The notes under the pieces were generated by a model, which saw only the letters and a program-made list of their open reading frames with translations, had not been told where the DNA came from and did not search any database. A stretch of DNA of 64,000 bases, taken from NCBI GenBank assembly GCA_002356515.1, contig AP017605.1, forward strand, positions 5,751,020-5,815,019. Direction: 5' to 3'. The first letter of the stretch is position 1, and each line of letters begins with the position of its first letter. This DNA is from Mesorhizobium loti (GTDB lineage: Bacteria > Pseudomonadota > Alphaproteobacteria > Rhizobiales > Rhizobiaceae). The position numbers and the translations under genes were made by a program. Below are positions 1 through 64,000 of the stretch, one piece after another.

Positions 1-970
1 TCGATGACGGCCCGAGCCCGATCAGTGTTTCGCAGCGATCCTCGGTGTAGCCCTGGAAATTGCGGCGGATTGTTCCCGCGCGAGCCGAGACTGCAAGCGC
101 ATCATCCGGCCTGGCGAAATGGTCTATTCCAATCGCCTCGTATCCGGCGCCCATGATCAGACGGGCGGCAATTTGCCACTGAGCGAACCGTTCGGCCGGA
201 CCCGGCAACCATGCCTCGTCGATCATAGTCTGATGCTTCTTGAACCAGGGCACATGCGCGTAGCCGAACAGCGCCATCCGGTCCGGCTCCAGAGTCAGCG
301 CCTGCGCCACGGTGGAACAGACGCTCTCCCTGGTCTGATGCGGCAGGCCGTAAAGCAAATCGAGGTTCACGGACCCTACGCCGCGAGAGCGAATGCCGTC
401 TACAACCGCCTTGGTCTGCAAAAAGCTCTGTTCGCGATTGATCGCCTTCTGCACCTTCGGATCGAAATCCTGAACGCCGAGGCTCGCCCGCGCCATGCCG
501 ATCTCGGCAAGTGTATCAAGGCGGGCTTCGTCCATGTCGTTGGGTTCGATTTCGACGCTGATCTTCGCATCGGCAAGAAAATCGAAGCTATCCCGCAGGA
601 CAGTTCCCAAGGCTATCATATCCTCGGGCTTCAGCATGGTCGGCGAGCCGCCGCCGAAATGCACGGCGCGGACATGGGCCTTGCCGCCGACAAGACCGGC
701 GACAGTCGCGATCTCCGCGTGAAGCGAGCGGAGATACGAAGCCACCGGCTCGTAGCGGCGGGTCTGCTTTGTATGGCACGCACAGAACCAGCACAGCCGG
801 TCGCAATAAGGGATGTGCAGGTAGAGCGAGACCTCGTCACCGCTTTCGAGCGCCTTCAACCAGCTTCGATAGACATCAGCGTCGACGCCAGGATGGAAAT
901 GCGGCGCGGTCGGGTAACTGGTATAACGCGGGACGTTCTCGCCAAGCCTGGCAGCTAATTCCGGTCTCAT
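1..970 (-). CDS. hemN: Oxygen-independent coproporphyrinogen III dehydrogenase (HemN), 3' end outside window
   Basis: Radical-SAM enzyme that decarboxylates coproporphyrinogen III to protoporphyrinogen IX without oxygen, supplying heme in microaerobic cells. The reverse-strand frame opens with ATG at 970 (MRPELAARLGENVPRYTSYP), typical of the HemN amino terminus. The radical-SAM cluster motif YCDRLCWFCAC follows with Cys56, Cys60, Cys63 and Cys65. The HFGGGSPTML segment and the NLDLLYGLPHQT segment are family hallmarks. About 323 codons are present and the frame leaves the window, so the carboxy terminus is not seen. It is divergent from fnrN, with an FNR-like palindrome (1029-1042) between them, so oxygen control by FnrN is likely (inference). 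Confidence 0.93.
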   Translation of the reverse strand, partial: MRPELAARLGENVPRYTSYPTAPHFHPGVDADVYRSWLKALESGDEVSLYLHIPYCDRLCWFCACHTKQTRRYEPVASYLRSLHAEIATVAGLVGGKAHVRAVHFGGGSPTMLKPEDMIALGTVLRDSFDFLADAKISVEIEPNDMDEARLDTLAEIGMARASLGVQDFDPKVQKAINREQSFLQTKAVVDGIRSRGVGSVNLDLLYGLPHQTRESVCSTVAQALTLEPDRMALFGYAHVPWFKKHQTMIDEAWLPGPAERFAQWQIAARLIMGAGYEAIGIDHFARPDDALAVSARAGTIRRNFQGYTEDRCETLIGLGPSS

Positions 971-1028
971 TTGGTGGTCCGCCGTTTTTGCCTCGCCGGA
1001 AGTCTGGACGCGTCGAAGAGCCAATGCC

Positions 1029-1042
1029 CTGATTTCGGTCAG
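1029..1042. promoter_or_regulatory. FNR/FixK-like box between hemN and fnrN
   Basis: CTGATTTCGGTCAG is a perfect CTGAY-N4-RTCAG palindrome, close to the FNR/FixK consensus TTGAT-N4-ATCAA with C for T at the outer positions. It lies in the hemN/fnrN divergent region and could serve either gene. Binding is inferred. Confidence 0.5.
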
Positions 1043-1127
1043 CCTCCAGCACGGACAAACTGCCGCAAGGATTTCTCTGCCATCGCTTGCTATCCTGTCG
1101 AAACTTGGGATCGGTAGCGCGAGCGTA

Positions 1128-1883
1128 ATGACAGTACGGCAAGACATTCACAGTTCCGGCATTCCCGTTCTTTGCCTGTCTTGCGCAGCACGACTTCGCG
1201 GCGTCTGCGCTGCGCTCGATCCAAACCATTTGGTTGGGCTCGCCAAAACTTCGTCGCGGCACAAGCTCGAGCCGGGGGTCGAACTGATCGCCGACGCCGA
1301 GGCCGTCGACAGCTATTCAAACTTGCTTTCAGGCGTTGTGAAGCTGACGAAGTGCCTTTCGGACGGCCGCCAGCAGATTGTCGGTCTTCGGTTCGCACCG
1401 GATTTTCTGGGACGGCCCTTCAAGGTGAAAAGCACGATCAATGTGGAAGCGGCAACCTCCGTCTCGCTGTGCTCGTTTCCGAAGGCGGCCGTTGAACGGA
1501 TAATGAAGGAATCACCGGGACTCGAGCATCGCCTGCTCAAGCAGACGCTGGACGAACTCGACGAGGCACTTGAATGGATGGTGACTCTCGGGCGCAAGAC
1601 CGCACCGGAGAAGGTGGCGAGCTTTCTCCTCATGATCGCCCGGAATATGGATTCCAGTATCGACCCGGCGGCTGGGTCGGCATGCTTCGATCTGCCGCTG
1701 ACACGTGCCGACATCTCTGATTTCCTTGGACTGACGAACGAGACCGTGAGCCGCCAGCTTACGCGATTGCGGGCTGACGGCGTGATCCGGATCGAGAACA
1801 AACGCCATGTAACGGTCGACAGCATGAGCCGGCTGGAGCAGCGCTGCGGCGGCCGAGGCGCGCGGCAACCGGCCTTTGAATGA
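1128..1883 (+). CDS. fnrN: FNR-type oxygen-responsive transcriptional regulator (FnrN)
   Basis: CRP/FNR-family regulator of 251 aa. It has an amino-terminal cysteine cluster (Cys16, Cys19, Cys27) plus Cys115, the four-ligand pattern that holds an oxygen-labile [4Fe-4S] cluster in FNR/FnrN; plain FixK proteins lack it. A cyclic-nucleotide-like beta roll covers roughly residues 40-130, a dimer helix 130-165, and a helix-turn-helix about 194-216. The recognition helix reads NETVSRQLTRL, giving the E-x-x-S-R signature for TTGAT half-sites. It sits between hemN and the fixNOQP operon, the usual place for the rhizobial regulator of those genes. No strong ribosome site precedes ATG 1128, but a later start would lose the cysteines. 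Confidence 0.9.
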   Translation: MTVRQDIHSSGIPVLCLSCAARLRGVCAALDPNHLVGLAKTSSRHKLEPGVELIADAEAVDSYSNLLSGVVKLTKCLSDGRQQIVGLRFAPDFLGRPFKVKSTINVEAATSVSLCSFPKAAVERIMKESPGLEHRLLKQTLDELDEALEWMVTLGRKTAPEKVASFLLMIARNMDSSIDPAAGSACFDLPLTRADISDFLGLTNETVSRQLTRLRADGVIRIENKRHVTVDSMSRLEQRCGGRGARQPAFE

Positions 1884-1886
1884 GAC

Positions 1887-2405
1887 CTAAGCGTCGGGGC
1901 CTTCGTCGCTTATTACGATCCGCGGCAGGACATGCTCGCGTTCGAAAGCGATGTGTCGCCGCAAGCCTTCGAAGAAGCCGCGTAGCATGAATCCGACAGC
2001 TTCCGCGCTCTCTATCGGATCACCATGACCGATCGCTAGGAGCGTTTCGGCCACCTCGCCAGCGAAGCATTGATCCTCAAGGTGCTCGATGCGCAACCGG
2101 CTGGTAGAGGCAAGTTTGGCCTCGGCCGGGGTCAAGTGCGCCTCATACGCAGGGAAAATCACCCTCTCCTCAAACCCATGAATGTCACGGAGCAGCGGAA
2201 CGATCTTCTTGGCCGTTCCAAGACATTTGAGGCGGTCGACGTTCGGCAGTGCATCGGCAATGCTTTCCAGCGAGAAGCAGAGCTCCAGCTTTTCCCGATG
2301 GGCAAGCTTCATGACCTCGCCCGGAATCGCCTCTGTGCCGGCCTGGCGCGAGAAAGCCGCACTTGTCCATGAGCGGGTTGGCCCGTGCTGCGTTTCCTTG
2401 TTCAA
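1887..2405 (-). CDS. Hemerythrin HHE-domain protein
   Basis: Predicted four-helix-bundle protein likely to bind a non-heme di-iron centre. The spaced His/Glu motifs are visible: an early LAHREKLEL helix, HGFEERVIFP, RIEHLEDQ, and RRHIAFEREHVLP near the carboxy end. I place the start at a TTG (2405, giving 172 aa) preceded by AAGGTGG. A longer ATG frame (2492) would run through the FNR-like box at 2463-2476. It is divergent from ccoN, so it probably shares microaerobic control. Proteins of this type sense or buffer oxygen, NO or iron; the role here is inferred. Confidence 0.75.
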   Translation of the reverse strand: MNKETQHGPTRSWTSAAFSRQAGTEAIPGEVMKLAHREKLELCFSLESIADALPNVDRLKCLGTAKKIVPLLRDIHGFEERVIFPAYEAHLTPAEAKLASTSRLRIEHLEDQCFAGEVAETLLAIGHGDPIESAEAVGFMLRGFFEGLRRHIAFEREHVLPRIVISDEGPDA

Positions 2406-2462
2406 ATCGCCACCTTCTGATTGCACCGAACTCGATGCTGCCCGAAGCAAAATCGTGCGGCT

Positions 2463-2476
2463 CTGACATGGATCAG
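2463..2476. promoter_or_regulatory. FNR/FixK-like box upstream of ccoNOQP
   Basis: CTGACATGGATCAG matches CTGAY-N4-RTCAG, the same variant as the site at 1029. It is 80-93 bp upstream of the ccoN start and also upstream of the hemerythrin gene on the other strand, so it could drive both in low oxygen (inference). Confidence 0.55.
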
Positions 2477-2555
2477 GGCGAGCAGGCGGCAACTACGGAA
2501 TTAATGCACCGCGGATTTGGCGTCCGCGCATTGGAATCCTGGTCGGGGACATGTC

Positions 2556-4166
2556 ATGAAATTCGGCACGGAGATCGTCGTTCTAAGCCTGTTTGCTTTT
2601 GCGGCCCTGGTGGCTGCCGGCTTCGGCGTAGAAGGACCTTTTCGCCAGCATATGGGGGTTTTGTTCGTCGCCGTGGCTGGCTTTACCGCGATCCTGCTGC
2701 GCAACACAGATTTCAAGCCGGCGGCTCCGGTCGACACCTCCGCCTACATGGATGGCCCAATCCGCTACGGAGCCATTGCAACGGTATTCTGGGGCGTCGT
2801 CGGCATGCTCGTCGGTGTGATCATTGCCCTGCAGCTGGCATACCCTCACCTCAACATCCAACCCTGGTTCAATTTCGGCCGGCTGCGGCCGCTGCACACA
2901 TCCGGCGTCGTCTTTGCTTTCGGCGGCAACGCTTTGCTTTGCACGTCTCTCTATGTCGTGCAGCGCACGTGCCGCGCCCGGCTGTTTGGCGGCAAACTGG
3001 CCTGGTTTGTGTTCTGGGGTTACCAGCTGTTCATCGTCATGGCCGCGACCGGCTACCTGCTCGGCATCACCGAGAGCCGCGAATACGCGGAACCCGAATG
3101 GTATGTGGACATCTGGCTTACCATCGTCTGGGTCGCCTATCTCATCCTGTTCCTCGGCACGATCCTGAAGCGCAAGGAGCCGCATATCTACGTCGCCAAC
3201 TGGTTCTACCTGTCCTTCATCGTGACCATCGCGATGTTGCATGTGATCAACAACCTGTCGATGCCGGCCTCCTTCCTCGGCTCGAAGAGCTACTCCGCCT
3301 TCTCCGGCGTCCAGGACGCCTTGACGCAATGGTGGTATGGCCACAACGCCGTCGGTTTCTTCCTCACCGCCGGGTTCCTCGGCATGATGTATTATTTCGT
3401 GCCCAAGCAGGCGAACCGGCCGGTCTATTCCTACCGCCTGTCGATCGTCCACTTCTGGGCGATCATCTTTCTCTACATCTGGGCCGGCCCGCACCACCTG
3501 CATTACACCGCCTTACCCGACTGGGCGCAGACGCTCGGCATGGCGTTCTCGATCATGCTGTGGATGCCGTCATGGGGCGGTATGATCAATGGCCTGATGA
3601 CGCTGTCTGGCGCCTGGGACAAGCTGCGCACCGATCCGATCATCCGCATGATGGTGATGGCAGTCGCCTTCTACGGCATGTCGACCTTCGAAGGTCCGAT
3701 TATGTCGATCAAGACGGTCAATTCGCTGTCGCACTACACGGACTGGACCATCGGCCATGTCCATTCCGGCGCGCTCGGCTGGGTTGGCATGATCTCGTTC
3801 GGCGCAATCTACTACATGGTGCCGAAACTGTGGAATCGTGAACGTCTCTATTCGCTGCGGCTCGTCACCTGGCACTTCTGGCTGGCGACGCTCGGAATCG
3901 TCGTCTACGCCGCGGTGATGTGGGTTTCCGGCATCATGCAGGGCCTGATGTGGCGCGAATACAACGAGCAGGGTTTCCTCGTCTACTCCTTCGCCGAAAC
4001 CGTCGCCGCCATGCATCCCTTCTACGTCATGCGCGCCATCGGCGGTGCGATGTACCTCACCGGCGCCCTGCTCATGGCCTGGAACGTGACCATGACCATT
4101 CTTGGCCACGAGCGCGAAGAGCAACCAATGCCAGGTTCCGAGCCCGCCCTCCGGCCTGCCGAATAG
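2556..4166 (+). CDS. ccoN: Cytochrome cbb3 oxidase subunit I (FixN/CcoN)
   Basis: Catalytic heme-copper subunit of the high-affinity cbb3 oxidase in the inner membrane (536 aa, about 12 membrane segments). Conserved heme and CuB ligand contexts are visible: [53 protein letters not shown] and [15 protein letters not shown] 2556 is preferred because it follows GGTCGGGGA; an in-frame TTG at 2517 lacks a ribosome site. It is first in the ccoNOQP operon and follows the FNR-like box at 2463-2476. The oxidase supports respiration in microaerobic conditions such as nodules. Confidence 0.96.
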
Positions 4167-4177
4167 GGAGCCAGACA

Positions 4178-4909
4178 ATGGGCTTGATGGACAAACACGC
4201 GATCATCGAGAAGAACGCCACGCTTCTTCTCGTTGGCTCTCTTCTTGTGGTGACCGTCGGCGGCATCGTCGAGATTGCGCCGCTCTTCTATCTCGACAAC
4301 ACGATCGAGAAAGTCGAAGGCATGCGGCCCTACTCGCCACTGGAACTCGCCGGACGCAACATCTATGTGCGCGAGGGCTGCTACCTCTGCCACAGCCAGA
4401 TGATCAGGCCTTTCCGGGACGAGGTCGAGCGCTACGGCCACTACAGCCTGGCCGCCGAGTCGATGTACGATCATCCCTTCCAATGGGGATCGAAGCGCAC
4501 CGGGCCCGATCTCGCCCGGGTCGGTGACCGCTATTCGAACGCATGGCACGTCGCACATCTTTCCGATCCACGTTCCGTGGTGCCGGAATCGATCATGCCG
4601 AGCTATGCGTTCCTGAAGGACGCTCCGATCGAGGTGAAGGACTTCTCGACGCATCTGGTTGCGAACGCGCGTGTTGGCGTCCCGTACTCCGATGACATGA
4701 TCGCGCACGCCAATGCCGATCTGATGGCCCAGGCCGACCCGAATGCCGATGCCTCCGGCGTCGAGAAACGCTATCCGAAAGCCAAACTCGGTGATCTGGA
4801 CGGCAATCCGCAGCAGGTGACCGAGATGGATGCCCTCGTCGCCTATCTGCAAATGCTGGGAACACTGGTCGATTTCAAGACCTATGACGATGCAGCCGGC
4901 TACCGCTGA
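4178..4909 (+). CDS. ccoO: Cytochrome cbb3 oxidase monoheme subunit (FixO/CcoO)
   Basis: Membrane-anchored monoheme cytochrome c of 243 aa that passes electrons to CcoN. An amino-terminal membrane helix (about residues 14-38) is followed by the single heme site CYLCH at 68-72 and the conserved [15 protein letters not shown] stretch. ATG 4178 follows AGGGAGCC. It lies 11 bp after ccoN and 10 bp before ccoQ. Confidence 0.95.
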
Positions 4910-4919
4910 GGGGGACGCA

Positions 4920-5069
4920 ATGAGCTATAATTTGATGCGGGAATTCGCGGACAGCTGGGGTCTGCTTGCCATGGCGCTCTTCTACGTCGGCTGCATTGCC
5001 TTTTCCTTGCGTCCCGGCGGCAAAACACAGGCCGATCAAGCCGCCCAGATTCCACTCAAGGACGACTGA
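4920..5069 (+). CDS. ccoQ: Cytochrome cbb3 oxidase small subunit (FixQ/CcoQ)
   Basis: A 49-aa single-span protein (MSYNLMREFADSWGLLAMAL) with one membrane helix and a short polar tail rich in Lys/Asp, matching FixQ in size and position. CcoQ stabilises the CcoNOP complex. ATG 4920 follows GAGGGGGACGCA. An upstream in-frame ATG would run into ccoO and is rejected. ccoP starts two bases after its stop. Confidence 0.93.
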   Translation: MSYNLMREFADSWGLLAMALFYVGCIAFSLRPGGKTQADQAAQIPLKDD

Positions 5070-5071
5070 TC

Positions 5072-5935
5072 ATGAGCAGCGAGCATATCGATGAAGTCTC
5101 GGGCATCTCAACGACCGGTCATGAATGGGACGGGATAAGGGAACTCAACAACCCATTGCCCCGATGGTGGGTGATAACCTTCTACATCACCGTCGCTTGG
5201 GCGGTGGCTTATACAATTGCGTATCCGGCTTGGCCGATGCTGTCTTCCGCGACCAAGGGTGTGCTTGGCTATTCTAGCCGCAACGCTGTCAAGATTGAGC
5301 TGGCGGCTGCCGAAGCCGCCAAGGGCAAATATGTCGCGGCCATCCAGCAGAAGACCGTATCCGAGATCGCAGCCGACGACGCGCTGCGTGAATTCGCGGT
5401 AGCGGCCGGCGGAGCTACCTTCAAGGTCAATTGCGTGCAATGCCACGGCTCGGGCGCCCAAGGGTCGAAGGGCTTTCCAAACCTGAACGACGATGACTGG
5501 CTGTGGGGCGGCACGACCGAGCAGATCCAGCAAACGATCGCGCACGGCATCCGTTTCGCATCCGACCCGGATACTCGGCAGTCGGAAATGCCCCCCTTCG
5601 GTGACATCATCACGCCCGAACAGATCGCACAGGTCGGCGCCTATGTCGCCAGCCTCTCGGGCAAGGTCCAGGATGCAAGTCTTATCGAGCCCGGCGCCAA
5701 GGTATTCGGGGAAAACTGCGTCGCCTGTCATGGCGATAATGCGAAAGGCAACAAAGAGCTCGGCGCGCCCAATCTGACCGATGCGATCTGGCTCTACGCA
5801 CCCGGCGAGACAGCCATCGCCGTCCAAGTCCGCGCGCCGAAGCACGGTGTCATGCCGGCCTGGATCGGGCGTCTCGGCGAGACCAAGGTTAAGGAACTTG
5901 CGGTTTATGTCCATTCGCTTGGCGGCGGAGAATAG
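5072..5935 (+). CDS. ccoP: Cytochrome cbb3 oxidase diheme subunit (FixP/CcoP)
   Basis: Diheme cytochrome c of 287 aa. There is one membrane helix at about residues 32-57 and two heme sites, CVQCH (121-125) and CVACH (216-220). Each heme domain has a downstream Met region (SEMPPFGDII and HGVMPAW) that fits the axial ligand. It takes electrons from the bc1 pool and passes them to CcoO. Last gene of ccoNOQP; a GC-rich hairpin at 5973-5998 follows. Confidence 0.96.
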   Translation: MSSEHIDEVSGISTTGHEWDGIRELNNPLPRWWVITFYITVAWAVAYTIAYPAWPMLSSATKGVLGYSSRNAVKIELAAAEAAKGKYVAAIQQKTVSEIAADDALREFAVAAGGATFKVNCVQCHGSGAQGSKGFPNLNDDDWLWGGTTEQIQQTIAHGIRFASDPDTRQSEMPPFGDIITPEQIAQVGAYVASLSGKVQDASLIEPGAKVFGENCVACHGDNAKGNKELGAPNLTDAIWLYAPGETAIAVQVRAPKHGVMPAWIGRLGETKVKELAVYVHSLGGGE

Positions 5936-5972
5936 GAACGGAAGCCTATTCTCGGCCCTCCCCGCCAAGCGA

Positions 5973-5998
5973 CGGGGCCCGGCACGAGTCGGGCCCCG
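5973..5998 (+). terminator. Terminator-like hairpin after ccoP
   Basis: A 9-bp perfect stem (CGGGGCCCG / CGGGCCCCG) with an 8-nt loop lies 38 bp after the ccoP stop. No T-tract follows, so it may act as an mRNA-stabilising or weak termination structure separating ccoNOQP from ccoGHIS. Confidence 0.5.
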
Positions 5999-6020
5999 AC
6001 ACCATTCCGGCATGCCGCGA

Positions 6021-6034
6021 TTGACCTGCAGCAA
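6021..6034. promoter_or_regulatory. FNR/FixK-like box upstream of ccoGHIS
   Basis: TTGACCTGCAGCAA matches TTGAY-N4-RTCAA except for one base (G for T in the right half). It is about 100 bp upstream of ccoG, so the assembly operon may have its own oxygen-regulated promoter (inference). Confidence 0.45.
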
Positions 6035-6132
6035 GGCGGCGCGGCCCACACGGCGAAGCGGGCTCACTGCAGACCGGACGTCTGTCGAAGCAGACAAGTC
6101 CGTCGCACAACGATGTCATAGGCCGCGCGCGA

Positions 6133-7704
6133 GTGGAGATGCACGTGCTGGATAAAACGCAGATGGAGCGGCTCGAGGCAAAAGCGGTCAACTCCGCCAA
6201 GACACGACAGCCGCTCTATGCTCCGCGCAAGAAAATCTTCCCTAAACGCGCCTCGGGCAGCTTTCGCCGCTTCAAATGGCTGGTGATGGCGATCACGCTG
6301 GGCATCTATTATCTGATGCCCTGGTTGCGCTGGGATCGAGGTCCGTTTGCTCCTGATCAGGCCGTGCTGATCGATCTTGCCAACCGCCGTTTCTACGTCT
6401 TCTTCATCGAGATATGGCCGCAGGAATTCTACTATGTCGCCGGCCTTCTGATGATGGCCGGCATCGGCCTCTTCCTGATCACGTCCACCGTCGGCCGCGC
6501 CTGGTGTGGCTATACCTGCCCGCAGACGGTATGGGTCGATCTTTTCCTAGTTGTGGAGCGGGCGATCGAAGGCGATCGCAACGCTCGCATGAAGCTCGAC
6601 GCCGGCCGCTGGACCGCGCGCAAACTGGTGCTGCGTGTGTCGAAACACGCCATCTGGCTGCTCATAGCGGCAGCTACCGGCGGCGCCTGGATCCTCTATT
6701 TCGCCAATGCGCCGACGCTGATCGGCGACGTATTCAACGGCACCGCCGCTTCGGTCGCCTACGTCACCATCGCGGTGCTAACGGCGACCACCTACACGTT
6801 CGGCGGGCTGATGCGCGAGCAAGTCTGCACCTACATGTGCCCGTGGCCGCGCATCCAGGCTGCCATGCTCGACGAGAATTCGCTCACTGTGACCTACAAT
6901 GACTGGCGTGGCGAACCTCGTTCGCGGCACGCCAAGAAGGTCCAGGCTGCGGGGCAGCCGGTCGGTGACTGCGTCGACTGCAATGCCTGTGTCGCAGTCT
7001 GCCCGATGGGGATCGACATTCGCGACGGCCAACAACTCGAATGCATCACTTGCGCGCTGTGCCTTGATGCCTGCGACGGCGTCATGAACAAGCTCGGCAA
7101 GGAGCGCGGGCTGATCTCCTATGCGACGCTGTCCGACTACAACGCCAACATGGCGGTGGCGACCGCAGGCGGCTCCGGTCCCGTGAACCCTTCACTCGTC
7201 AGAACGGCCGACAGCACATTCTCCGCCAGGTTGGCGCATTTCCATATTCGCAAGATCTTCCGGCTGAGGACCTTCTTCTACATGGGCGCGTGGACGGCGG
7301 TCGGGCTTGCCTTGATCTATTCGCTGCTGACGCGCGACCGACTCGAGATCAACGTCCTGCACGACCGCAATCCGCAATTCGTGACCCTGTCAGACGGCTC
7401 GATCCGCAACGGTTACACCGTCAAGCTGCTTAACATGATCCCCGAGCCAAGGACGATCGTCGTCACGATGCAGGGCTTGCAGGGAGCCGAAATGAGCGTC
7501 GTCGGCAGTGATCTTCCGGCAGCTCGCTTGTTCGCCATCGCGGTCGAACCCGACCGGCTGAACATGCTGAAGGTTTTCGTGCGCCAGCCAGCGGGTGAGG
7601 TTCGGCACGCTGCACAAACCTTCAAGTTCCGCGTCGAGGACAGAGCGAGCTTCGAATCGGACGAATACACCGCCACCTTCAACGCACCGGAGATCGCCAG
7701 ATGA
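6133..7704 (+). CDS. ccoG: Cytochrome oxidase accessory protein, polyferredoxin (FixG/CcoG)
   Basis: Inner-membrane iron-sulfur protein (523 aa) acting in copper handling for cbb3 assembly; CcoG is a Cu(II) reductase in other bacteria. Membrane helices surround the motifs RAWCGYTCPQTVW and REQVCTYMCPW. Two ferredoxin-type cluster motifs follow (CVDCNACVAVCP and CITCALCLDACD), then a membrane span and a periplasmic Ig-like carboxy domain. Start is GTG 6133 or the in-frame ATG 6139; the ribosome site does not decide. Its stop overlaps fixH by ATGA. Confidence 0.94.
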   Translation: MEMHVLDKTQMERLEAKAVNSAKTRQPLYAPRKKIFPKRASGSFRRFKWLVMAITLGIYYLMPWLRWDRGPFAPDQAVLIDLANRRFYVFFIEIWPQEFYYVAGLLMMAGIGLFLITSTVGRAWCGYTCPQTVWVDLFLVVERAIEGDRNARMKLDAGRWTARKLVLRVSKHAIWLLIAAATGGAWILYFANAPTLIGDVFNGTAASVAYVTIAVLTATTYTFGGLMREQVCTYMCPWPRIQAAMLDENSLTVTYNDWRGEPRSRHAKKVQAAGQPVGDCVDCNACVAVCPMGIDIRDGQQLECITCALCLDACDGVMNKLGKERGLISYATLSDYNANMAVATAGGSGPVNPSLVRTADSTFSARLAHFHIRKIFRLRTFFYMGAWTAVGLALIYSLLTRDRLEINVLHDRNPQFVTLSDGSIRNGYTVKLLNMIPEPRTIVVTMQGLQGAEMSVVGSDLPAARLFAIAVEPDRLNMLKVFVRQPAGEVRHAAQTFKFRVEDRASFESDEYTATFNAPEIAR

Positions 7705-8198
7705 GCACCAATACGCAAAAGACGCGTGAGTTCACCGGCAGGCACATGCTGCTCACCATTCTCGGCTTTTTCGGCGTGATCATCGCGGTCAATCTCACGA
7801 TGGCGACACTCGCCAGCACGAGCTGGACCGGCCTTGTCGTCGAGAACACCTATGTGGCCAGCCAGCAATTCAACCGAAAGGCCGAGGAAGGGCGCGCGCA
7901 GGCGGCACTCGGCTGGACCGGCAAACTGACGATCGCTCGGGGTGAGGTCCGCTACAGCTTGAGCGATACCACCGGCAAGCCGGTCCCGTTGCATGGCGTC
8001 AAGATACTGTTTCGTCATCCCGCCTACGAGGCTGGGGACAAGGCCGTCACTCTCGCCCTCGTCTCGGACCAGGAATTTGCCGCGCAGCACTTGCCAAGGG
8101 ATGGCGTCTGGATCGTCGAAGTCGACGCCGATGCCGGTCTGACAGAGCCCTATCGCGACGTTCGCCGGATCATGATTTCGCAAGGAGCCCTGCAATGA
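7701..8198 (+). CDS. ccoH: cbb3 assembly protein FixH/CcoH
   Basis: A 165-aa protein with a single membrane helix (about residues 15-37, GRHMLLTILGFFGVIIAVNL) and a periplasmic FixH domain containing WTGLVVENTYVASQQFN, a family hallmark. It helps mature and stabilise the cbb3 oxidase. It overlaps ccoG and ccoI by four bases each (ATGA), so the three are translationally coupled. Confidence 0.93.
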   Translation: MSTNTQKTREFTGRHMLLTILGFFGVIIAVNLTMATLASTSWTGLVVENTYVASQQFNRKAEEGRAQAALGWTGKLTIARGEVRYSLSDTTGKPVPLHGVKILFRHPAYEAGDKAVTLALVSDQEFAAQHLPRDGVWIVEVDADAGLTEPYRDVRRIMISQGALQ

Positions 8199-10483
8199 GC
8201 TGTTGTGCACCCAGCGCGGAACTGGCGCTGGATCTGACCAGTACCACATCGGTCCTGCCGTCTAGCCAGGAGATCAGGTTGGCGAGCCGATCGCTTGGCG
8301 ACAATCTTTGGCAGACCGACCTTTCAGTGCCGACGGTTCACTGCGCGGCGTGCATCCAGGCCATCGAGACGGCTCTCGGAAGGCTCGATCGCGTCGAAGG
8401 CGCTCGTGTCAACCTGTCGACGAAACGGGTCGCGATCCGGTGGCGTGGGGACTCTGTGCCTCCGTTTGTCGCCGCGCTGGGACGGCTGGGCTTTCAGGCG
8501 CACCTGTTCGAAGCCGACCCTGATAAGAAGGACAAGACGCTTGCCGAGCTGATCCGCGCGGTCGCGGTCGCCGGGTTCGCCGCCGGCAACATCATGCTTC
8601 TTTCGGTCTCGGTCTGGTCCGGCGCCGAAGGTGCTACCCGCGACCTGTTTCACTGGGTCTCTGCATTGATCGCCATCCCGGCGCTCACCTTTGCCGGCGG
8701 CATCTTCTTCCGCTCGGCCTGGAATGCACTGCGCCACGGCCGCATGAACATGGACGTGCCGATCGCGGTTGGGGTGTCGCTCGCTTATGCCATGAGCCTC
8801 TACGAGACGATCAATCATGGCGATCACGCCTATTTCGACGCGTCCGTATCCCTGCTGTTTTTCCTGTTGATCGGCCGCACCCTGGATCACGTCATGCGCG
8901 AACGGGCACGGACCGCCGTGAAAGGCCTGTCCCAGTTGGCCGCACGTGGCGCCATGGTGCTGCGCGGCGATGGCGCGCGCGACTACCTGCCGGTTGGCGA
9001 GATCGAACCGGGCATGCAACTGCTGGTCGCCGCCGGCGAAAGGGTGCCTGTCGACAGCAGGGTCATTCGCGGCGCGTCGGATCTCGACTGCTCGCTGGTT
9101 TCCGGCGAGAGCACACCGAAAACCGTGGCGTCCGGGGAACAGGTTCAGGCCGGCACGCTCAATCTTACCGGCCCGCTGACCATCGAAGCGACCGCTGCCG
9201 CAAAGGACTCCTTCCTGGCGGAAATGGTTCGGCTGATGGAAGCCGCCGAAGGTGGTCGTGCGCACTATCGGCGGATCGCCGACCGTGTCTCGGCGCTCTA
9301 CGCGCCGGTGGTCCATCTCACCGCCTTCGTGACGTTCCTTGGCTGGATGGCGGTAACCGGCGACTGGCACCGGGCAGTGACGATCGCGATCGCCGTTCTC
9401 ATCATCACATGCCCGTGCGCGCTCGGTCTGGCCGTGCCGATCGTGCAAGTGGTCGCGGCGCGCCGCTTGTTCGAAGCCGGCATGATGGTCAAGGACGGAT
9501 CGGCCATGGAGCGCCTGGCCGCGATAGACGTGGCGGTATTCGACAAGACGGGCACGCTAACGCTCGGTCAGCCCAGGCTGGTCAACGCGTCGACCATCGA
9601 TCCGGCGATGCTGGCGATCGCAGCCGACATGGCGGCGCACTCCCGTCACCCGTTCTCGAAGGCCATCGCCGCATTCGCGGGTTTTGCCGGCCAGCCGAAG
9701 CTGGAAGCCGTCAGCGAGCACCCGGGTCTCGGCATCGAAGCGACGACCGCGGACAGCACCTGGCGTCTTGGCCGGCGCGGCTGGGCCGGATGGAAAGCCC
9801 GGACCGGTGGCGAAGGCAAGTATGGCGGCTATGGCGGGACGGTGCTCTCGAAGAATGGGAGGATCGTCGCCTCCTTCACGTTCGAGGACGCTACGCGCGC
9901 CGACGCCAAGGCGGCGGTCGGGCAATTGAAGAATGCCGGCGTGTCGGTCGAAATGCTGTCCGGGGATATAGCCCATGCCTGCGGCGAGGTTGCCGGGACG
10001 TTGGATATCGAGAGTTTCGTTCCGGCGCTGCTTCCCTCCGGCAAGGTTGAGCGGATCGAGGTGCTGGCCAGGGCGGGCCACAAGGTTCTGATGGTGGGCG
10101 ACGGGCTCAACGACACGCCGGCCCTCGCTGCCGCGCATGTCTCGATCGCGCCGGCAACCGCCGCCGATATTGGCCGCAACGCGGCCGATTTCGTGTTCCT
10201 GCGCGAAAGCCTGCTGGCGGTGCCCCTGGCGCTGGATGTCTCGCGGCAAGCGGGAAGGCTGATCCGGCAGAATATCGCCATTGCGATCGTCTACAACGCT
10301 GTCGCCGTGCCGATTGCCATTCTCGGGCACGTCACGCCGTTGATCGCGGCGATCGCGATGTCGGCCTCATCGCTGCTGGTCATCGGAAACGCGCTGCGCC
10401 TGCAGGGCTTTAGGCTCGCCGAGCTGACGAGGGCTTCTTCGGCAACGCATTCCGGCATTCACCCATCAGCGCGGTCATCATGA
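8195..10483 (+). CDS. ccoI: Copper-exporting P1B-type ATPase for cbb3 assembly (FixI/CcoI)
   Basis: Copper-translocating P-type ATPase of 762 aa that delivers copper for the CcoN active site. An amino-terminal heavy-metal domain has VHCAACIQAIE (Cys50, Cys53). The membrane metal site CPCALGLAVP lies near residue 405, the phosphorylated aspartate in DKTGTLT near 449, and GDGLNDTPAL near 634. The MSCC start adds two further cysteines. It is third in ccoGHIS; its stop overlaps the ccoS start (ATGA). Confidence 0.95.
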   Translation: MSCCAPSAELALDLTSTTSVLPSSQEIRLASRSLGDNLWQTDLSVPTVHCAACIQAIETALGRLDRVEGARVNLSTKRVAIRWRGDSVPPFVAALGRLGFQAHLFEADPDKKDKTLAELIRAVAVAGFAAGNIMLLSVSVWSGAEGATRDLFHWVSALIAIPALTFAGGIFFRSAWNALRHGRMNMDVPIAVGVSLAYAMSLYETINHGDHAYFDASVSLLFFLLIGRTLDHVMRERARTAVKGLSQLAARGAMVLRGDGARDYLPVGEIEPGMQLLVAAGERVPVDSRVIRGASDLDCSLVSGESTPKTVASGEQVQAGTLNLTGPLTIEATAAAKDSFLAEMVRLMEAAEGGRAHYRRIADRVSALYAPVVHLTAFVTFLGWMAVTGDWHRAVTIAIAVLIITCPCALGLAVPIVQVVAARRLFEAGMMVKDGSAMERLAAIDVAVFDKTGTLTLGQPRLVNASTIDPAMLAIAADMAAHSRHPFSKAIAAFAGFAGQPKLEAVSEHPGLGIEATTADSTWRLGRRGWAGWKARTGGEGKYGGYGGTVLSKNGRIVASFTFEDATRADAKAAVGQLKNAGVSVEMLSGDIAHACGEVAGTLDIESFVPALLPSGKVERIEVLARAGHKVLMVGDGLNDTPALAAAHVSIAPATAADIGRNAADFVFLRESLLAVPLALDVSRQAGRLIRQNIAIAIVYNAVAVPIAILGHVTPLIAAIAMSASSLLVIGNALRLQGFRLAELTRASSATHSGIHPSARSS

Positions 10484-10629
10484 CGATACTCGTCTACCTC
10501 ATGCCAGTCGCCCTATTTCTTGGCGCACTGGGGCTGACTGGCTTTCTGTGGGCGTTGAAGAGTGGCCAATATGAGGATCTTGACGGAGCCGCTGAGCGCA
10601 TCCTCCGGGACGACAAGCCGGAACGCTGA
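10480..10629 (+). CDS. ccoS: cbb3 assembly protein FixS/CcoS
   Basis: A 49-aa small membrane protein starting at ATG 10480 inside the last codons of ccoI (ATGA overlap). It begins MTILVYLMPVALFLGALGL, continues with a WALKSGQYEDLDGAAERIL segment and ends DDKPER. The single helix followed by SGQYDDL-type residues is diagnostic for CcoS, which is needed to insert heme/copper into CcoN. Last gene of the operon, followed by a hairpin at 10655-10673. Confidence 0.93.
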   Translation: MTILVYLMPVALFLGALGLTGFLWALKSGQYEDLDGAAERILRDDKPER

Positions 10630-10654
10630 GCCAGACCGCTGTTCCTGACGCTGT

Positions 10655-10673
10655 GCTGACGCCTCCCGTCAGC
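10655..10673 (+). terminator. Hairpin after ccoS
   Basis: A 7-bp perfect stem GCTGACG / CGTCAGC with loop CCTCC begins 26 bp after the ccoS stop. There is no T-tract; likely the end of ccoGHIS and the edge of the conserved cluster. Confidence 0.45.
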
Positions 10674-10854
10674 CGACTCGGAATAACGATTGAAGCTCCA
10701 CAACCAGTTAAGTCGCTTGACGTAGATTTGTGAAAAGCCCCTGTCCCTCGAAGGACTGCGTCGCCGGTTCCGCCCCAACATAGACGCGGCCATTGTCATA
10801 ACGTACGCAAAGCTGATGTTCATGTTCACGATAGGTGCGGACACGGGGTTGCAG

Positions 10855-11353
10855 TTACACTTGTTTGGGTTCAACTGCAGGTTTCGTGCACCCAATTTCG
10901 TCCAGATAATCGGCCCACCACTGCATCATACTGACGCGCTTTTCCCAGTGCTCTGCCCTGGCGTAAGTGCGCCGAACGTCGTTCTTTTCAATATGGGTCA
11001 GCTGTCTCTCTTGCGTCTGGATGCCACTTGCCGCATTCATTCAACAGAGTTGATGCCGTTGCTCGGAAACCGTGAGCCGCTGCTTTTTCTTGCTGTAACC
11101 CATGCGACGCAGGGCGGCGTTAAGTGTATTGTCGGAAATCGGACGAGAACCCGATCGCACACTTGGAAACAGCAGCGCCTCGCCGCCGGAAATGTCTCTG
11201 AGATCGGTCAGGATTTTGATGACCTGCCTCGAAAGTGCAACGCGGTGCGGCCGCCGCATTTTCATGCGTGCTTCCGGGATGGTCCACACCGAACCTTTGA
11301 AGTCGAACTCTTCTTATCCGGCGGCTCGCAACTCGCCGGGGCGGGGAAACAGT
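10855..11353 (-). pseudogene. Decayed duplicate of the P4-type integrase carboxy terminus
   Basis: The reverse strand carries the last third of a tyrosine recombinase closely related to the intact integrase at 17447-18757, for example RSGSRPISDNTLNAALRRMGY and the THIEKNDVRRTYARAEHW segment with the catalytic His and Tyr. Compared with the intact copy there is a 1-base loss near 11090 and a 2-base loss near 11010, each shifting the frame, and everything before the PRPGELR region is missing. It is therefore a non-functional relic, probably of an earlier or tandem insertion at the same locus. It lies directly after the cco cluster. Confidence 0.85.
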
Positions 11354-11371
11354 AGGCGCAGTTATGCGACG

Positions 11372-12559
11372 CTAAGTTTCCGGAAATAGCTTAGGAAACA
11401 GTTCGTCCAACGTGTCGACCGGGAAGCGTAGCGATACCGGTCCTTTCGGGGTATCGGACGCAAGCAGGCCAAGCTCGAGCACCTCGGTAAACACGCGGCG
11501 GGCCGTACGTTCCGGCAAGCCAGCGATACGTGAGGCCTCACCGCGATCGAACTCGCCGCGCAGAAGCGCCTCCTCGAGCAGCCGGAAAGCTTCGGGCTTC
11601 AGGTCGTAGCGTTGAACGAACCGCTGCAGGCGCCGGGCTAGTTGGTTCAAATCGAACAGGCTCGACATGAAACTGACCTGGTCGATGCATACGCGTAGAA
11701 ACCATAAGGTAAAATCCGCCAGCGCCCGCATAGAAAGATTGCCGCGGCCGTCGCGATCGCCTTGGCGTGGCATGTCGGCGTGATCCATCATGCGTTTATA
11801 GTCGCCGCGGCTTTCCAGACCCCGCGCCAGGCCTCGGGAAATCGACCACAGCCCATGCGCGGCGATTCCTGCCTCATGGGCCATGGCGTGACTCATCAAG
11901 CGGCTGACGCGTCCATTGCCGTCTGGGAAGGGATGAATGTAATTGAACCGATGATGCGCGGCCGGAATCGCCAATATCCTAGCCGCTTTGCCCGTACGTT
12001 GGAAGCGGTACCGGCTAGCGAAATGCTCCATGAACGCTTCGACGCGATCGCTTGACGGCGGCTGGTGGCGGCCGACAGTGACATCATGTTCAGGCTGTGA
12101 TCGCCACCGACCCGGAACCATCAAGAATTCTCTGTCTGCGCCGCGAATGCGCAACATCGCCTCATCGGCGTCACGGTAGAATTCCGCATGCAGCCAGCGC
12201 AAAAAATCAAGCGAAGCCGGTTCTGGGAGCTGACCCTCTGCGGCCAGGCGATCGATTTCCCCCTGCAGTCGAACATGGGCCGCGGCTTCCACCTGCAGGT
12301 TGCGTCGTTCCTGGTCTTTGTCGAATTCGCCGGCGAGGGCGCGTTCGATGTCGCGCGGGCGTGTGTTGTGGCCCTCGATCAGGTTGCTGTAATAGGTGTT
12401 CATGATGCGCACGAGATCCGCCAGGTTCGCGGCCGTGCGCGGATGCAGCTTGGCGCCGAGAACCGCCGAGCTTGCTGACAGCTCAGCCAGCGCGTCGGAG
12501 ATAGGCTCCGCAACGTCTTCCAGGCGCGCCGGCTCGATGCGCTGTACGGTCTCTTCCAT
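11372..12559 (-). CDS. Fic-domain protein with inhibitory-helix motif and C-terminal winged helix
   Basis: Fic proteins transfer AMP or other phospho-groups to target proteins. This 395-aa protein has the complete catalytic motif [12 protein letters not shown] (209-220). It also has an upstream SNLIEG (58-63), fitting the (S/T)xxxE(G/N) inhibitory helix of self-restrained class II Fic enzymes. The carboxy third looks like a winged helix ([20 protein letters not shown]), so it may bind DNA. The start at 12559 has no ribosome site. A promoter (TTGACA at 12595-12600, TCTAAC at 12571-12576) would give a nearly leaderless message. Repeats overlapping this promoter suggest autoregulation (inference). 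The target is unknown. Confidence 0.9.
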
Positions 12560-12560
12560 G

Positions 12561-12796
12561 ATTGGCCGATGTTAGATCGCGCTAAGTACGTATATGTCAA
12601 CAGAAATTTTAGCTGAGCGCCCATAACTGGCCGATCATTTGGCCGATGTTAGGCGCTACCTCGGCTTCACCGAGACGGTTGATCGACGACGCCAATGCCG
12701 ATGCCGATGATGGCCGATATTCGCTATGCTTAGCGCATTGATAGCATGTACAAATTTGCGATCGGTAGGTCGATTTGGCCGATCGCTTGGCCGAAC
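12561..12796. repeat. Cluster of six TTGGCCGAT-like repeats upstream of the Fic gene
   Basis: Copies of (T/C/A)TGGCCGA(T/A) occur near 12562, 12628, 12639, 12710, 12775 and 12787. Two share the longer form TTGGCCGATGTTAG followed by GCGCTA. The first overlaps the predicted -10/start region of the Fic promoter. The rest of the 12560-13073 gap holds no convincing gene. The repeats look like operators or an iteron-like protein-binding array (inference). Confidence 0.55.
12571..12600 (-). promoter_or_regulatory. Predicted sigma-70-type promoter of the Fic gene
   Basis: On the minus strand TTGACA (12600-12595) is followed after 18 bp by TCTAAC (12576-12571). Transcription would begin only about 5 nt before the ATG at 12559, matching the lack of a ribosome site. 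Confidence 0.4.
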
Positions 12797-13073
12797 TTCG
12801 TCGGTCGCGCTGACTAGAATATACGACCAGGAAAATACAGGCGACTCCAAATGATTTCTCCAGAGATTGCGGAAGCACGCGACGCTGCGACCCGGCTGCG
12901 CGAGGACTCGAACGAGGCAGCCCAATACCGCTGAGCTCTGCGAGAGCGTGTGGAAGCCCGATGCGGGCCGCCAGGTTCTCCCGTTTGCGTTTTCTGCATG
13001 AGTTTTAAAAAACAAGTATGGAATTACCACGGTTCCGGTCGTCGGTTACGTCAATGACGGAACCGACGACATA

Positions 13074-13415
13074 ATGATTTCCCACGCCTGGCTGGAGTAT
13101 GACGGTAAGAAGACCGATGTTAGCCTCGCCGTGACAGCACATCCAGATGTCTCGCCTGCAGGACAACTCATAATCCTCGATCGGGTGGTTAAGCGTGGAC
13201 ACGAGTATTCCTACCATCGCGAGATGACGACGGCTTGGCTGCTTCAGCTGCAGAAAATGCGTATGGTTGGCCAGCAAGCGCTCGTTGATCATAAGATGGA
13301 AGAGCACTCGCTCATGACAGCCCGGAGCACGCAAACTGACTTGATCCGCTCCTACCTTGACGGCGAGCCGAACGGTTTGACCTATGAGAAGATCGTTGCG
13401 TTTATCGAGTCCTGA
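13074..13415 (+). CDS. Small protein with HAW-x-E...D motif, possibly truncated transglutaminase/cysteine-protease-like
   Basis: A 113-aa reading frame beginning MISHAWLEYDGKKTDVSLAV. The H-A-W-x-E with a following Asp resembles the His/Asp half of transglutaminase-like folds, but no catalytic Cys is present. The frame is open back to 13002 with similar codon use (KYGITTVPVVGYVNDGTDD) but no standard start. An ATG at 12998 reads into it only if one base is skipped in the run of six A's at 13006-13011. It may be a truncated gene, a slippage-dependent gene or a sequencing indel. Function unknown; the antisense frame over this stretch looks non-coding. Confidence 0.4.
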   Translation: MISHAWLEYDGKKTDVSLAVTAHPDVSPAGQLIILDRVVKRGHEYSYHREMTTAWLLQLQKMRMVGQQALVDHKMEEHSLMTARSTQTDLIRSYLDGEPNGLTYEKIVAFIES

Positions 13416-13580
13416 TCGGTTACCGATAAGGCCAAACTTCCATCTGTGAATCTTTTTACAGGGCGCCGCCTGGTTGTGCGTTCTATAAGCGATTGAGGCA
13501 TATGCCGCGACAGTCTTGCTGCGCCATGTCATGGCACAGCAAGAACTGTGAAAAAGTAGGATAGTTCATAGCCCCGGCGC

Positions 13581-14288
13581 TTACTTCGTCACATCAGCTT
13601 GCCACCAAGGAGATGCGTGAATGTCGAGGGGAGATGCCAAGCAGCGCGGGCAGTGAAAAAGGTTCGCGGCAACTTCAACCCCGGTAGACGACTGGTCGCA
13701 ATGCAAGCAAAACCAGATGTCACTTACCTCATGACCTAGGGGGTGTTCGGCACGGCCGGTGCTGTCTGGCACCGTTGAGCGACGAGGCCAGTCTGACGCG
13801 ATTCGCGCGTGAACCAGCTTGCGCCAACCCGAAGCTATTTCGAGCGCGGCATTTCGGAAGTTTGTGTGGTCAATCGGGTTCGCTTTGAGCCTGCGATCTG
13901 TTACTCGAAAACGAGCAGGAGCTAAGGGGGCCTCGGGTAAGGTCACCTCCCAACCTCGTCCCCACATGCGAACATCGTCCGAATGCGTGCTCACCCGATA
14001 GCTGTGCCCTTGCAGTTCGCCCTCGAACTTGTCAGGGCCAAGCACGCTCCAGGGATCAGTATCTATGGAAATCAGCGGATTTTCGGCAAGCACCAGCGCC
14101 CGAGCGATAGCCAGATCCGCCTCAGACGGACGCCATCCCTTCCTTTCTGCATTGGTCAGCGCGTTCCAATGCGGGTAGCCCAATGCCTGCGCAATCACTT
14201 CCAACGCGCCTACGTGTTTTATTCGCCTGGCGCGGGCAATGTTTCGCGCAGCGGTCTTCAGTTCTTTCAGTTGATCGCTATTGCTCAT
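13581..14288 (-). CDS. Conserved hypothetical protein with N-terminal helical domain and C-terminal zinc ribbon
   Basis: A 235-aa protein. The amino terminus (RARRIKHVGALEVIAQALGY followed by PHWNALTNAERKGW) matches a short helical module found at the start of many uncharacterised proteobacterial proteins, some with glyoxalase-like domains. The carboxy end has CLHC and CPRC pairs 14 residues apart, a likely zinc ribbon. The centre is of unknown fold. ATG 14288 follows AGGAATGG. It lies in the tRNA-Phe island between a possible gene fragment and the NdpA/RelA pair, so it is accessory; no function can be assigned. Confidence 0.6.
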   Translation of the reverse strand: MSNSDQLKELKTAARNIARARRIKHVGALEVIAQALGYPHWNALTNAERKGWRPSEADLAIARALVLAENPLISIDTDPWSVLGPDKFEGELQGHSYRVSTHSDDVRMWGRGWEVTLPEAPLAPARFRVTDRRLKANPIDHTNFRNAALEIASGWRKLVHARIASDWPRRSTVPDSTGRAEHPLGHEVSDIWFCLHCDQSSTGVEVAANLFHCPRCLASPLDIHASPWWQADVTK

Positions 14289-14712
14289 GATCCATTCCTA
14301 TCGTGGTAACGGATCCACCATGTGCCCACTGCTGACAAACCCGTCCCAGGAGGGAATGGTTGGTTTAATCTCAGCGACAGCGCACTGCGAGGCTTTGCAT
14401 GGTGGGCACACTGGCCTGTGCGGGAGGCCATCACCAAATTGCCTTCAGCCACAAAAAACGTCAAGTCATTTACCGAGACTTGGAACGGTTGCCGCCGAAT
14501 GAGTCAGGGCTGCCTCGCGTCACATACTCGGCATAGCGTCAATCGTTCAATGCCTCGCAAGCAGGCGTTCGGGGCAACGGCAGTCGAACTGTGACAGACG
14601 AGGGTGGTCACCGAATCTTAGACGAATGAGATGGCCGTTCGATCGGCGACCATGGAGACTTCAAGCGTCCCGAGACCGCTCTTCTCCTGCCTCATGTTAT
14701 GATCCCTTGAAA

Positions 14713-14745
14713 CGAAGGGGCGGCCGTGTAGCGGCCGCCCCTTCG
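14713..14745. terminator. Strong 14-bp perfect hairpin
   Basis: CGAAGGGGCGGCCG (14713-14726) and its exact complement (14732-14745) enclose a 5-nt loop, TGTAG. It lies in the 585-bp gap 14289-14873, in which I see no convincing gene. It could be a bidirectional terminator isolating the NdpA/RelA pair, or a remnant palindromic repeat. Confidence 0.5.
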
Positions 14746-14833
14746 CACCCCTGCCTAAGATTCCTCCCGCACTGTTCCTATGTCGGCGGCCTTGTGTTCT
14801 TGTTTTGTTCTGATATCCTTCCTTAACCCGCTC

Positions 14834-14846
14834 AGAATAATATTCT
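14834..14846. promoter_or_regulatory. AT-rich palindrome in the promoter region of the NdpA/RelA pair
   Basis: AGAATAATATTCT is a 13-bp near-perfect palindrome 28 bp upstream of the TTG start at 14874. It contains TAATAT, a possible -10, and is followed by AATATTTTCG. The AT richness is unlike the surrounding DNA. Operator or promoter role is inferred. Confidence 0.35.
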
Positions 14847-14873
14847 TCAATATTTTCGAAGGGGGATCGAGTT

Positions 14874-15956
14874 TTGCTTGTAGAGAATCTTTCTATCGGC
14901 CGAGTCGTTATGCATGAGGTATTCCAGAGGAAAGACGGGCCCAATGTAGTGCCGCCATCCTACGGGAAGGATCTCGAAATACTGGATGCCAAGGCTCTCA
15001 GTCATTTTGGGATGCGTATCACCGACGCGCTCTCCGCACAGTCCAAGAGCATAGAGATGCAGATAGTGAAGACCAATGACGCGAGCGTGGTTGGGACTGC
15101 TCGACGTCTTGTTCTCGCAACCGACACCGATTTCCCTAGCATCTCCAATCACATGGCCGATGCCCTCGCTGACGCACAGAAATCACGAGGGATTCCCGGT
15201 GGAATGCTTCTAGTCTTCGATGGGAAAGTCGGTGGCGACGGAAAGCCCTTCTTAGGGGTGATTAAAGCGGAGATGCAGTCCGGCTTTCAACGCCGACTGG
15301 CTGCGGCAAAAGTTGTGACCGAATTCCTCGAGAACATCTTCCTGACGCCAGCCACGAGACTTTACAAGCTTGCTCTGTTCATCTCTGAAGATGCCGCTGT
15401 CACGGCGAGCACAAATTGGCGATGCTTCGTATTTGATAGCAATATCACCGCCGCCCGCCGAGAGAACGCGGCCGTATATTTCTACGACGGCTTTCTTGGC
15501 TGCGCCTTTCCTGAGAGCGGGAAATATGAAACCGCGAAGTTCTTCGACCTCACGAAGGAATTCGTTCGCACCTCGGTAAATGAGCGAGATCTCCGAAGGG
15601 ACCTGGGCGACGCGCTGTTCGCCTTCGTCAAGGTAGATCAGGCACCCACGTTCACCTCGCAACAGTTCGGCGACACGTATCTGCCACCCGAATTGCGTGA
15701 CCCGTTTAACAAGTTCCTCGAAGCCAAGAAATTCCCGACCAATAGAGCTGTGGTTCGGGACATCAGCGAGATGGGTGGAAGGTTGCGGCGCCGGAAGTAC
15801 AAGTTCGGTCCAGACATCGAGTTCTCTGCGTCCCCGGACGCGATACGGAATGGCACCGTGACAATCGAGGATGTGCCGGCAGGCGATGTTTCCGAAGGCG
15901 AGGCTGCAAGCTGGACCAGGATCACGGTCCGCAGGCCAGTCACCGAACAGCTATGA
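14874..15956 (+). CDS. Nucleoid-associated protein, NdpA/YejK (NA37) family
   Basis: A 360-aa protein resembling the 37-kDa nucleoid-associated family (YejK/NdpA, PF04245). Family-like parts are the LVENLSIGRVVMHEVF start, the ALADAQKSRGIPGGMLLVFDG stretch and the conserved order of beta-rich and helical blocks. TTG 14874 is supported by GGGGGA seven bases upstream. Housekeeping NdpA binds DNA in the nucleoid. This copy is in an integrase island and overlaps a RelA/SpoT-domain gene by ATGA, so both are made together. That pairing suggests a two-component defence or stress module in which this protein senses or regulates (inference). Confidence 0.75.
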   Translation: MLVENLSIGRVVMHEVFQRKDGPNVVPPSYGKDLEILDAKALSHFGMRITDALSAQSKSIEMQIVKTNDASVVGTARRLVLATDTDFPSISNHMADALADAQKSRGIPGGMLLVFDGKVGGDGKPFLGVIKAEMQSGFQRRLAAAKVVTEFLENIFLTPATRLYKLALFISEDAAVTASTNWRCFVFDSNITAARRENAAVYFYDGFLGCAFPESGKYETAKFFDLTKEFVRTSVNERDLRRDLGDALFAFVKVDQAPTFTSQQFGDTYLPPELRDPFNKFLEAKKFPTNRAVVRDISEMGGRLRRRKYKFGPDIEFSASPDAIRNGTVTIEDVPAGDVSEGEAASWTRITVRRPVTEQL

Positions 15957-16939
15957 CCACCGAGCTCGAGATCCTGCGACGCTGGGAGGCGGAGCAGCAG
16001 TACTACGATGCCTGGGGTAGGTTCGTCATCCACGCGGTCATCGAGGGGCTCTCGACCCAAGTGGAGGCGCCGGACCTGTTCTTGCGCCTTCCGGTTAAGC
16101 AAAGGCTGAAGGAGAGCAAGTCGCTCATCCAAAAGGCACTCTATCGCGGCAAGGGCTACGCAAGCCCGTATGACGACATGGAGGACAAGGTGGGCATCCG
16201 CTTCGTCGTGCTCACATCCGACGAAATACCCGTTGTCGAGAAGGCGATCGCCGAATTCGGCGACAAGTACTGGTTCTGGGAAAAAGCCCGGGACTTCGCC
16301 GAGGAGCGAGCCCGAAAGCCTTGGGAGTTCGGATACCAGTCGGTCCACTACGTGGTTCGGGCAAAGGCAGGGGTCGTATTCGAAGGCGTCCCTATACCGC
16401 TGGACATTCCGTGCGAGATCCAGGTCCGCACGCTGCTGCAGCATGCCTTCAGCGAAGTCACCCACGACACAATCTACAAGCCGAGCGTCAAATCGACGCC
16501 TGAGATGATGCGGGCTGCGGCAAAGGCGATGGCGTTGATCGAAGCGACTGACGACTACTTCCGCCAAGTCGGCAACCTCATCGACGCATCGGTCAAGAGC
16601 GTCAAGGCTCTGATCGACGCCTTGTCCGTGTACTACCGAGACAAGATCGGTGTGGACGCGACTGTCACCACTCTCGACGGTGAGTTGATCGACGCGTACC
16701 TCCCACTGGCCGGCGAGAGCTCAATTGAAGACATCCTCCTTTGGCTGAACACCAAGGATTTCATCATGGAGCGCATCAAGGGCCGGCGAGAGGCCCAGAC
16801 CCTGTTCGCCTTGCCCTCGATTTTGTTGCTCTACTTCGTGGTGGGCAATTTTCCGAGCATCGCCACCTCGCCAGGTTTACTGACCGATGAGGAACTCGGG
16901 CCGATATACTCCGACCTTGGCTTGGCCCTTCCGCAGTAG
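15953..16939 (+). CDS. RelA/SpoT-domain nucleotide pyrophosphokinase
   Basis: A 328-aa protein with the synthetase fold of RelA/SpoT (PF04607), which moves pyrophosphate from ATP to GDP/GTP or, in toxic small alarmone synthetases, to other nucleotides or tRNA. Visible conserved elements: RLKESKSLIQKALYRGKGY (Arg51, Lys53, Ser55), EDKVGIRFVV (Asp78, Gly81, Arg83), YQSVHYVVR (Tyr128, His132) and EIQVRTLLQHAFSEVTHDTI with following YK (Glu155, Arg159, His164, Glu168, His171, Lys176). The catalytic set appears intact. There is no HD hydrolase, TGS or ACT domain. The carboxy half (about 180-328) is unassigned. Coupled by ATGA to the NdpA-like gene. Confidence 0.85.
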   Translation: MTTELEILRRWEAEQQYYDAWGRFVIHAVIEGLSTQVEAPDLFLRLPVKQRLKESKSLIQKALYRGKGYASPYDDMEDKVGIRFVVLTSDEIPVVEKAIAEFGDKYWFWEKARDFAEERARKPWEFGYQSVHYVVRAKAGVVFEGVPIPLDIPCEIQVRTLLQHAFSEVTHDTIYKPSVKSTPEMMRAAAKAMALIEATDDYFRQVGNLIDASVKSVKALIDALSVYYRDKIGVDATVTTLDGELIDAYLPLAGESSIEDILLWLNTKDFIMERIKGRREAQTLFALPSILLLYFVVGNFPSIATSPGLLTDEELGPIYSDLGLALPQ

Positions 16940-17446
16940 GCCACAAAGCAGTCCAAGGCGTCGACGCTCAAGTCAAGAGAGGTTGGCCTTGAGAAAAAAT
17001 CGTCGCTCAGAACGGAACCTGCGCTGGAGCACCGGCTGATCAGTCGCCCATTTCCCGCTGAGAGACGCTCACCGAAGAGTTGTGTCGACAGAAGTTCGCC
17101 AAGCGTGACGTTGACGGGCGGCCACTATCTTGGTTCTCGAATTTGACGGCGAGTAACCACAATGAGGTCGCCTCCAGAACGGCTGCTTATCGCTAATCCT
17201 AGCCGAAGCCCGCCAGGCTGGTAACGGCCCTAAACCAGCCACGTTCGTCACGGGTTAATCGACCCTTCTTGTGGGACGACGAGACACCGCAGAGGGAATA
17301 CTAGTCCTCCTCCTGGTCCTTAGGTTCGCCGGACCACAGGAGAGAATACGAAGGAAATGTGTGGCCAACTTATTGATTTCCTGTGGAAAACGATGACCCT
17401 CCGGCATGCAACATTGGTCGCCCAGTTTCGGTGTTTTCGACGGGGT
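16940..17446. other. Gap without a recognisable gene
   Basis: 507 bp between the RelA/SpoT gene and the integrase stop. No open frame here resembles a known protein and I see no strong hairpin or repeat. It may contain the integrase 3' untranslated region. Confidence 0.4.
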
Positions 17447-18757
17447 TCAGTGTGATTTTCGGAGGTTGGAGGTTCGTCTCGTCGTTTGGCGAACCGTCGC
17501 TGTTGGCTTCCAAACTAGACCCTCGCGAGGATGTATGGACAGCAGGCTTGCCTCGTGTCCCTCGATTGAGATCACCCGCGAGTTTTTGCTCTCGAGTTCA
17601 TCCAGATAATCGGCCCACCATCGCATCATTCTGACGCGCTCTTCCCAGTGCTCTGCCCGGGCGTAGGCGCGCCGAACGTCGTTGTTCTCAATGTGGGCCA
17701 GCTGCCGCTCTACGGCGTCCGGGTGCCACTTGCCGCATTCGTTTAGCAGAGTTGATGCCGTTGCTCGAAAACCGTGCGCGGTAGCTTCTTCCTTGCGGTA
17801 GCCCATACGGCGCAGGGCGGCGTTGAGCGTGTTGTCAGAAATCGGGCGCGAACCCGATCGAACACTAGGAAACAACAGCGATCCACCACCAGAGATTTCT
17901 CTAAGTGAGGTCAGGACGCTGACGGCCTGCGTGGAAAGAGGTACGCGGTGCGGCCGTCGCATCTTCATGCGTCCTTCAGGGATGCTCCACACCGAGCTTT
18001 CGAAATCGAACTCGTCCCATCCGGCCGCGCGCAGCTCGCCGGGGCGGGGAAATAGCAGGGCCATCAGCTTCAGAGCGGCTCGGGTTGTAGGCTGTCCGTC
18101 AAATGCATTAATCGCCCTCAGCAAGCCTCCCAAGGCCTTAGGATCGGTAACCGCGGCACGGGGCGTGACCGTCGGACCGACGAGTGCGCCCCTCAGGGCG
18201 ATCGTCGGATCTACATCGGCGCGTGCGGTTGCGATTGCATATCGAAACACGCTGCCGATGGTGGAGCGCATTCGCCTGGCCGACTCGTATCGACCACGAA
18301 CCTCCACGCTGCGGAGAGCGGCAAGAATTGTAGCCGGATCGATCTCCCGAACGCTTTTGTCCCCAAACGTTGGATAGGCAAAGTCGAGCAGCCATTTGAC
18401 CTTGGTGATGGTCCGGTCGGCACGTCCCTCCTTCTTCAGCTTGTCGACATAGTCCTCCGCGATTGAGCGAAAGGTGTCCTCCGCCGAAGCCTTTTGCGAC
18501 TTACGCTCCTGTGCGGGGTCGATGCCACGTAGGAGGAGACGTTTGGCGGTATCGCGCGCCTCGCGTGCCTCAGCGAGGGAGATGAGGGGATAGCTGCCCA
18601 ACGCCAGAAGCTTCTGCTTGCCGCCAAAACGATAGGCGAGGCGCCATAGGCGAGATCCGGTAGGCTGCACCCAAAGCTGGAGCCCGCCACCGTCAGACAA
18701 TTTCACGAGCTTGGAAGCGGGTCGGGCATTACGGCATTTTACGTCGGAAAGAGCCAT
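17447..18757 (-). CDS. P4-family tyrosine-recombinase integrase
   Basis: Site-specific recombinase (436 aa) that inserts islands at tRNA genes. The amino-terminal DUF4102 domain starts MALSDVKCRNARPASK, a SAM-like core follows, then the catalytic domain with Arg in RPGELR, HGFR, and HIENNDVRRAYARAEHW with the nucleophilic Tyr. ATG 18757 is preferred over ATG 18772 because GGAGGT lies seven bases before it. It is transcribed away from tRNA-Phe, 212 bp from its 3' end, the classic arrangement for an element in a tRNA 3' end. A diverged broken copy lies at 10855-11353. Confidence 0.93.
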   Translation of the reverse strand: MALSDVKCRNARPASKLVKLSDGGGLQLWVQPTGSRLWRLAYRFGGKQKLLALGSYPLISLAEAREARDTAKRLLLRGIDPAQERKSQKASAEDTFRSIAEDYVDKLKKEGRADRTITKVKWLLDFAYPTFGDKSVREIDPATILAALRSVEVRGRYESARRMRSTIGSVFRYAIATARADVDPTIALRGALVGPTVTPRAAVTDPKALGGLLRAINAFDGQPTTRAALKLMALLFPRPGELRAAGWDEFDFESSVWSIPEGRMKMRRPHRVPLSTQAVSVLTSLREISGGGSLLFPSVRSGSRPISDNTLNAALRRMGYRKEEATAHGFRATASTLLNECGKWHPDAVERQLAHIENNDVRRAYARAEHWEERVRMMRWWADYLDELESKNSRVISIEGHEASLLSIHPREGLVWKPTATVRQTTRRTSNLRKSH

Positions 18758-18968
18758 TTTCGGGACCTCCATTTGGCTTCATCGATACCATCAGGATCTC
18801 CAATACCAGCGAAAATACCAGCCCCCCGCCTCGTTGGACCAACTGCGCCGAAATTCCACGAAACCCGACCACCCCGCTTTGGGAACCGAAATCAGTAAGT
18901 ATTTCAGCTAGTTGCCGAGACAGAAGCGTAGAGCCTTCGGCGAAAGAGACTGTCGGGAGAAGAGGGGA

Positions 18969-19044
<76 letters not shown>

Positions 19045-19116
19045 CTGTTCCGGCAAACGAAAACGCGTAAACCGGATTTCATCAAGGCGCCGTGGGCGCC
19101 CCTTGAAAGCGCGTGG

Positions 19117-19144
19117 GTTATAGCACGGGAATTTAGCCTGTCCA
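19117..19144 (-). promoter_or_regulatory. Promoter of tRNA-Phe
   Basis: On the minus strand TGGACA (19144-19139) and TATAAC (19122-19117) are 16 bp apart and would start transcription about 65 nt before the tRNA. Nothing else is evident in the gap 19045-19360. Confidence 0.5.
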
Positions 19145-19360
19145 GCGCCCAGCTGTCGATTTCCGGCAGGAAAAGCGAGGCTGTGGAAAGGCCGGCTTTG
19201 TCAGGCGCTTTCATTGCCGGAATGGCGCCCGCAAGCTGGTCCTTTGGTCTCCAGCGTCTTTATCCACGCCACCAAGGCGCGCGGAAATTGGCGCAATCCG
19301 TTCTTAGCCGACGATCGAGATGCCGCAGTGCCAAAAGGCAAGGGCAACGGCCTGTGGCCT

Positions 19361-20236
19361 CTACCTGGCGCCTCCGGCCACACCCTTGCGAAAATCAGAC
19401 GGCGTCATGCCGGCCAGCTTACGGAACGACTTGTTGAAGGCGCTGAGCGAGCCGAAACCGGAATCCATGGCGACGCGCAGCACATTGGCGTCCTGATGCA
19501 TAAGCAGCGCCTGCGCGTAGCTCAGTCGCAACAGGTTGACATATTCATTGAGCGTCATGCCGGTCGATTTCTTGAACAGGCTCATGGCGTATTTGGGATG
19601 GATATCGGCGGCGGCCGCGATGTTCATGCAATCGATGTCGTAGAGGAAATTCTCGGCGATGAAATCGCACATGCGCCCGACATTGCGCGACGATTGCTGG
19701 TCGAAGGCACTGCCGGCTTCCTGTCCGGCCGCCGTTTCGGGCACCAGCCGGTAAGGCTCGAACCGCACCCGCTCCAGCCGCAGCAGAAGCTCGTTGACGG
19801 CGTGCTCGGCCTTGGCCGGATCGCCCGAGCGGGCGTAGCGGTTCCAGCGGGCGAAATTATCGTTGTCGGATTGATCGGTGGCGGCGGTCACCAGCGTCGC
19901 GCCCGTCATCAGCCGGTGGCGCACATCCGCCGGCAGATGCAGCCGGAAGAAATGCACCAGGGGCAGATGCGCGCCGGCATAGATGGCGTCGTCGCTGAGA
20001 TCGTCCATCTGGTGCGGCAGACCGCCCCAGAAGAAGCACATCTCGCCGGCCGAAAGCGAGATTTCGTGCTCGTTCATGCGGTAGTGCACGCTGCCGCGCA
20101 CGATGAAATTCACCTCCACCTGGGCATGCCAATGCGGCTTCAGCATCACCAGCGGAGCGGTGTGAAACATCTGCAGGAGCAGCGGGAGGCCTTCGACGCT
20201 GCTGGCGCCCGGCTGGTAAAACGGCCGTTCGGGCAT
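19361..20236 (-). CDS. AraC-family transcriptional regulator of the first sugar cluster
   Basis: A 291-aa regulator with an amino-terminal cupin-like effector domain (PHWHAQVEVNFIVRGSVHY) and a carboxy-terminal double helix-turn-helix: IAAAADIHPKYAMSLFKKST, then VAMDSGFGSLSAFNKSFRKL followed by AGMTPSDFR. ATG 20236 follows GGCGGAAAG; an upstream ATG at 20293 lacks a ribosome site. It is divergent from the sugar-binding protein gene 104 bp away, so it probably senses the sugar and activates that operon (inference). Confidence 0.88.
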   Translation of the reverse strand: MPERPFYQPGASSVEGLPLLLQMFHTAPLVMLKPHWHAQVEVNFIVRGSVHYRMNEHEISLSAGEMCFFWGGLPHQMDDLSDDAIYAGAHLPLVHFFRLHLPADVRHRLMTGATLVTAATDQSDNDNFARWNRYARSGDPAKAEHAVNELLLRLERVRFEPYRLVPETAAGQEAGSAFDQQSSRNVGRMCDFIAENFLYDIDCMNIAAAADIHPKYAMSLFKKSTGMTLNEYVNLLRLSYAQALLMHQDANVLRVAMDSGFGSLSAFNKSFRKLAGMTPSDFRKGVAGGAR

Positions 20237-20340
20237 CTTACTTTCCGCCAATTTCGTATTCCCTTTGTCGGCGACAAGCCTTCCGCGCTGCATAGTCTAG
20301 CCACGCTCGCAGAGAGAGCAAATGAAATGGGAGGATTTCA

Positions 20341-21612
20341 ATGCGCATCACACTGACCTGCGCCGCGCTCGCGCTTGCCCTGGGCTCAGCCCCGGCCTTT
20401 GCGCAGTCCGGCGAAATCACCATCTGGAGCTGGAATGTCGCCGCTTCGTCGCTGAAGGCAACGGTGGCCGGCTTCAACAAGCTGCATCCCGACATCAAGG
20501 TCACCGTCCAGGATCTCGGCAACCAGCCGACCTACGACAAGTCGATCGCCGGATGTGCCGCCGGCGGCGTCGGCCTGCCCGACATCGTCACCATCGAGAA
20601 TGGCGAGGCGGAGAATTACTGGAGCCAGTTCCCCGACTGCTTCGTCGACCTGCACACGTTGGGCTACACGGCGGAAGACCAGAAGAAATTCCCCGATTTC
20701 AAACGCACCGAGCTCGAGGTCGGCGACAAGGCCTATGCCATGCCGTGGGATTCCGGCCCGGTCGCCGCCTTCTATCGCCGCGACTTCTACGAGAAGGCCG
20801 GTGTCGACCCGGCGTCGATCAAGACCTGGGACGATTTCATCGCCGCCGGCAAGAAGATCCAGGCCGCCAATCCGGGCGTCTCGATGACCAACGCGGATTT
20901 CAACGGCGACAGCGAATTCTTCCGCATGATCTCCAACGAACAGGGCTGCGCCTATTTCTCCGAGGACGGCCAGTCGATCACGGTCAACCAGCCCAAATGC
21001 GTCGACGCCATGATCAAGGTCAAGGAGATGAAGGACGCCGGCATCGTCTCGTCCGCCGACTGGGGCACCAAGATCACCAACAACACGGCCGGCACTGTCG
21101 CCACCCAAATCTATGGCGGCTGGTATGAAGGCACCATCCGCACCGAATCGGCCGGTGAAAACGGCAAATGGGGCGTCTATCTGATGCCGAGCCTCACCGC
21201 TGACGGCCCGCGTGCTGCCAATCTCGGCGGGTCGTCGCTGGCCATCACTTCGGCCTCGAAGAACAAGGAAGCGGCCTACGAGTACCTGAAATATACGCTC
21301 GGAACCAATGAAGGCCAGATCACCATGCTGAAGGAGTTTGGCCTCGTCCCCTCGCTGGTCTCGGCGCTGAACGATCCCTACGTGAGCCAAGGCCTGCCCT
21401 ATTGGGGTGGCCAGGCGGTGTGGAAGGATATTCTGGGCACCTTGCCCAAGGTCGTCCCCAGCCGCGGCACGCAGTTCCAGAGCGACGCCGAAATCATCGT
21501 TCGCGCTGTGCAGACCAAATATCTGGGCGGCGGCTATCCCGATGCCAAGGCAGCGCTCGACGACGCCGCAAAACAGATCGCCGCGGCGACCGGATTGCCC
21601 GTCAAATCATAA
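20341..21612 (+). CDS. Sugar ABC transporter substrate-binding protein (CUT1 type)
   Basis: Periplasmic binding protein of 423 aa. A Sec signal peptide (MRITLTCAALALALGSAPAF) is probably cleaved after AFA before QSGEITIWSW. The ITIWSWN start, the DIVTIENGEAENYW segment and FNKLHPDIKVTV are typical of family 1 sugar-binding proteins (PF13416/PF01547). ATG 20341 follows GGGAGG. First gene of an operon with two permeases, an ATPase and a fused oxidoreductase. The substrate cannot be told from sequence. Confidence 0.93.
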   Translation: MRITLTCAALALALGSAPAFAQSGEITIWSWNVAASSLKATVAGFNKLHPDIKVTVQDLGNQPTYDKSIAGCAAGGVGLPDIVTIENGEAENYWSQFPDCFVDLHTLGYTAEDQKKFPDFKRTELEVGDKAYAMPWDSGPVAAFYRRDFYEKAGVDPASIKTWDDFIAAGKKIQAANPGVSMTNADFNGDSEFFRMISNEQGCAYFSEDGQSITVNQPKCVDAMIKVKEMKDAGIVSSADWGTKITNNTAGTVATQIYGGWYEGTIRTESAGENGKWGVYLMPSLTADGPRAANLGGSSLAITSASKNKEAAYEYLKYTLGTNEGQITMLKEFGLVPSLVSALNDPYVSQGLPYWGGQAVWKDILGTLPKVVPSRGTQFQSDAEIIVRAVQTKYLGGGYPDAKAALDDAAKQIAAATGLPVKS

Positions 21613-21625
21613 CCTCCCAGGGACG

Positions 21626-21656
21626 GGGTCCGGGACGGCTCGTGCCGCCCGGACCC
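21626..21656 (+). terminator. Intercistronic hairpin after the sugar-binding protein gene
   Basis: Stem GGGTCCGGG / CCCGGACCC continues after a bulged A into CGGC / GCCG with loop TCGT, 13 bp in all. It lies 14 nt after the stop codon and 51 bp before the first permease. Such structures usually protect the abundant binding-protein message and lower expression of downstream genes. Confidence 0.6.
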
Positions 21657-21706
21657 TGCGCCTGCGAGCTTGTCTGAAACATCGGATATGAAGGAGGAGG
21701 AGGAAG

Positions 21707-22567
21707 ATGCGCAACCGCAACGCCACGGCCTATCGTTTCCTCGCCCCCTATCTGCTGATCTTTTCCGTCTTCTGGGTGTGGCCGATCATCTCTTCGTTCA
21801 TAATCTCGTTCCAGGCGACACGCACCGTGCCCTGGCGCTTCGCGCCCGGCTTCAACTGGGGCCGGCTGATCGGCGATCCGGCCTTTTTCAATGCGCTGAA
21901 GAACACGCTGCTCATCCTGGTCATCCAGGTGCCGGTGATGATCGCGCTCGCCATGGTGATGGCGGTGCTTTTGAATTCGCCGCTGCTGAAGGCGAGGGGT
22001 CTCTACCGCTTCGCCTTCTTCGCTCCGGTGGTGGTCGGCGAGGTCGCCTATTCGGCGGTGTTCCGGCTGATGTTCAGCCTCGATTTCGGCATCGTCAACA
22101 AGCTCCTGAACAGCGTCGGGCTGCCCAAGATCGACTGGTTCTCCAATGTCACGCCGGCCATGGCGCTGATCATGATCGCGGTCACCTGGCGCTGGGCCGG
22201 CTACAACGCCATCATCCTTCTGGCCGGCATGCAGTCCATCCCCGAGGATGTCTACGAGGCGGCGACGCTCGACCGCGTCAGCAAGCTCAAGCAGTTCTTC
22301 TACATCACTCTGCCGCTGTTGAAGCCGGTTATCGTCTTCTGCCTGGTGCTGTCGATCATCGGCACCATGCAGCTGTTCACCGAGCCCTTCCTGATCACCG
22401 AGCGCGGCGGGCCGGGTGGCGGCACCGAGACACTCGGCCTGCTGCTCTATCGCCAGGGGTTCCGGTCGCTCAATTTCGGCTATGCCTCTGCCGTTGCCTA
22501 CACCATGGCGGCGCTGGCGATCGCGATCACGCTGGTGGAGCTGTGGCTGACGAGGGAAAAGCAATGA
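21707..22567 (+). CDS. Sugar ABC transporter permease 1 (MalF-like)
   Basis: Inner-membrane permease of 286 aa with six predicted spans. The EAA-type loop near residue 190 reads [20 protein letters not shown], contacting the ATPase. The [20 protein letters not shown] stretch near the end is typical of CUT1 MalF-like permeases. ATG 21707 follows GGAGGAGGAAG. It overlaps the second permease by ATGA. Confidence 0.93.
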
Positions 22568-23400
22568 GTTCGCTCTCTTCCGCCCGCCTGCGGCGCAGCA
22601 TCGCATTGCATCTTTTCCTCACCCCGCTGGCACTGATCTGGCTGTTTCCGCTGTGGATGATGGTGGTGTTCTCGACGATGCCCGACAACGGCATTTTCAG
22701 CCCCGGTATCGAGCTCCTGCCGCACGGCAATTTCGTCGACAATTTCAACAATCTGCAGCGCGACACCAACTTCGTCGGCGCCATCGGCATCTCCGTCTCG
22801 GTGGCGGTGACCTACACCATCCTGTCGGTGCTGTTGACGTCGATGGCCGGCTGGGCGCTGGCCCGCTACCAGTTCTTCGGCAAGGGGGTGGTCGTCGGCA
22901 TCATCTTCGGCACCATCACGCTGCCCTATGCGGTGGTGCTGATCCCGCAATTCATCATGGTGGCGCGCGACTTCCAGCTCGCCAACACCTGGGTGGCGCT
23001 GATCGTGCCGCCGCTGTTCAATTCGCTCGGCGTGCTGTTCATGCGCCAGAGTTTTTCGATGATGCCGGACGATCTGTTCGATGCCGCCCGCGTCGAAGGC
23101 GTGAAGGAATGGCGCATCTTCCTCTTCGTCGCGCTGCCGCTGGCGCGGCCGATGCTGGCCGCGCTCGCCATCATCCTGTTCCTGGCTTCCTGGAACAATT
23201 ACCTCTGGCCGCTTTTGATCAACAGCCAGCCTGGTTCGATGACGGCGCCGGTGGCGCTCGGCACGCTGATCGGGCTCACCAAAGTGTCGTGGGGCGGCAT
23301 CATGGCGGGCGCGGTCATGCTGACCGTGCCGATGCTCATCGTCTTCGTGCTCCTGCAGCGCCATTTCATCGCCGGCATCGCCGCCGGCGCAGTCAAGTAA
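22564..23400 (+). CDS. Sugar ABC transporter permease 2 (MalG-like)
   Basis: Partner inner-membrane permease (278 aa, six spans). The EAA loop reads [20 protein letters not shown], followed by [13 protein letters not shown], typical of MalG-like CUT1 subunits. The ATG at 22564 is inside the previous gene's stop (ATGA), so the two are coupled. The ATPase gene follows after 8 bp. Confidence 0.93.
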
Positions 23401-23408
23401 GAGGCAGC

Positions 23409-24488
<1,080 letters not shown>

Positions 24489-24523
24489 CCGGCCGCCCCT
24501 TCCAGCTTTCAAGGAGAATGACA

Positions 24524-26551
24524 ATGACCGTAACCACGCCCATTCGCTGGGGCATTCTCGGCCCGGGCAGCATCGCCCAGGCCTTCGCCGGCGGCGTGGC
24601 CGCTTCGCGCACCGGAAGACTGGTCGCCATCGGCGCGCGCAATCCCGGCAAGCCGGGCCTCGCCGAGAATTTTCCCGGCGCCCGCATCGTCGACGGGTAT
24701 GAAGCGCTGCTCGCCGATCCCGACATCGATGCCGTCTACATTGCGGTTCCGCATCCCGGCCACGCGCAATGGGCGATCCGGGCGGCGGAAGCGGGCAAGC
24801 ACGTGCTGTGCGAAAAGCCGCTGGCGCTGACCGCCTTCGAGGCCGACGCCATGATCCATGCCGCGCGCAAGGCCGGCACCTTTCTCGGCGAAGCCTTCAT
24901 GTACCGGCTGCATCCGCAGACACTGAAGCTGGTGGAACTGATCACGTCCGATATCATCGGCGAGATCAGGATGATCAAGTCGAGCTTCGGCTTCGCCATG
25001 CCGCGCTTCATGCCGGAGCACCGGCTCTATGCCAACGAAGCTGCCGGCGGCGGCATTCTCGACGTCGGCGGCTATACCGTCTCGATGGCGCGGCTGATTG
25101 CCGGGGCGGCGGCAGGCCTCCCCTTTGCCGAGCCGGACAAGGTGGTTGGCACGGCCCATCTTGGCCAGTCCGGCGTCGATGAATGGGCTTCGGCGCTGCT
25201 GCACTTTCCCGGCGGCATCCTCGCCGAGGTCTCCTGCAGCATCTCGCTCAACCAGGACAATGTGCTGCGCATCCTCGGCACCAAGGGCCGTATCGAAGTG
25301 CCGGACTTCTGGTTCGCCGGGGGAAATCGCGATGTCGGCCTCGGCCGGATCGACGTGATCGGCGCCGACGGCGCGCGCCAGACGATCAGCGTCGACGAAA
25401 AGCGCCATCTCTATTCCTTCGAGGTCGACGGCGCCGGCGAGGCCATCCTCGCCGGGCGGCAGGAATTTGCTTGGCCGGGCATGGACTGGGCCGACAGTCT
25501 CGGCACCTTGCGCGTGCTCGACAGATGGCGCGCTGCGGTCGGACTGGAATATGAGATCGAAAAGGCCCCGCTGCGCACCAGCACCATATCCGGCCGGCCT
25601 CTGCGATCCGGCGGCACGGCGATCGGCAAGCGCGCCATTCCGGGCCTGGCGAAGCCGGCATCGGTGGTGGCGCTCGGCTTCGAGGATTTCCGCACATTCT
25701 CCTCGGGTTCGATCCTGCTCGATGCCTTCTTCGAGGCTGGCGGCAATCTGTTCGACACCGGTTTTGTCTACGGCGCCGGCTACACCGAAAAGCTGCTTGG
25801 CGAATGGCTGAAAAACCGTGGCGTGCGCGAGCAGTCGGTGATCATTGCCAAGGGCGCGCATTCGCCGCTCTGCTATCCCGACGTGATCGGCAAGCAGCTT
25901 GCCCAGTCGCTCGACCGCCTGCAGACCGACCATGTCGACATCTATTTCATGCACCGCGACAATCCGGACGTGCCGGTCGGCGAATTCGTCGATGCGATGG
26001 ATCAAGAGGCTAAAGCAGGCCGCATCCGTGGCCCGTTCGGCGGCTCGAACTGGACGATGCAGCGCATGGACGAGGCGATTGCCTATGCCGAGAAGAACGG
26101 CAAGCAGAAGCCCGGCGCACTCTCCAACAATTTTTCGCTGGCCGAAATGCTGGAGCCGATCTGGGCGGGTTGCGTCACCTCGTCCACTGATGACTGGAAG
26201 GCCTGGCTGACATCCAGGCAGATGCCGAATTTCGCCTGGTCGAGCCAGGGACGCGGCTTCTTCACCGAGCGCGCCGGGCGCGACAGGCACGACAGCGAGG
26301 AACTGGTGCGGGTCTGGTATTCGGAGCGCAATTTCGGCCGTCGCGACCGCGCCATCGAGCTCGCCGCCAGGCTGCATAAAAGCCCGATCCAGATCGCTCT
26401 GGCCTATGTGCTCAACCAGCCCTTCCCGTCGGTTCCGCTGATCGGGCCGCGCACGCTGGGTGAGCTGGAAGACAGCCTGCGGGCGCTCGACATCGCGCTT
26501 TCGCCTGCCGATCTCGAGTGGCTGGACGGCGGCAGCCTGCACGCGGCCTGA
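24524..26551 (+). CDS. Fusion of Gfo/Idh/MocA dehydrogenase and aldo/keto reductase
   Basis: A 675-aa protein with two complete oxidoreductase modules. Residues 1 to about 345 are a Gfo/Idh/MocA enzyme with Rossmann motif GILGPGSIAQAFAGG and CEKPLAL. Residues from about 365 are an aldo/keto reductase with the catalytic tetrad visible: Asp and Tyr in FDTGFVYG, Lys in IIAKGAH, His in YFMHRDNPDV. ATG 24524 is seven bases after AAGGAG; an ATG at 24518 is too close. Most members of each family are separate proteins. Last gene of the sugar operon, so it probably oxidises and reduces the imported sugar or a keto-intermediate in sequence (inference). Confidence 0.9.
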   Translation: MTVTTPIRWGILGPGSIAQAFAGGVAASRTGRLVAIGARNPGKPGLAENFPGARIVDGYEALLADPDIDAVYIAVPHPGHAQWAIRAAEAGKHVLCEKPLALTAFEADAMIHAARKAGTFLGEAFMYRLHPQTLKLVELITSDIIGEIRMIKSSFGFAMPRFMPEHRLYANEAAGGGILDVGGYTVSMARLIAGAAAGLPFAEPDKVVGTAHLGQSGVDEWASALLHFPGGILAEVSCSISLNQDNVLRILGTKGRIEVPDFWFAGGNRDVGLGRIDVIGADGARQTISVDEKRHLYSFEVDGAGEAILAGRQEFAWPGMDWADSLGTLRVLDRWRAAVGLEYEIEKAPLRTSTISGRPLRSGGTAIGKRAIPGLAKPASVVALGFEDFRTFSSGSILLDAFFEAGGNLFDTGFVYGAGYTEKLLGEWLKNRGVREQSVIIAKGAHSPLCYPDVIGKQLAQSLDRLQTDHVDIYFMHRDNPDVPVGEFVDAMDQEAKAGRIRGPFGGSNWTMQRMDEAIAYAEKNGKQKPGALSNNFSLAEMLEPIWAGCVTSSTDDWKAWLTSRQMPNFAWSSQGRGFFTERAGRDRHDSEELVRVWYSERNFGRRDRAIELAARLHKSPIQIALAYVLNQPFPSVPLIGPRTLGELEDSLRALDIALSPADLEWLDGGSLHAA

Positions 26552-26573
26552 TAGAACAGGCCGCAAAGCGGCG

Positions 26574-27482
26574 TCAGGTTTCGTCGTCCGGCACCTTGAC
26601 GCCGCCCCTGGTCGGGGTTCGCAGACTGGCATACATGCCGGTGGTGCGGAATTGGCTTGGCGTGGTGCCGTAGAGGCGGCGGAAGACCTTCGAAAAATAG
26701 TTCGCATCCTCGAAGCCGCACAGGATGGCGACTTCCTTCACCGGCAGGAAGTCCGCCTTGGTCAACAGCTTTGCCGCCCGCTGCAGGCGCTGTTGCAGCA
26801 CGAATTCGGCCGGCGGCAAGCCTTCGCTCTCAGCGAAGCAGCGCGAGAAATGGGCGCGGCTGAGGCCGCTGATCTGGACCAGCTCCGCCACCGGCAGCGG
26901 CTTGTCGAGATTGGAGTTTATATGGTCGATGACCGGCTGCATGGCGCTCTGCTTCTCGGCAAAGGCGTGCGAGCCGAAGACATCGTCATAGAGCGCCATC
27001 GCCGCCTCGTAGGCTACGGCGGAAGCGGCACCTGGCGAAGCGGCCCCCTTGATGAGGCGCAGGCTGCAATCGGCAAGGTGGTCGACCGTCGCCGGCTTAA
27101 GCCGAAACACCGGACCGGAGACGCTGAGGATCGACTTGTGGATGCGCAGCGCCTCTTCGCCGTTCATCGAAATCCAGAAATATTCCCAGCGCTCGTCCTT
27201 GGCCAGCCAGTAGCGGTGGTTGTGCGGCACCAGCACCAGCAGCGTGTCGTTCTCTTGCAGGCGGTAGTTGCGGTTCTCGTAGCGCAGCCGGCCTGTGCCG
27301 CTGATCGTGTGCTGGAGCACGGTGAACGGCGTCTGGCCGCGTTTGCGTCCGTCCCAGTCGTAGGTCTCGTCCTCGCGCACCTCATAGCCCGTGCTTGTCG
27401 GCATGGCATGCAGGCGTTGCCGGCCGCGCGGCAGCGAGATCGTGCGCATCGACTGTCCGTTGGTGATCAAATCTCGTAGCAC
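26574..27482 (-). CDS. agpT: AraC-family activator of alpha-galactoside genes (AgpT-like)
   Basis: A 302-aa regulator: amino-terminal sugar-sensing cupin-like domain (YDWDGRKRGQTPFTVLQHTI) and carboxy-terminal AraC DNA-binding domain (LVQISGLSRAHFSRCFAESE, then VAILCGFEDANYFSKVFRRL). GTG 27482 follows AAGGG; an in-frame ATG at 27449 is possible. Gene order (AraC gene divergent from a GH4 gene, then agpABCD, then a second GH4 gene) matches the S. meliloti agp locus, where AgpT activates alpha-galactoside uptake and hydrolysis. Direct repeats at 27499-27547 in the divergent region are candidate binding sites. Confidence 0.85.
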   Translation of the reverse strand: MLRDLITNGQSMRTISLPRGRQRLHAMPTSTGYEVREDETYDWDGRKRGQTPFTVLQHTISGTGRLRYENRNYRLQENDTLLVLVPHNHRYWLAKDERWEYFWISMNGEEALRIHKSILSVSGPVFRLKPATVDHLADCSLRLIKGAASPGAASAVAYEAAMALYDDVFGSHAFAEKQSAMQPVIDHINSNLDKPLPVAELVQISGLSRAHFSRCFAESEGLPPAEFVLQQRLQRAAKLLTKADFLPVKEVAILCGFEDANYFSKVFRRLYGTTPSQFRTTGMYASLRTPTRGGVKVPDDET

Positions 27483-27498
27483 AAAATTACCCTTGAAA

Positions 27499-27547
27499 GC
27501 ATAATCCTTCTCTGGTCGCGCTCATGAATAAGGGCATAATCCCCCTC
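27499..27547. promoter_or_regulatory. Direct repeats in the agpT-agaL1 intergenic region
   Basis: GCATAATCC followed by TTCTC (27499-27512) and GCATAATCC followed by CCCTC (27534-27547) are direct repeats 35 bp apart. Paired direct repeats of this size are typical AraC-family operators; AgpT binding is inferred. Confidence 0.45.
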
Positions 27548-27695
27548 GAAAAGCGAGAGAGATCCGCAGGCGAGGAGCGGACAGGGAGGTTGGCAGGCCG
27601 GAATCCGGCTTGTCGCGCGCACATGCCATGGCATGCGGCTGCAACCCACCCCTGTCATTCCCGACCTGTCATTGGAATAGGATGAGGTGCGGCTG

Positions 27696-29162
27696 ATGAG
27701 TTTCAAAATCGCTATCATCGGCGCCGGCAGCGTCGGATTCACCAAGAAACTGTTCACCGACATACTGTGCGTGCCCGAATTCAGGGATGTCGAATTCGCG
27801 CTGACCGACCTCAGCGAGCACAATCTCGGGATGATCAAGGCGATACTTGACAGGATCGTCGAGGCGAACGGATTGCCAACAAAAGTGACGGCGACAACGG
27901 ATCGCCGCAAGGCGCTGGAAGGCGCACGCTATGTCATCAGCTGCGTGCGGGTCGGTGGTCTCGAAGCCTATGCCGACGATATCCGCATCCCGCTGAAATA
28001 TGGCATCGACCAGTGTGTCGGCGACACGATCTGCGCCGGCGGCATCCTCTATGGCCAGCGCAACATTCCGGTGATCCTCGACTTCTGCAAGGACATACGC
28101 GAGGTCGCCGCGACGGGCGCCAAATTCCTCAACTATGCCAACCCGATGGCGATGAACACCTGGGCGGCGATCGAATATGGCAAGGTCGACACGGTCGGCC
28201 TCTGCCACGGCGTCCAGCATGGCGCCGAGCAGATCGCCGCGGTGCTGGGCGCGAAATCGCCCAAGGAGCTCGACTATGTCTGTTCGGGCATCAATCACCA
28301 GACCTGGTTCATCGATCTGCGGCTGAACGGCCGCAAGGTCGGCAAGGACGAGCTGGTTGCCGCCTTCGAGGCGCATCCGGTTTATTCGCAGCAGGAAAAG
28401 CTCCGAATCGATGTCTTGAAGCGCTTTGGCGTCTATTCGACCGAAAGCAACGGGCATCTCTCCGAATACCTGCCCTGGTACCGCAAGCGGCCCGATGAGA
28501 TCACGCGCTGGATCGACATGTCGGATTGGATTCACGGCGAGACCGGCGGCTATCTCCGCTACTCCACCGAAACCCGCAACTGGTTCGAGACGGAGTATCC
28601 GCAATTCCTCGAAGCGGCGTCGAAGCCGCTCGATCCCACGAAGCGCTCCAACGAGCATGCCAGCCATATATTGGAGGCGCTGGAGACCAACCGTGTCTAT
28701 CGCGGCCATTTCAACGTCAAGAACAATGGCGTGATCACCAATTTGCCGCAGGACGCCATCATCGAATCGCCCGGCTTCGTCGACCGTTTCGGCATCAACA
28801 TGGCCGCAGGCATCACACTGCCCGAAGCCTGCGCGGCGACCTGCATGGCCTCGATCAATGTCCAGCGCATGTCGGTCCATGCCGCGATATCGGGCGACAT
28901 CGATCTCTTGAAACTGGCTGTGCTGCACGACCCGCTGGTCGGTGCGGTGTCGACGCCGGAGGAGGTCTGGCAGATGGTCGACGAGATGGTCGTCGCCCAG
29001 GCCGCCTGGTTGACACAATATGCGCATGCGGTTCCGGCCGCCAAGGAACGGCTATCGAAATCGCAGGTGAAGACCCGCGAATGGGCCGGCGCCGCACGGC
29101 GAAACGTGCGCTCGATCGAGGAATTGCGCGCCGAAAAAGCCGCGCTCAAACAGGCCGGCTGA
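27696..29162 (+). CDS. agaL1: Alpha-galactosidase, glycoside hydrolase family 4
   Basis: GH4 enzyme of 488 aa that hydrolyses alpha-galactosides such as melibiose and raffinose by an NAD- and metal-dependent redox mechanism. The NAD-binding motif IIGAGSVGF is at the start. The metal-binding Cys-His pair is in GLCHGVQ, with NYANPMAMNTW and SGINHQTWF as family blocks. ATG 27696 follows GAGGTG; the GTG at 27687 overlaps that site. First gene of the agp operon. Confidence 0.9.
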   Translation: MSFKIAIIGAGSVGFTKKLFTDILCVPEFRDVEFALTDLSEHNLGMIKAILDRIVEANGLPTKVTATTDRRKALEGARYVISCVRVGGLEAYADDIRIPLKYGIDQCVGDTICAGGILYGQRNIPVILDFCKDIREVAATGAKFLNYANPMAMNTWAAIEYGKVDTVGLCHGVQHGAEQIAAVLGAKSPKELDYVCSGINHQTWFIDLRLNGRKVGKDELVAAFEAHPVYSQQEKLRIDVLKRFGVYSTESNGHLSEYLPWYRKRPDEITRWIDMSDWIHGETGGYLRYSTETRNWFETEYPQFLEAASKPLDPTKRSNEHASHILEALETNRVYRGHFNVKNNGVITNLPQDAIIESPGFVDRFGINMAAGITLPEACAATCMASINVQRMSVHAAISGDIDLLKLAVLHDPLVGAVSTPEEVWQMVDEMVVAQAAWLTQYAHAVPAAKERLSKSQVKTREWAGAARRNVRSIEELRAEKAALKQAG

Positions 29163-29179
29163 AATCTCGGGCGCAGCGA

Positions 29180-29201
29180 CGGACCTTGGGAGGCAGGTCC
29201 G
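29180..29201 (+). terminator. Short hairpin between agaL1 and agpA
   Basis: A 7-bp stem CGGACCT / AGGTCCG with an 8-nt loop lies 18 nt after the agaL1 stop. It is probably an mRNA processing or stability element, since agpA follows on the same strand. Confidence 0.35.
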
Positions 29202-29269
29202 CCGCAGTCAGCCGTCCAGGCAGAAGACGCGCAGCAGCAAACGTCTGAACACGAGGGAGGAGATAGATA

Positions 29270-31351
29270 ATGAGGAATCTACGCAGCATTGGCATTGCCG
29301 CCGGACTGGCGCTGAGCGTCTCCGTTCCGGCACTCAACGCTTTCGCATCAGAGCCGACAGTCCCGCCGGTGCCGGCGACCTTTCCGGCCGAGGGCAAGAT
29401 CAAATACGTGGCGCGCGACTCCATTCTGGAGTTCAAGGCGTTGCCCGAATATCACGAGCCGGATTGGGTGACCGAAAAATACGTCAAGACCGGCAAGCTG
29501 CCGCCGGTGAAGGACAGGCTGCCGAAGGAGCCGCTGGTCTTCAAGACGGCCAACATGCCCGACGGCATCGGTGTCTATGGCGATACGATGCGCCATGTCA
29601 TCGGCGGGCGGCCGGAAGGCTGGAACTACGGCGCCGGCCAGACGCAAGGCTGGGGCGGCATCGATATCGGCCTCTCCGAATGCCTGACGCGCACCGCGCC
29701 GCTGTTCCAGGTCGAGGCCAAGGATACCGAGCCGCTGCCGAACCTCGCCAAGAGCTGGGAGTGGTCGAAGGACGGCCACAAGCTGACCATGCATCTCATC
29801 GAAGGCGCCAAATGGTCCGATGGCGTGGCCTTCAACGCCGACGATGTCATGTTCTACTGGGATGACGAGGTGGTCGACCCGAACGTCTCGCCGCTCAATG
29901 GCGCGACCCCGGAAACCTTCGGCGTCGGCACGACGCTGAAGAAGATCGACGACTACACCGTCGAGTGGACGTTCAAGGATGCCTTCCCGAAACAGTACCT
30001 CTACGCCATGGCCTACGGTACCTTCTGCCCCGGCCCCGCGCACATATTGAAGCCGCAGCATCCGAAATACTCGAAGAACACCTACGACCAGTTCAAGAAC
30101 GCTTTCCCGCCGGAATATATGAACATGCCGGTCATGGGCGCCTGGGTGCCGGTCGAATACCGGCCGGACGACATCATCGTCATGCGCCGCAACCCCTACT
30201 ACTGGAAGGTCGACGAGAAGGGCAACCAGCTGCCTTACCTCAACGAGCTGCAGTACAAGCTGTCGACCTGGGCCGACCGAGACGTCCAGGCGGTTGCCGG
30301 CTCGGGCGACTTCTCCAACCTCGAGCAGCCGGAAAACTTCGTCGCTTCGCTGAAGCGCGCGGCGGAGGCCAATGCGCCGGCACGGCTCGCCTTCGGTCCC
30401 CGGCTCATCGGCTACAATCTGCGCCTGAACTATTCCGCCAATGGCTGGGGCAACCCGGACGAGCGAAGCCAGGCGGTCCGTGAGCTGAACCGCAATGAGG
30501 ATTTCCGCAAGGCCGTCACCATGGCGCTCGACCGCAAGGCGCTGGGCGACTCCCTCGTCAAGGGACCGTTCACCGCCATCTATCCCGGCGGCTTCTCCTC
30601 GGGCACCAGCTTCTATGACCGCAAGTCGACCGTCTACTATCCCTTCGACCTCGCGGGCGCCAAGGCCGAACTCGCCAAGGCCGGCCTGAAAGATACGGAC
30701 GGCGACGGTTTCGTGAACTTCCCGGCCGGCACCGCGGGCGGCAAGAACGTCGAGATCGTCATGCTGGTCAACAACGACTACGGCACCGACAAGAGCCTCG
30801 CCGAAGGCGTCGTCGCGCAAATGGAAAAGCTTGGGCTGCGGGTCGTACTGAACGGCCTCAACGGCACCCAGCGCGATGCCTCGCAATATTCCGGGCGTTT
30901 CGACTGGCTGATCCGGCGCAACGACCAGGAACTGACCTCGGTCGTGCAGAACACGGAGCAGCTCGCGCCCGTCGGTCCGAAGACCAGCTGGAACCACCGC
31001 GCGCCGGAAAGCGGCGAAGTCGACCTGATGCCTTTCGAAAAAGACCTTGTCGACATCGTCAACAAGTTCGTCGCGTCAGAGGACAATGACAAGCGCGCCA
31101 GTCTGATGAGGGAGTTCCAGAAGATCTCGACCGAACATGTCTACAATGTCGGCCTGACGGAATATCCCGGCGCGCTGATCGTCAACAAGCGCTTCTCGAA
31201 CATTCCGCAGGGCACGCCGATCTTCATGTTCAACTGGGCCGAGGATTCGATCGTCCGCGAACGCGTCTTCGTCGCGGCCGACAAGCAGGCCAAATACGAG
31301 TTGTTCCCGCAAGAGCTCCCCGGCAAGCCTGGAGACAAAGGTCCGATGTAA
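29270..31351 (+). CDS. agpA: Alpha-galactoside-binding protein (AgpA-like), SBP family 5
   Basis: Periplasmic binding protein of 693 aa with a Sec signal peptide (MRNLRSIGIAAGLALSVSVP) probably cleaved near NAFA/SEP. The body is family 5 (oligopeptide/oligosaccharide type): the LPNLAKSWEWSKDGHKLTMHL block and FNADDVMFYWDDEV are hallmarks. The family is mostly peptide-specific, but AgpA of S. meliloti is a known member that binds alpha-galactosides, and the neighbours match. ATG 29270 follows GGGAGGAG. A strong hairpin follows. Confidence 0.9.
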   Translation: MRNLRSIGIAAGLALSVSVPALNAFASEPTVPPVPATFPAEGKIKYVARDSILEFKALPEYHEPDWVTEKYVKTGKLPPVKDRLPKEPLVFKTANMPDGIGVYGDTMRHVIGGRPEGWNYGAGQTQGWGGIDIGLSECLTRTAPLFQVEAKDTEPLPNLAKSWEWSKDGHKLTMHLIEGAKWSDGVAFNADDVMFYWDDEVVDPNVSPLNGATPETFGVGTTLKKIDDYTVEWTFKDAFPKQYLYAMAYGTFCPGPAHILKPQHPKYSKNTYDQFKNAFPPEYMNMPVMGAWVPVEYRPDDIIVMRRNPYYWKVDEKGNQLPYLNELQYKLSTWADRDVQAVAGSGDFSNLEQPENFVASLKRAAEANAPARLAFGPRLIGYNLRLNYSANGWGNPDERSQAVRELNRNEDFRKAVTMALDRKALGDSLVKGPFTAIYPGGFSSGTSFYDRKSTVYYPFDLAGAKAELAKAGLKDTDGDGFVNFPAGTAGGKNVEIVMLVNNDYGTDKSLAEGVVAQMEKLGLRVVLNGLNGTQRDASQYSGRFDWLIRRNDQELTSVVQNTEQLAPVGPKTSWNHRAPESGEVDLMPFEKDLVDIVNKFVASEDNDKRASLMREFQKISTEHVYNVGLTEYPGALIVNKRFSNIPQGTPIFMFNWAEDSIVRERVFVAADKQAKYELFPQELPGKPGDKGPM

Positions 31352-31375
31352 GTTTACCTCCCCTGACCAAGAGAG

Positions 31376-31404
31376 ACCCGGCCGCGCTGCTGGCGCGGCC
31401 GGGT
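31376..31404 (+). terminator. Strong intercistronic hairpin between agpA and agpB
   Basis: A 12-bp perfect stem ACCCGGCCGCGC / GCGCGGCCGGGT with loop TGCTG lies 24 nt after agpA and 64 nt before agpB. It probably stabilises the agpA message or partly terminates, giving more binding protein than permease. Confidence 0.65.
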
Positions 31405-31467
31405 GAACCAACCCTCCGAACGGCCCTCAACGGGAGCGTCCGGCGAAAACGAGGAAGCAGACCGACC

Positions 31468-32475
31468 ATGTTGCGATTCTTGGCTATGCGCATAGCGTCG
31501 GCAATTCCGGTCCTCGCCATACTGAGCCTCGTCACCTTCGCCATCATCCAGGCGCCGCCTGGCGATTATGCCGACTACATCCGCTCGCAGCTGATCAACC
31601 AGGGCGGCGCTTCCTTCGCCGAGGCCGATGCGCAGGCACAGGCCTACCGTGTCGAACACGGCCTCGATAAGCCGTTGCCCGTTCAGTATCTCAACTGGAT
31701 CGGCGGCATCATCACCCGAGGCGATTTCGGCTACAGCCTCTACTACAACAAGCCGGTGGCCGATGTCGTCGGCGAACGGCTGCCACGCACGCTGCTCCTG
31801 GCGCTGGTCTGCCATCTGCTCGCCTCGGTGCTGGGCATCACCTTCGGCATATGGGCGGCGACAAGGCAATACTCCTGGATCGACTCGACACTGTCGGCCA
31901 TCTCCTTCCTCGGCATGACGGTGCCGCGCTTCCTGATGGCGCTGATCATCGTCTACCTGCTGGTCTTCCAGTTCAACGTGTCGGAGATCGGCTCGTTCTT
32001 CTCGCCGCAATATGGCGGCGCGCCATGGTCGTGGGCGAAGTTCGTCGACCTCGTCAAGCATGTCTGGCCGGTGGTGGCGATCGCCACTTTCGGCGGCCTC
32101 GCCTACAATATGCGCGTCATGCGCGGCAATCTGCTGGACACGCTCAACGCGCAATATGTCGAGACCGCGAGAGCCAAGGGCCTGACCGGCAGCGCCGTCG
32201 TCATGCGCCACGCCGTGCCCAATGCGCTGCATCCGCTCGTCATGTATCAGGGCGTGGTGTTGCCCTACATGCTCACCGGCGAGATCGAGACGGCGATCAT
32301 CTTCGCGCTGCCGACCGTCGGCCCGGCGGTTGTCGGCTCGATGGCGGTCGGCGATGTCTATGTCACCGCCACCTTCATGATGGTGCTGGCGGCGACGCTG
32401 ATCGTCGGCAACATCATCGCCGACATGCTGCTCGTCCTCCTCGACCCGCGCATCCGCCAATACGGAGAGAGCTAG
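31468..32475 (+). CDS. agpB: Alpha-galactoside ABC transporter permease (DppB-like)
   Basis: Inner-membrane permease (335 aa, six predicted spans) of the family 5 transporter type. The amino end MLRFLAMRIASAIPVLAILS and the EAA-like loop QYVETARAKGLTGSAVVMRH followed by AVPNALHP are typical of DppB/OppB proteins. Its TAG stop is immediately followed by agpC. Confidence 0.92.
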   Translation: MLRFLAMRIASAIPVLAILSLVTFAIIQAPPGDYADYIRSQLINQGGASFAEADAQAQAYRVEHGLDKPLPVQYLNWIGGIITRGDFGYSLYYNKPVADVVGERLPRTLLLALVCHLLASVLGITFGIWAATRQYSWIDSTLSAISFLGMTVPRFLMALIIVYLLVFQFNVSEIGSFFSPQYGGAPWSWAKFVDLVKHVWPVVAIATFGGLAYNMRVMRGNLLDTLNAQYVETARAKGLTGSAVVMRHAVPNALHPLVMYQGVVLPYMLTGEIETAIIFALPTVGPAVVGSMAVGDVYVTATFMMVLAATLIVGNIIADMLLVLLDPRIRQYGES

Positions 32476-33615
32476 ATGCTGGCCCGCGATCCATCGCCCC
32501 CGCCGCTGCCGGCCGAAGGACCCATCGTCGCCAGACCGGCGCGCGGCAATGAGAGCTATATCGCGCTCGTCTGGCGCCGGCTGAAGCGCTCCTGGACCGG
32601 CATGGCCGGGCTTTGGCTGGTTGTGCTGCTGCTGGTGATGGCCGTCTTCGCCGAGTTCCTGGCGCCGATGGATCCAAAGGCGACCGATGTCGGCTTCGCG
32701 CCGCCGCAACTGCCTTCCTTCCACGACAAGGACGGCAATTTCGTCATGCGGCCGCGGGTCTATGCGCTGGCCGATTCGGCCGACCTCGATCCGGTCACCT
32801 TCCAGCCCGTCGTCGGCCCCGACTATGACCATCCAAGGCTGCTTGGCTTCTTTGTCGAGGGTGCACCCTACAAGCTCTTCGGGCTGATCCCGGCGGACCG
32901 GCATTTCTTCGCCTCAACGGACGGCCAGCCGGTGCATTTCCTCGGCACCGACAAGTTCGGCCGTGATGTGCTGTCGCGCGCCATACATGGCTCACGGGTC
33001 TCGCTGATGATCGCGCTGACGGTGGTCTTCATCATCACCGTCATCGGCACCACCGTCGGCATGGTTTCGGGCTATTTCGGCGGTCGGTTCGATATCTGGA
33101 CGCAGCGCTTCGTCGAACTGGTGCTCGCCTTCCCGCAGCTGCCGCTGTATCTGGCGCTGACGACGCTGATCCCCGTCACCGCGCCGACCAATGTCTTCCT
33201 CGCCTTCGTCATCATCGTCATGTCGGCGCTGGGCTGGGCGCAGATGTCGCGCGAGGTGCGCGGCAAGACGCTGGCGCTGGCGCGCATCGAATATGTGCGT
33301 GCCGCCATGGCGGTCGGCGCCACCGACCGGCGCATCATCCTGCAGCACATCTTGCCCAATGTGATGAGCCACGTGATTGTCGCGGTCACCTTGGCGATTC
33401 CGACCGTGGTGCTGCTCGAATGCTTCCTCGGCTTCCTCGGCTTCGCGGTCAAGCCACCGCTGATCTCTTGGGGCCTGATGCTGCAGGACACCGCAACCTA
33501 TTCCGTCATCGGCACCTATCCCTGGATCCTGTCGCCGGTCGGTTTCGTGCTCGCCACCGTCTTTGCTTTCAACGCGCTGGGCGACGGCCTGCGCGATGCC
33601 GTCGATCCGTATTGA
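32476..33615 (+). CDS. agpC: Alpha-galactoside ABC transporter permease (DppC-like)
   Basis: Second permease of 379 aa. An amino-terminal membrane helix is followed by an unusually long periplasmic segment (about residues 60-160), then five spans with the EAA loop EYVRAAMAVGATDRRIILQH. HFLGTDKFGRDVLSRAIHGS is the conserved DppC block. The start at 32476 directly abuts agpB, with GGAGAG in the end of agpB as ribosome site. agpD follows 10 bp after the stop. Confidence 0.92.
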   Translation: MLARDPSPPPLPAEGPIVARPARGNESYIALVWRRLKRSWTGMAGLWLVVLLLVMAVFAEFLAPMDPKATDVGFAPPQLPSFHDKDGNFVMRPRVYALADSADLDPVTFQPVVGPDYDHPRLLGFFVEGAPYKLFGLIPADRHFFASTDGQPVHFLGTDKFGRDVLSRAIHGSRVSLMIALTVVFIITVIGTTVGMVSGYFGGRFDIWTQRFVELVLAFPQLPLYLALTTLIPVTAPTNVFLAFVIIVMSALGWAQMSREVRGKTLALARIEYVRAAMAVGATDRRIILQHILPNVMSHVIVAVTLAIPTVVLLECFLGFLGFAVKPPLISWGLMLQDTATYSVIGTYPWILSPVGFVLATVFAFNALGDGLRDAVDPY

Positions 33616-33625
33616 GGTGGCTGGG

Positions 33626-35293
33626 ATGACCGTCGTGCTCGCCGAGTCCTTCGCACCCATCGTTCGTCATGACCATGACGGGCGCCAGGACCAGCCCATC
33701 ATCGACGCCCGCAACATTGAGGTCGCCTTCAAGGTCGAGCACGGCGTTGTCGAAGCGGTCAAGGACATCTCGTTCCAGCTCTATCGCGGCGAAACGATCG
33801 CCATCGTCGGCGAATCCGGTTCCGGCAAGTCGGTGACGGCACGCGCCGTCATGGGGCTGCTGTCGAGGCGGGCCACCGTGTCGCCGAAATCGAGCATCTG
33901 TTACGACGGCCAGAACATCCTGCAATTTCCGGAGAGCGAGCGGCGCAAATTGCGTGGCAACCGCATCTCGATGATCTTCCAGGAACCGATGAGCTCGCTC
34001 AACCCGATCTATACAGTCGGCAGCCAGATCGTCGAGGCGATCCGGGTGCATCGCAAGGTGGGTCGCAGGCAAGCCTGGGCACGGGCGCTTGAACTGCTGC
34101 GGCATGTGCAGATTCCCGAGCCGGAAGCGCGGCTCAAACAGTACCCGCACCAGCTCTCGGGCGGTCAGCGCCAGCGCGTGATGATCGCCATGGCGCTGGC
34201 CAACAATCCCGACGTTTTGATCGCCGACGAGCCGACCACCGCGCTCGACGTCACCGTTCAGGCGCAGATCCTCAACCTGATCCGAAACCTGCAGAAAGAG
34301 CTGCGGATGGCGGTGATTCTGATCACCCACGATCTCACCGTGGTGCGCAAATTCTCCGACTATGTCTATGTCATGCAGCATGGCGCGATGTGCGAGCACA
34401 ACGTCACCGAGCGGCTGTTTGCAAACCCGCAGCATCCCTACACGCAGCGGCTGCTCGCCTCCGAGCCGCGCGGGCGGCCGCAACCGCTTCCTGAGGGCAG
34501 CGGCGCCATCCTCGAGGCGAATGATGTGCGCGTCTGCTTCATGCTGCGCCACGGCAGTTTCCTGAAGCCGGACTGGCGCGAACTGGTCGCCGTCGACGAT
34601 CTCGGCCTCAAGCTTTGCCGCCACGAGACGCTGGGGCTGGTCGGCGAATCCGGCTCCGGCAAGACCACTTTCGGCCAGGCGCTGCTGAGATTGACCGACG
34701 CCAAGCGCGGCGAAATCCGCTTCGACGGCCAGCCGATCCACGGCCTGTCACGCAACGAGATGCGGCCGTTTCGCTCGCGTATGCAGATCGTCTTCCAGGA
34801 TCCGTTCTCCTCGCTCAACCCGCGCATGACGATCGGCCAGATCATCGAGGAAGGGCTGATCGTCAACAGCATCGGCGCGACGCGGGCCGAGCGGGTCGAC
34901 CGGGTGCGCGAGGCGCTGGTCAGCGCCGGCATGCCCGGCGATATCCTGTCGCGCTTTCCCCACGAATTCTCCGGTGGCCAGCGGCAACGCGTCGCCATCG
35001 CCCGCGCCATCGCGTTGGAGCCCGAATTCATCCTGCTCGACGAGCCGACATCGGCGCTGGACCTGTCCGTGCAGGCGCAGATCATCGATCTGCTGCGCAA
35101 GCTGCAGGATGAGCGTGGGTTGAGCTACCTCTTCATCTCGCACGATCTCAAGGTGGTGCGCGCGCTGTGCCACCGCGTCATCGTCATGCAGAACGGTAAG
35201 ATCGTCGAGCAAGGCCCTGTCGACGAAGTTCTCAATAATCCCAAGACCGCCTACACCGAACGGCTCGTCAGGGCCGCATTCGACGTGGCGTAG
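33626..35293 (+). CDS. agpD: Fused double ATPase of the alpha-galactoside transporter (DppD-DppF type)
   Basis: A 555-aa protein with two ABC ATPase domains. The first has Walker [10 protein letters not shown], signature LSGGQRQRV and Walker [13 protein letters not shown]. The second (from about residue 290) has [18 protein letters not shown] and [12 protein letters not shown]. One polypeptide thus replaces the separate DppD and DppF subunits. ATG 33626 follows GAGGTGGCTGGG, and an upstream frame inside agpC is rejected. In S. meliloti AgpD fills the same role. Confidence 0.92.
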
Positions 35294-35313
35294 CAAAGTG
35301 CCGGAGGTTTAAA

Positions 35314-36684
35314 GTGGCAAGAAATCCCAGGATCACGTTCATCGGCGCCGGCTCGACGGTGTTCATGAAGAACATCGTCGGCGACGTGCTGCAGCGGCCA
35401 GCACTCTCGGGCGCGACGATCGCGCTCATGGACATCAATCCGCAGCGGCTGGAAGAGAGCGCCATCGTCGTCAACAAGCTGATCGCGACGCTCGGCGTGA
35501 AGGCAAAGGCCGAGACCTATTCCGACCAGCGCAAGGCACTTGCCGGGGCCGATTTCGTCGTCGTCGCCTTCCAGATCGGCGGCTATGAGCCCTGCACCGT
35601 CACCGATTTCGAAGTGCCGAAGAAATACGGCCTGCGCCAGACGATCGCCGACACGCTCGGCGTCGGCGGCATCATGCGCGGCCTGAGGACCGTGCCGCAT
35701 CTGTGGAAGATCTGCGAGGACATGCTCGCCGTCTGCCCCGAAGCGATCATGCTGCAATACGTCAATCCGATGGCGATCAACACCTGGGCGATTTCGGACA
35801 AATACCCCGAAATCAAGCAGGTCGGGCTCTGTCACTCGGTGCAGGGCACGGCGATGGAACTCGCTCACGACCTCTCCCTGCCTTATGACGAGATCCGCTA
35901 CCGGTCGGCCGGCATCAACCACATGGCCTTCTACCTGAAATTCGAGCACCGCCAGCCTGACGGCTCCTACCGCGACCTCTATCCGGATCTCGTGCGCGCC
36001 TATCGCGAAGGCCGCGCGCCCAAGCCGGGCTGGAATCCGCGCTGCCCCAACAAGGTGCGCTACGAGATGCTGACCAGACTCGGCTATTTCGTCACCGAAA
36101 GCTCGGAGCATTTCGCCGAATACACGCCCTATTTCATCAAGGAGGGCCGCCCCGATCTGATCGAGAAATATGGCATTCCGCTCGACGAATACCCCAAGCG
36201 CTGCATCGAGCAGATCGAGCGTTGGAAGGATCAGGCGCAGGCCTATCGCTCGGCCCAGCGCATCGAGGTTGAGGAGTCCAGGGAGTATGCCTCCTCGATC
36301 ATGAACTCGGTTTGGACGGGCGAGCCGTCGGTGATCTATGGCAATGTCCGCAACAATGGCTGCATCACCTCGCTGCCCCGCGACTGCGCCGCCGAGGTGC
36401 CGTGCCTTGTCGACGCCTCCGGCATCCAGCCGACCTATATAGGCGACCTGCCGCCGCAATTGACGGCGCTGATCCGCACCAACATCAATGTCCAGGAACT
36501 GACGGTGCGGGCGCTGATGAGCGAGAACCGCGAGCACATCTACCATGCGGCGATGATGGATCCGCACACGGCGGCCGAGCTCGACCTCGACCAGATCTGG
36601 TCATTGGTCGATGATCTCCTGGCCGCTCACGGCGACTGGCTGCCAGCCTGGGCGCGCGTGAGCCGGAAGACCGAGGCCGCCTGA
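35314..36684 (+). CDS. agaL2: Alpha-galactosidase, glycoside hydrolase family 4 (second copy)
   Basis: Second GH4 enzyme (456 aa), only moderately similar to AgaL1. It has the NAD motif FIGAGSTVFMKNIV, the metal-binding Cys-His in GLCHSVQG, YVNPMAINTW and SAGINHMAFY. GTG 35314 is supported by CGGAGG six bases upstream. Last gene of the agp operon, converging on yacG with only 15 bp between stops, so no clear terminator fits. Two GH4 enzymes in one locus suggest different oligosaccharide preferences (inference). Confidence 0.9.
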   Translation: MARNPRITFIGAGSTVFMKNIVGDVLQRPALSGATIALMDINPQRLEESAIVVNKLIATLGVKAKAETYSDQRKALAGADFVVVAFQIGGYEPCTVTDFEVPKKYGLRQTIADTLGVGGIMRGLRTVPHLWKICEDMLAVCPEAIMLQYVNPMAINTWAISDKYPEIKQVGLCHSVQGTAMELAHDLSLPYDEIRYRSAGINHMAFYLKFEHRQPDGSYRDLYPDLVRAYREGRAPKPGWNPRCPNKVRYEMLTRLGYFVTESSEHFAEYTPYFIKEGRPDLIEKYGIPLDEYPKRCIEQIERWKDQAQAYRSAQRIEVEESREYASSIMNSVWTGEPSVIYGNVRNNGCITSLPRDCAAEVPCLVDASGIQPTYIGDLPPQLTALIRTNINVQELTVRALMSENREHIYHAAMMDPHTAAELDLDQIWSLVDDLLAAHGDWLPAWARVSRKTEAA

Positions 36685-36699
36685 CGGGCGATCTCAGTC

Positions 36700-36897
36700 T
36701 TACTTGGGCTCGTCGGCGTCGGGTTCTTCCTCGTCGTCGCGGGCCTTGATGACATAGGCGCCCTTCAGCCAGCGGTTGAGGTCGATGTCCTTGCAGCGTG
36801 TCGAGCAGAACGGAAAGCTGTCGCGCGCCGACGGCTTGCCGCATTCGGGGCACGGGCGTTTGGGGCGCAGCGGCGTGACTTTGGAGTCGGAATTCAT
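36700..36897 (-). CDS. yacG: DNA gyrase inhibitor YacG (zinc-binding)
   Basis: A 65-aa zinc protein with four cysteines in [20 protein letters not shown], followed by [15 protein letters not shown], the YacG signature. E. coli YacG binds GyrB and inhibits gyrase. Acidic tail. It overlaps the end of maf by ATGA and is likely translationally coupled to it. Confidence 0.93.
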
Positions 36898-37520
36898 GGC
36901 CGTGCGGACAGCCAGCTCTGATGGGTCTTGAAGCCTTCGCCCGACAGCAGCGCCACCGTCTCATAGAGCGGCAGGCCGACGATGTTGGTGTAGGAGCCGA
37001 CGAGCTTGACGACGAAAGAGCCGGCGAGGCCCTGGACGGCATAGCCGCCGGCCTTGCCGCGCCATTCGCCCGAGGCGACATAGGCGTCGATCTCTTCGCG
37101 CGGCAGCCGCTTGAAACGTACCCGCGTCTCGACCAGCCGCTGGCGCAGCTTGCCGCCCGGCGTGATCAGGCAGATGCCGGAATAGACGCGGTGCGAACGG
37201 CCGGACAACAGCCCGAGGCAGTTGGCGGCATCGTCCAGCGTTTCGGCCTTGGGCAGGATGCGTCGGCCGACCGCCACCACCGTGTCGGCGGCCAGCACGA
37301 AGCTAGGCGCATAATCCGTCTCGGTCTTTAGCGACGTGAACGCCTTCTCGGCCTTTTCCTTCGACAGTCGTTTGGCCAGCGAGCGCGGATGCTCGGCACG
37401 CAGCGGCGTTTCGTCGATATCGGCTGGCAGGATACGGTCCGGCTCGATGCCGGCCTGCTGCAACAGTTCGATGCGGCGCGGCGAACCCGAGGCAAGCACC
37501 AGCTTCTGCAAAATGCTCAT
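36894..37520 (-). CDS. maf: Maf-like nucleotide pyrophosphatase
   Basis: A 208-aa house-cleaning enzyme that hydrolyses non-canonical or methylated nucleoside triphosphates. The amino end [18 protein letters not shown] is the substrate-binding signature, with the [14 protein letters not shown] block and [13 protein letters not shown] near the end. ATG 37520 opens MSILQK and is 23 bp after infA; longer upstream frames cross infA and are rejected. Order infA-maf-yacG is conserved in rhizobia. Confidence 0.93.
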
Positions 37521-37543
37521 CGCGTTTCGGCCGAGCCTTGATC

Positions 37544-37762
37544 TTACTTGAAGCGGTAGGTGATGCGGCCCTTGGTCAGGTCGTATGGCGTCATCTCGAC
37601 CAGAACCTTGTCGCCGGTCAGCACGCGGATGCGGTTCTTGCGCATGCGGCCGGCCGTATGGGCGATGATCTCGTGTTCGTTTTCGAGCTTCACCCGGAAC
37701 ATCGCGTTGGGCAACAATTCCGTCACGACACCCGGAAACTCGAGGACTTCTTCCTTCGGCAT
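37544..37762 (-). CDS. infA: Translation initiation factor IF-1
   Basis: A 72-aa OB-fold protein starting [20 protein letters not shown] and ending KGRITYRFK; length and sequence are canonical for IF-1, which occupies the ribosomal A site during initiation. It is first of infA-maf-yacG. Confidence 0.97.
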
Positions 37763-37849
37763 TCGATACCTTTGCTTGGATGGCAGTTCCAGCGCCCCGG
37801 CTGGAATTTCGGCGGAACCTATATGATAATCGTCCGCTTGTGAACACGC

Positions 37850-38305
37850 TTAATCCGTCGCGTTTTTTGCTTCTGGAAGCAAAAAACGTCGGCTTATGCG
37901 CAACTTCAGCCGCTCGCGCACGTCGCGGTAGGCCGCCATGATCTGCTCGCGCGTGCCGCCAGCATTGGTCGGGTCCTGTGTCGGCCAGTATTCGACCTCG
38001 ACGGCGAGCGAGCGGGTGAGTTCCAGCGCGGCATGGTGCGCCTCCGGCGCCAGCGTGACGATCAGGTCGAAATAGTCATCCTCGAGGTCGTCCAGCGTCC
38101 TGGGATGACGTTCGCCCAGCGTGAGACCGTCTTCGGCCAGCACGGCATCGACGAACGGGTCGCGTTCGCCGGCGCGCACACCGGCAGAGGCGACGAATAT
38201 GGTGGCGGGCAGCATCCGGCGCGCCAGTTGCTCGGCCATCGGCGAGCGCACGGCGTTCATGCCGCACAGGAACAGGATCGAGCGGGGCAGGGCGCCGGGT
38301 GCCAG
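37850..38305 (-). CDS. Low-molecular-weight protein-tyrosine-phosphatase/arsenate-reductase-like protein, apparent CTG start
   Basis: A 151-aa LMW phosphatase-fold protein. The P-loop [14 protein letters not shown] carries C-x5-R (Cys14, Arg20) and an aspartate loop reads [10 protein letters not shown]. The first ATG (38260) lies inside the P-loop and would remove the catalytic Cys, so translation must begin upstream. The open frame has no ATG, GTG or TTG before the preceding stop region. A CTG at 38305, six bases after GGGG, gives a family-like start ([16 protein letters not shown]). This sits 2 bp past the UPF0262 stop, implying coupling. Confidence 0.8.
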
Positions 38306-38307
38306 GG

Positions 38308-38793
38308 CTAGCCCCGCCAGTGCAGCACGCAGACCAGCGTGAACAGCCGGCGCGCCGTGTCGAAGTCGATGTCGATCTTGCCGGAAAGCCGGTCCATCAG
38401 CGTCTGCGAACCTTCATTGTGCAAACCGCGCCGGCCCATGTCGATCGCCTCGATATGGCTCGGTGTCGAGGAGCGGATAGCATCGTAATAGCTCTCGCAG
38501 ATCATGTAGTAATCCTTGACGATGCGCCTGAGCGGCGTCAGCGACAGGATGTGGGTGACCACTGCGGCGCCGTCCTCGCGCGCCACGGCGAAGACCAGGC
38601 GCTGCTCGGCCAGCGACAGTTTCAGCCGGTAAGGACCCGTGCCGGCGTCGTTGACGGGCTGAAAACTGTTCTCCTCGATCAGGTCGAAGATTGCCACCGC
38701 CCGCTCATGCTCGACATCGGGCGTCGAACGGCCGATCGATTCATCGAGTTCGACATCGATCAGCTTTGCGCGGGTTTGATCGGAGCCCGTCAT
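38308..38793 (-). CDS. UPF0262 family protein
   Basis: A 161-aa conserved alphaproteobacterial protein of unknown function (UPF0262). Matching parts are the [20 protein letters not shown] start and the [20 protein letters not shown] block. It lies between hisD and the LMW phosphatase, an arrangement conserved in rhizobia, and starts 6 bp after hisD. Confidence 0.9.
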
Positions 38794-38799
38794 CTCAGC

Positions 38800-40092
38800 C
38801 TACATGTTCAGCCGGATAGCGACGGAGCGGCCATGCGCGTCGAGCCCTTCCGCCTTGGCGAGCGTGATCGCTGCCGGCGCCAGCACGCGCAATTGCTCCG
38901 GCCCGAGCTTCAGGATCGAAGTGCGCTTGACGAAATCGAGCACCGACAGGCCCGAAGAGAAGCGCGCCGAGCGCGCGGTCGGCAGCACATGGTTGGAGCC
39001 GCCGACATAGTCGCCGATGACTTCCGGCGTATGCCGGCCGAGAAAGACGGCGCCGGCATTGCGCATTTTCGCCAGGAAGCCCTCGGCGTCGTCGATAGCC
39101 AGCTCGACATGTTCGGCCGCGATGCGGTCGACCAGCGGCAGCGACTTTTCGATTGCCGGCACCAGGATCACCGCGCCGAAATCGCGCCAGCTTGCGGCAG
39201 CCGTCTCGGCGCGCGGCAGGCTCTGCAACTGGCGCTCGACGGCGGCTTCGACTGCTTTGCCGAAGGCTGGATCGTCGGTGATCAGGATCGACTGTGACGA
39301 GACGTCATGCTCGGCCTGCGCCAAAAGATCGGCGGCGATCCAGTCCGGATCATTGCTGCCGTCGGCCACGACAAGCACTTCCGAAGGGCCGGCGATCATG
39401 TCGATGCCGACGGTGCCGAAGACCTGGCGCTTGGCCGCCGCGACATAGGCATTGCCGGGGCCGACGATCTTGGCGACCGGCTTTATGGTCTCCGTGCCGT
39501 AAGCAAGTGCTGCGATCGCCTGCGCGCCGCCGACGCGGTAGATCTCCGAGACACCGGCGATATCGGCTGCCACCAGCACCAGCGGATTGATAATGCCTTG
39601 CGGCGCTGGCACCACGATGACGATGCGCTCAACGCCGGCGACCTTGGCCGGCACGGCGTTCATCAGCACCGAGCTCGGATAGCTCGCCGTGCCGCCCGGC
39701 ACGTAGAGCCCGACCGCCTCGATCGCTGTCCAGCGCCAGCCGAGTTCGACGCCGGCGGCATCCGTGTAACGATCGTCCCTGGGCTTCTGCCGCTCGTGAT
39801 GCGAGCGGATACGGTCGCGCGCGAAATGCAACGCTTCGACTGTCGGTGGATCGGCCTCGGTATAGGCTCTGGCAATGTCGTCCCTGGAGACGGCGATGCC
39901 CAGCGTGCTGAGGTCGCCGCCGCCGAATTTCTGCGTGTAGTCGATCAATGCCCTGTCGCCCTCGGCGCGGACGCGCGCGATAATGTCGCGCACCACGGCG
40001 TCGACATCGGTGGACACTTCCCGCTTGGTCGTCAGGAAGGCCGCGAAACGCTGCTCGAAATCGGCATCGGATTGGCGAAGCGTGATGGCCAT
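38800..40092 (-). CDS. hisD: Histidinol dehydrogenase
   Basis: Zinc- and NAD-dependent enzyme (430 aa) for the last two steps of histidine synthesis. The signature region KIVGPGNAYVAAAKRQVFG, the IDMIAGPSEVLVVAD block and the zinc-ligand segment LLAQAEHDV are all present. It is 7 bp from DUF2948 and 6 bp from UPF0262 in one probable operon. Confidence 0.95.
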   Translation of the reverse strand: MAITLRQSDADFEQRFAAFLTTKREVSTDVDAVVRDIIARVRAEGDRALIDYTQKFGGGDLSTLGIAVSRDDIARAYTEADPPTVEALHFARDRIRSHHERQKPRDDRYTDAAGVELGWRWTAIEAVGLYVPGGTASYPSSVLMNAVPAKVAGVERIVIVVPAPQGIINPLVLVAADIAGVSEIYRVGGAQAIAALAYGTETIKPVAKIVGPGNAYVAAAKRQVFGTVGIDMIAGPSEVLVVADGSNDPDWIAADLLAQAEHDVSSQSILITDDPAFGKAVEAAVERQLQSLPRAETAAASWRDFGAVILVPAIEKSLPLVDRIAAEHVELAIDDAEGFLAKMRNAGAVFLGRHTPEVIGDYVGGSNHVLPTARSARFSSGLSVLDFVKRTSILKLGPEQLRVLAPAAITLAKAEGLDAHGRSVAIRLNM

Positions 40093-40099
40093 GGGACGC

Positions 40100-40531
40100 T
40101 CAAGCCTTGTGGACGGGGCGTGACGTGGCTTCCCACGCGCCGCCTATATCGGCAAGGCGGGCCTCGATGCACTCGACATCGAGCATGATGGTGCCGCCGC
40201 CCGAAAAGATCAGTTCGACGATGCCGGCTGGCTTGCTGATTTCGATGAAGCTGATCGCCAGCAGGGACAGCACCTCGGCCGGCTTGTTACGGGCGATGCC
40301 ATTGGTTTTGGCGCCCAGCACCCGGTCGAAATGCAGCACGGCCTGCCGCCGCTCATTGTGCTGGCGAAACAGGCCCGACTTCGCCTCCCAGACGAAACGG
40401 TTCATGGTCAGCACGAAACGCTTGGCCGCAGGCAGGTATTCGAGGTCGCTGACTTTCAAGACGGCGTCCTGGACATGGGCCGAAACGATGCTCAGGTCCT
40501 GGTCGTCGAGCGCGATAAGCTTGAGGGCCAT
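40100..40531 (-). CDS. DUF2948 family protein
   Basis: A 143-aa alphaproteobacterial protein (DUF2948) of unknown function, starting MALKLIALDDQDLSIVSAHV. The VLHFDRVLGAKTNGI and GGTIMLDVECIEARLADIGG blocks fit the family. First gene upstream of hisD in the same direction. Confidence 0.87.
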   Translation of the reverse strand: MALKLIALDDQDLSIVSAHVQDAVLKVSDLEYLPAAKRFVLTMNRFVWEAKSGLFRQHNERRQAVLHFDRVLGAKTNGIARNKPAEVLSLLAISFIEISKPAGIVELIFSGGGTIMLDVECIEARLADIGGAWEATSRPVHKA

Positions 40532-40642
40532 GCGGAATTTGCACCTAAGGTTGGTTTCAGCCCTCTGTTAGGCGGTCTTGGCGATCGGTGCAACCGCGCC
40601 AATATCTTCGGTTTGCGCTGCCCCTCGTCGCCCTGTCGGGTA

Positions 40643-40670
40643 CTTCTCCCCGTATGGTGACGGGGAGAAG
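40643..40670. repeat. Palindromic intergenic repeat (rhizobial type)
   Basis: CTTCTCCCCGT and ACGGGGAGAAG form an 11-bp perfect stem around a 6-nt loop in the 205-bp murA/DUF2948 gap. The sequence resembles the CTCCCCG-type palindromes scattered in Mesorhizobium and Rhizobium genomes; it may also end murA transcription. Confidence 0.6.
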
Positions 40671-40736
40671 GACTCCTTGACCGAGGATTTCGCCGATATT
40701 CGGCGTTGCAGGACGCCTGGAATCGTGCCGATTGGC

Positions 40737-42029
<1,293 letters not shown>

Positions 42030-42157
42030 TGGAAAACGTCCCTCTCGGCCAAAAAGACCGGTTCAATCGTTTGAGTATCGGCCCGTCTAGACCATCGGCC
42101 GGCTTGGTTCAAGAAATAGGATTTCCGAGCATCCGGGCCAAGAGTGGCTGATTTGAG

Positions 42158-42334
42158 TTAATCTTTCTGTATTTCCTTGGCCGAACCGAGCCCGTCTGGC
42201 CTCTGGTCGGCTTCCCCTGTACGGCGCGAGCGCGATTGCGCCTTGCGTTTCTGCAGATTGGCGCGCAACTGCTCGGCGAGCCGGTCCTTGCGGTCGGTGC
42301 CGCCCTTTTTCGGTGATATCGTCTTGTCGCTCAT
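42158..42334 (-). CDS. Small conserved basic protein upstream of murA
   Basis: A 58-aa, highly charged protein starting MSDKTISPKKGGTDRKDRLA and ending GSAKEIQKD. A similar small Lys/Arg-rich frame commonly precedes murA in Rhizobiales (recollection, not checked). ATG 42334 is chosen because the longer frame to 42388 adds an unconserved-looking lead. No function is known. Confidence 0.6.
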   Translation of the reverse strand: MSDKTISPKKGGTDRKDRLAEQLRANLQKRKAQSRSRRTGEADQRPDGLGSAKEIQKD

Positions 42335-42496
42335 CGTCCCGTCCCGGCCGGCGACCGGCCAAACCTGCCGTTCAGGGATAGCCAACATTGTGGCGCCGCC
42401 ATGTCATTGAAAGCTATCCGGCAAAGGCTTTCACAGAAGCGTTGTTCTTGGCCTTGCGCTTGCCGGTTCGATATGGCAGAAGCCCCGCCATCAGCG

Positions 42497-42571
<75 letters not shown>

Positions 42572-42662
42572 TCCTATCCCATTGAAATTATTGAAGTCGT
42601 TGACATGCAACGGTTTCTGTCCATTCTGACGTTACAAATGCCGTAACAGATCGGATGGACTT

Positions 42663-43028
42663 ATGACCGGCCGAGTTCGAAATCTCCTAAATCGGGACGG
42701 CCGCTATTTTGCACGGCTTGTCGTTCCCAAAGAGCTACGGCCGTATATCGGGAAGGCCGAATTGCGAAAAGGGCTCGGCCCTGACTACCGGGCAGCCCTG
42801 AAGATGTTGCCGGGTGCTGTCGCCGTCCTACAGCACGAGATTGCGCTTGGCGAGCGCCGCGCCGTTGCCGCTGGCGAACAGTCGATCACAGTCGGCCGAT
42901 ATCCACTTCTTCCACCGCAAATAGCCAGCCGAGACTATCAAATGCGGTTGGCCGACGATGCGTTGATCCGGTCGCAACATTATCAGTATGCGGGCTTTGA
43001 GGTCGACTGCGAGGGAGCTCGGCGGTGA
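42663..43028 (+). pseudogene. Truncated tyrosine-recombinase (integrase) N terminus
   Basis: A 121-aa frame starting MTGRVRNLLNRDGRYFARLV with PKELRPYIGKAELRKGLGP, the amino-terminal module of a rhizobial phage-type integrase. It lacks the whole catalytic domain. Beyond 43015 integrase-like codons (RARHAIAGRGLAGME) continue in another frame and then stop being integrase-like about 43080, at the 3' end of the DUF2182 gene. So a frameshift and a deletion killed it. Its place beside tRNA-Thr marks a past insertion. Confidence 0.8.
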
Positions 43029-43086
43029 CGGTCGCGCACGCCATGCGATTGCTGGACGCGGTTTGGCAGGAATGGAAGCAAGTCCG

Positions 43087-43947
43087 CTAGCCGCCCATCC
43101 AAGGCATATCGATCGCCCCGAGCGATACAACGATCCCGAGGGCCACTAGCGCCACGCCCAAACTACCTTCGAAGCGGCGGCCACGGGGCCGCAGCTTCTC
43201 GACGAAGACGACCAGGGTCAAAAGCAGCATCCAGGCGACGCTCATGACGCCGGTCGCGACCAGCACGGCAAACAGCGCCCAGCAGCAGCCAAAGCAATAG
43301 AAGCCGTGGCGCAGCCCCATCTTGAGTGCGCCAACACGCCCGTCGCGCCAGTGCTGCGCAACGAAAGCAAGCGGCGAACGGCAATGGCTGAGGCAAATGT
43401 GCTTGAAGGTCGTGAATTGGTAGAGCCCGGCGACGCCAAGCGTGGCACCCAGCGCGAGCGGTGCCCATTTCGACCGCTGGGGTGGATCGAGGCTCGTTGC
43501 AAACTCGCTGCCGATCTGGACCAGGACATACACGATGAGGCCCGCCGCCGCCCAGACGAGCATATAGCCCACGACGAAGATCCATGTCGGGATGGCCACG
43601 TGCTGTTCGCGCCTCGCCTGCGCCGCCGCGAACATAAAGATCATGGGCGCCGCAGCTGGCAGCATCATGGCCGCCATCATCACGGTCCACACAGCGAGAA
43701 AGGCGGTGGCGCCGGCAAGTGACCAGCCGTCGGCGGCAATTCCGGCCATCGCCATGCCGGCCATGCCCTCCATACCCTCCATCCCGCCGCGCACCGCAAT
43801 GCCCATGGGCATATCCATGCTGAAGGTCTGGTAGAGGGTGAGCGCCCACGCCGCCAATGTCAGCACGACGAGCGATGCGAGAAGGCCGCGCGGCATGCCA
43901 CGCAAACTCCGGAGCCGCCACGTTTTCTTGGGGAACGCGTCAGGCAT
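43087..43947 (-). CDS. DUF2182 membrane protein (putative metal-binding)
   Basis: A 286-aa inner-membrane protein with about seven spans. The first loop has a Met/Gly-rich stretch (GMEGMEGMAGMAMAG), and FKHICLSHCRSPLAF and GFYCFGCCWALF are the Cys/His blocks of DUF2182. It is paired with DUF1326 (starting 11 bp upstream), a widespread combination of unknown role. Met- and Cys-rich loops hint at copper or another soft metal (inference). Confidence 0.85.
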   Translation of the reverse strand: MPDAFPKKTWRLRSLRGMPRGLLASLVVLTLAAWALTLYQTFSMDMPMGIAVRGGMEGMEGMAGMAMAGIAADGWSLAGATAFLAVWTVMMAAMMLPAAAPMIFMFAAAQARREQHVAIPTWIFVVGYMLVWAAAGLIVYVLVQIGSEFATSLDPPQRSKWAPLALGATLGVAGLYQFTTFKHICLSHCRSPLAFVAQHWRDGRVGALKMGLRHGFYCFGCCWALFAVLVATGVMSVAWMLLLTLVVFVEKLRPRGRRFEGSLGVALVALGIVVSLGAIDMPWMGG

Positions 43948-43958
43948 CGGCGCACGCC

Positions 43959-44597
43959 CTAGTTCGGGCCGGTCCAGTCGAATGGAATGTGCTTGCTCGA
44001 GCGGGCCGTGCCCGTCCAGTCGAGCCCGAAGCCTTTGGTGGTCACCTCGACAGAACGCCCCCAGGTGGCAACCTGGCCCGGGCCGACCTCTGAGCCGGGC
44101 GGGTTGATTGTCTGCACCCGCTTGCCCGGCGGTGTTGTAGGACCGGAAAGCGCTTCAGCGCGGCCGACGACGAGGCCAGTAATCTCGACTCGCCAGGTGG
44201 CCAGGTCGCCCGCCACCTCGAAAGTGATTGGCACGAACTCCATGCCGCGCATCTCGCCGATATTGGCGGCAAAGCCCGCCGGCCAGCCGCCGGCGTGGCC
44301 GCCGAAGATCATCTGCAGTGCCTCGCGCTGCGGCTCATTAGCCTTCTCGTCGAGATACATGCCCATCACGGCCTTTGCCTCGCCGGCCCATAGATTGCCT
44401 TCGAACTCGCCGAGCGCCACCAGCGTCAGGCCGTCGAGCTTCACCTCGCCATACTGGCCCTCGCGCACATGCCAGGCGAGCACGCCCTGGCAGTGATTGC
44501 CGGTTGGCCGCTGGGCGAACTCACAAGGGCAAGGGATGTCGCAGCTGCAGATGTCGAACCAGTCGCCCGCGAGCCGCCATTGAGGCACTGCGTCCAT
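43959..44597 (-). CDS. DUF1326 family protein
   Basis: A 212-aa protein with WFDICSCDIPCPCEFAQRPT near the amino end, a Cys-rich motif that defines DUF1326, and HCQGVLAWHV nearby. No signal peptide is evident. ATG 44597 follows GGAAGC. Probably co-transcribed with the DUF2182 membrane protein 11 bp downstream; the pair likely forms a metal-related complex, but no activity is known to me. Confidence 0.87.
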   Translation of the reverse strand: MDAVPQWRLAGDWFDICSCDIPCPCEFAQRPTGNHCQGVLAWHVREGQYGEVKLDGLTLVALGEFEGNLWAGEAKAVMGMYLDEKANEPQREALQMIFGGHAGGWPAGFAANIGEMRGMEFVPITFEVAGDLATWRVEITGLVVGRAEALSGPTTPPGKRVQTINPPGSEVGPGQVATWGRSVEVTTKGFGLDWTGTARSSKHIPFDWTGPN

Positions 44598-44740
44598 GGC
44601 GCTTCCTCCCCGAAACTAAGGGCCATTTATACGCCGAAGGCCGAGCGCACTCCACTAATTCGTGCGTCGCTCGCTGATTTTGATGGGCGGGCTCCCACAT
44701 TAATGGTTGAGGGGTGCACACAAGCCGCAGCTGGGCCCCT

Positions 44741-45040
44741 TCAGGTCCTGATATCGGCGACGACCGTTCCGGAGACAGGATCGGTCACGCCGAGGTCGCC
44801 GCCGAGATCCTCCAGCATGTCTCGCATGGTGTCCAAAAGGCCGATCATCTGCGGCCGTGCCGTCGCGAGGCTGTCCAAGTCGTTCCATTCACCGACGACG
44901 CAGAAGGTCCGGTCGCCGGTCTTGATCAGAGCGGCCTTTCGGAAGCCCGTGGCGTCGAGGCTCGCTTTCTTGTGTGCATCGATGAATGCCTGTTCCTTGC
45001 CCGGCTTGGTGCGGAACCGAACGACGTTGTAAGCAGTCAT
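44741..45040 (-). CDS. Small antibiotic-biosynthesis-monooxygenase-like protein (ferredoxin-like fold)
   Basis: A 99-aa protein starting MTAYNVVRFRTKPGKEQAFI, a dimeric alpha/beta-barrel (ABM-type) sequence with FCVVGEWNDLDSLATARPQM. Such proteins are small oxygenases or stress-linked proteins; the substrate is unknown. ATG 45040 follows GGAGGAAGG. It is downstream of the methyltransferase in the same direction and may be co-transcribed. Confidence 0.65.
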   Translation of the reverse strand: MTAYNVVRFRTKPGKEQAFIDAHKKASLDATGFRKAALIKTGDRTFCVVGEWNDLDSLATARPQMIGLLDTMRDMLEDLGGDLGVTDPVSGTVVADIRT

Positions 45041-45084
45041 GCCTTCCTCCAATCGATTGCGAAGACTCTCTTGCCTGGCCAGCC

Positions 45085-46161
45085 TTACGGGCGTGCCTCG
45101 AGAACCATGTTGAACGGGGTTTCGGTGGCGCGGCGGAACCGCTTGAACCCGCCACCCGACACGACCTTGCGAAGCCTCGCCTCGCCGGCCTGGGCGCCGA
45201 GGCCCAGCCCGACCTCCTGGGAGAGCGACGCAGGCGTGCAGATGAAGGTCGAGGCGGCGTAGTAGATGCGACCAACCGGGTTGAGGTTGGCCGAGAGCTT
45301 GTCGTGGGCGAAGGGCTCGACAATCATCCAGGTGCCGTCCGCCTTGAGCGCGTTGTGCACATGCCTGGCAGCACCCTCCGGATCGCCCATGTCGTGCAGG
45401 CAGTCGAAGAATGCGACCAGATCGTAGGTGCCTGGGAAATCCTTGGCCGCCGCAATTTCGAAGTTGGTGTTGCCGGCGACGCCGGCCTCCTTCGCGGCGG
45501 CGCGGGCGCGCTCGATCGACGGGGCGTGATAGTCGAAGCCGGTAAAGCGCGAGTTCGGGAAGGCCTTGGCCATCAGCACGGTAGAGGCGCCATGGCCGCA
45601 GCCGACATCGGCGACGTCTATGCCGCGCTCCAGCCTTTCGACAACACCATCAAGCGCCGGCAGCCAGGAGCCGATAAGATTGGCGTTGTAGCCTGGCCGG
45701 AAGAAGCGCTCTGTGCCGCGGAACAGGCAGGCGCTGTGATCGTGCCAGCCAAGACCTTTGCCAGAGCGGAAGGCCTGCCTGACCTTCTCCTCGTCGAGCC
45801 ACAGTGTCGAGACCACCTCGAACGCGCCGGCCATGAAGGCCGGGCTGTCCTCATTGACGAAAACCTGTTCCTGCTCGGGGCTGAGGTAGAAGCTGTCGCC
45901 AGCCTCGTCATACTCGACATAACCTGCCGCCGCCTGCGCCGAGAGCCATTCGCGGACCAGCCGTTCTTGGGTGCCGGTCCTTTTGGCAAGCTGTGCGGCG
46001 GTCATCTTGCCGCCAGCGCTCATTGCCGCGAAAAGGCCGAGCCTGTCTCCCAGCAGGACCGCAGCCCCGGTGGTGATGGCGCCGAGATCGCCGACCATCC
46101 TTCCTAGCAGGGCCTCCAGCTTTTCCTGATCGGGCAGTTTTTCCTGATTGCGCTTTAGCAT
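45085..46161 (-). CDS. Class I SAM-dependent methyltransferase with N-terminal winged helix
   Basis: A 358-aa protein. The amino-terminal winged-helix domain (about 25-100; LGRMVGDLGAITTGAAVLLG, MTAAQLAKRTGTQERLVREW) is followed by a Rossmann methyltransferase core with the SAM motif VADVGCGHGASTVLMAKAFP and FTGFDYHAPSIERA. It resembles the Rv2258c-like group and O-methyltransferases; the substrate is unknown. ATG 46161 follows GGAGGAG; the longer frame to 46251 lacks a site. Confidence 0.85.
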   Translation of the reverse strand: MLKRNQEKLPDQEKLEALLGRMVGDLGAITTGAAVLLGDRLGLFAAMSAGGKMTAAQLAKRTGTQERLVREWLSAQAAAGYVEYDEAGDSFYLSPEQEQVFVNEDSPAFMAGAFEVVSTLWLDEEKVRQAFRSGKGLGWHDHSACLFRGTERFFRPGYNANLIGSWLPALDGVVERLERGIDVADVGCGHGASTVLMAKAFPNSRFTGFDYHAPSIERARAAAKEAGVAGNTNFEIAAAKDFPGTYDLVAFFDCLHDMGDPEGAARHVHNALKADGTWMIVEPFAHDKLSANLNPVGRIYYAASTFICTPASLSQEVGLGLGAQAGEARLRKVVSGGGFKRFRRATETPFNMVLEARP

Positions 46162-46421
46162 CGGCTTTCTCCTCCAGCTCGATCCCAAACACTCGCCATG
46201 GGCGACAAGCCATATCCCGTCTCCGGGGAAGGCCTGGCCATAACAGTCCACTATTCGCCCCGTAGCGATTGACTGTTACAGCTTCACAGGAACGTGACCG
46301 ATGCCTTGGAGTTCTCAGAGAGAGCGGGCCTATACGCCGGCAGAACATCGGAGCGAATGTGCTACCTCAGGGTCGTTTGGCTCATTGCGTCAAAGGGATG
46401 CGAATCCTCATGCTAAGGCGC

Positions 46422-46943
46422 TCAAGTTTCAGAAAGAACAAGGCGCATCGCACAACGTCGGCTTGCTGGCATCCCGTGTTCGACTTCTCGACGCAGCACC
46501 TGACGAAGCCACTCTCCCGCTTGCGCATCGTCCAGCATCTGGAATCCCAGCTTTTGGTAAAATGGAGCGTTCCAGATCACGTCGCGGAACGTGGTTAAGC
46601 TGAGGGCGACAAGGCCGCGGCCCCCCGCATCCGTGATTGCATTTTCAAGCAAGGCGCGCCCGATACCCCAGCGTTGTCGTTCCAGGCGAACGGCAAGTTC
46701 CCAGACGTGCAATGTGTCGTCCTGGATCTCCGCGCTCAGGAACGCGACCGGCCGGTCGTCGTGGCCCACCGCGACCCAGCACGTGCCCTTGGCGATGAGT
46801 TCACGGTGGCGCTCGACGGTCTGGTTGTCGTCATCGGCGATCCAGGCAAGCTCTGCAATTTCACGGTAAGCCTCACCAGCCGACTGTTCGATATCGGGTA
46901 GTGCTTCCGCGTCAGCGTCTTGCGCAATTCGAATGGTGATCAT
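46422..46943 (-). CDS. GNAT-family N-acetyltransferase
   Basis: A 173-aa acetyltransferase beginning MITIRIAQDADAEALPDIEQ. The acetyl-CoA loop RLERQRWGIGRALLENAI has the (R/Q)xxGxG/A pattern and FYQKLGFQML is the closing GNAT motif. Substrate unknown. Its start overlaps the stop of the next acetyltransferase gene by ATGA, so the two are co-translated. Confidence 0.85.
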   Translation of the reverse strand: MITIRIAQDADAEALPDIEQSAGEAYREIAELAWIADDDNQTVERHRELIAKGTCWVAVGHDDRPVAFLSAEIQDDTLHVWELAVRLERQRWGIGRALLENAITDAGGRGLVALSLTTFRDVIWNAPFYQKLGFQMLDDAQAGEWLRQVLRREVEHGMPASRRCAMRLVLSET

Positions 46944-47380
46944 GGGGTTGCCGTCGTGGCTTCCAGGGTTCTGCAGAGAATGACGTTGGAGTGTCGCTCG
47001 GGCCAATCTGCAAACTCTGCTACACGCACGAAACCGGCTTTTTCATACAGTCCTGGCGCCTGGAAATCATGGCTCTGCACCCAGATCCGCCGAACGCCTC
47101 GAGCGACGGCTTCGGCGGCGAAGGCGTTCAACAGCTCTCGCGCATAGCCGCGTCCCCTAAACGCCTCTTCGATCCACATCTGTTTGAGTTCGGAAGTGCC
47201 TGCCCAGGAATATCCTGTTGCGACACCGATGATGCGTCCCACCTCGTCGCGGATCACAAAGCCAAGGCCCTGGGCGTCATCGCGCCCTATCGCATCCCGG
47301 TTGTAGCCGTAGATCCTGTCTTCGATGGCGTCGATTTCAATCGCAGAAAGATCGTGCTTGGGCTGGGCAAGGGTAGTCAT
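46940..47380 (-). CDS. GNAT-family N-acetyltransferase
   Basis: A 146-aa acetyltransferase. The acetyl-CoA site FRGRGYARELLNAFAAEAVA and LYEKAGFVRVAEFADWP are clear. It overlaps the DoxX gene upstream and the GNAT gene downstream by ATGA each, so the three form one tightly coupled operon. Substrate unknown. Confidence 0.85.
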   Translation of the reverse strand: MTTLAQPKHDLSAIEIDAIEDRIYGYNRDAIGRDDAQGLGFVIRDEVGRIIGVATGYSWAGTSELKQMWIEEAFRGRGYARELLNAFAAEAVARGVRRIWVQSHDFQAPGLYEKAGFVRVAEFADWPERHSNVILCRTLEATTATP

Positions 47381-47877
47381 CTCGATCGCTCGATTCCCTT
47401 GGGTCGAGGCAAGACCGTCTCAAGCGATAAACGGCCAGGACCACCTACTGCAAGCGTTGCAAGGCCGCCCAGGTAAAGCAGGATTATTTCGTAGCCGACA
47501 GGCCCGAACCGGATCCCTCTGGCGGTCACTTCGGCAAACTTCACTGAGAAGAATCCGTATTGGGAATGGACTGTGAACAATGCAGTCAAAAGCACGATCG
47601 CCATCGGCACACTGGCGAGCGGAATGAACGCGCCCGCCAGCACAGCGCCACCGCCGACAAGTTCAACCAGCGTAGTCAGCCATGCCAGCAATTGAGGCAC
47701 TGGGACTCCCAATGTCTGAAGCACGACGCCAAAGCTTTCCGGCCCTCTGCTGAGTTTGGCGTAGCCATGGGCCAGAAAGCCAAGGCCTACGATCAACCTT
47801 ATCGGCAACGGCGCCCACCCGGCAGCAGCACTTGAAGGGGAGAATGTGGTTCTTGAGAAAAGTTGACGGAAACGCAT
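47377..47877 (-). CDS. DoxX family membrane protein
   Basis: A 166-aa protein with four membrane spans. LPIRLIVGLGFLAHGYAKLS opens the first span and LTTLVELVGGGAVLAGAFI the second, typical of DoxX/DoxD-like quinone-linked proteins. ATG 47877 is chosen by comparison with the family although the ribosome site is weak. Coupled to two GNAT genes downstream. Confidence 0.85.
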   Translation of the reverse strand: MRFRQLFSRTTFSPSSAAAGWAPLPIRLIVGLGFLAHGYAKLSRGPESFGVVLQTLGVPVPQLLAWLTTLVELVGGGAVLAGAFIPLASVPMAIVLLTALFTVHSQYGFFSVKFAEVTARGIRFGPVGYEIILLYLGGLATLAVGGPGRLSLETVLPRPKGIERSR

Positions 47878-48123
47878 CCTGCGAACTTTCTTGTATGTGC
47901 GGTGTGTGAGAAGTCGGCACCGTCGGAAAGAATCCGAGGTGGACGACGTTGACAGTTCGTTGTTCGCTCCGCGTCGGCTGACTGTTACGGGGCTCACAGC
48001 AACGTGACCGCCACCTGAAAATTCTCAACAAGAGTAGGACCTCAAATCGCCGGTGCATCAGACAAACGTGCGAGCTCAGGAATCGCGTGTGTGGCGTCCA
48101 GGCCGGTGAGGACAAGGCTTCTG

Positions 48124-48831
48124 TCACGCCGATTTCAAAACATAGGCCTCGTCGAAGTCCGCGAGCTTCGGATACGCGATGGTAGGGGCATATGCGAGGC
48201 TGAGGACGCGCTCACGGTAACGATCGAGCTGCATCCGGCGCTCGCCACCGCTGATGCGAACTGGTGCATGCACCAGGAATGGCTCGATCACCGTGAAGCC
48301 AACAAAGTAGAGTATCCCGTGGTTGATTGGGAACAGGATTTCATTGATAGGCCCGTTTAGTCCGCGGTCGGAATAGATCGGCTGCGGTCCGCCGATTGTG
48401 ACGGAACACATTGCGCGCTTGCCTACGAAAACGCCGCGATCATACCATTTGCCGCCGCCATAGATGCGGCCGCCTGACGCGAACACTCGGTCAACCCAGC
48501 CCTTGAGGATTGCCGGTAGTCCGAACCACCAGAGCGGGAACTGCAGGATCAGCGCGTCGCACCAGAAAAGCTTGTCCATCTCCGCCTGGATGTCGGCAGC
48601 AAATCCGTCAAAGGCTGCCGCATTCGCCTCCTCGGCCTGCTGTCGGTAGTAGTTCGCGTCGCGCACGGTCGTAAAGTTGCGGCGATCCGACACCGGATTG
48701 AAGCCCATGGCGTAAAGATCGGAGACGACGACCTGATGCCCTGCCGCAGACAGCGCCTCTTGTGCTGCGCGGGTGAGGGCGCCGTTGAAACTGTTGGGCT
48801 CGGGGTGGGCATGAATGATGAAGACGCGCAC
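48124..48831 (-). CDS. NAD(P)H:quinone oxidoreductase, flavodoxin-like fold
   Basis: A 235-aa FMN/FAD protein (Flavodoxin_2). MRVFIIHAHPEPNSFNGALT is the phosphate-binding start and the LILQFPLWWFGLPAILKGWVDRVF segment is the family hallmark. It reduces quinones by two electrons, limiting radical formation. It follows the bufABC-doxX genes by 28 bp, so it probably belongs to the same copper-responsive operon (inference). Confidence 0.9.
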   Translation of the reverse strand: MRVFIIHAHPEPNSFNGALTRAAQEALSAAGHQVVVSDLYAMGFNPVSDRRNFTTVRDANYYRQQAEEANAAAFDGFAADIQAEMDKLFWCDALILQFPLWWFGLPAILKGWVDRVFASGGRIYGGGKWYDRGVFVGKRAMCSVTIGGPQPIYSDRGLNGPINEILFPINHGILYFVGFTVIEPFLVHAPVRISGGERRMQLDRYRERVLSLAYAPTIAYPKLADFDEAYVLKSA

Positions 48832-48859
48832 CGTGTGCCTCGCTACTCAGTTGAAATGT

Positions 48860-49336
48860 TCACTTTCCGAACGCCGAGAAAGCCCGCTCGGCGACATGGT
48901 CGAGGGAGAACACGCCGGCGCCACGTGTCAGCACCAGAAGGAGCAACGAGGCCCACAGAAGATGCTCGGCCCAGTTTTCCGGAAATACGAAGATCTGGAT
49001 CACCGATACGACACCGAGCAGCATCAGAGCGCCGATGCGCGAAAAGAGCCCTAACAAAAGCAGCACCGATCCGGTGATTTCGGCGGCTGTCGCCAGCGGC
49101 GCCGCAATCGACGGATCGATGAACGGTAGGTTGTATTCGCTGGCGAACAGCTGCAGCGTCACAGGCCAGGACGCCAGCTTGCTCTGCGCCGATTGCCAGA
49201 AGACATGCGCCACCGCAATACGGGCGGCGAGCTGGATCAGCGAGAATGGAATGCTTTCAGGCAATTTGATGATGCGCCTGTAGACACCAACAAGGCCAGT
49301 TGGGCCAGTCGAGGAATGATCTGAAATTGCGGTCAT
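48860..49336 (-). CDS. DoxX family membrane protein of the bufferin operon
   Basis: A 158-aa membrane protein with four spans. IQLAARIAVAHVFWQSAQSK and AEITGSVLLLLGLFSRIGA fit DoxX. ATG 49336 follows GGAGAC; an ATG at 49348 would overlap the bufC stop and has no site. Bufferin operons usually end in a DoxX gene (called bufD in Caulobacter). Confidence 0.85.
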   Translation of the reverse strand: MTAISDHSSTGPTGLVGVYRRIIKLPESIPFSLIQLAARIAVAHVFWQSAQSKLASWPVTLQLFASEYNLPFIDPSIAAPLATAAEITGSVLLLLGLFSRIGALMLLGVVSVIQIFVFPENWAEHLLWASLLLLVLTRGAGVFSLDHVAERAFSAFGK

Positions 49337-49347
49337 GACAGTCTCCA

Positions 49348-50133
49348 TCAGTTTGAGAGGGGATGTATCGGGATATGCACGTCCGTAACGAGCCCGTCGC
49401 CAAACAGACGCACGAGCGCGGACACGAGATCGAATGACGGATCGAGAGCGAGGGCGCGGCCCATGGCGTGTTCGAGGCCGAGGCCGTGCTTCAACGAATG
49501 CCGGAACGCAAAGTTCGCACGATCGAGAAGAACCAGACGAACATTATCCCCGGCCCGCCACAACGCCACGCGTTGAGGGCGCCTTATCCAGGCACTCTGC
49601 TGGTCGATAGTCGCCTCTTGCTGGTGCGCCGTCCAAACGGACAGGATCGACCAGTGCGAAACGATCAGCCGCAGGGAGGGCTGCAACAGGATATCGGGCG
49701 AGGGTCCCAGATTGGTGCTGTCATATTCAGACAGGGTTCGCGACGGCAGGCAAACTGCGTCGAGCGCTTCTGCGATGGTCCATTCGAGCCGTGCGGTCTC
49801 GGCCACGATCGGCATGTCGGAAAGTGTGTCGATCGTCTTCAGGAAGCGCGGGAAGCCGGCGCCATAACGCGCCAGCCGCGACTCCACCGGCGGATGCCGT
49901 CGAATGAACTCGCTGGCTACGAAACGGAAGAACCGTTCATCGACAAGGCGAACCGTGACGGGAAACACCGCCATCAGGACCGAAGTGAGCGAACTGCGAG
50001 TGTTGTTTTGGTAGATACGCAGGCGCGCCAAAGGATCGGCCTTGCCGGCGGTCAAAATTTTTGCGGCAACCAACGGCTCCATGGCAAGCACCGAGCGCGC
50101 GATGGTGGTCTGCAAGTCTTCAAGCGGCAGCAT
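49348..50133 (-). CDS. bufC: BufC/HvfC-like RiPP maturation partner (DUF2063)
   Basis: A 261-aa protein of the DUF2063 family, the partner of DUF692 iron oxygenases in RiPP maturation; it recruits the precursor to the enzyme. RIYQNNTRSSLTSVLMAVFP near residue 40 and FIRRHPPVESRLARYGAGFP are family blocks. It overlaps the bufB gene end by 14 bp and is followed after 11 bp by doxX. Confidence 0.88.
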   Translation of the reverse strand: MLPLEDLQTTIARSVLAMEPLVAAKILTAGKADPLARLRIYQNNTRSSLTSVLMAVFPVTVRLVDERFFRFVASEFIRRHPPVESRLARYGAGFPRFLKTIDTLSDMPIVAETARLEWTIAEALDAVCLPSRTLSEYDSTNLGPSPDILLQPSLRLIVSHWSILSVWTAHQQEATIDQQSAWIRRPQRVALWRAGDNVRLVLLDRANFAFRHSLKHGLGLEHAMGRALALDPSFDLVSALVRLFGDGLVTDVHIPIHPLSN

Positions 50134-51154
50134 GATATCCTCCCTGTATTATTGGCGGCAACGCTAACGGCATGACCTGTCCGGCCTTGGCGACAGCAAA
50201 TGCCGCAAGCACGGGCATGCCTGTCCTTGCCTCGGTTTCGAAGGAAACGAGGGTGGACTGTGGTCGGGGTTTTGCGGCCGCCGTTTGTCTCGCGGCCTGC
50301 TTGCGGTTGAACATGATCGAAGCGGAAAGCATGTCGGCCCACATCGCTTCGCCGAGCAGCACATCGAGAACAGGAACATCGGTGTCCCATTCGATCAGGG
50401 TAGGGCGCGGTCCAAGCCGACTTATGGCATGCTGGTAGAGCGCCCAGACAACCGGTGGCACGCGCGAGCCATGATCGTCGATGAGCACGGTGTCGGTCCC
50501 GACGTGATTGGTCGCATGTCCGGCAAGATGGATCTCACCGATAGCCTCTACTGGCAGCGCATCGATGAAGGCTTTTGGATCATATTGGAGGTTGTGCGCC
50601 GAAACCTGGACATTGTTGACATCCAGCAGCAGGCCACAGCCGGTCCGCGCGACGAGCTCGGCCAGGAATTCGGCCTCGTTCATAGAGGAATCCACAAAGG
50701 CGACATAGGCAGACAGATTTTCGATCAGCACCTGCCGCCCCAGCGCGCCCTGGACAGTCTCGACATTGCGCGCCACGATCGCCAGCGCCTCTTCGTCATA
50801 GCGCAGCGGCAACAGGTCGTTCAGGTAGGCGCCGTCGGCCACGCTCCAAGCGAGATGTTCCGAGACGAGATCGGGCTGGAAGCGCTCGCAGACCTTGCGC
50901 AGCCTTTCCAGATGATCGCGGTCCACTCCTCGCGCGCTGCCCAGCGAGAGGCCAACGCCATGAACCGATAGCGGATAGATTTGGCGCAGCCGGTCCAACG
51001 CTTCGACGCCGGCGCCGTGTCCCATGTAGTTCTCGGCATGAACTTCGAGCCAGCCAGCGGAGGGTCTGCGGGTCAGCATCTCGCTGATGTGAGGTGAGCG
51101 AAGACCGATGCCCGCTGATGCGGGGATCGAGAGGCGCTGAAATGCACGGGACAT
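50120..51154 (-). CDS. bufB: BufB multinuclear non-heme iron oxidative enzyme (DUF692)
   Basis: A 344-aa TIM-barrel enzyme of the DUF692 (MNIO) family, relatives of which (MbnB, BufB) oxidise cysteines of peptide precursors with two or three iron ions. Metal-ligand-like stretches are WLEVHAENYM, SVHGVGLSLGS, VSEHLAWS, VLIENLSAY, LLLDVNNVQVSA, EIHLAGHA, DDHG and LIEWDTDVP. Carboxy tail of about 60 residues is low in family likeness. It is directly downstream of the bufA precursor gene and acts on it (inference from order). Confidence 0.92.
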   Translation of the reverse strand: MSRAFQRLSIPASAGIGLRSPHISEMLTRRPSAGWLEVHAENYMGHGAGVEALDRLRQIYPLSVHGVGLSLGSARGVDRDHLERLRKVCERFQPDLVSEHLAWSVADGAYLNDLLPLRYDEEALAIVARNVETVQGALGRQVLIENLSAYVAFVDSSMNEAEFLAELVARTGCGLLLDVNNVQVSAHNLQYDPKAFIDALPVEAIGEIHLAGHATNHVGTDTVLIDDHGSRVPPVVWALYQHAISRLGPRPTLIEWDTDVPVLDVLLGEAMWADMLSASIMFNRKQAARQTAAAKPRPQSTLVSFETEARTGMPVLAAFAVAKAGQVMPLALPPIIQGGYHAAA

Positions 51155-51196
51155 CGGTCTGCTCCTTCCAATGGGGTTGGCTCGAAGTCTGATCGG

Positions 51197-51466
51197 TTAG
51201 GCCTTAGGCTTGTCGCTGCCGCCAGCGATCTTCGCGCAGCTGCCGGCGGGCACGTAGAGCCACGAATCCGGCTGGTTGTCGGCTGTGGAGGTGCCGGCGC
51301 AGGAATGCGTCGCGGTCTGGCAGTCGTTCTGGCCAGCCTTGACGACGCCGTAGCACTTTTCGAAGGCGAAGGCGGGCTTGGCAGCTGGGCCGCTATAGGC
51401 GGCCGTTGTGGCCAGCGAAGTGGCGGCCGCTAGGGCCGATCCGATGAGGGTTTTGGCGTTGATCAC
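51197..51466 (-). CDS. bufA: Bufferin-type RiPP precursor (DUF2282)
   Basis: An 89-aa secreted precursor. A Sec-type signal (about 1-23; [20 protein letters not shown]) precedes the core [20 protein letters not shown] with CAGTS, and a later [17 protein letters not shown]. The four cysteines (38, 49, 56, 77) match the DUF2282/BufA1 pattern; BufB converts some of them to copper-binding heterocycles in characterised bufferins, which protect the periplasm from copper. GTG 51466 is used, seven bases after GGAGA; the longer ATG frame to 51523 would hide the signal peptide. Confidence 0.9.
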
Positions 51467-51561
51467 AGACGTGTCTCCTGGTTGCGTTTCGAGGGAAAGA
51501 CCGACCTTGCGGCCTGTCTGCAAGCAGTGTCCCCGATCCGGCGGCCGAGCTGAAATGCTGT

Positions 51562-51588
51562 CTCGGCATGGATTTGATACGCGGTCAC
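51562..51588 (-). promoter_or_regulatory. Possible ECF-sigma promoter upstream of bufA
   Basis: On the minus strand GTGACC (51588-51583) and CGAG (51565-51562) are 17 bp apart, about 96 bp before the bufA start. This resembles the GTAACC-N16-CGAA element of Caulobacter SigF, which controls bufferin genes there. The match is imperfect and needs testing. Confidence 0.25.
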
Positions 51589-51612
51589 TATGTTGAAGCC
51601 CCTGCCAAGCAA

Positions 51613-51641
51613 AAGCCCTCCGGCGGGGAACCGGAGGGCTT
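51613..51641 (-). terminator. Rho-independent terminator after the patatin-like gene
   Basis: An 11-bp perfect stem AAGCCCTCCGG / CCGGAGGGCTT with a 7-nt loop, followed on the minus strand by TTTTGCTT. It ends the patatin-like gene (51697-52554) and isolates the buf operon. Confidence 0.75.
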
Positions 51642-51696
51642 GGCGCCTGCGTTAGTGAGCGGGCGAAGCAGGCGCGGCTAGGCGGGAGGGAGGCGC

Positions 51697-52554
51697 CTAG
51701 ACATATTTCCCTTTTTTCTCGACGGCGGAGCGGTCGTCCGCGAAATGGTCGGCCATAAGCCAGTCCTCAACTTTCTTCCGCCCTCTGTCGCGCATGGCGG
51801 TCAGTTCACCCCAGTCGGTCCAGGGCCTTAAAAACATCGTTGCGCCAGCCCGGTGCGCAGTGTCGAAGATGGTCTGTGTCCGGGCCAAATTCGGGGTGCC
51901 GGGCATGGCGGCGACGCGATGATCCGAACAGGGCGTCATGGACCCTGAGGGCTTGCCGGCGATGATCAACTGGGCACCTGGTTCAATGGCCTGGAACGAT
52001 GGCAAAACCGAAACGTCCCCGTCACCCCAGTAGGTGTCACCGTCGATCTCCACGGCCGGGAACAGGAATGGGACCGTCGCCGCTGCTAGGATAATATCGA
52101 TCGACAATTGATCGCTTGGGAAGACCTTCACAGCATCGGTGCGGGCATTCGAAGCCACGATGTTGAGTTTCACAGGACAGGTCTTCTTACGGATCTCCGC
52201 AATTTCGATTGTCTGCTCCAGGATGGATCTCAGAGGGCTGGCCTTCTCTGCCATCAACATCGATGCGTGACTGACGCGTCGCCAGAAATTGGTGAGTGCC
52301 GTGCGTGCACCACGCTGGCCGCCCAGGGCCAGACCATAGGCGAGAACCGCGGCTTCCATCGCGCCGAACCCGGACGCTGTAATGTTGCCGAAGCAAAGGT
52401 CGGGCTGATCCAGCAAGCGGTCGAGAACGCCCCAGACAAACGCGCCGTGTGCATCGTTTGCCACGACAATGTCGACAGGTTGCCGGTCGTCCATCGCACG
52501 GCCTGCGCCGCCTACGGAGGTTCGGCTGGTTTCGATTCCGGTCTGGATATGCAT
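51697..52554 (-). CDS. Patatin-like protein lacking the catalytic serine
   Basis: A 285-aa protein aligning by eye with the patatin at 59206-60363: both have the oxyanion region, the nucleophile elbow and the late DG block. Here the elbow reads [12 protein letters not shown] where the active copy has IGTSIGAINAA, so Gly62 stands where the nucleophilic Ser should be. The oxyanion run GGGALG is replaced by NDAHGA. The late motif reads YWGDGDVS instead of YWDGG. It is probably not a normal lipase and may be a binding or regulatory pseudoenzyme (inference). ATG 52554 follows GGAGA. It is divergent from a small secreted-protein gene. Confidence 0.75.
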
Positions 52555-52640
52555 CGTGTTGGTCTCCATCCCATAACGCCGCTAGGGGCGTTCGATGAAG
52601 AGACTGCCGCATCATCTGCTGCTGGCGAAATGCCAAGCTG

Positions 52641-52669
52641 GCATGAACTCCATAGGTAGATTGCATTGG
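52641..52669. promoter_or_regulatory. Shared 29-bp upstream motif, copy A
   Basis: GCATGAACTCCATAGG, then a TGCATTGG end. Copies B (53099-53127) and C (53642-53670) have the same layout. Copy A lies in the divergent region of the patatin-like gene and the first small secreted protein gene. It looks like a LysR-type operator; copy C is upstream of a lysR gene. Confidence 0.5.
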
Positions 52670-52785
52670 TCGCCATCGCGTGCCCGTCGCAAGTTTGGTT
52701 GCCAGGCAAACCAGAGGGGTTGGTTGTTTTGACCAGCACGACGATCGTCGCCTAGGCAATCGATCGACAGCCAAAGGAATGCGTC

Positions 52786-53061
52786 ATGAAAATACGAGCC
52801 TTGTATGTAGGGGTGATTGCTCTCGGTCTTCTTGCGGGAGGCGCCTCCGCCGACCCCCTCAGCGATCTGGCATCTTTCCCCTCGTTCTACAAAGATGCCG
52901 GGATGAAAACGATGAAGCCGATGGCTGAGTTCAAGAAGGCGTGGCGAGCCACGCCAAAGCGAGATCGGGCCGCAATGAAGAGGGCGTGCAACGACCCGGC
53001 GATGAGCAAGGCACATGCGCCGTTCTGCGCAAACGTCCTGGCGCTTGGTGGCGCCAAATAG
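52786..53061 (+). CDS. Small secreted protein, two-cysteine family (copy 1)
   Basis: A 91-aa protein with a Sec signal peptide (MKIRALYVGVIALGLLAGGA, cleavage near ASA/DP) and a 68-aa, Lys/Met-rich mature part. Mature features: YKDAGMKTMKPMAEFKKAW and CNDPAMSKAHAPFC with two cysteines 13 apart. The next gene on this strand (53254-53529) encodes a clear paralogue. No function is known to me; periplasmic location and neighbours suggest a stress or metal role (inference). Confidence 0.75.
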   Translation: MKIRALYVGVIALGLLAGGASADPLSDLASFPSFYKDAGMKTMKPMAEFKKAWRATPKRDRAAMKRACNDPAMSKAHAPFCANVLALGGAK

Positions 53062-53098
53062 CTGCAAGTCAGGCCATCAGTGGCTGGCTACAGAACCG

Positions 53099-53127
53099 GC
53101 ATAAACTCCATACGCAGATGGCATTGG
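53099..53127. promoter_or_regulatory. Shared 29-bp upstream motif, copy B
   Basis: GCATAAACTCCATACG followed by a GGCATTGG end, 127 bp upstream of the second small secreted-protein gene, at the same distance and orientation as copy A has to the first. Confidence 0.5.
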
Positions 53128-53253
53128 CAACTCCCACACCGATTGCAGCAAAGTGCATCCCGGCAAGGAGGGACCACAGAGTTCTAAATTGCTGTCGATA
53201 ATTACTGCAGTCCTCGATGGGACGATTGCTCAACTCCAGAGAAGGATCATACC

Positions 53254-53529
53254 ATGAATATCAAAGCTATCTGCCTCGGCGCCTTCGCACTTTCCGTTCT
53301 GAGCGGCGTTGCTTTCGCCGGCGTGCTCGACGAGCCGTCCAATATGCAGCCTTTCTTCACCGACGCCGGCATGAAGACGATGAAATCGGATGCCGACTTC
53401 AAAGCAGCCTGGGGCGCCATGTCGAAGGACAAACGGGATGCCATGAAGAAAGAATGCAACGACGCAGCGATGAGCAAGCCCCATGCCGAATTCTGCGTGA
53501 AAGTTCATCAGCTCGGCGGCAACAGCTGA
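53254..53529 (+). CDS. Small secreted protein, two-cysteine family (copy 2)
   Basis: A 91-aa paralogue of the 52786-53061 protein, the same length and layout. Signal peptide MNIKAICLGAFALSVLSGVA with cleavage near AFA/GV, then FFTDAGMKTMKSDADFKAAW and CNDAAMSKPHAEFC. The mature cores share the GMKTMK and CND-AMSK-HA-FC blocks. It probably arose by tandem duplication together with its upstream motif. Function unknown. Confidence 0.75.
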   Translation: MNIKAICLGAFALSVLSGVAFAGVLDEPSNMQPFFTDAGMKTMKSDADFKAAWGAMSKDKRDAMKKECNDAAMSKPHAEFCVKVHQLGGNS

Positions 53530-53641
53530 ACGTCACCCTGGCTTTCCAGAGCGCGACGGCGAGCAAGTTGCTCGCCGCCGTCCCCTATGTCCCGCCAAAG
53601 CCTTTCAGTGGCGCCAAACCGCGCCAACCCATGACGATATG

Positions 53642-53670
53642 CTATGAACTTTATAGCAGCGGTGCATTGG
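53642..53670. promoter_or_regulatory. Shared 29-bp upstream motif, copy C
   Basis: CTATGAACTTTATAGC followed by a TGCATTGG end; with the preceding G it contains the perfect inverted repeat GCTAT-N7-ATAGC. It lies 69 bp before the lysR start, fitting LysR autoregulation and control of copies A and B (inference). Confidence 0.55.
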
Positions 53671-53738
53671 AACGTTGATGTCGTTTGCGGCAAGGTTCGG
53701 TTGAGCAAAAAAGGACTACGCAACGGGGACAAATCGGC

Positions 53739-54653
53739 ATGGACATTCATCACATCCGCTACTTCCTTGCCGTGTGCGAGACGCGAAATTTCACGCGCGC
53801 CGGCGAAAAGTGCAATGTCACCCAGCCAGCGCTGTCTCGCGCCATCCAGCAGCTCGAAGACGAGGTCGGCGGCCTGCTGTTTCGCCGCGAGCGAAACCTA
53901 ACCCACCTTACCGATCTTGGCGTGCTGCTGCGCCCTCGTTTCCAGCAGATCCTCGACGAGCTGACCGGAGTGCGGCAGGAAGCGTCGAGATTCTTGTGCC
54001 TGGAAAATGCCGACCTCAAAGTTGGCGTCATGTGCACCATCGGGCCGCGCCGCTTCACCGGCCTGCTGACCGACTTCAACCGACGCCAGCAGGGCATCCA
54101 GCTGCAGCTGGTCGAGGGCGTGCCAGCATCGCTCTCTCAGCTGCTTGAGTCAGGCGAGATCGACGTCGCCATCATGGCGTCGAGCGACAGCTTTCCGGAC
54201 CGATTCGATGTCACGCCACTTTATCGCGAACGCTTTGTTCTGGCCTTTCCAAACGGCCATCGGCTGGCTCGCAACGACAATGTCGCCATCTCCGAACTCG
54301 ACGGTGAAAACTATCTCAGGCGGCTCAACTGCGAGTATCGTGATCACCTCGCCGGACTGTGCACCGACCGCGGCGTGAAGCTCAGGATCTCCTACGCCAG
54401 CGAGCGCGAGGACTGGATCCAGAATATGGTTTCAGGCGGACTTGGGATCTGCTTCATCCCGGAGTTCAGCGCAGTGATCCCGGGCTTGCAGGTCCGGCCC
54501 GTCATCGATCCCGAAGTCTGGCGGGAAGTGTCCCTGGTCGTCGTCGCGGGACGCAGGTTCTCGCCGGCGGCATCGGCCTTCGTCAACAGCGTCAAGGCGC
54601 ATGGCTGGCCGGAAAGTGCCATAGCCCAGGCACTCCACAAGACCGCAGCCTGA
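53739..54653 (+). CDS. LysR-family transcriptional regulator
   Basis: A 304-aa regulator: amino-terminal winged helix (FTRAGEKCNVTQPALSRAIQ followed by QLEDEVGG) and a carboxy effector domain of about residues 90-290. ATG 53739 opens MDIHHIRYFLAVCETRNFTR as in the family; the frame to 53685 has no site. It follows two small secreted protein genes that share the 29-bp motif with its promoter, so it probably controls them. It resembles the LysR at 57200-58111. Confidence 0.9.
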   Translation: MDIHHIRYFLAVCETRNFTRAGEKCNVTQPALSRAIQQLEDEVGGLLFRRERNLTHLTDLGVLLRPRFQQILDELTGVRQEASRFLCLENADLKVGVMCTIGPRRFTGLLTDFNRRQQGIQLQLVEGVPASLSQLLESGEIDVAIMASSDSFPDRFDVTPLYRERFVLAFPNGHRLARNDNVAISELDGENYLRRLNCEYRDHLAGLCTDRGVKLRISYASEREDWIQNMVSGGLGICFIPEFSAVIPGLQVRPVIDPEVWREVSLVVVAGRRFSPAASAFVNSVKAHGWPESAIAQALHKTAA

Positions 54654-54725
54654 AACAAACTCCAAGAAATTCTGGCACGGCGTGGCATGTGATGCCATGC
54701 GTCTGCGTGCAGCCATCATGGCTCA

Positions 54726-54744
54726 CGATAGTTTTCAGGTATCG
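54726..54744. promoter_or_regulatory. LysR-type box upstream of the cupin gene
   Basis: CGATAGTTTTCAGGTATCG is a perfect 5-bp inverted repeat (CGATA / TATCG) around 9 bp, with the T-N11-A core typical of LysR operators. It is 103 bp before the cupin start and 73 bp after the lysR stop. Confidence 0.45.
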
Positions 54745-54846
54745 AATTGAAAGCCAGTCAGCATTTCTCTTTCTTCGCGGCTCCGATCACTCTCCCTGTC
54801 ATGCCCCGCCTCCCGCGTTTGGGCACCGACAAAGGAGAAATACAAG

Positions 54847-55329
54847 ATGGCTACCAAGAAACTCAACCTCGCGTTTGCGGTCGGGCTGCTTTCCGCAACT
54901 GCTGCCTTTTCCGCTGCTCCGGCCTTCGCCGGCGACTGCCCTGCCGGCCAGGCCGCCACGACCGACATCCAGGAACATCCAAGCAAGCCGGTCGGCGTCG
55001 TCGACACGATTCTCTCCGCGATCGATCTGAGCAGCAAGGGCGAGGCCTGGAAAGGCAACATGCTGCGCCTGCGCAAGCTCGTCGTGCAGCCGGGCGGCGT
55101 CGTGCCGTGGCATGAGCACAATGTCCGCCCAGCTAACATTATCGTCGTCGAAGGCTCGATCACCGAATATCGCAGCACCTGCAAGGTCGGCATCGAGCAT
55201 CCGGCTGGCGACGTGACCGCCGAGTTCGGCCAGCTCGCTCACTGGTGGAAGAACAACGGCAAGGTGCCTGCGGTGCTCTATTCGGCCGACGTCCTGCCAC
55301 CGACAATGCACGAAGACCACATGATGTGA
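54847..55329 (+). CDS. Periplasmic cupin-domain protein
   Basis: A 160-aa exported cupin. The signal peptide (MATKKLNLAFAVGLLSATAA to AFA/GD) is followed by a beta-barrel with metal-ligand-like VVPWHEHNVRPANIIVVEG. Two cysteines (in GDCPAG and STCKVG) could form a disulfide. ATG 54847 follows AAAGGAG. The MFS gene follows by 92 bp. Substrate unknown. Confidence 0.8.
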   Translation: MATKKLNLAFAVGLLSATAAFSAAPAFAGDCPAGQAATTDIQEHPSKPVGVVDTILSAIDLSSKGEAWKGNMLRLRKLVVQPGGVVPWHEHNVRPANIIVVEGSITEYRSTCKVGIEHPAGDVTAEFGQLAHWWKNNGKVPAVLYSADVLPPTMHEDHMM

Positions 55330-55421
55330 GCCGCTCGGCGCGGCGAACAGATTCCAGCATCAGCAACTGAAAGCGCGTCCTCGGGTGATCTCCTGGGGAC
55401 GTGTGGCCACGGAGCCTTGTC

Positions 55422-56624
55422 ATGACGACCAGTGAACAGACTGAACCGACGCGGCTGCGCATGGTTGCCGCCGACAGCTGGCGCTTCGGCCTGATTGCCC
55501 TGATCGCGTTTCTCACGCTCGTCGATCTGTTCGCCACCCAGGCCATCCTGCCTTCGCTGGTGATAAAATTTGGTGTTAGCCGCGCGACCATGGGTTTTGC
55601 CGTTAACGCCAGCACGTTCGGCATGGCTGTGGCCGGGATCGCGGTGGCGCTTTTCGGCAGGAACCTCGATCGCCGCAACGGCATCTGGATCAGCCTTGCG
55701 GTGCTGGCGATCCCGACGACGCTCTTGTCGCAGACCGACAGTATCTTGGTCTTCGCCCTGCTGCGTGTTGCCCAAGGCTTGTGTATGTCGACCGCGTTCA
55801 CACTGACGATGGCCTACCTGGCCGAGCATTTTTCCGCGCGGCAGACGACGAGTGCGCTTGCGGCCTATGTGACCGGTAACGTCGCCAGCAACTTCTTCGG
55901 ACGGCTGATGTCGGCCGCCGTCGCCGACACATTCGGCATTTCCACCAACTTCCTGACATTCGCCGCCCTCAATCTGATTGGTGCGGCTCTCGTCTGGTTC
56001 ACGCTGCAGAAGACATCCGCGATGATGCGTGCCGACACGATGGGCGGGCCCGCCCGTGCGGCCTGGAAGGGTCCGCTGAAAAACACCGAGCAGCGCGGCT
56101 GCTTTGCCATCGGCTTCCTGATCCTCTTCGTATTTATCGGCACTTTCACCTATGTGAATTTCCAGCTCGTCGCCGCGCCACTATCGCTGTCGCCGATGGC
56201 GCTCGGACTGGTCTATTTCGTCTTCCTGCCTTCCATGCTGACCACTCCCCTGGCCGGGCGTGTCGCCGCGGGCCTCGGTCCAAGGGTCGGCATCGGTTCG
56301 ACGCTCGTGCTGGCGATCCTGGGTTTGCTTTTGCTGCTCACGACCAGCCTTCCGATCGTTCTTGCCGGGATGGCGCTGGTCGCAATCGGCACCTTCCTGG
56401 CGCAGGCAATAGCGACAGGACACGTCAGCCGCACCGCCTCGCACGACCGCGCCGCCGCAAGTGGCATTTACCTCGCCTCCTACTATGCGGGCGGGCTCGC
56501 CGGCAGCTTCGTCATCGGACAGATCTACGACCGGATCGGCTGGACCGCATGCGTGGCCGTGCTTGCCGCGGTCCTCGCCGGCGCGATCGCAGTGGCGCGC
56601 GTGCTTCAAACTCCAAAGGCATGA
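55422..56624 (+). CDS. Major facilitator superfamily transporter
   Basis: A 400-aa inner-membrane transporter with 12 predicted spans and an MFS loop pattern (GRNLDRRNGIWISLA, and VAQGLCMSTAFTLTMAYLAE). It is drug- or sugar-efflux-like in type. ATG 55422 follows GGAGCC; a GTG at 55401 is also in frame. Substrate unknown. Confidence 0.85.
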   Translation: MTTSEQTEPTRLRMVAADSWRFGLIALIAFLTLVDLFATQAILPSLVIKFGVSRATMGFAVNASTFGMAVAGIAVALFGRNLDRRNGIWISLAVLAIPTTLLSQTDSILVFALLRVAQGLCMSTAFTLTMAYLAEHFSARQTTSALAAYVTGNVASNFFGRLMSAAVADTFGISTNFLTFAALNLIGAALVWFTLQKTSAMMRADTMGGPARAAWKGPLKNTEQRGCFAIGFLILFVFIGTFTYVNFQLVAAPLSLSPMALGLVYFVFLPSMLTTPLAGRVAAGLGPRVGIGSTLVLAILGLLLLLTTSLPIVLAGMALVAIGTFLAQAIATGHVSRTASHDRAAASGIYLASYYAGGLAGSFVIGQIYDRIGWTACVAVLAAVLAGAIAVARVLQTPKA

Positions 56625-56669
56625 AACCTAACGGCCGAGGATCTTGACTATCCAACAAAGGAGACTGAG

Positions 56670-57134
56670 ATGACCAACTACCTGAAAACCATGATTGCCG
56701 GCGGCGCCATAATGATGGCGATCGTTCTCCCAGCCGCAGCTTCGGACGGTGTCGTGACGGTGAAGAGCGACTATTCCGTCGGCGAGACGGTCGCGCGCAT
56801 CAAGAGGGATGTTCTCAAGAAGGGCATCAAGTTCTTTGGCGTTATCGACCAGGCAAGACTTGGCAAGAATGCCGGCAACGATGTCAGGCCGTCGCGGCTG
56901 GTGATGTTTGGCAATCCGGCGCTTGGGACGACCTTCATCACATCAAATCCGGAAGCCGGGCTCGATTGGCCGGTGCGTGTTCTGGTCTATCAGACCGCAG
57001 ATGGTGCGGTTTATGCGGCCTACAGCGATTTCGACTGGATCGCCAAGCGGCATGGAATTACCGACCGCGAGGCGCAGTTCAAGATGGCGACGGAAGTCAT
57101 CCAGTCCGTCACCTCGACGATCAGAAAAAACTGA
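56670..57134 (+). CDS. Exported DUF302 family protein
   Basis: A 154-aa protein with a signal peptide (MTNYLKTMIAGGAIMMAIVL, cleavage near AAA/SD) and a DUF302 domain. VKSDYSVGETVARIKRDVLK, FFGVIDQARLGKNAG and RLVMFGNPALGTTFIT are conserved blocks. DUF302 folds bind small ligands; the role is unknown. ATG 56670 follows AAGGAG. Converges on the second lysR gene. Confidence 0.87.
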   Translation: MTNYLKTMIAGGAIMMAIVLPAAASDGVVTVKSDYSVGETVARIKRDVLKKGIKFFGVIDQARLGKNAGNDVRPSRLVMFGNPALGTTFITSNPEAGLDWPVRVLVYQTADGAVYAAYSDFDWIAKRHGITDREAQFKMATEVIQSVTSTIRKN

Positions 57135-57199
57135 ACGCGAACGATGCACCGGGGATCCGTGGCCCGGATATGCTAGGCCGGATGCTCGCCGCGACAGGG

Positions 57200-58111
57200 C
57201 TACTCGGCGGCGGACAATGCCTTCGCCCGCTCGCCGAACCACCTTTTCTGCGTAGCCTCGCGCACCAGCGCGCCAACCGCTGGCGAATGCCTGCGGCCGC
57301 GCACGGTGACAAGATTGACCTCGCGCCAGAATTCCGGGTCGGTGATCGGCAGGGCCACCACTCCCGGGTGCTTGGCGGTATGCTCGGGCATGAAACCGAA
57401 ACCAAGCCCGGCGGCGATCATCGCGAGTGTCCAATCGTCGCGATCGCTCCAGTAAACGGGGCTGACGGTCACGCCCTGCTCGGAGAGAACGGCGTCCGCA
57501 TAGCCGGCAAATTCACAGTTGTTGCGGTGGATGTAACTTTCATTGCTCATGTCTTTCACTTGCACTCTGCGCTGGTTGGCGAGGCGATGGGTCAGATGGA
57601 CCGCCATCACCATCTGCTCGCGAAAAAGCGGCAAGGAGTGCACTTCCTCGTCGGGAACGTTCGACGGCAATGCGTAAATGGCTGCCTCGAGATCGCCCTC
57701 GAGCAGCCGCCGCCGTAAACTCGGCGCGTCGGCGTCGCAAAGATGAAGCTCCACACCCGGGTGATGGCCGCGGATGGACGAGATGAGCTCGATGATCTCG
57801 TCGGGAGCAATCGTGCTCATGATACCGACCCTGAGCGGCGTCTTCTTCAGATGCACATACCGCTCGGCTATCTGCTTGGCCTGCCGGGAGTTCTCAAAAA
57901 CACCCTCAAGATAGGTTTCGACCATGCGGCCGAGTTCCGTTAGATGGGTGAAGCGTCGCTCACGATGAAAAAGCGCGCCGCCAAATTCGTCCTCCAGCAG
58001 CTTGATGGCACGTGAAAGCGCGGGCTGCGTGACGTTGCACTCCTCCGCCGCCCGGGTGAAGTTCAATTCCTTCGCGACGGCCAAGAAATATCTGACCTGA
58101 CTGATCTCCAC
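57200..58111 (-). CDS. LysR-family transcriptional regulator (second)
   Basis: A 303-aa LysR regulator with winged helix FTRAAEECNVTQPALSRAIK and effector domain. GTG 58111 is used, six bases after GGGGGAG; homologues start here (EISQVRYFLAVAKELNFTRA). Close in sequence to the LysR at 53739, especially in the DNA-binding helix, so they may share target motifs. It is divergent from the bdhA gene, which it may control. Confidence 0.9.
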   Translation of the reverse strand: MEISQVRYFLAVAKELNFTRAAEECNVTQPALSRAIKLLEDEFGGALFHRERRFTHLTELGRMVETYLEGVFENSRQAKQIAERYVHLKKTPLRVGIMSTIAPDEIIELISSIRGHHPGVELHLCDADAPSLRRRLLEGDLEAAIYALPSNVPDEEVHSLPLFREQMVMAVHLTHRLANQRRVQVKDMSNESYIHRNNCEFAGYADAVLSEQGVTVSPVYWSDRDDWTLAMIAAGLGFGFMPEHTAKHPGVVALPITDPEFWREVNLVTVRGRRHSPAVGALVREATQKRWFGERAKALSAAE

Positions 58112-58172
58112 TGCACGCTCCCCCAGCGGGCATGCATACGGCACGACCCGTGTTGCGGCGCGATCTTACTAG

Positions 58173-58187
58173 TTGACACTGCGTCAA
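58173..58187. promoter_or_regulatory. Inverted repeat upstream of bdhA/lysR
   Basis: TTGACACTGCGTCAA has TTGAC and GTCAA arms around 5 bp. It resembles an FNR/FixK box but with N5 spacing instead of N4, so a different regulator may be involved. It lies in the divergent region before lysR and bdhA. Confidence 0.3.
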
Positions 58188-58396
58188 ACAAGCCAACGCG
58201 GCGAAGTCGATGGCTTCGCCGGCACCGAGCTTACGATCTGACCGTCAGCTATCGAATCCATGTCTCAACGGCATTTCCGCTGCTTCGTGCGTCTCGCCAT
58301 ACTCCACGCAGAACTCCAGGACCTGGGCGCGCAAGCCCGTTGCTCGCAGCCGTCTGCCGGCCAATCCGGCCGCGGCTCCAACCGAAGGAAACGACG

Positions 58397-59179
58397 ATGC
58401 TCAGCGGAAAGACAGCACTAATCACCGGCTCGACCAGCGGCATCGGCAAAGGCATCGCCGAGGCCTTCGCGGCCAAAGGCTGCAACATTGTGCTCAATGG
58501 TTTCGGCGATACCGATGAGATTGAACTGCTGCGGGCAAAGCTTGCCGCTGACCACGGGGTGACCGTTCGTTACGACAATGCGGACATGAGCAAGGGTGGC
58601 GCGATCACTGCGATGATGGACAAGGCGATCGCCGAGTTCGGCGCGGTCGACATCCTCGTCAACAATGCCGGCATTCAGCATGTCGCACCGATCGACGAAT
58701 TCCCGATCGAGAAATTCGAAGCGGTCGTGGCGATCGATCTCATGTCGTCGTTCTACACCATCCGGCGCGCGCTGCGGGCGATGAAGGAGCGAAAATGGGG
58801 TCGTATCATCAACGTTGCCTCCGCCCACGCCCTTGTCGCCTCGCCATACAAATCCGCCTATGTCGCCGCCAAGCATGGGGTCGCCGGCCTGACCAAGACT
58901 GTTGCGCTGGAGGTCGCCGAACAGGGCATCACCGTCAATGCGGTTTGCCCGGGATACGTGCTCACCCCGCTGGTCGAAAAGCAGATACCGGACACCGCCA
59001 AGGCCCGCGGTATCACCGAGGAGCAGGTCATCAAGGATGTGCTCCTGGCGGCCCAGCCAACCAAGCAGTTCGTGACCGTCGCCGAGGTCGCGGCGCTCTG
59101 CCTGTTCCTGGCCTCAGACGATGCGGCATCGATCACCGGCGCCATCATGCCGATCGAAGGCGGCTGGACGGCGCATTGA
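58397..59179 (+). CDS. bdhA: 3-hydroxybutyrate dehydrogenase
   Basis: Short-chain dehydrogenase of 260 aa that interconverts D-3-hydroxybutyrate and acetoacetate with NAD, in polyhydroxybutyrate breakdown. The Rossmann motif ITGSTSGIGKGIA is at 8-20, NNAGIQHVAPIDEFP follows, and the catalytic Ser-Tyr-Lys set is seen in INVASAHALVASPYKSAYVA and AKHG. ATG 58397 follows AAGGAAA. Downstream is a patatin gene 26 bp away, a common rhizobial pairing. Confidence 0.92.
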   Translation: MLSGKTALITGSTSGIGKGIAEAFAAKGCNIVLNGFGDTDEIELLRAKLAADHGVTVRYDNADMSKGGAITAMMDKAIAEFGAVDILVNNAGIQHVAPIDEFPIEKFEAVVAIDLMSSFYTIRRALRAMKERKWGRIINVASAHALVASPYKSAYVAAKHGVAGLTKTVALEVAEQGITVNAVCPGYVLTPLVEKQIPDTAKARGITEEQVIKDVLLAAQPTKQFVTVAEVAALCLFLASDDAASITGAIMPIEGGWTAH

Positions 59180-59205
59180 ATCCGGCAACGAGGAGCAAAA
59201 AGGCT

Positions 59206-60363
59206 ATGAACAAGATCGCCCGAAATCCGTCAGCTTCGGACACTTTTCCAGAGACCGGCCATCAGGCCGATGGTTCGGTCCAGCGGCAGACTGTATTGGT
59301 GCTTCAGGGAGGAGGAGCCCTCGGAGCCTACCAGGCAGGTGTCTACCAGGCGCTCGCCGAAGGTGGGATTGAACCGGATTGGGTCATCGGCACCTCGATC
59401 GGCGCCATCAACGCCGCGCTGATCGCGGGGAACGAGCCGAAGGATCGGTTGCCTAAGCTTCAGGAATTCTGGGACGGCGTCAGCCGGAGCAGCCCGCTCG
59501 ATGAGTTTTTCCGGATGATGGTTCCAAGCAACATCTTTGCCAATATGGGCACGGTCATGCGCGGCATACCGGGCTTCTTTGAACCGAACCCCAGCGCTAT
59601 GTTCGGTGTGAACCGCGAAGTGGGTGTGGAGAATGCCTCCTACTACACCACCGATCCGCTCAAGAGGACACTGAATGACCTGATCGACTTCGACTATCTC
59701 AACCGGCGCCATACGCGGCTGACGGTCGGCGCGGTCAACGTCAACACCAGCGAACTCAGATACTTTGACACCCGTGAGATGACGCTGTCGGCGGCGCACG
59801 TCATGGCTTCGGGCGCCTTGCCACCAGCGTTTCCGGCGGTCTGTATCGATGGCGAGCCCTACTGGGATGGCGGCATCTATTCGAACACGCCCATCGAGGT
59901 CGTGCTCGACGCGCGGCCGCGGCGGGATGCGCTGATCTTTGCCGTGAACATGTGGCAGCCCCGCGCCACAGAGCCGAAATCGATCTGGCAGGTCATGGGG
60001 CGGCAAAAGGACCTTCAATACGCCAGCCGAGGAAAGAGCCACGTGGCTCGGCAGGAGCAACTGCATCGTCTGCGCCACGTGGTGCGCGAAATGGGGAGGC
60101 TGGTCCCCGAGGAGCGGCGCGAGGATCCGATGTTCAAGGAACTCGCTTCCTACGGTTGTCCTTCGGTCATGCACCTTGTTCGGCTGCTTTCACCACGCCT
60201 CGACGGCGAGGACCACACCAAGGACATCGACTTCACCCGCTCAGGCATCCGCACACGCTGGCAGGCGGGATACGAGCATGGGCAGCGCGTTCTCACGGAG
60301 AAACCCTGGCAATGCGACGTCGACATGCTGCAGGGCATCGTCATCCATGAATCGCAAGAGTGA
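59206..60363 (+). CDS. Patatin-like phospholipase
   Basis: A 385-aa Ser-Asp lipid hydrolase. The oxyanion region GGGALGAYQAG (36-46), the nucleophile elbow GTSIG with Ser64, and the catalytic Asp in YWDGG near residue 222 are all present. A DUF3734-like carboxy region (about 290-385) follows. ATG 59206 follows GAGGAGC. It is downstream of bdhA, so it may act on lipids or polyhydroxybutyrate granule-associated substrates (inference). Confidence 0.9.
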   Translation: MNKIARNPSASDTFPETGHQADGSVQRQTVLVLQGGGALGAYQAGVYQALAEGGIEPDWVIGTSIGAINAALIAGNEPKDRLPKLQEFWDGVSRSSPLDEFFRMMVPSNIFANMGTVMRGIPGFFEPNPSAMFGVNREVGVENASYYTTDPLKRTLNDLIDFDYLNRRHTRLTVGAVNVNTSELRYFDTREMTLSAAHVMASGALPPAFPAVCIDGEPYWDGGIYSNTPIEVVLDARPRRDALIFAVNMWQPRATEPKSIWQVMGRQKDLQYASRGKSHVARQEQLHRLRHVVREMGRLVPEERREDPMFKELASYGCPSVMHLVRLLSPRLDGEDHTKDIDFTRSGIRTRWQAGYEHGQRVLTEKPWQCDVDMLQGIVIHESQE

Positions 60364-60408
60364 CTTGTTCGAGCGCCTCGGGACCGAGGAAAGAGACGGG
60401 GAATACCG

Positions 60409-61803
60409 ATGCAGATCATCACTCCGGGAATGCGGCTGGTTCCGGAAGCCGTGCTCGCCAACAACGCCGCGCTTTTCCGCACGATACCGGAGACTCCATC
60501 GCATGCGGACACGTCACTGCATCGCGTGGTCATCGTCGGCGGCGGCGCGGGCGGACTGGAGCTCGCGACGCGTCTTGGCCGCAAATTCGGCAAGCGACGG
60601 CTTTCCGTCACGCTTGTCGACCGCAACCGCACGCACATCTGGAAACCGCTTCTGCACGAGGTGGCGTCCGGTGCCTTGAGTGCGTCGAACGATGCGGTGG
60701 AATACATTGCCCATGCCAGCCGCCACCATTATCGATATCGCATCGGTGAAGTCGTCGGCATTGATCGCTCCAGGCGCCAGGTCTTTGTCGCGCCAAGCTT
60801 CGACGACGATGGCAGGCAGATCATCCCGCCGCGTGTGTTGGGCTATGATACGCTGGTGCTGGCCGTAGGCAGTGTCAGCAACGACTTCGGCACGCCAGGG
60901 GCGGCACGCCACGCAATCGCGCTCGATACTGCTGAGCAGGCCGCCCGGTTCAACAAACGCATGATAGACGCGTGCCTGCGCGCCAATGCGCAATACGAGC
61001 AACTGTCGCCGAGCCAACTCCATTGCGTCATTGTCGGCGCGGGGGCCACCGGCGTCGAGCTGGCCGCGGAATTGCATAAGTCGATGCGGGAGATCGCATC
61101 GCACAATCTCGACAACATCGATTTTGAAAGGCTGATCCGCATCACCCTCATTGAGGCAGGGCCGCGCATCTTGCCGGCGTTGCCGGAACACCTGGCACGC
61201 GCTTCGGCGCGTCTGCTTGTTGATCTGGGCGTCCAGATACGGTGCGGGATTAGGGTCACCGAGGTGACGGGGGAAGGCATCAAGCTTGGTGAGAAATTGT
61301 TTGTGCCTGCCGAACTCGTTGTCTGGTCCGCTGGGATCAAGGCCCCGGATTTCCTGAAAACGCTTGATGGCCTCGAAACGGACCGCATCAACCGCCTGGT
61401 CGTGGACGAGACACTGCAAGCCAGAGGGGACGAAAACGTGTTTGCGATCGGTGACTGCGCGAGTTGTGTTTTGCCCGGCGGGGGCGACCCATTGCCGCCG
61501 CGCGCCCAGACCGCTCATCAGCAGGCCGATCACCTGGTCAAGGTGATTGCCGCGCGCCTCGAGGGACGGGCCGCGCCGGCTTTCCGCTATCGAGACTTCG
61601 GATCCCTTGTTTCGCTCGCCGACTATGGCTCGTTTGGCAGCCTGATCGGTGGACTGAAGATCGAAGGTCTGCTCGCCCGGCTGATGTATCGCTCGCTCTA
61701 CAAGCTGCATCTCAAGGCAGTGCACGGACTTGCGAAGACCACCCTGGACTCGATTGGCGAGATAGTGGCGCGGCGTAGCAGGCCTCGGATCAAGCTCCAC
61801 TGA
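60409..61803 (+). CDS. Type II NADH dehydrogenase-like flavoprotein
   Basis: A 464-aa FAD enzyme of the NDH-2 type that passes electrons from NADH to quinones without pumping protons. FAD motif VVIVGGGAGGLELATRLG (38-55), NAD motif VIVGAGATGVELAAELH near 205-221, and VFAIGDCASC near 348 are clear. No obvious membrane helix, so it would attach peripherally to the inner membrane. The disulfide-reductase-like gene follows after 18 bp. Confidence 0.87.
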   Translation: MQIITPGMRLVPEAVLANNAALFRTIPETPSHADTSLHRVVIVGGGAGGLELATRLGRKFGKRRLSVTLVDRNRTHIWKPLLHEVASGALSASNDAVEYIAHASRHHYRYRIGEVVGIDRSRRQVFVAPSFDDDGRQIIPPRVLGYDTLVLAVGSVSNDFGTPGAARHAIALDTAEQAARFNKRMIDACLRANAQYEQLSPSQLHCVIVGAGATGVELAAELHKSMREIASHNLDNIDFERLIRITLIEAGPRILPALPEHLARASARLLVDLGVQIRCGIRVTEVTGEGIKLGEKLFVPAELVVWSAGIKAPDFLKTLDGLETDRINRLVVDETLQARGDENVFAIGDCASCVLPGGGDPLPPRAQTAHQQADHLVKVIAARLEGRAAPAFRYRDFGSLVSLADYGSFGSLIGGLKIEGLLARLMYRSLYKLHLKAVHGLAKTTLDSIGEIVARRSRPRIKLH

Positions 61804-61821
61804 ACCTGTGCAGGCGGCGCG

Positions 61822-63168
61822 ATGAAAAAGTATGATGTCGTGATCCTCGGCGGCGGCAACGCCGGAATGGGCGTGACGGTGGCTACTCGCGCTGCGGGGC
61901 TGTCGGTGGCCATGATCGAGGCACGCGACCTCGGGGGCACCTGCCCCAATCGTGGATGCACACCGAAGAAGGTGCTCGTAGCGGCGGCTCATGCGCTCCA
62001 CGAGATCGAACGGGCTGATCGGCACGGGATCACGATCGGCAAGCCGAGGCTCGACTGGCGTGCCCTGATCGAGCGCCAAAAAGACGTAATCGATGACATT
62101 CCGTCCCGCCTGTCCGGATTGATGGCCAAGCGCGGTGTCGATGTCATCGTCGGGGAGGCCGCTTTCATCGGGAGCAATGCCATCAGTGTCGACGGTCGCG
62201 AGCTTGAGGCCGGGAACATTGTCATCGCAACCGGTTCGAAGCCGCGATCACTACCAATTCCTGGTGCCGAGCACCTGACGGTTTCCGACGATGTCCTGAA
62301 TGATCCGGTGCTCCCTCGCGCGGTCGTCTTCGTCGGCGGCGGCGTCATTGCCTTCGAACTGGGCCACGTTTATGCGCGTGCCGGCGTTGACGTGACGATC
62401 CTCGAAGCATTGCCACATCTGCTGGGAGCATTCGACGCCGATGCCGTGGCCCAGATCCGTAGCGAGAGCGAACGCATAGGCATTCGAGTCCGCACGCTTG
62501 CCTGGGTCAAGAAGATCGAGAAGGCCGAAGGACGATTGCGCGTCACCTTTGTGGCGGATGGCGTCCAGCACGCAGTGGACGCGGACAGAGTTGTGAATTG
62601 CGCTGGACGAGTGGCCAATGTCGAGGGGCTCGATCTTGGCGCTGGCGTCATCGTGCATCGTGAAGGCCGCATCGAAATCGACGATCATCTGCGTTCGCGG
62701 TCGAACCCTGACGTCTATGTCTGCGGCGACGCGGTATGGAATTCTCCGCAGCTTTCACCTGTCGCGACTTACGAGGGCGGCATCGTTGGCCGCAATATCG
62801 TCGATGGACCGAGACACCGGCCGGACTATGGCCAGATACCGTCGGCTCTTTACACGGTCCCCGCCTTGGCCAGCGTCGGGCTGACCGAGGCCAGGGCGAA
62901 AGAGCAAGGCCTTGGCGTAAAGGTCCATGTGAACGATATGCTGGGCTGGCTTTCCGCCAGGACTTATGCCGAGACAGTGGCGTGGTCGAAGATCATCGTC
63001 GAGGAATCTACCGACAGGATCGTTGGCGCCCACATGGTGGGCCACGCGGGCGAAGAGCTGATCCATCTGTTCGCGCTTGCCATGAAACATGACATCACGG
63101 CGTCGCAGCTGTCCGATACGGTATACGGCTTCCCGACCTTTGCCTCGGATATCAGGAACATGATGTAA
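61822..63168 (+). CDS. FAD-dependent disulfide oxidoreductase, glutathione-reductase-like
   Basis: A 448-aa pyridine-nucleotide-disulfide oxidoreductase. FAD motif ILGGGNAGMGVTVATRAA, redox cysteines in GGTCPNRGCTPKKVL, NAD(P) motif VFVGGGVIAFELGHVYARAG and VYVCGDAVW are present. The carboxy interface ends SDTVYGFPTFASDIRNMM, where glutathione reductase has HPT plus Glu; the catalytic His is replaced by Phe. The true disulfide substrate is therefore uncertain. ATG 61822 sits 18 bp after NDH-2 in a probable redox operon. Confidence 0.82.
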   Translation: MKKYDVVILGGGNAGMGVTVATRAAGLSVAMIEARDLGGTCPNRGCTPKKVLVAAAHALHEIERADRHGITIGKPRLDWRALIERQKDVIDDIPSRLSGLMAKRGVDVIVGEAAFIGSNAISVDGRELEAGNIVIATGSKPRSLPIPGAEHLTVSDDVLNDPVLPRAVVFVGGGVIAFELGHVYARAGVDVTILEALPHLLGAFDADAVAQIRSESERIGIRVRTLAWVKKIEKAEGRLRVTFVADGVQHAVDADRVVNCAGRVANVEGLDLGAGVIVHREGRIEIDDHLRSRSNPDVYVCGDAVWNSPQLSPVATYEGGIVGRNIVDGPRHRPDYGQIPSALYTVPALASVGLTEARAKEQGLGVKVHVNDMLGWLSARTYAETVAWSKIIVEESTDRIVGAHMVGHAGEELIHLFALAMKHDITASQLSDTVYGFPTFASDIRNMM

Positions 63169-63308
63169 CGAATCGAGGAGAGGCTGCGAACAGAATACGA
63201 ACGTCTCCTGCGGTGATGCACGCGCGGCATCAAAACCATGCGAGAAAAACATGGCCGTGGCGGCGGGGCTTCGATGATAGGCTACATCCGACCTATGAAA
63301 GCGCGGAA

Positions 63309-64000
63309 ATGGGCGTCGACGATCAATCAATGACATTTGAACAGTCCGTCCAGGCTGCCATAGAACTCGATGCCCCTCTGAACGAGCGGCTGGCGGTGAT
63401 TGCAACCGCGGTGCGCCGGCTCAACCCAGGTTTCGCCGATGCGGTGGACCGCCTAGTGGCGCGCCTGGAACAGCAAGAGGCCGGAGCGATGGCGCCGGCT
63501 CCCGGCGAAGTCATGCCGGCATTCCTGCTACCTAACGACGAGGGCAGACTGGTTGGTCTGGGCGAGATCCTTCTCCAGGGGCCGGCCGTGATCACTTTTC
63601 AACGCGGACATTGGTGTCCCTATTGCCGATTGAATGCGATCGGAATCGTCGAAGCCCAGCAGGAGATTGCGACGCTGGGCGGGCAGGTCGTGGCAATCAT
63701 GCCTGAACGGCGCAGGTTCGCGAAAGCGATGAAGGCGGCCGTGGGTGCCAACTTTCCGTTCCTGACCGACATGGACAACGGCTATGCCCTCTCGCTTAAT
63801 CTTGCGATCTGGATCGGGACCGAAATGGAACGGTTGATGGGGGTTGCGTATGATCTGCCAAACTACCAAGGCAACGCCAGCTGGTTCCTGCCGATCCCCG
63901 CGACTTTCGTCGTTGGCACGAACGGAGTGATCACGGATCGCTTCGTCGATCCTGACTACCGTCGGCGCATGGACATAGATGACTTGATCGCGGCGCTCAG
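63309..64000 (+). CDS. Peroxiredoxin-like protein (AhpC/TSA fold), 3' end outside window
   Basis: Thioredoxin-fold protein with an amino-terminal helical extension of about 60 residues. The motif FQRGHWCPYCRLNAIGIVEA has C-x-x-C in place of the usual peroxiredoxin TxxC site. VGTNGVITDRFVDPDYRRRM fits AhpC/TSA. ATG 63309 is used; an in-frame ATG at 63330 is possible. It continues past the window end. It follows the redox flavoproteins and may be reduced by one of them (inference). Confidence 0.8.
   Translation, partial: MGVDDQSMTFEQSVQAAIELDAPLNERLAVIATAVRRLNPGFADAVDRLVARLEQQEAGAMAPAPGEVMPAFLLPNDEGRLVGLGEILLQGPAVITFQRGHWCPYCRLNAIGIVEAQQEIATLGGQVVAIMPERRRFAKAMKAAVGANFPFLTDMDNGYALSLNLAIWIGTEMERLMGVAYDLPNYQGNASWFLPIPATFVVGTNGVITDRFVDPDYRRRMDIDDLIAAL

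Follow-up and report, generated by a model that had tools for sequence, protein, structure and literature searches.

Enzymes of the toxSAS type act in toxin-antitoxin (TA) modules and in phage defence, as described in PMC11782079 (in excerpt). Among YejK-type proteins, binding to DNA or the nucleoid is reported for both YejK and StaR; topoisomerase I is activated by the nucleoid protein StaR, and inhibition of gyrase and Topo IV has been reported for YejK (PMC10053502, in excerpt). The yejK gene is listed among the Salmonella SOS genes (PMC8072944, in excerpt). One E. coli defence system validated by experiment (DefensePredictor; PMC13092281, in excerpt) also contains a YejK domain, and SLATT proteins are predicted to be nucleotide-responsive pores (PMC7159879, in excerpt). 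Both halves of the gene pair analysed here belong to known families. Among the matches listed from the open-access literature no description was found of an NA37 + RelA/SpoT operon, of its fixed pairing, of its SOS box or of its SLATT extension, although an earlier mention is possible.

The pair lies in a window of 64,000 nucleotides of Mesorhizobium loti DNA, the whole stretch that was analysed, and comprises an NA37/YejK-like gene followed directly by a small alarmone synthetase gene. The relevant features of the window are:

14796..14810, + strand: LexA/SOS box GTTC-TTGTTTT-GTTC, 78 bp ahead of the NA37 gene
14874..15956, + strand: NA37/YejK (NdpA-like) gene, TTG start, 360 aa, PF04245 match
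15953..15956, + strand: ATGA stop/start overlap of 4 bp, from the ORF ends of the NA37 and synthetase genes
15953..16939, + strand: small alarmone synthetase gene, ATG start, 328 aa, PF04607 match
14786..16961, + strand: stretch in common with Pacificimonas (the pair and ~90 bp including the SOS box), 91% DNA identity
17447..18772, − strand: tyrosine integrase (Pfam matches), context only
18969..19044, − strand: tRNA-Phe (Rfam), context only
11372..12559, − strand: Fic gene, near the pair

The two reading frames share four bases, as a sequence-only reading of this DNA had noted, and the ATGA overlap suggests that the NA37 and synthetase genes are translationally coupled. Both genes show purifying selection in the comparisons made, with dN/dS values of 0.06–0.13 (NdpA against L004 and L005; the synthetase against L004, L005 and L006). 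The same reading had placed the pair in a tRNA-Phe island with a Fic gene nearby. The integrase, the tRNA-Phe and the Fic gene are all present, but the tRNA-Phe has no exact repeat of at least 14 bases elsewhere in the window, so that the island label is weaker and rests on the integrase at the 3′ end of the tRNA together with an integrase remnant at 10897–11356. An Rfam scan of 10400–19300 returned only the tRNA. The remnant, from a second tyrosine integrase, is ~83% identical in DNA to part of the integrase genes of L004 and L057 and lies beside the Fic gene, where the region looks like a series of stacked integrations. A role for the Fic gene as a third component is unsupported, since the stretch shared with Pacificimonas is confined to 14786–16961. 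The Fic protein matches the PADLOC SoFic model (E = 4.8e-24) but falls far under the NCBIfam SoFic cut-off, and a protein encoded at 13581–14288 (− strand) has a sub-threshold N-terminal Glyoxalase_8 match with weak C-terminal DmmA-like and RNHCP matches.

The synthetase (Pfam RelA_SpoT, PF04607, E = 1.7e-13, above the curated cut-off) consists of a SYNTH domain at approximately residues 50–177, a long helix spanning residues 183–232 and a helical C-terminal part at residues 240–328. PF04607 is its only Pfam match, with no HD, TGS or ACT domain up to E = 1, in agreement with the sequence-only reading, and the donor- and acceptor-site residues are intact, as in a small alarmone synthetase (SAS). 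Residues R51, K53, K61, D78, G81, R83, Y128, H132, E155, Q157 and G323 are invariant in 88/88 rows of the alignment, which bears out the proposal that the catalytic residues are kept; S57 is found in 78/88 rows and R65 in 87/88. The rows were picked from 120 listed of 1098 synthetase homologues and 120 listed of 188 NA37 homologues, together with the loci. In an AF2 model of the whole protein (pLDDT 90.5) the C-terminal part is all-helical, and structure comparison with this model places the predicted SYNTH fold closer to RelP/RelQ than to the toxic SAS, with CapRel aligning over model residues 1–201 only. Elsewhere in the window's own genome (8.45 Mb) the RelA/SpoT synthetase domain is matched once more, by a 761-aa frame taken to be the housekeeping long Rel. 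In Clostridium aestuarii (L035, 12799–13374, − strand) a second RelA/SpoT-domain protein, matching the synthetase profile at E = 3e-15, is located ~2 kb from the pair.

The partner matches Pfam NA37 (PF04245) with an E-value of 1.2e-10, above the curated cut-off, and is predicted to adopt the YejK fold, placing it in the NA37/YejK family; it is the one NA37 match in its genome. Of the known antitoxin domains pZFD, Tis1-like and Panacea none was found, NA37 alone exceeding the Pfam cut-off in a database that may lack some of these models. NdpA is split or incomplete in L006, L017 and L030 and so may be dispensable at times. In L006 (8921–9998) and L030 (8936–9986) NA37 takes the form of two overlapping frames, through decay, programmed frameshift or sequencing error.

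A contig search with the synthetase alone located an NA37 gene directly upstream in 36 of 37 genome loci, and at the 37th (L039) the contig starts inside the synthetase. The taxa include Alpha- and Betaproteobacteria, Carnimonas, Clostridium, Sphingobacteriales and Melioribacteraceae, so that the adjacency first seen in the window recurs in distant bacteria. On viral contigs the partner is adjacent in seven of nine loci, which are all those with a full-length synthetase; the other two hold a short part of the synthetase domain only and no partner. The genes meet at −4 bp in 35 of the 42 relatives with a measurable junction, at −1 in five, at 0 in one and at +19 in one; starts were chosen by script near the profile start, and the count excludes L006, which is split, as well as L002 and L003, the window's own copies. 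The synthetase match is shortened in L025, and contig ends truncate L034 and L038. Order-wide, in 397 genomes assumed to be the same for both profiles, the same three genomes match both NA37 and synthetase, with the genes adjacent, and a fourth, weak synthetase-domain match (E = 2.9e-23) occurs in a genome without an NA37 profile match; as at most five first-look candidates per genome were scored, absence in these searches is not absolute. The NA37 and synthetase distance matrices of 31 loci are correlated (r = 0.89, 0/2000 permutations), and shared ancestry alone also raises r. The pairing is thus near-obligate, and the dN/dS values together with the adjacency in 36/37 loci indicate that it is not due to chance.

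The distribution of the pair is patchy. Within the genus it is found in 4 of 146 genomes, the window's own included, and class-wide a PF04245 match was obtained in 1 of 385 genomes, again the window's own, a figure that may miss members because PF04245 scores this clade weakly. The Pacificimonas locus (L006) is 91% identical to the window over 14786–16961 and has no match to the rest of it. We take Pacificimonas to be placed in another order, and this segment, consisting of the pair and ~90 bp of upstream DNA with the SOS box, is likely a transferred unit. Identity to M. plurifarium is 90% over 14790–17230, and M. helmanticense has the stretch 5964–19173 in common at 95%. The M. helmanticense locus then jumps from ~19173 to 36713, the stretch to the right of the tRNA-Phe being a further strain difference. 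The pair is also carried by an Ochrobactrum plasmid and a conjugative Klebsiella plasmid. In E. coli it occurs in islands where an integrase gene adjoins tRNA-Thr (one of them is interrupted), and two of these islands contain a relaxase gene as well. Two Neisseria gonorrhoeae records match both genes without annotated features and with the synthetase in two pieces; these copies may be decayed, although the gene table used is incomplete and lists no pseudogenes. Phage records yielded three partial synthetase matches, none covering more than 80% of the synthetase; the E. coli-type NA37 protein matched none of these records. Targeting of tRNA sites was rejected as a general rule, a tRNA being found within 6 kb in 8 of the 36 loci examined and in 4 of the 20 control regions, and the tRNA-Phe of the window lacking the repeat noted above. 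These sequence comparisons show that the pair moves horizontally.

The DNA alignment of the window with six relatives revealed a conserved upstream block in which the SOS box resides. GTTC-N7-GTTC is the Caulobacter LexA box, with GTTCttgttatGTTC as an example of a Caulobacter SOS box, and GTTC-ttgttat-GTTC precedes two Caulobacter SOS genes (PMC12700426, in excerpt). The promoter region of the window pair contains this motif of the alphaproteobacterial LexA/SOS regulon. Of the 31 loci counted as alphaproteobacterial (window included), 11 have an exact box in the 250 bp upstream, as do two viral loci. Grouping the loci by DNA identity over the pair gave 38 clusters, of which nine had an exact box within 160 bp upstream, compared with 7 of 527 other genes (4/293 neighbours, 3/184 control genes and 0/50 window genes; binomial P ~1.5e-9). 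The spacer sequence and the position of the box differ between clusters, and three box-bearing Bradyrhizobium loci have the repeat on the other strand. In the window's own genome exact boxes are located 110 bp before the longest uvrA frame and, assuming a 1,500-bp flank, ~80 bp before the lexA match; recA has no exact box. No exact GTTCN7GTTC box lies within 160 bp in 29 of the 38 clusters, enterobacterial ones included, and neither gamma-type (E. coli) nor Firmicutes-type LexA boxes were convincing in eight non-alphaproteobacterial loci (L037 has a one-mismatch gamma-type site, as do 9% of random stretches). SOS control would therefore be confined to part of the family, and in the window's host the motif suggests that the pair is under LexA control.

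In Klebsiella and in 3 of 5,426 complete E. coli genomes examined by DNA search, a gene for a SLATT/DUF4231 protein with two transmembrane segments (2TM) precedes the pair. DUF4231 is above the Pfam cut-off in two of three proteins tested; the E. coli SCU-102 protein has sub-threshold SLATT_4 and DUF4231 matches and one membrane segment by a crude hydropathy count, where the others have two predicted. A tblastn search with the enterobacterial SLATT proteins gave no relative at E < 0.1 in the other loci searched, and in the window no frame that reaches 70 aa and has a hydrophobic stretch terminates in the 700 bp before the pair, which thus has no SLATT/2TM gene in front. In M. plurifarium (L005, 1405–1803, + strand) a frame of 132 aa with two hydrophobic stretches stops 46 bp short of the pair; it may encode a membrane partner of an unrelated kind or may be spurious. 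In L017 a 232-aa frame with hydrophobic stretches ends 202 bp upstream. Both frames count against a clean division into two-gene and three-gene forms. DprA and RecQ-family genes lie beside the three-gene form of SCU-102 (L054, 9901–13322), and the integrase/tRNA-Thr island around it also contains a gene of the inovirus Gp2 family.

The surroundings of the pair were compared with PADLOC-DB 2.0.0. The synthetase domain itself matches candidate family PDC-S33 (E = 4.1e-11) over profile positions 64–193 of 349 only, and the NA37 protein has no match. Neighbours were defined, with longest-ORF heuristics and a minimum of 110 aa, as the 296 genes lying no more than 6 kb from 36 loci; PADLOC was run at 1e-20 on 239 of these and on 125 of 196 genes from 20 control regions in four alphaproteobacterial genomes, the window's own among them, a control that represents alphaproteobacteria only. 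Around the window's nearer relatives (L004–L020) three families with one member each were found among 114 proteins (PD_DExK, SoFic and IetA), and the control gave four with one member each among 125 proteins (three RtcR models and mad3), so that matches are no commoner there than in the control. The remaining neighbour batch yielded 121 families among 125 proteins, 25 of them listed. Thirty families came from 86 proteins around 13 further alphaproteobacterial loci, the 25 listed having one member each, with HerA, SIR2, mREase_II and E1-E2 among the labels. For L028, L033, L035–L037 and L040, with 39 proteins, six of 20 proteins scanned singly matched PADLOC, which is not a rate, as those 20 were hand-picked. 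In the Sphingobacteriales locus (L036) 13 bp separate the pair from a preceding type I specificity gene, and the pair ends a type I restriction-modification (RM) operon. There, same-strand genes for a type I methyltransferase, PDC-S02 and type I specificity (1099–4985, + strand) lead straight into the pair. In Novimethylophilus (L028) the pair is adjoined by MzaB and a partial match to MzaC, and a full-length HmaC match lies 2.3 kb from it in Azoarcus (L033). Defence genes (type I RM, Mza, Hma and HerA/SIR2-type) thus adjoin some copies, not most. The interpretation given by the sequence-only reading, a candidate alarmone-based defence system, is partly supported. Mobility, patchiness, the E. 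coli islands, the viral contigs, the kinship with toxSAS and the YejK domain of the validated E. coli system speak for defence; the lack of tRNA enrichment speaks against it, as does the SOS promoter, which suits a checkpoint equally well. On such genomic grounds a role of the pair in phage defence is plausible.

The reading that we tentatively prefer, and to which we give somewhat less than an even chance, takes the pair for a mobile alarmone module that is inducible by SOS in part of its range and whose YejK-like protein ties the synthetase to the state of the DNA. In the window's host LexA would repress the pair, and DNA damage, including that from a phage or an incoming element, would lift this repression. 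The YejK-like protein would associate with DNA or topoisomerase-bound DNA and, at the coupled stoichiometry set by the overlapping frames, would hold or license the synthetase. The latter is expected to move pyrophosphate from ATP to a purine nucleotide, the product most likely being (p)ppGpp or (p)ppApp, and growth would stop. In enterobacteria the same core would be joined to the 2TM SLATT protein, likely a second effector responding to the nucleotide; since SLATT is predicted to be a nucleotide-responsive pore, reading the module in terms of a nucleotide signal would be natural.

Several other readings bear on the same observations. A type II TA system, with the synthetase as toxSAS and the YejK-like protein as antitoxin, acting in abortive infection or in retention of a mobile element, is conceivable but rather unlikely. 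It would fit the bicistronic arrangement with a coupled partner first, the mobile context, the patchy distribution and the reported work of toxSAS enzymes in TA modules and phage defence (PMC11782079, in excerpt), and by our own mapping FaRel2 residues R64, K66, S70, K74, D90 and Y128 correspond to R51, K53, S57, K61, D78 and Y128. The partner, however, is large (360 aa) with a predicted YejK fold and NA37 as its sole domain above the Pfam cut-off, the modelled SYNTH fold is closer to RelP/RelQ than to toxic SAS, and a LexA-repressed promoter would be unusual for a TA system. We consider it unlikely, too, that the pair is an alarmone-based form of immunity. In such a pathway the YejK-fold protein would sense DNA topology altered by phage or damage and turn on the synthetase, and the nucleotide would be the second messenger, directed at the cell itself where there are two genes and at the SLATT pore where there are three; the logic would be CBASS-like, with an alarmone as signal and, in part of the Alphaproteobacteria, an SOS-gated promoter.

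Still more doubtful is a non-toxic stress regulator, in which SOS-induced (p)ppGpp and supercoiling control by NA37 would slow replication and transcription during repair, with no part in defence. The RelP/RelQ-like fold, the SOS box, the modulation of topoisomerases by NA37 proteins (PMC10053502, in excerpt) and the few defence neighbours around L004–L020 are consistent with this, but the pair is rare and mobile, whereas core repair functions are kept vertically; moreover, the genome already has a long Rel (the 761-aa frame), the core is joined to SLATT in enterobacteria, and known defence genes lie beside the pair in other lineages. Split or incomplete NdpA in some relatives could point to an inert remnant, or the adjacency could be accidental, but this is improbable to the point of being negligible, being ruled out by the 36/37 adjacency and the order-wide co-occurrence, with purifying selection and the invariant active site also against it. 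Were the mobile, DNA-coupled alarmone module to be confirmed, it would link the SOS response, DNA topology and nucleoid proteins, and alarmone signalling, three processes mostly studied apart, in one small transferable operon. An alarmone synthetase would then be turned on by DNA damage instead of by starvation or a phage protein, and what YejK-family proteins sense would become testable through a simple enzymatic read-out.

Compared with known systems, the window pair resembles each in part. Its partner is like YejK and StaR in its above-threshold Pfam NA37 match and predicted YejK fold; those proteins were studied as chromosomal nucleoid proteins, whereas the partner is tied to a synthetase and horizontally mobile. 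The DefensePredictor system implicates the YejK domain in anti-phage defence, a likeness through that domain, its partners being unnamed in the available text (PMC13092281), and the three-gene form of the pair is present in 3 of 5,426 E. coli genomes. SLATT-coupled nucleotide-signalling conflict systems are matched by the enterobacterial copies, with a 2TM SLATT/DUF4231 gene in front, but differ from the window and the other loci searched, which have no SLATT relative, and the alarmone synthetase is only a presumed signal source. The toxSAS (FaRel2/ATfaRel2, FaRel and CapRel) are similar in their single SYNTH domain and mobility, and FaRel2-type modules also in bicistronic order; CapRel has a C-terminal pseudo-zinc-finger antitoxin domain fused to SYNTH; the C-terminal part of the window synthetase is all-helical in the model. 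The RelP/RelQ SAS share 16–22% identity with the window synthetase, which, unlike them, has an extra conserved helical C-terminal part and a fixed NA37 partner, and is mobile where RelP and RelQ are core.
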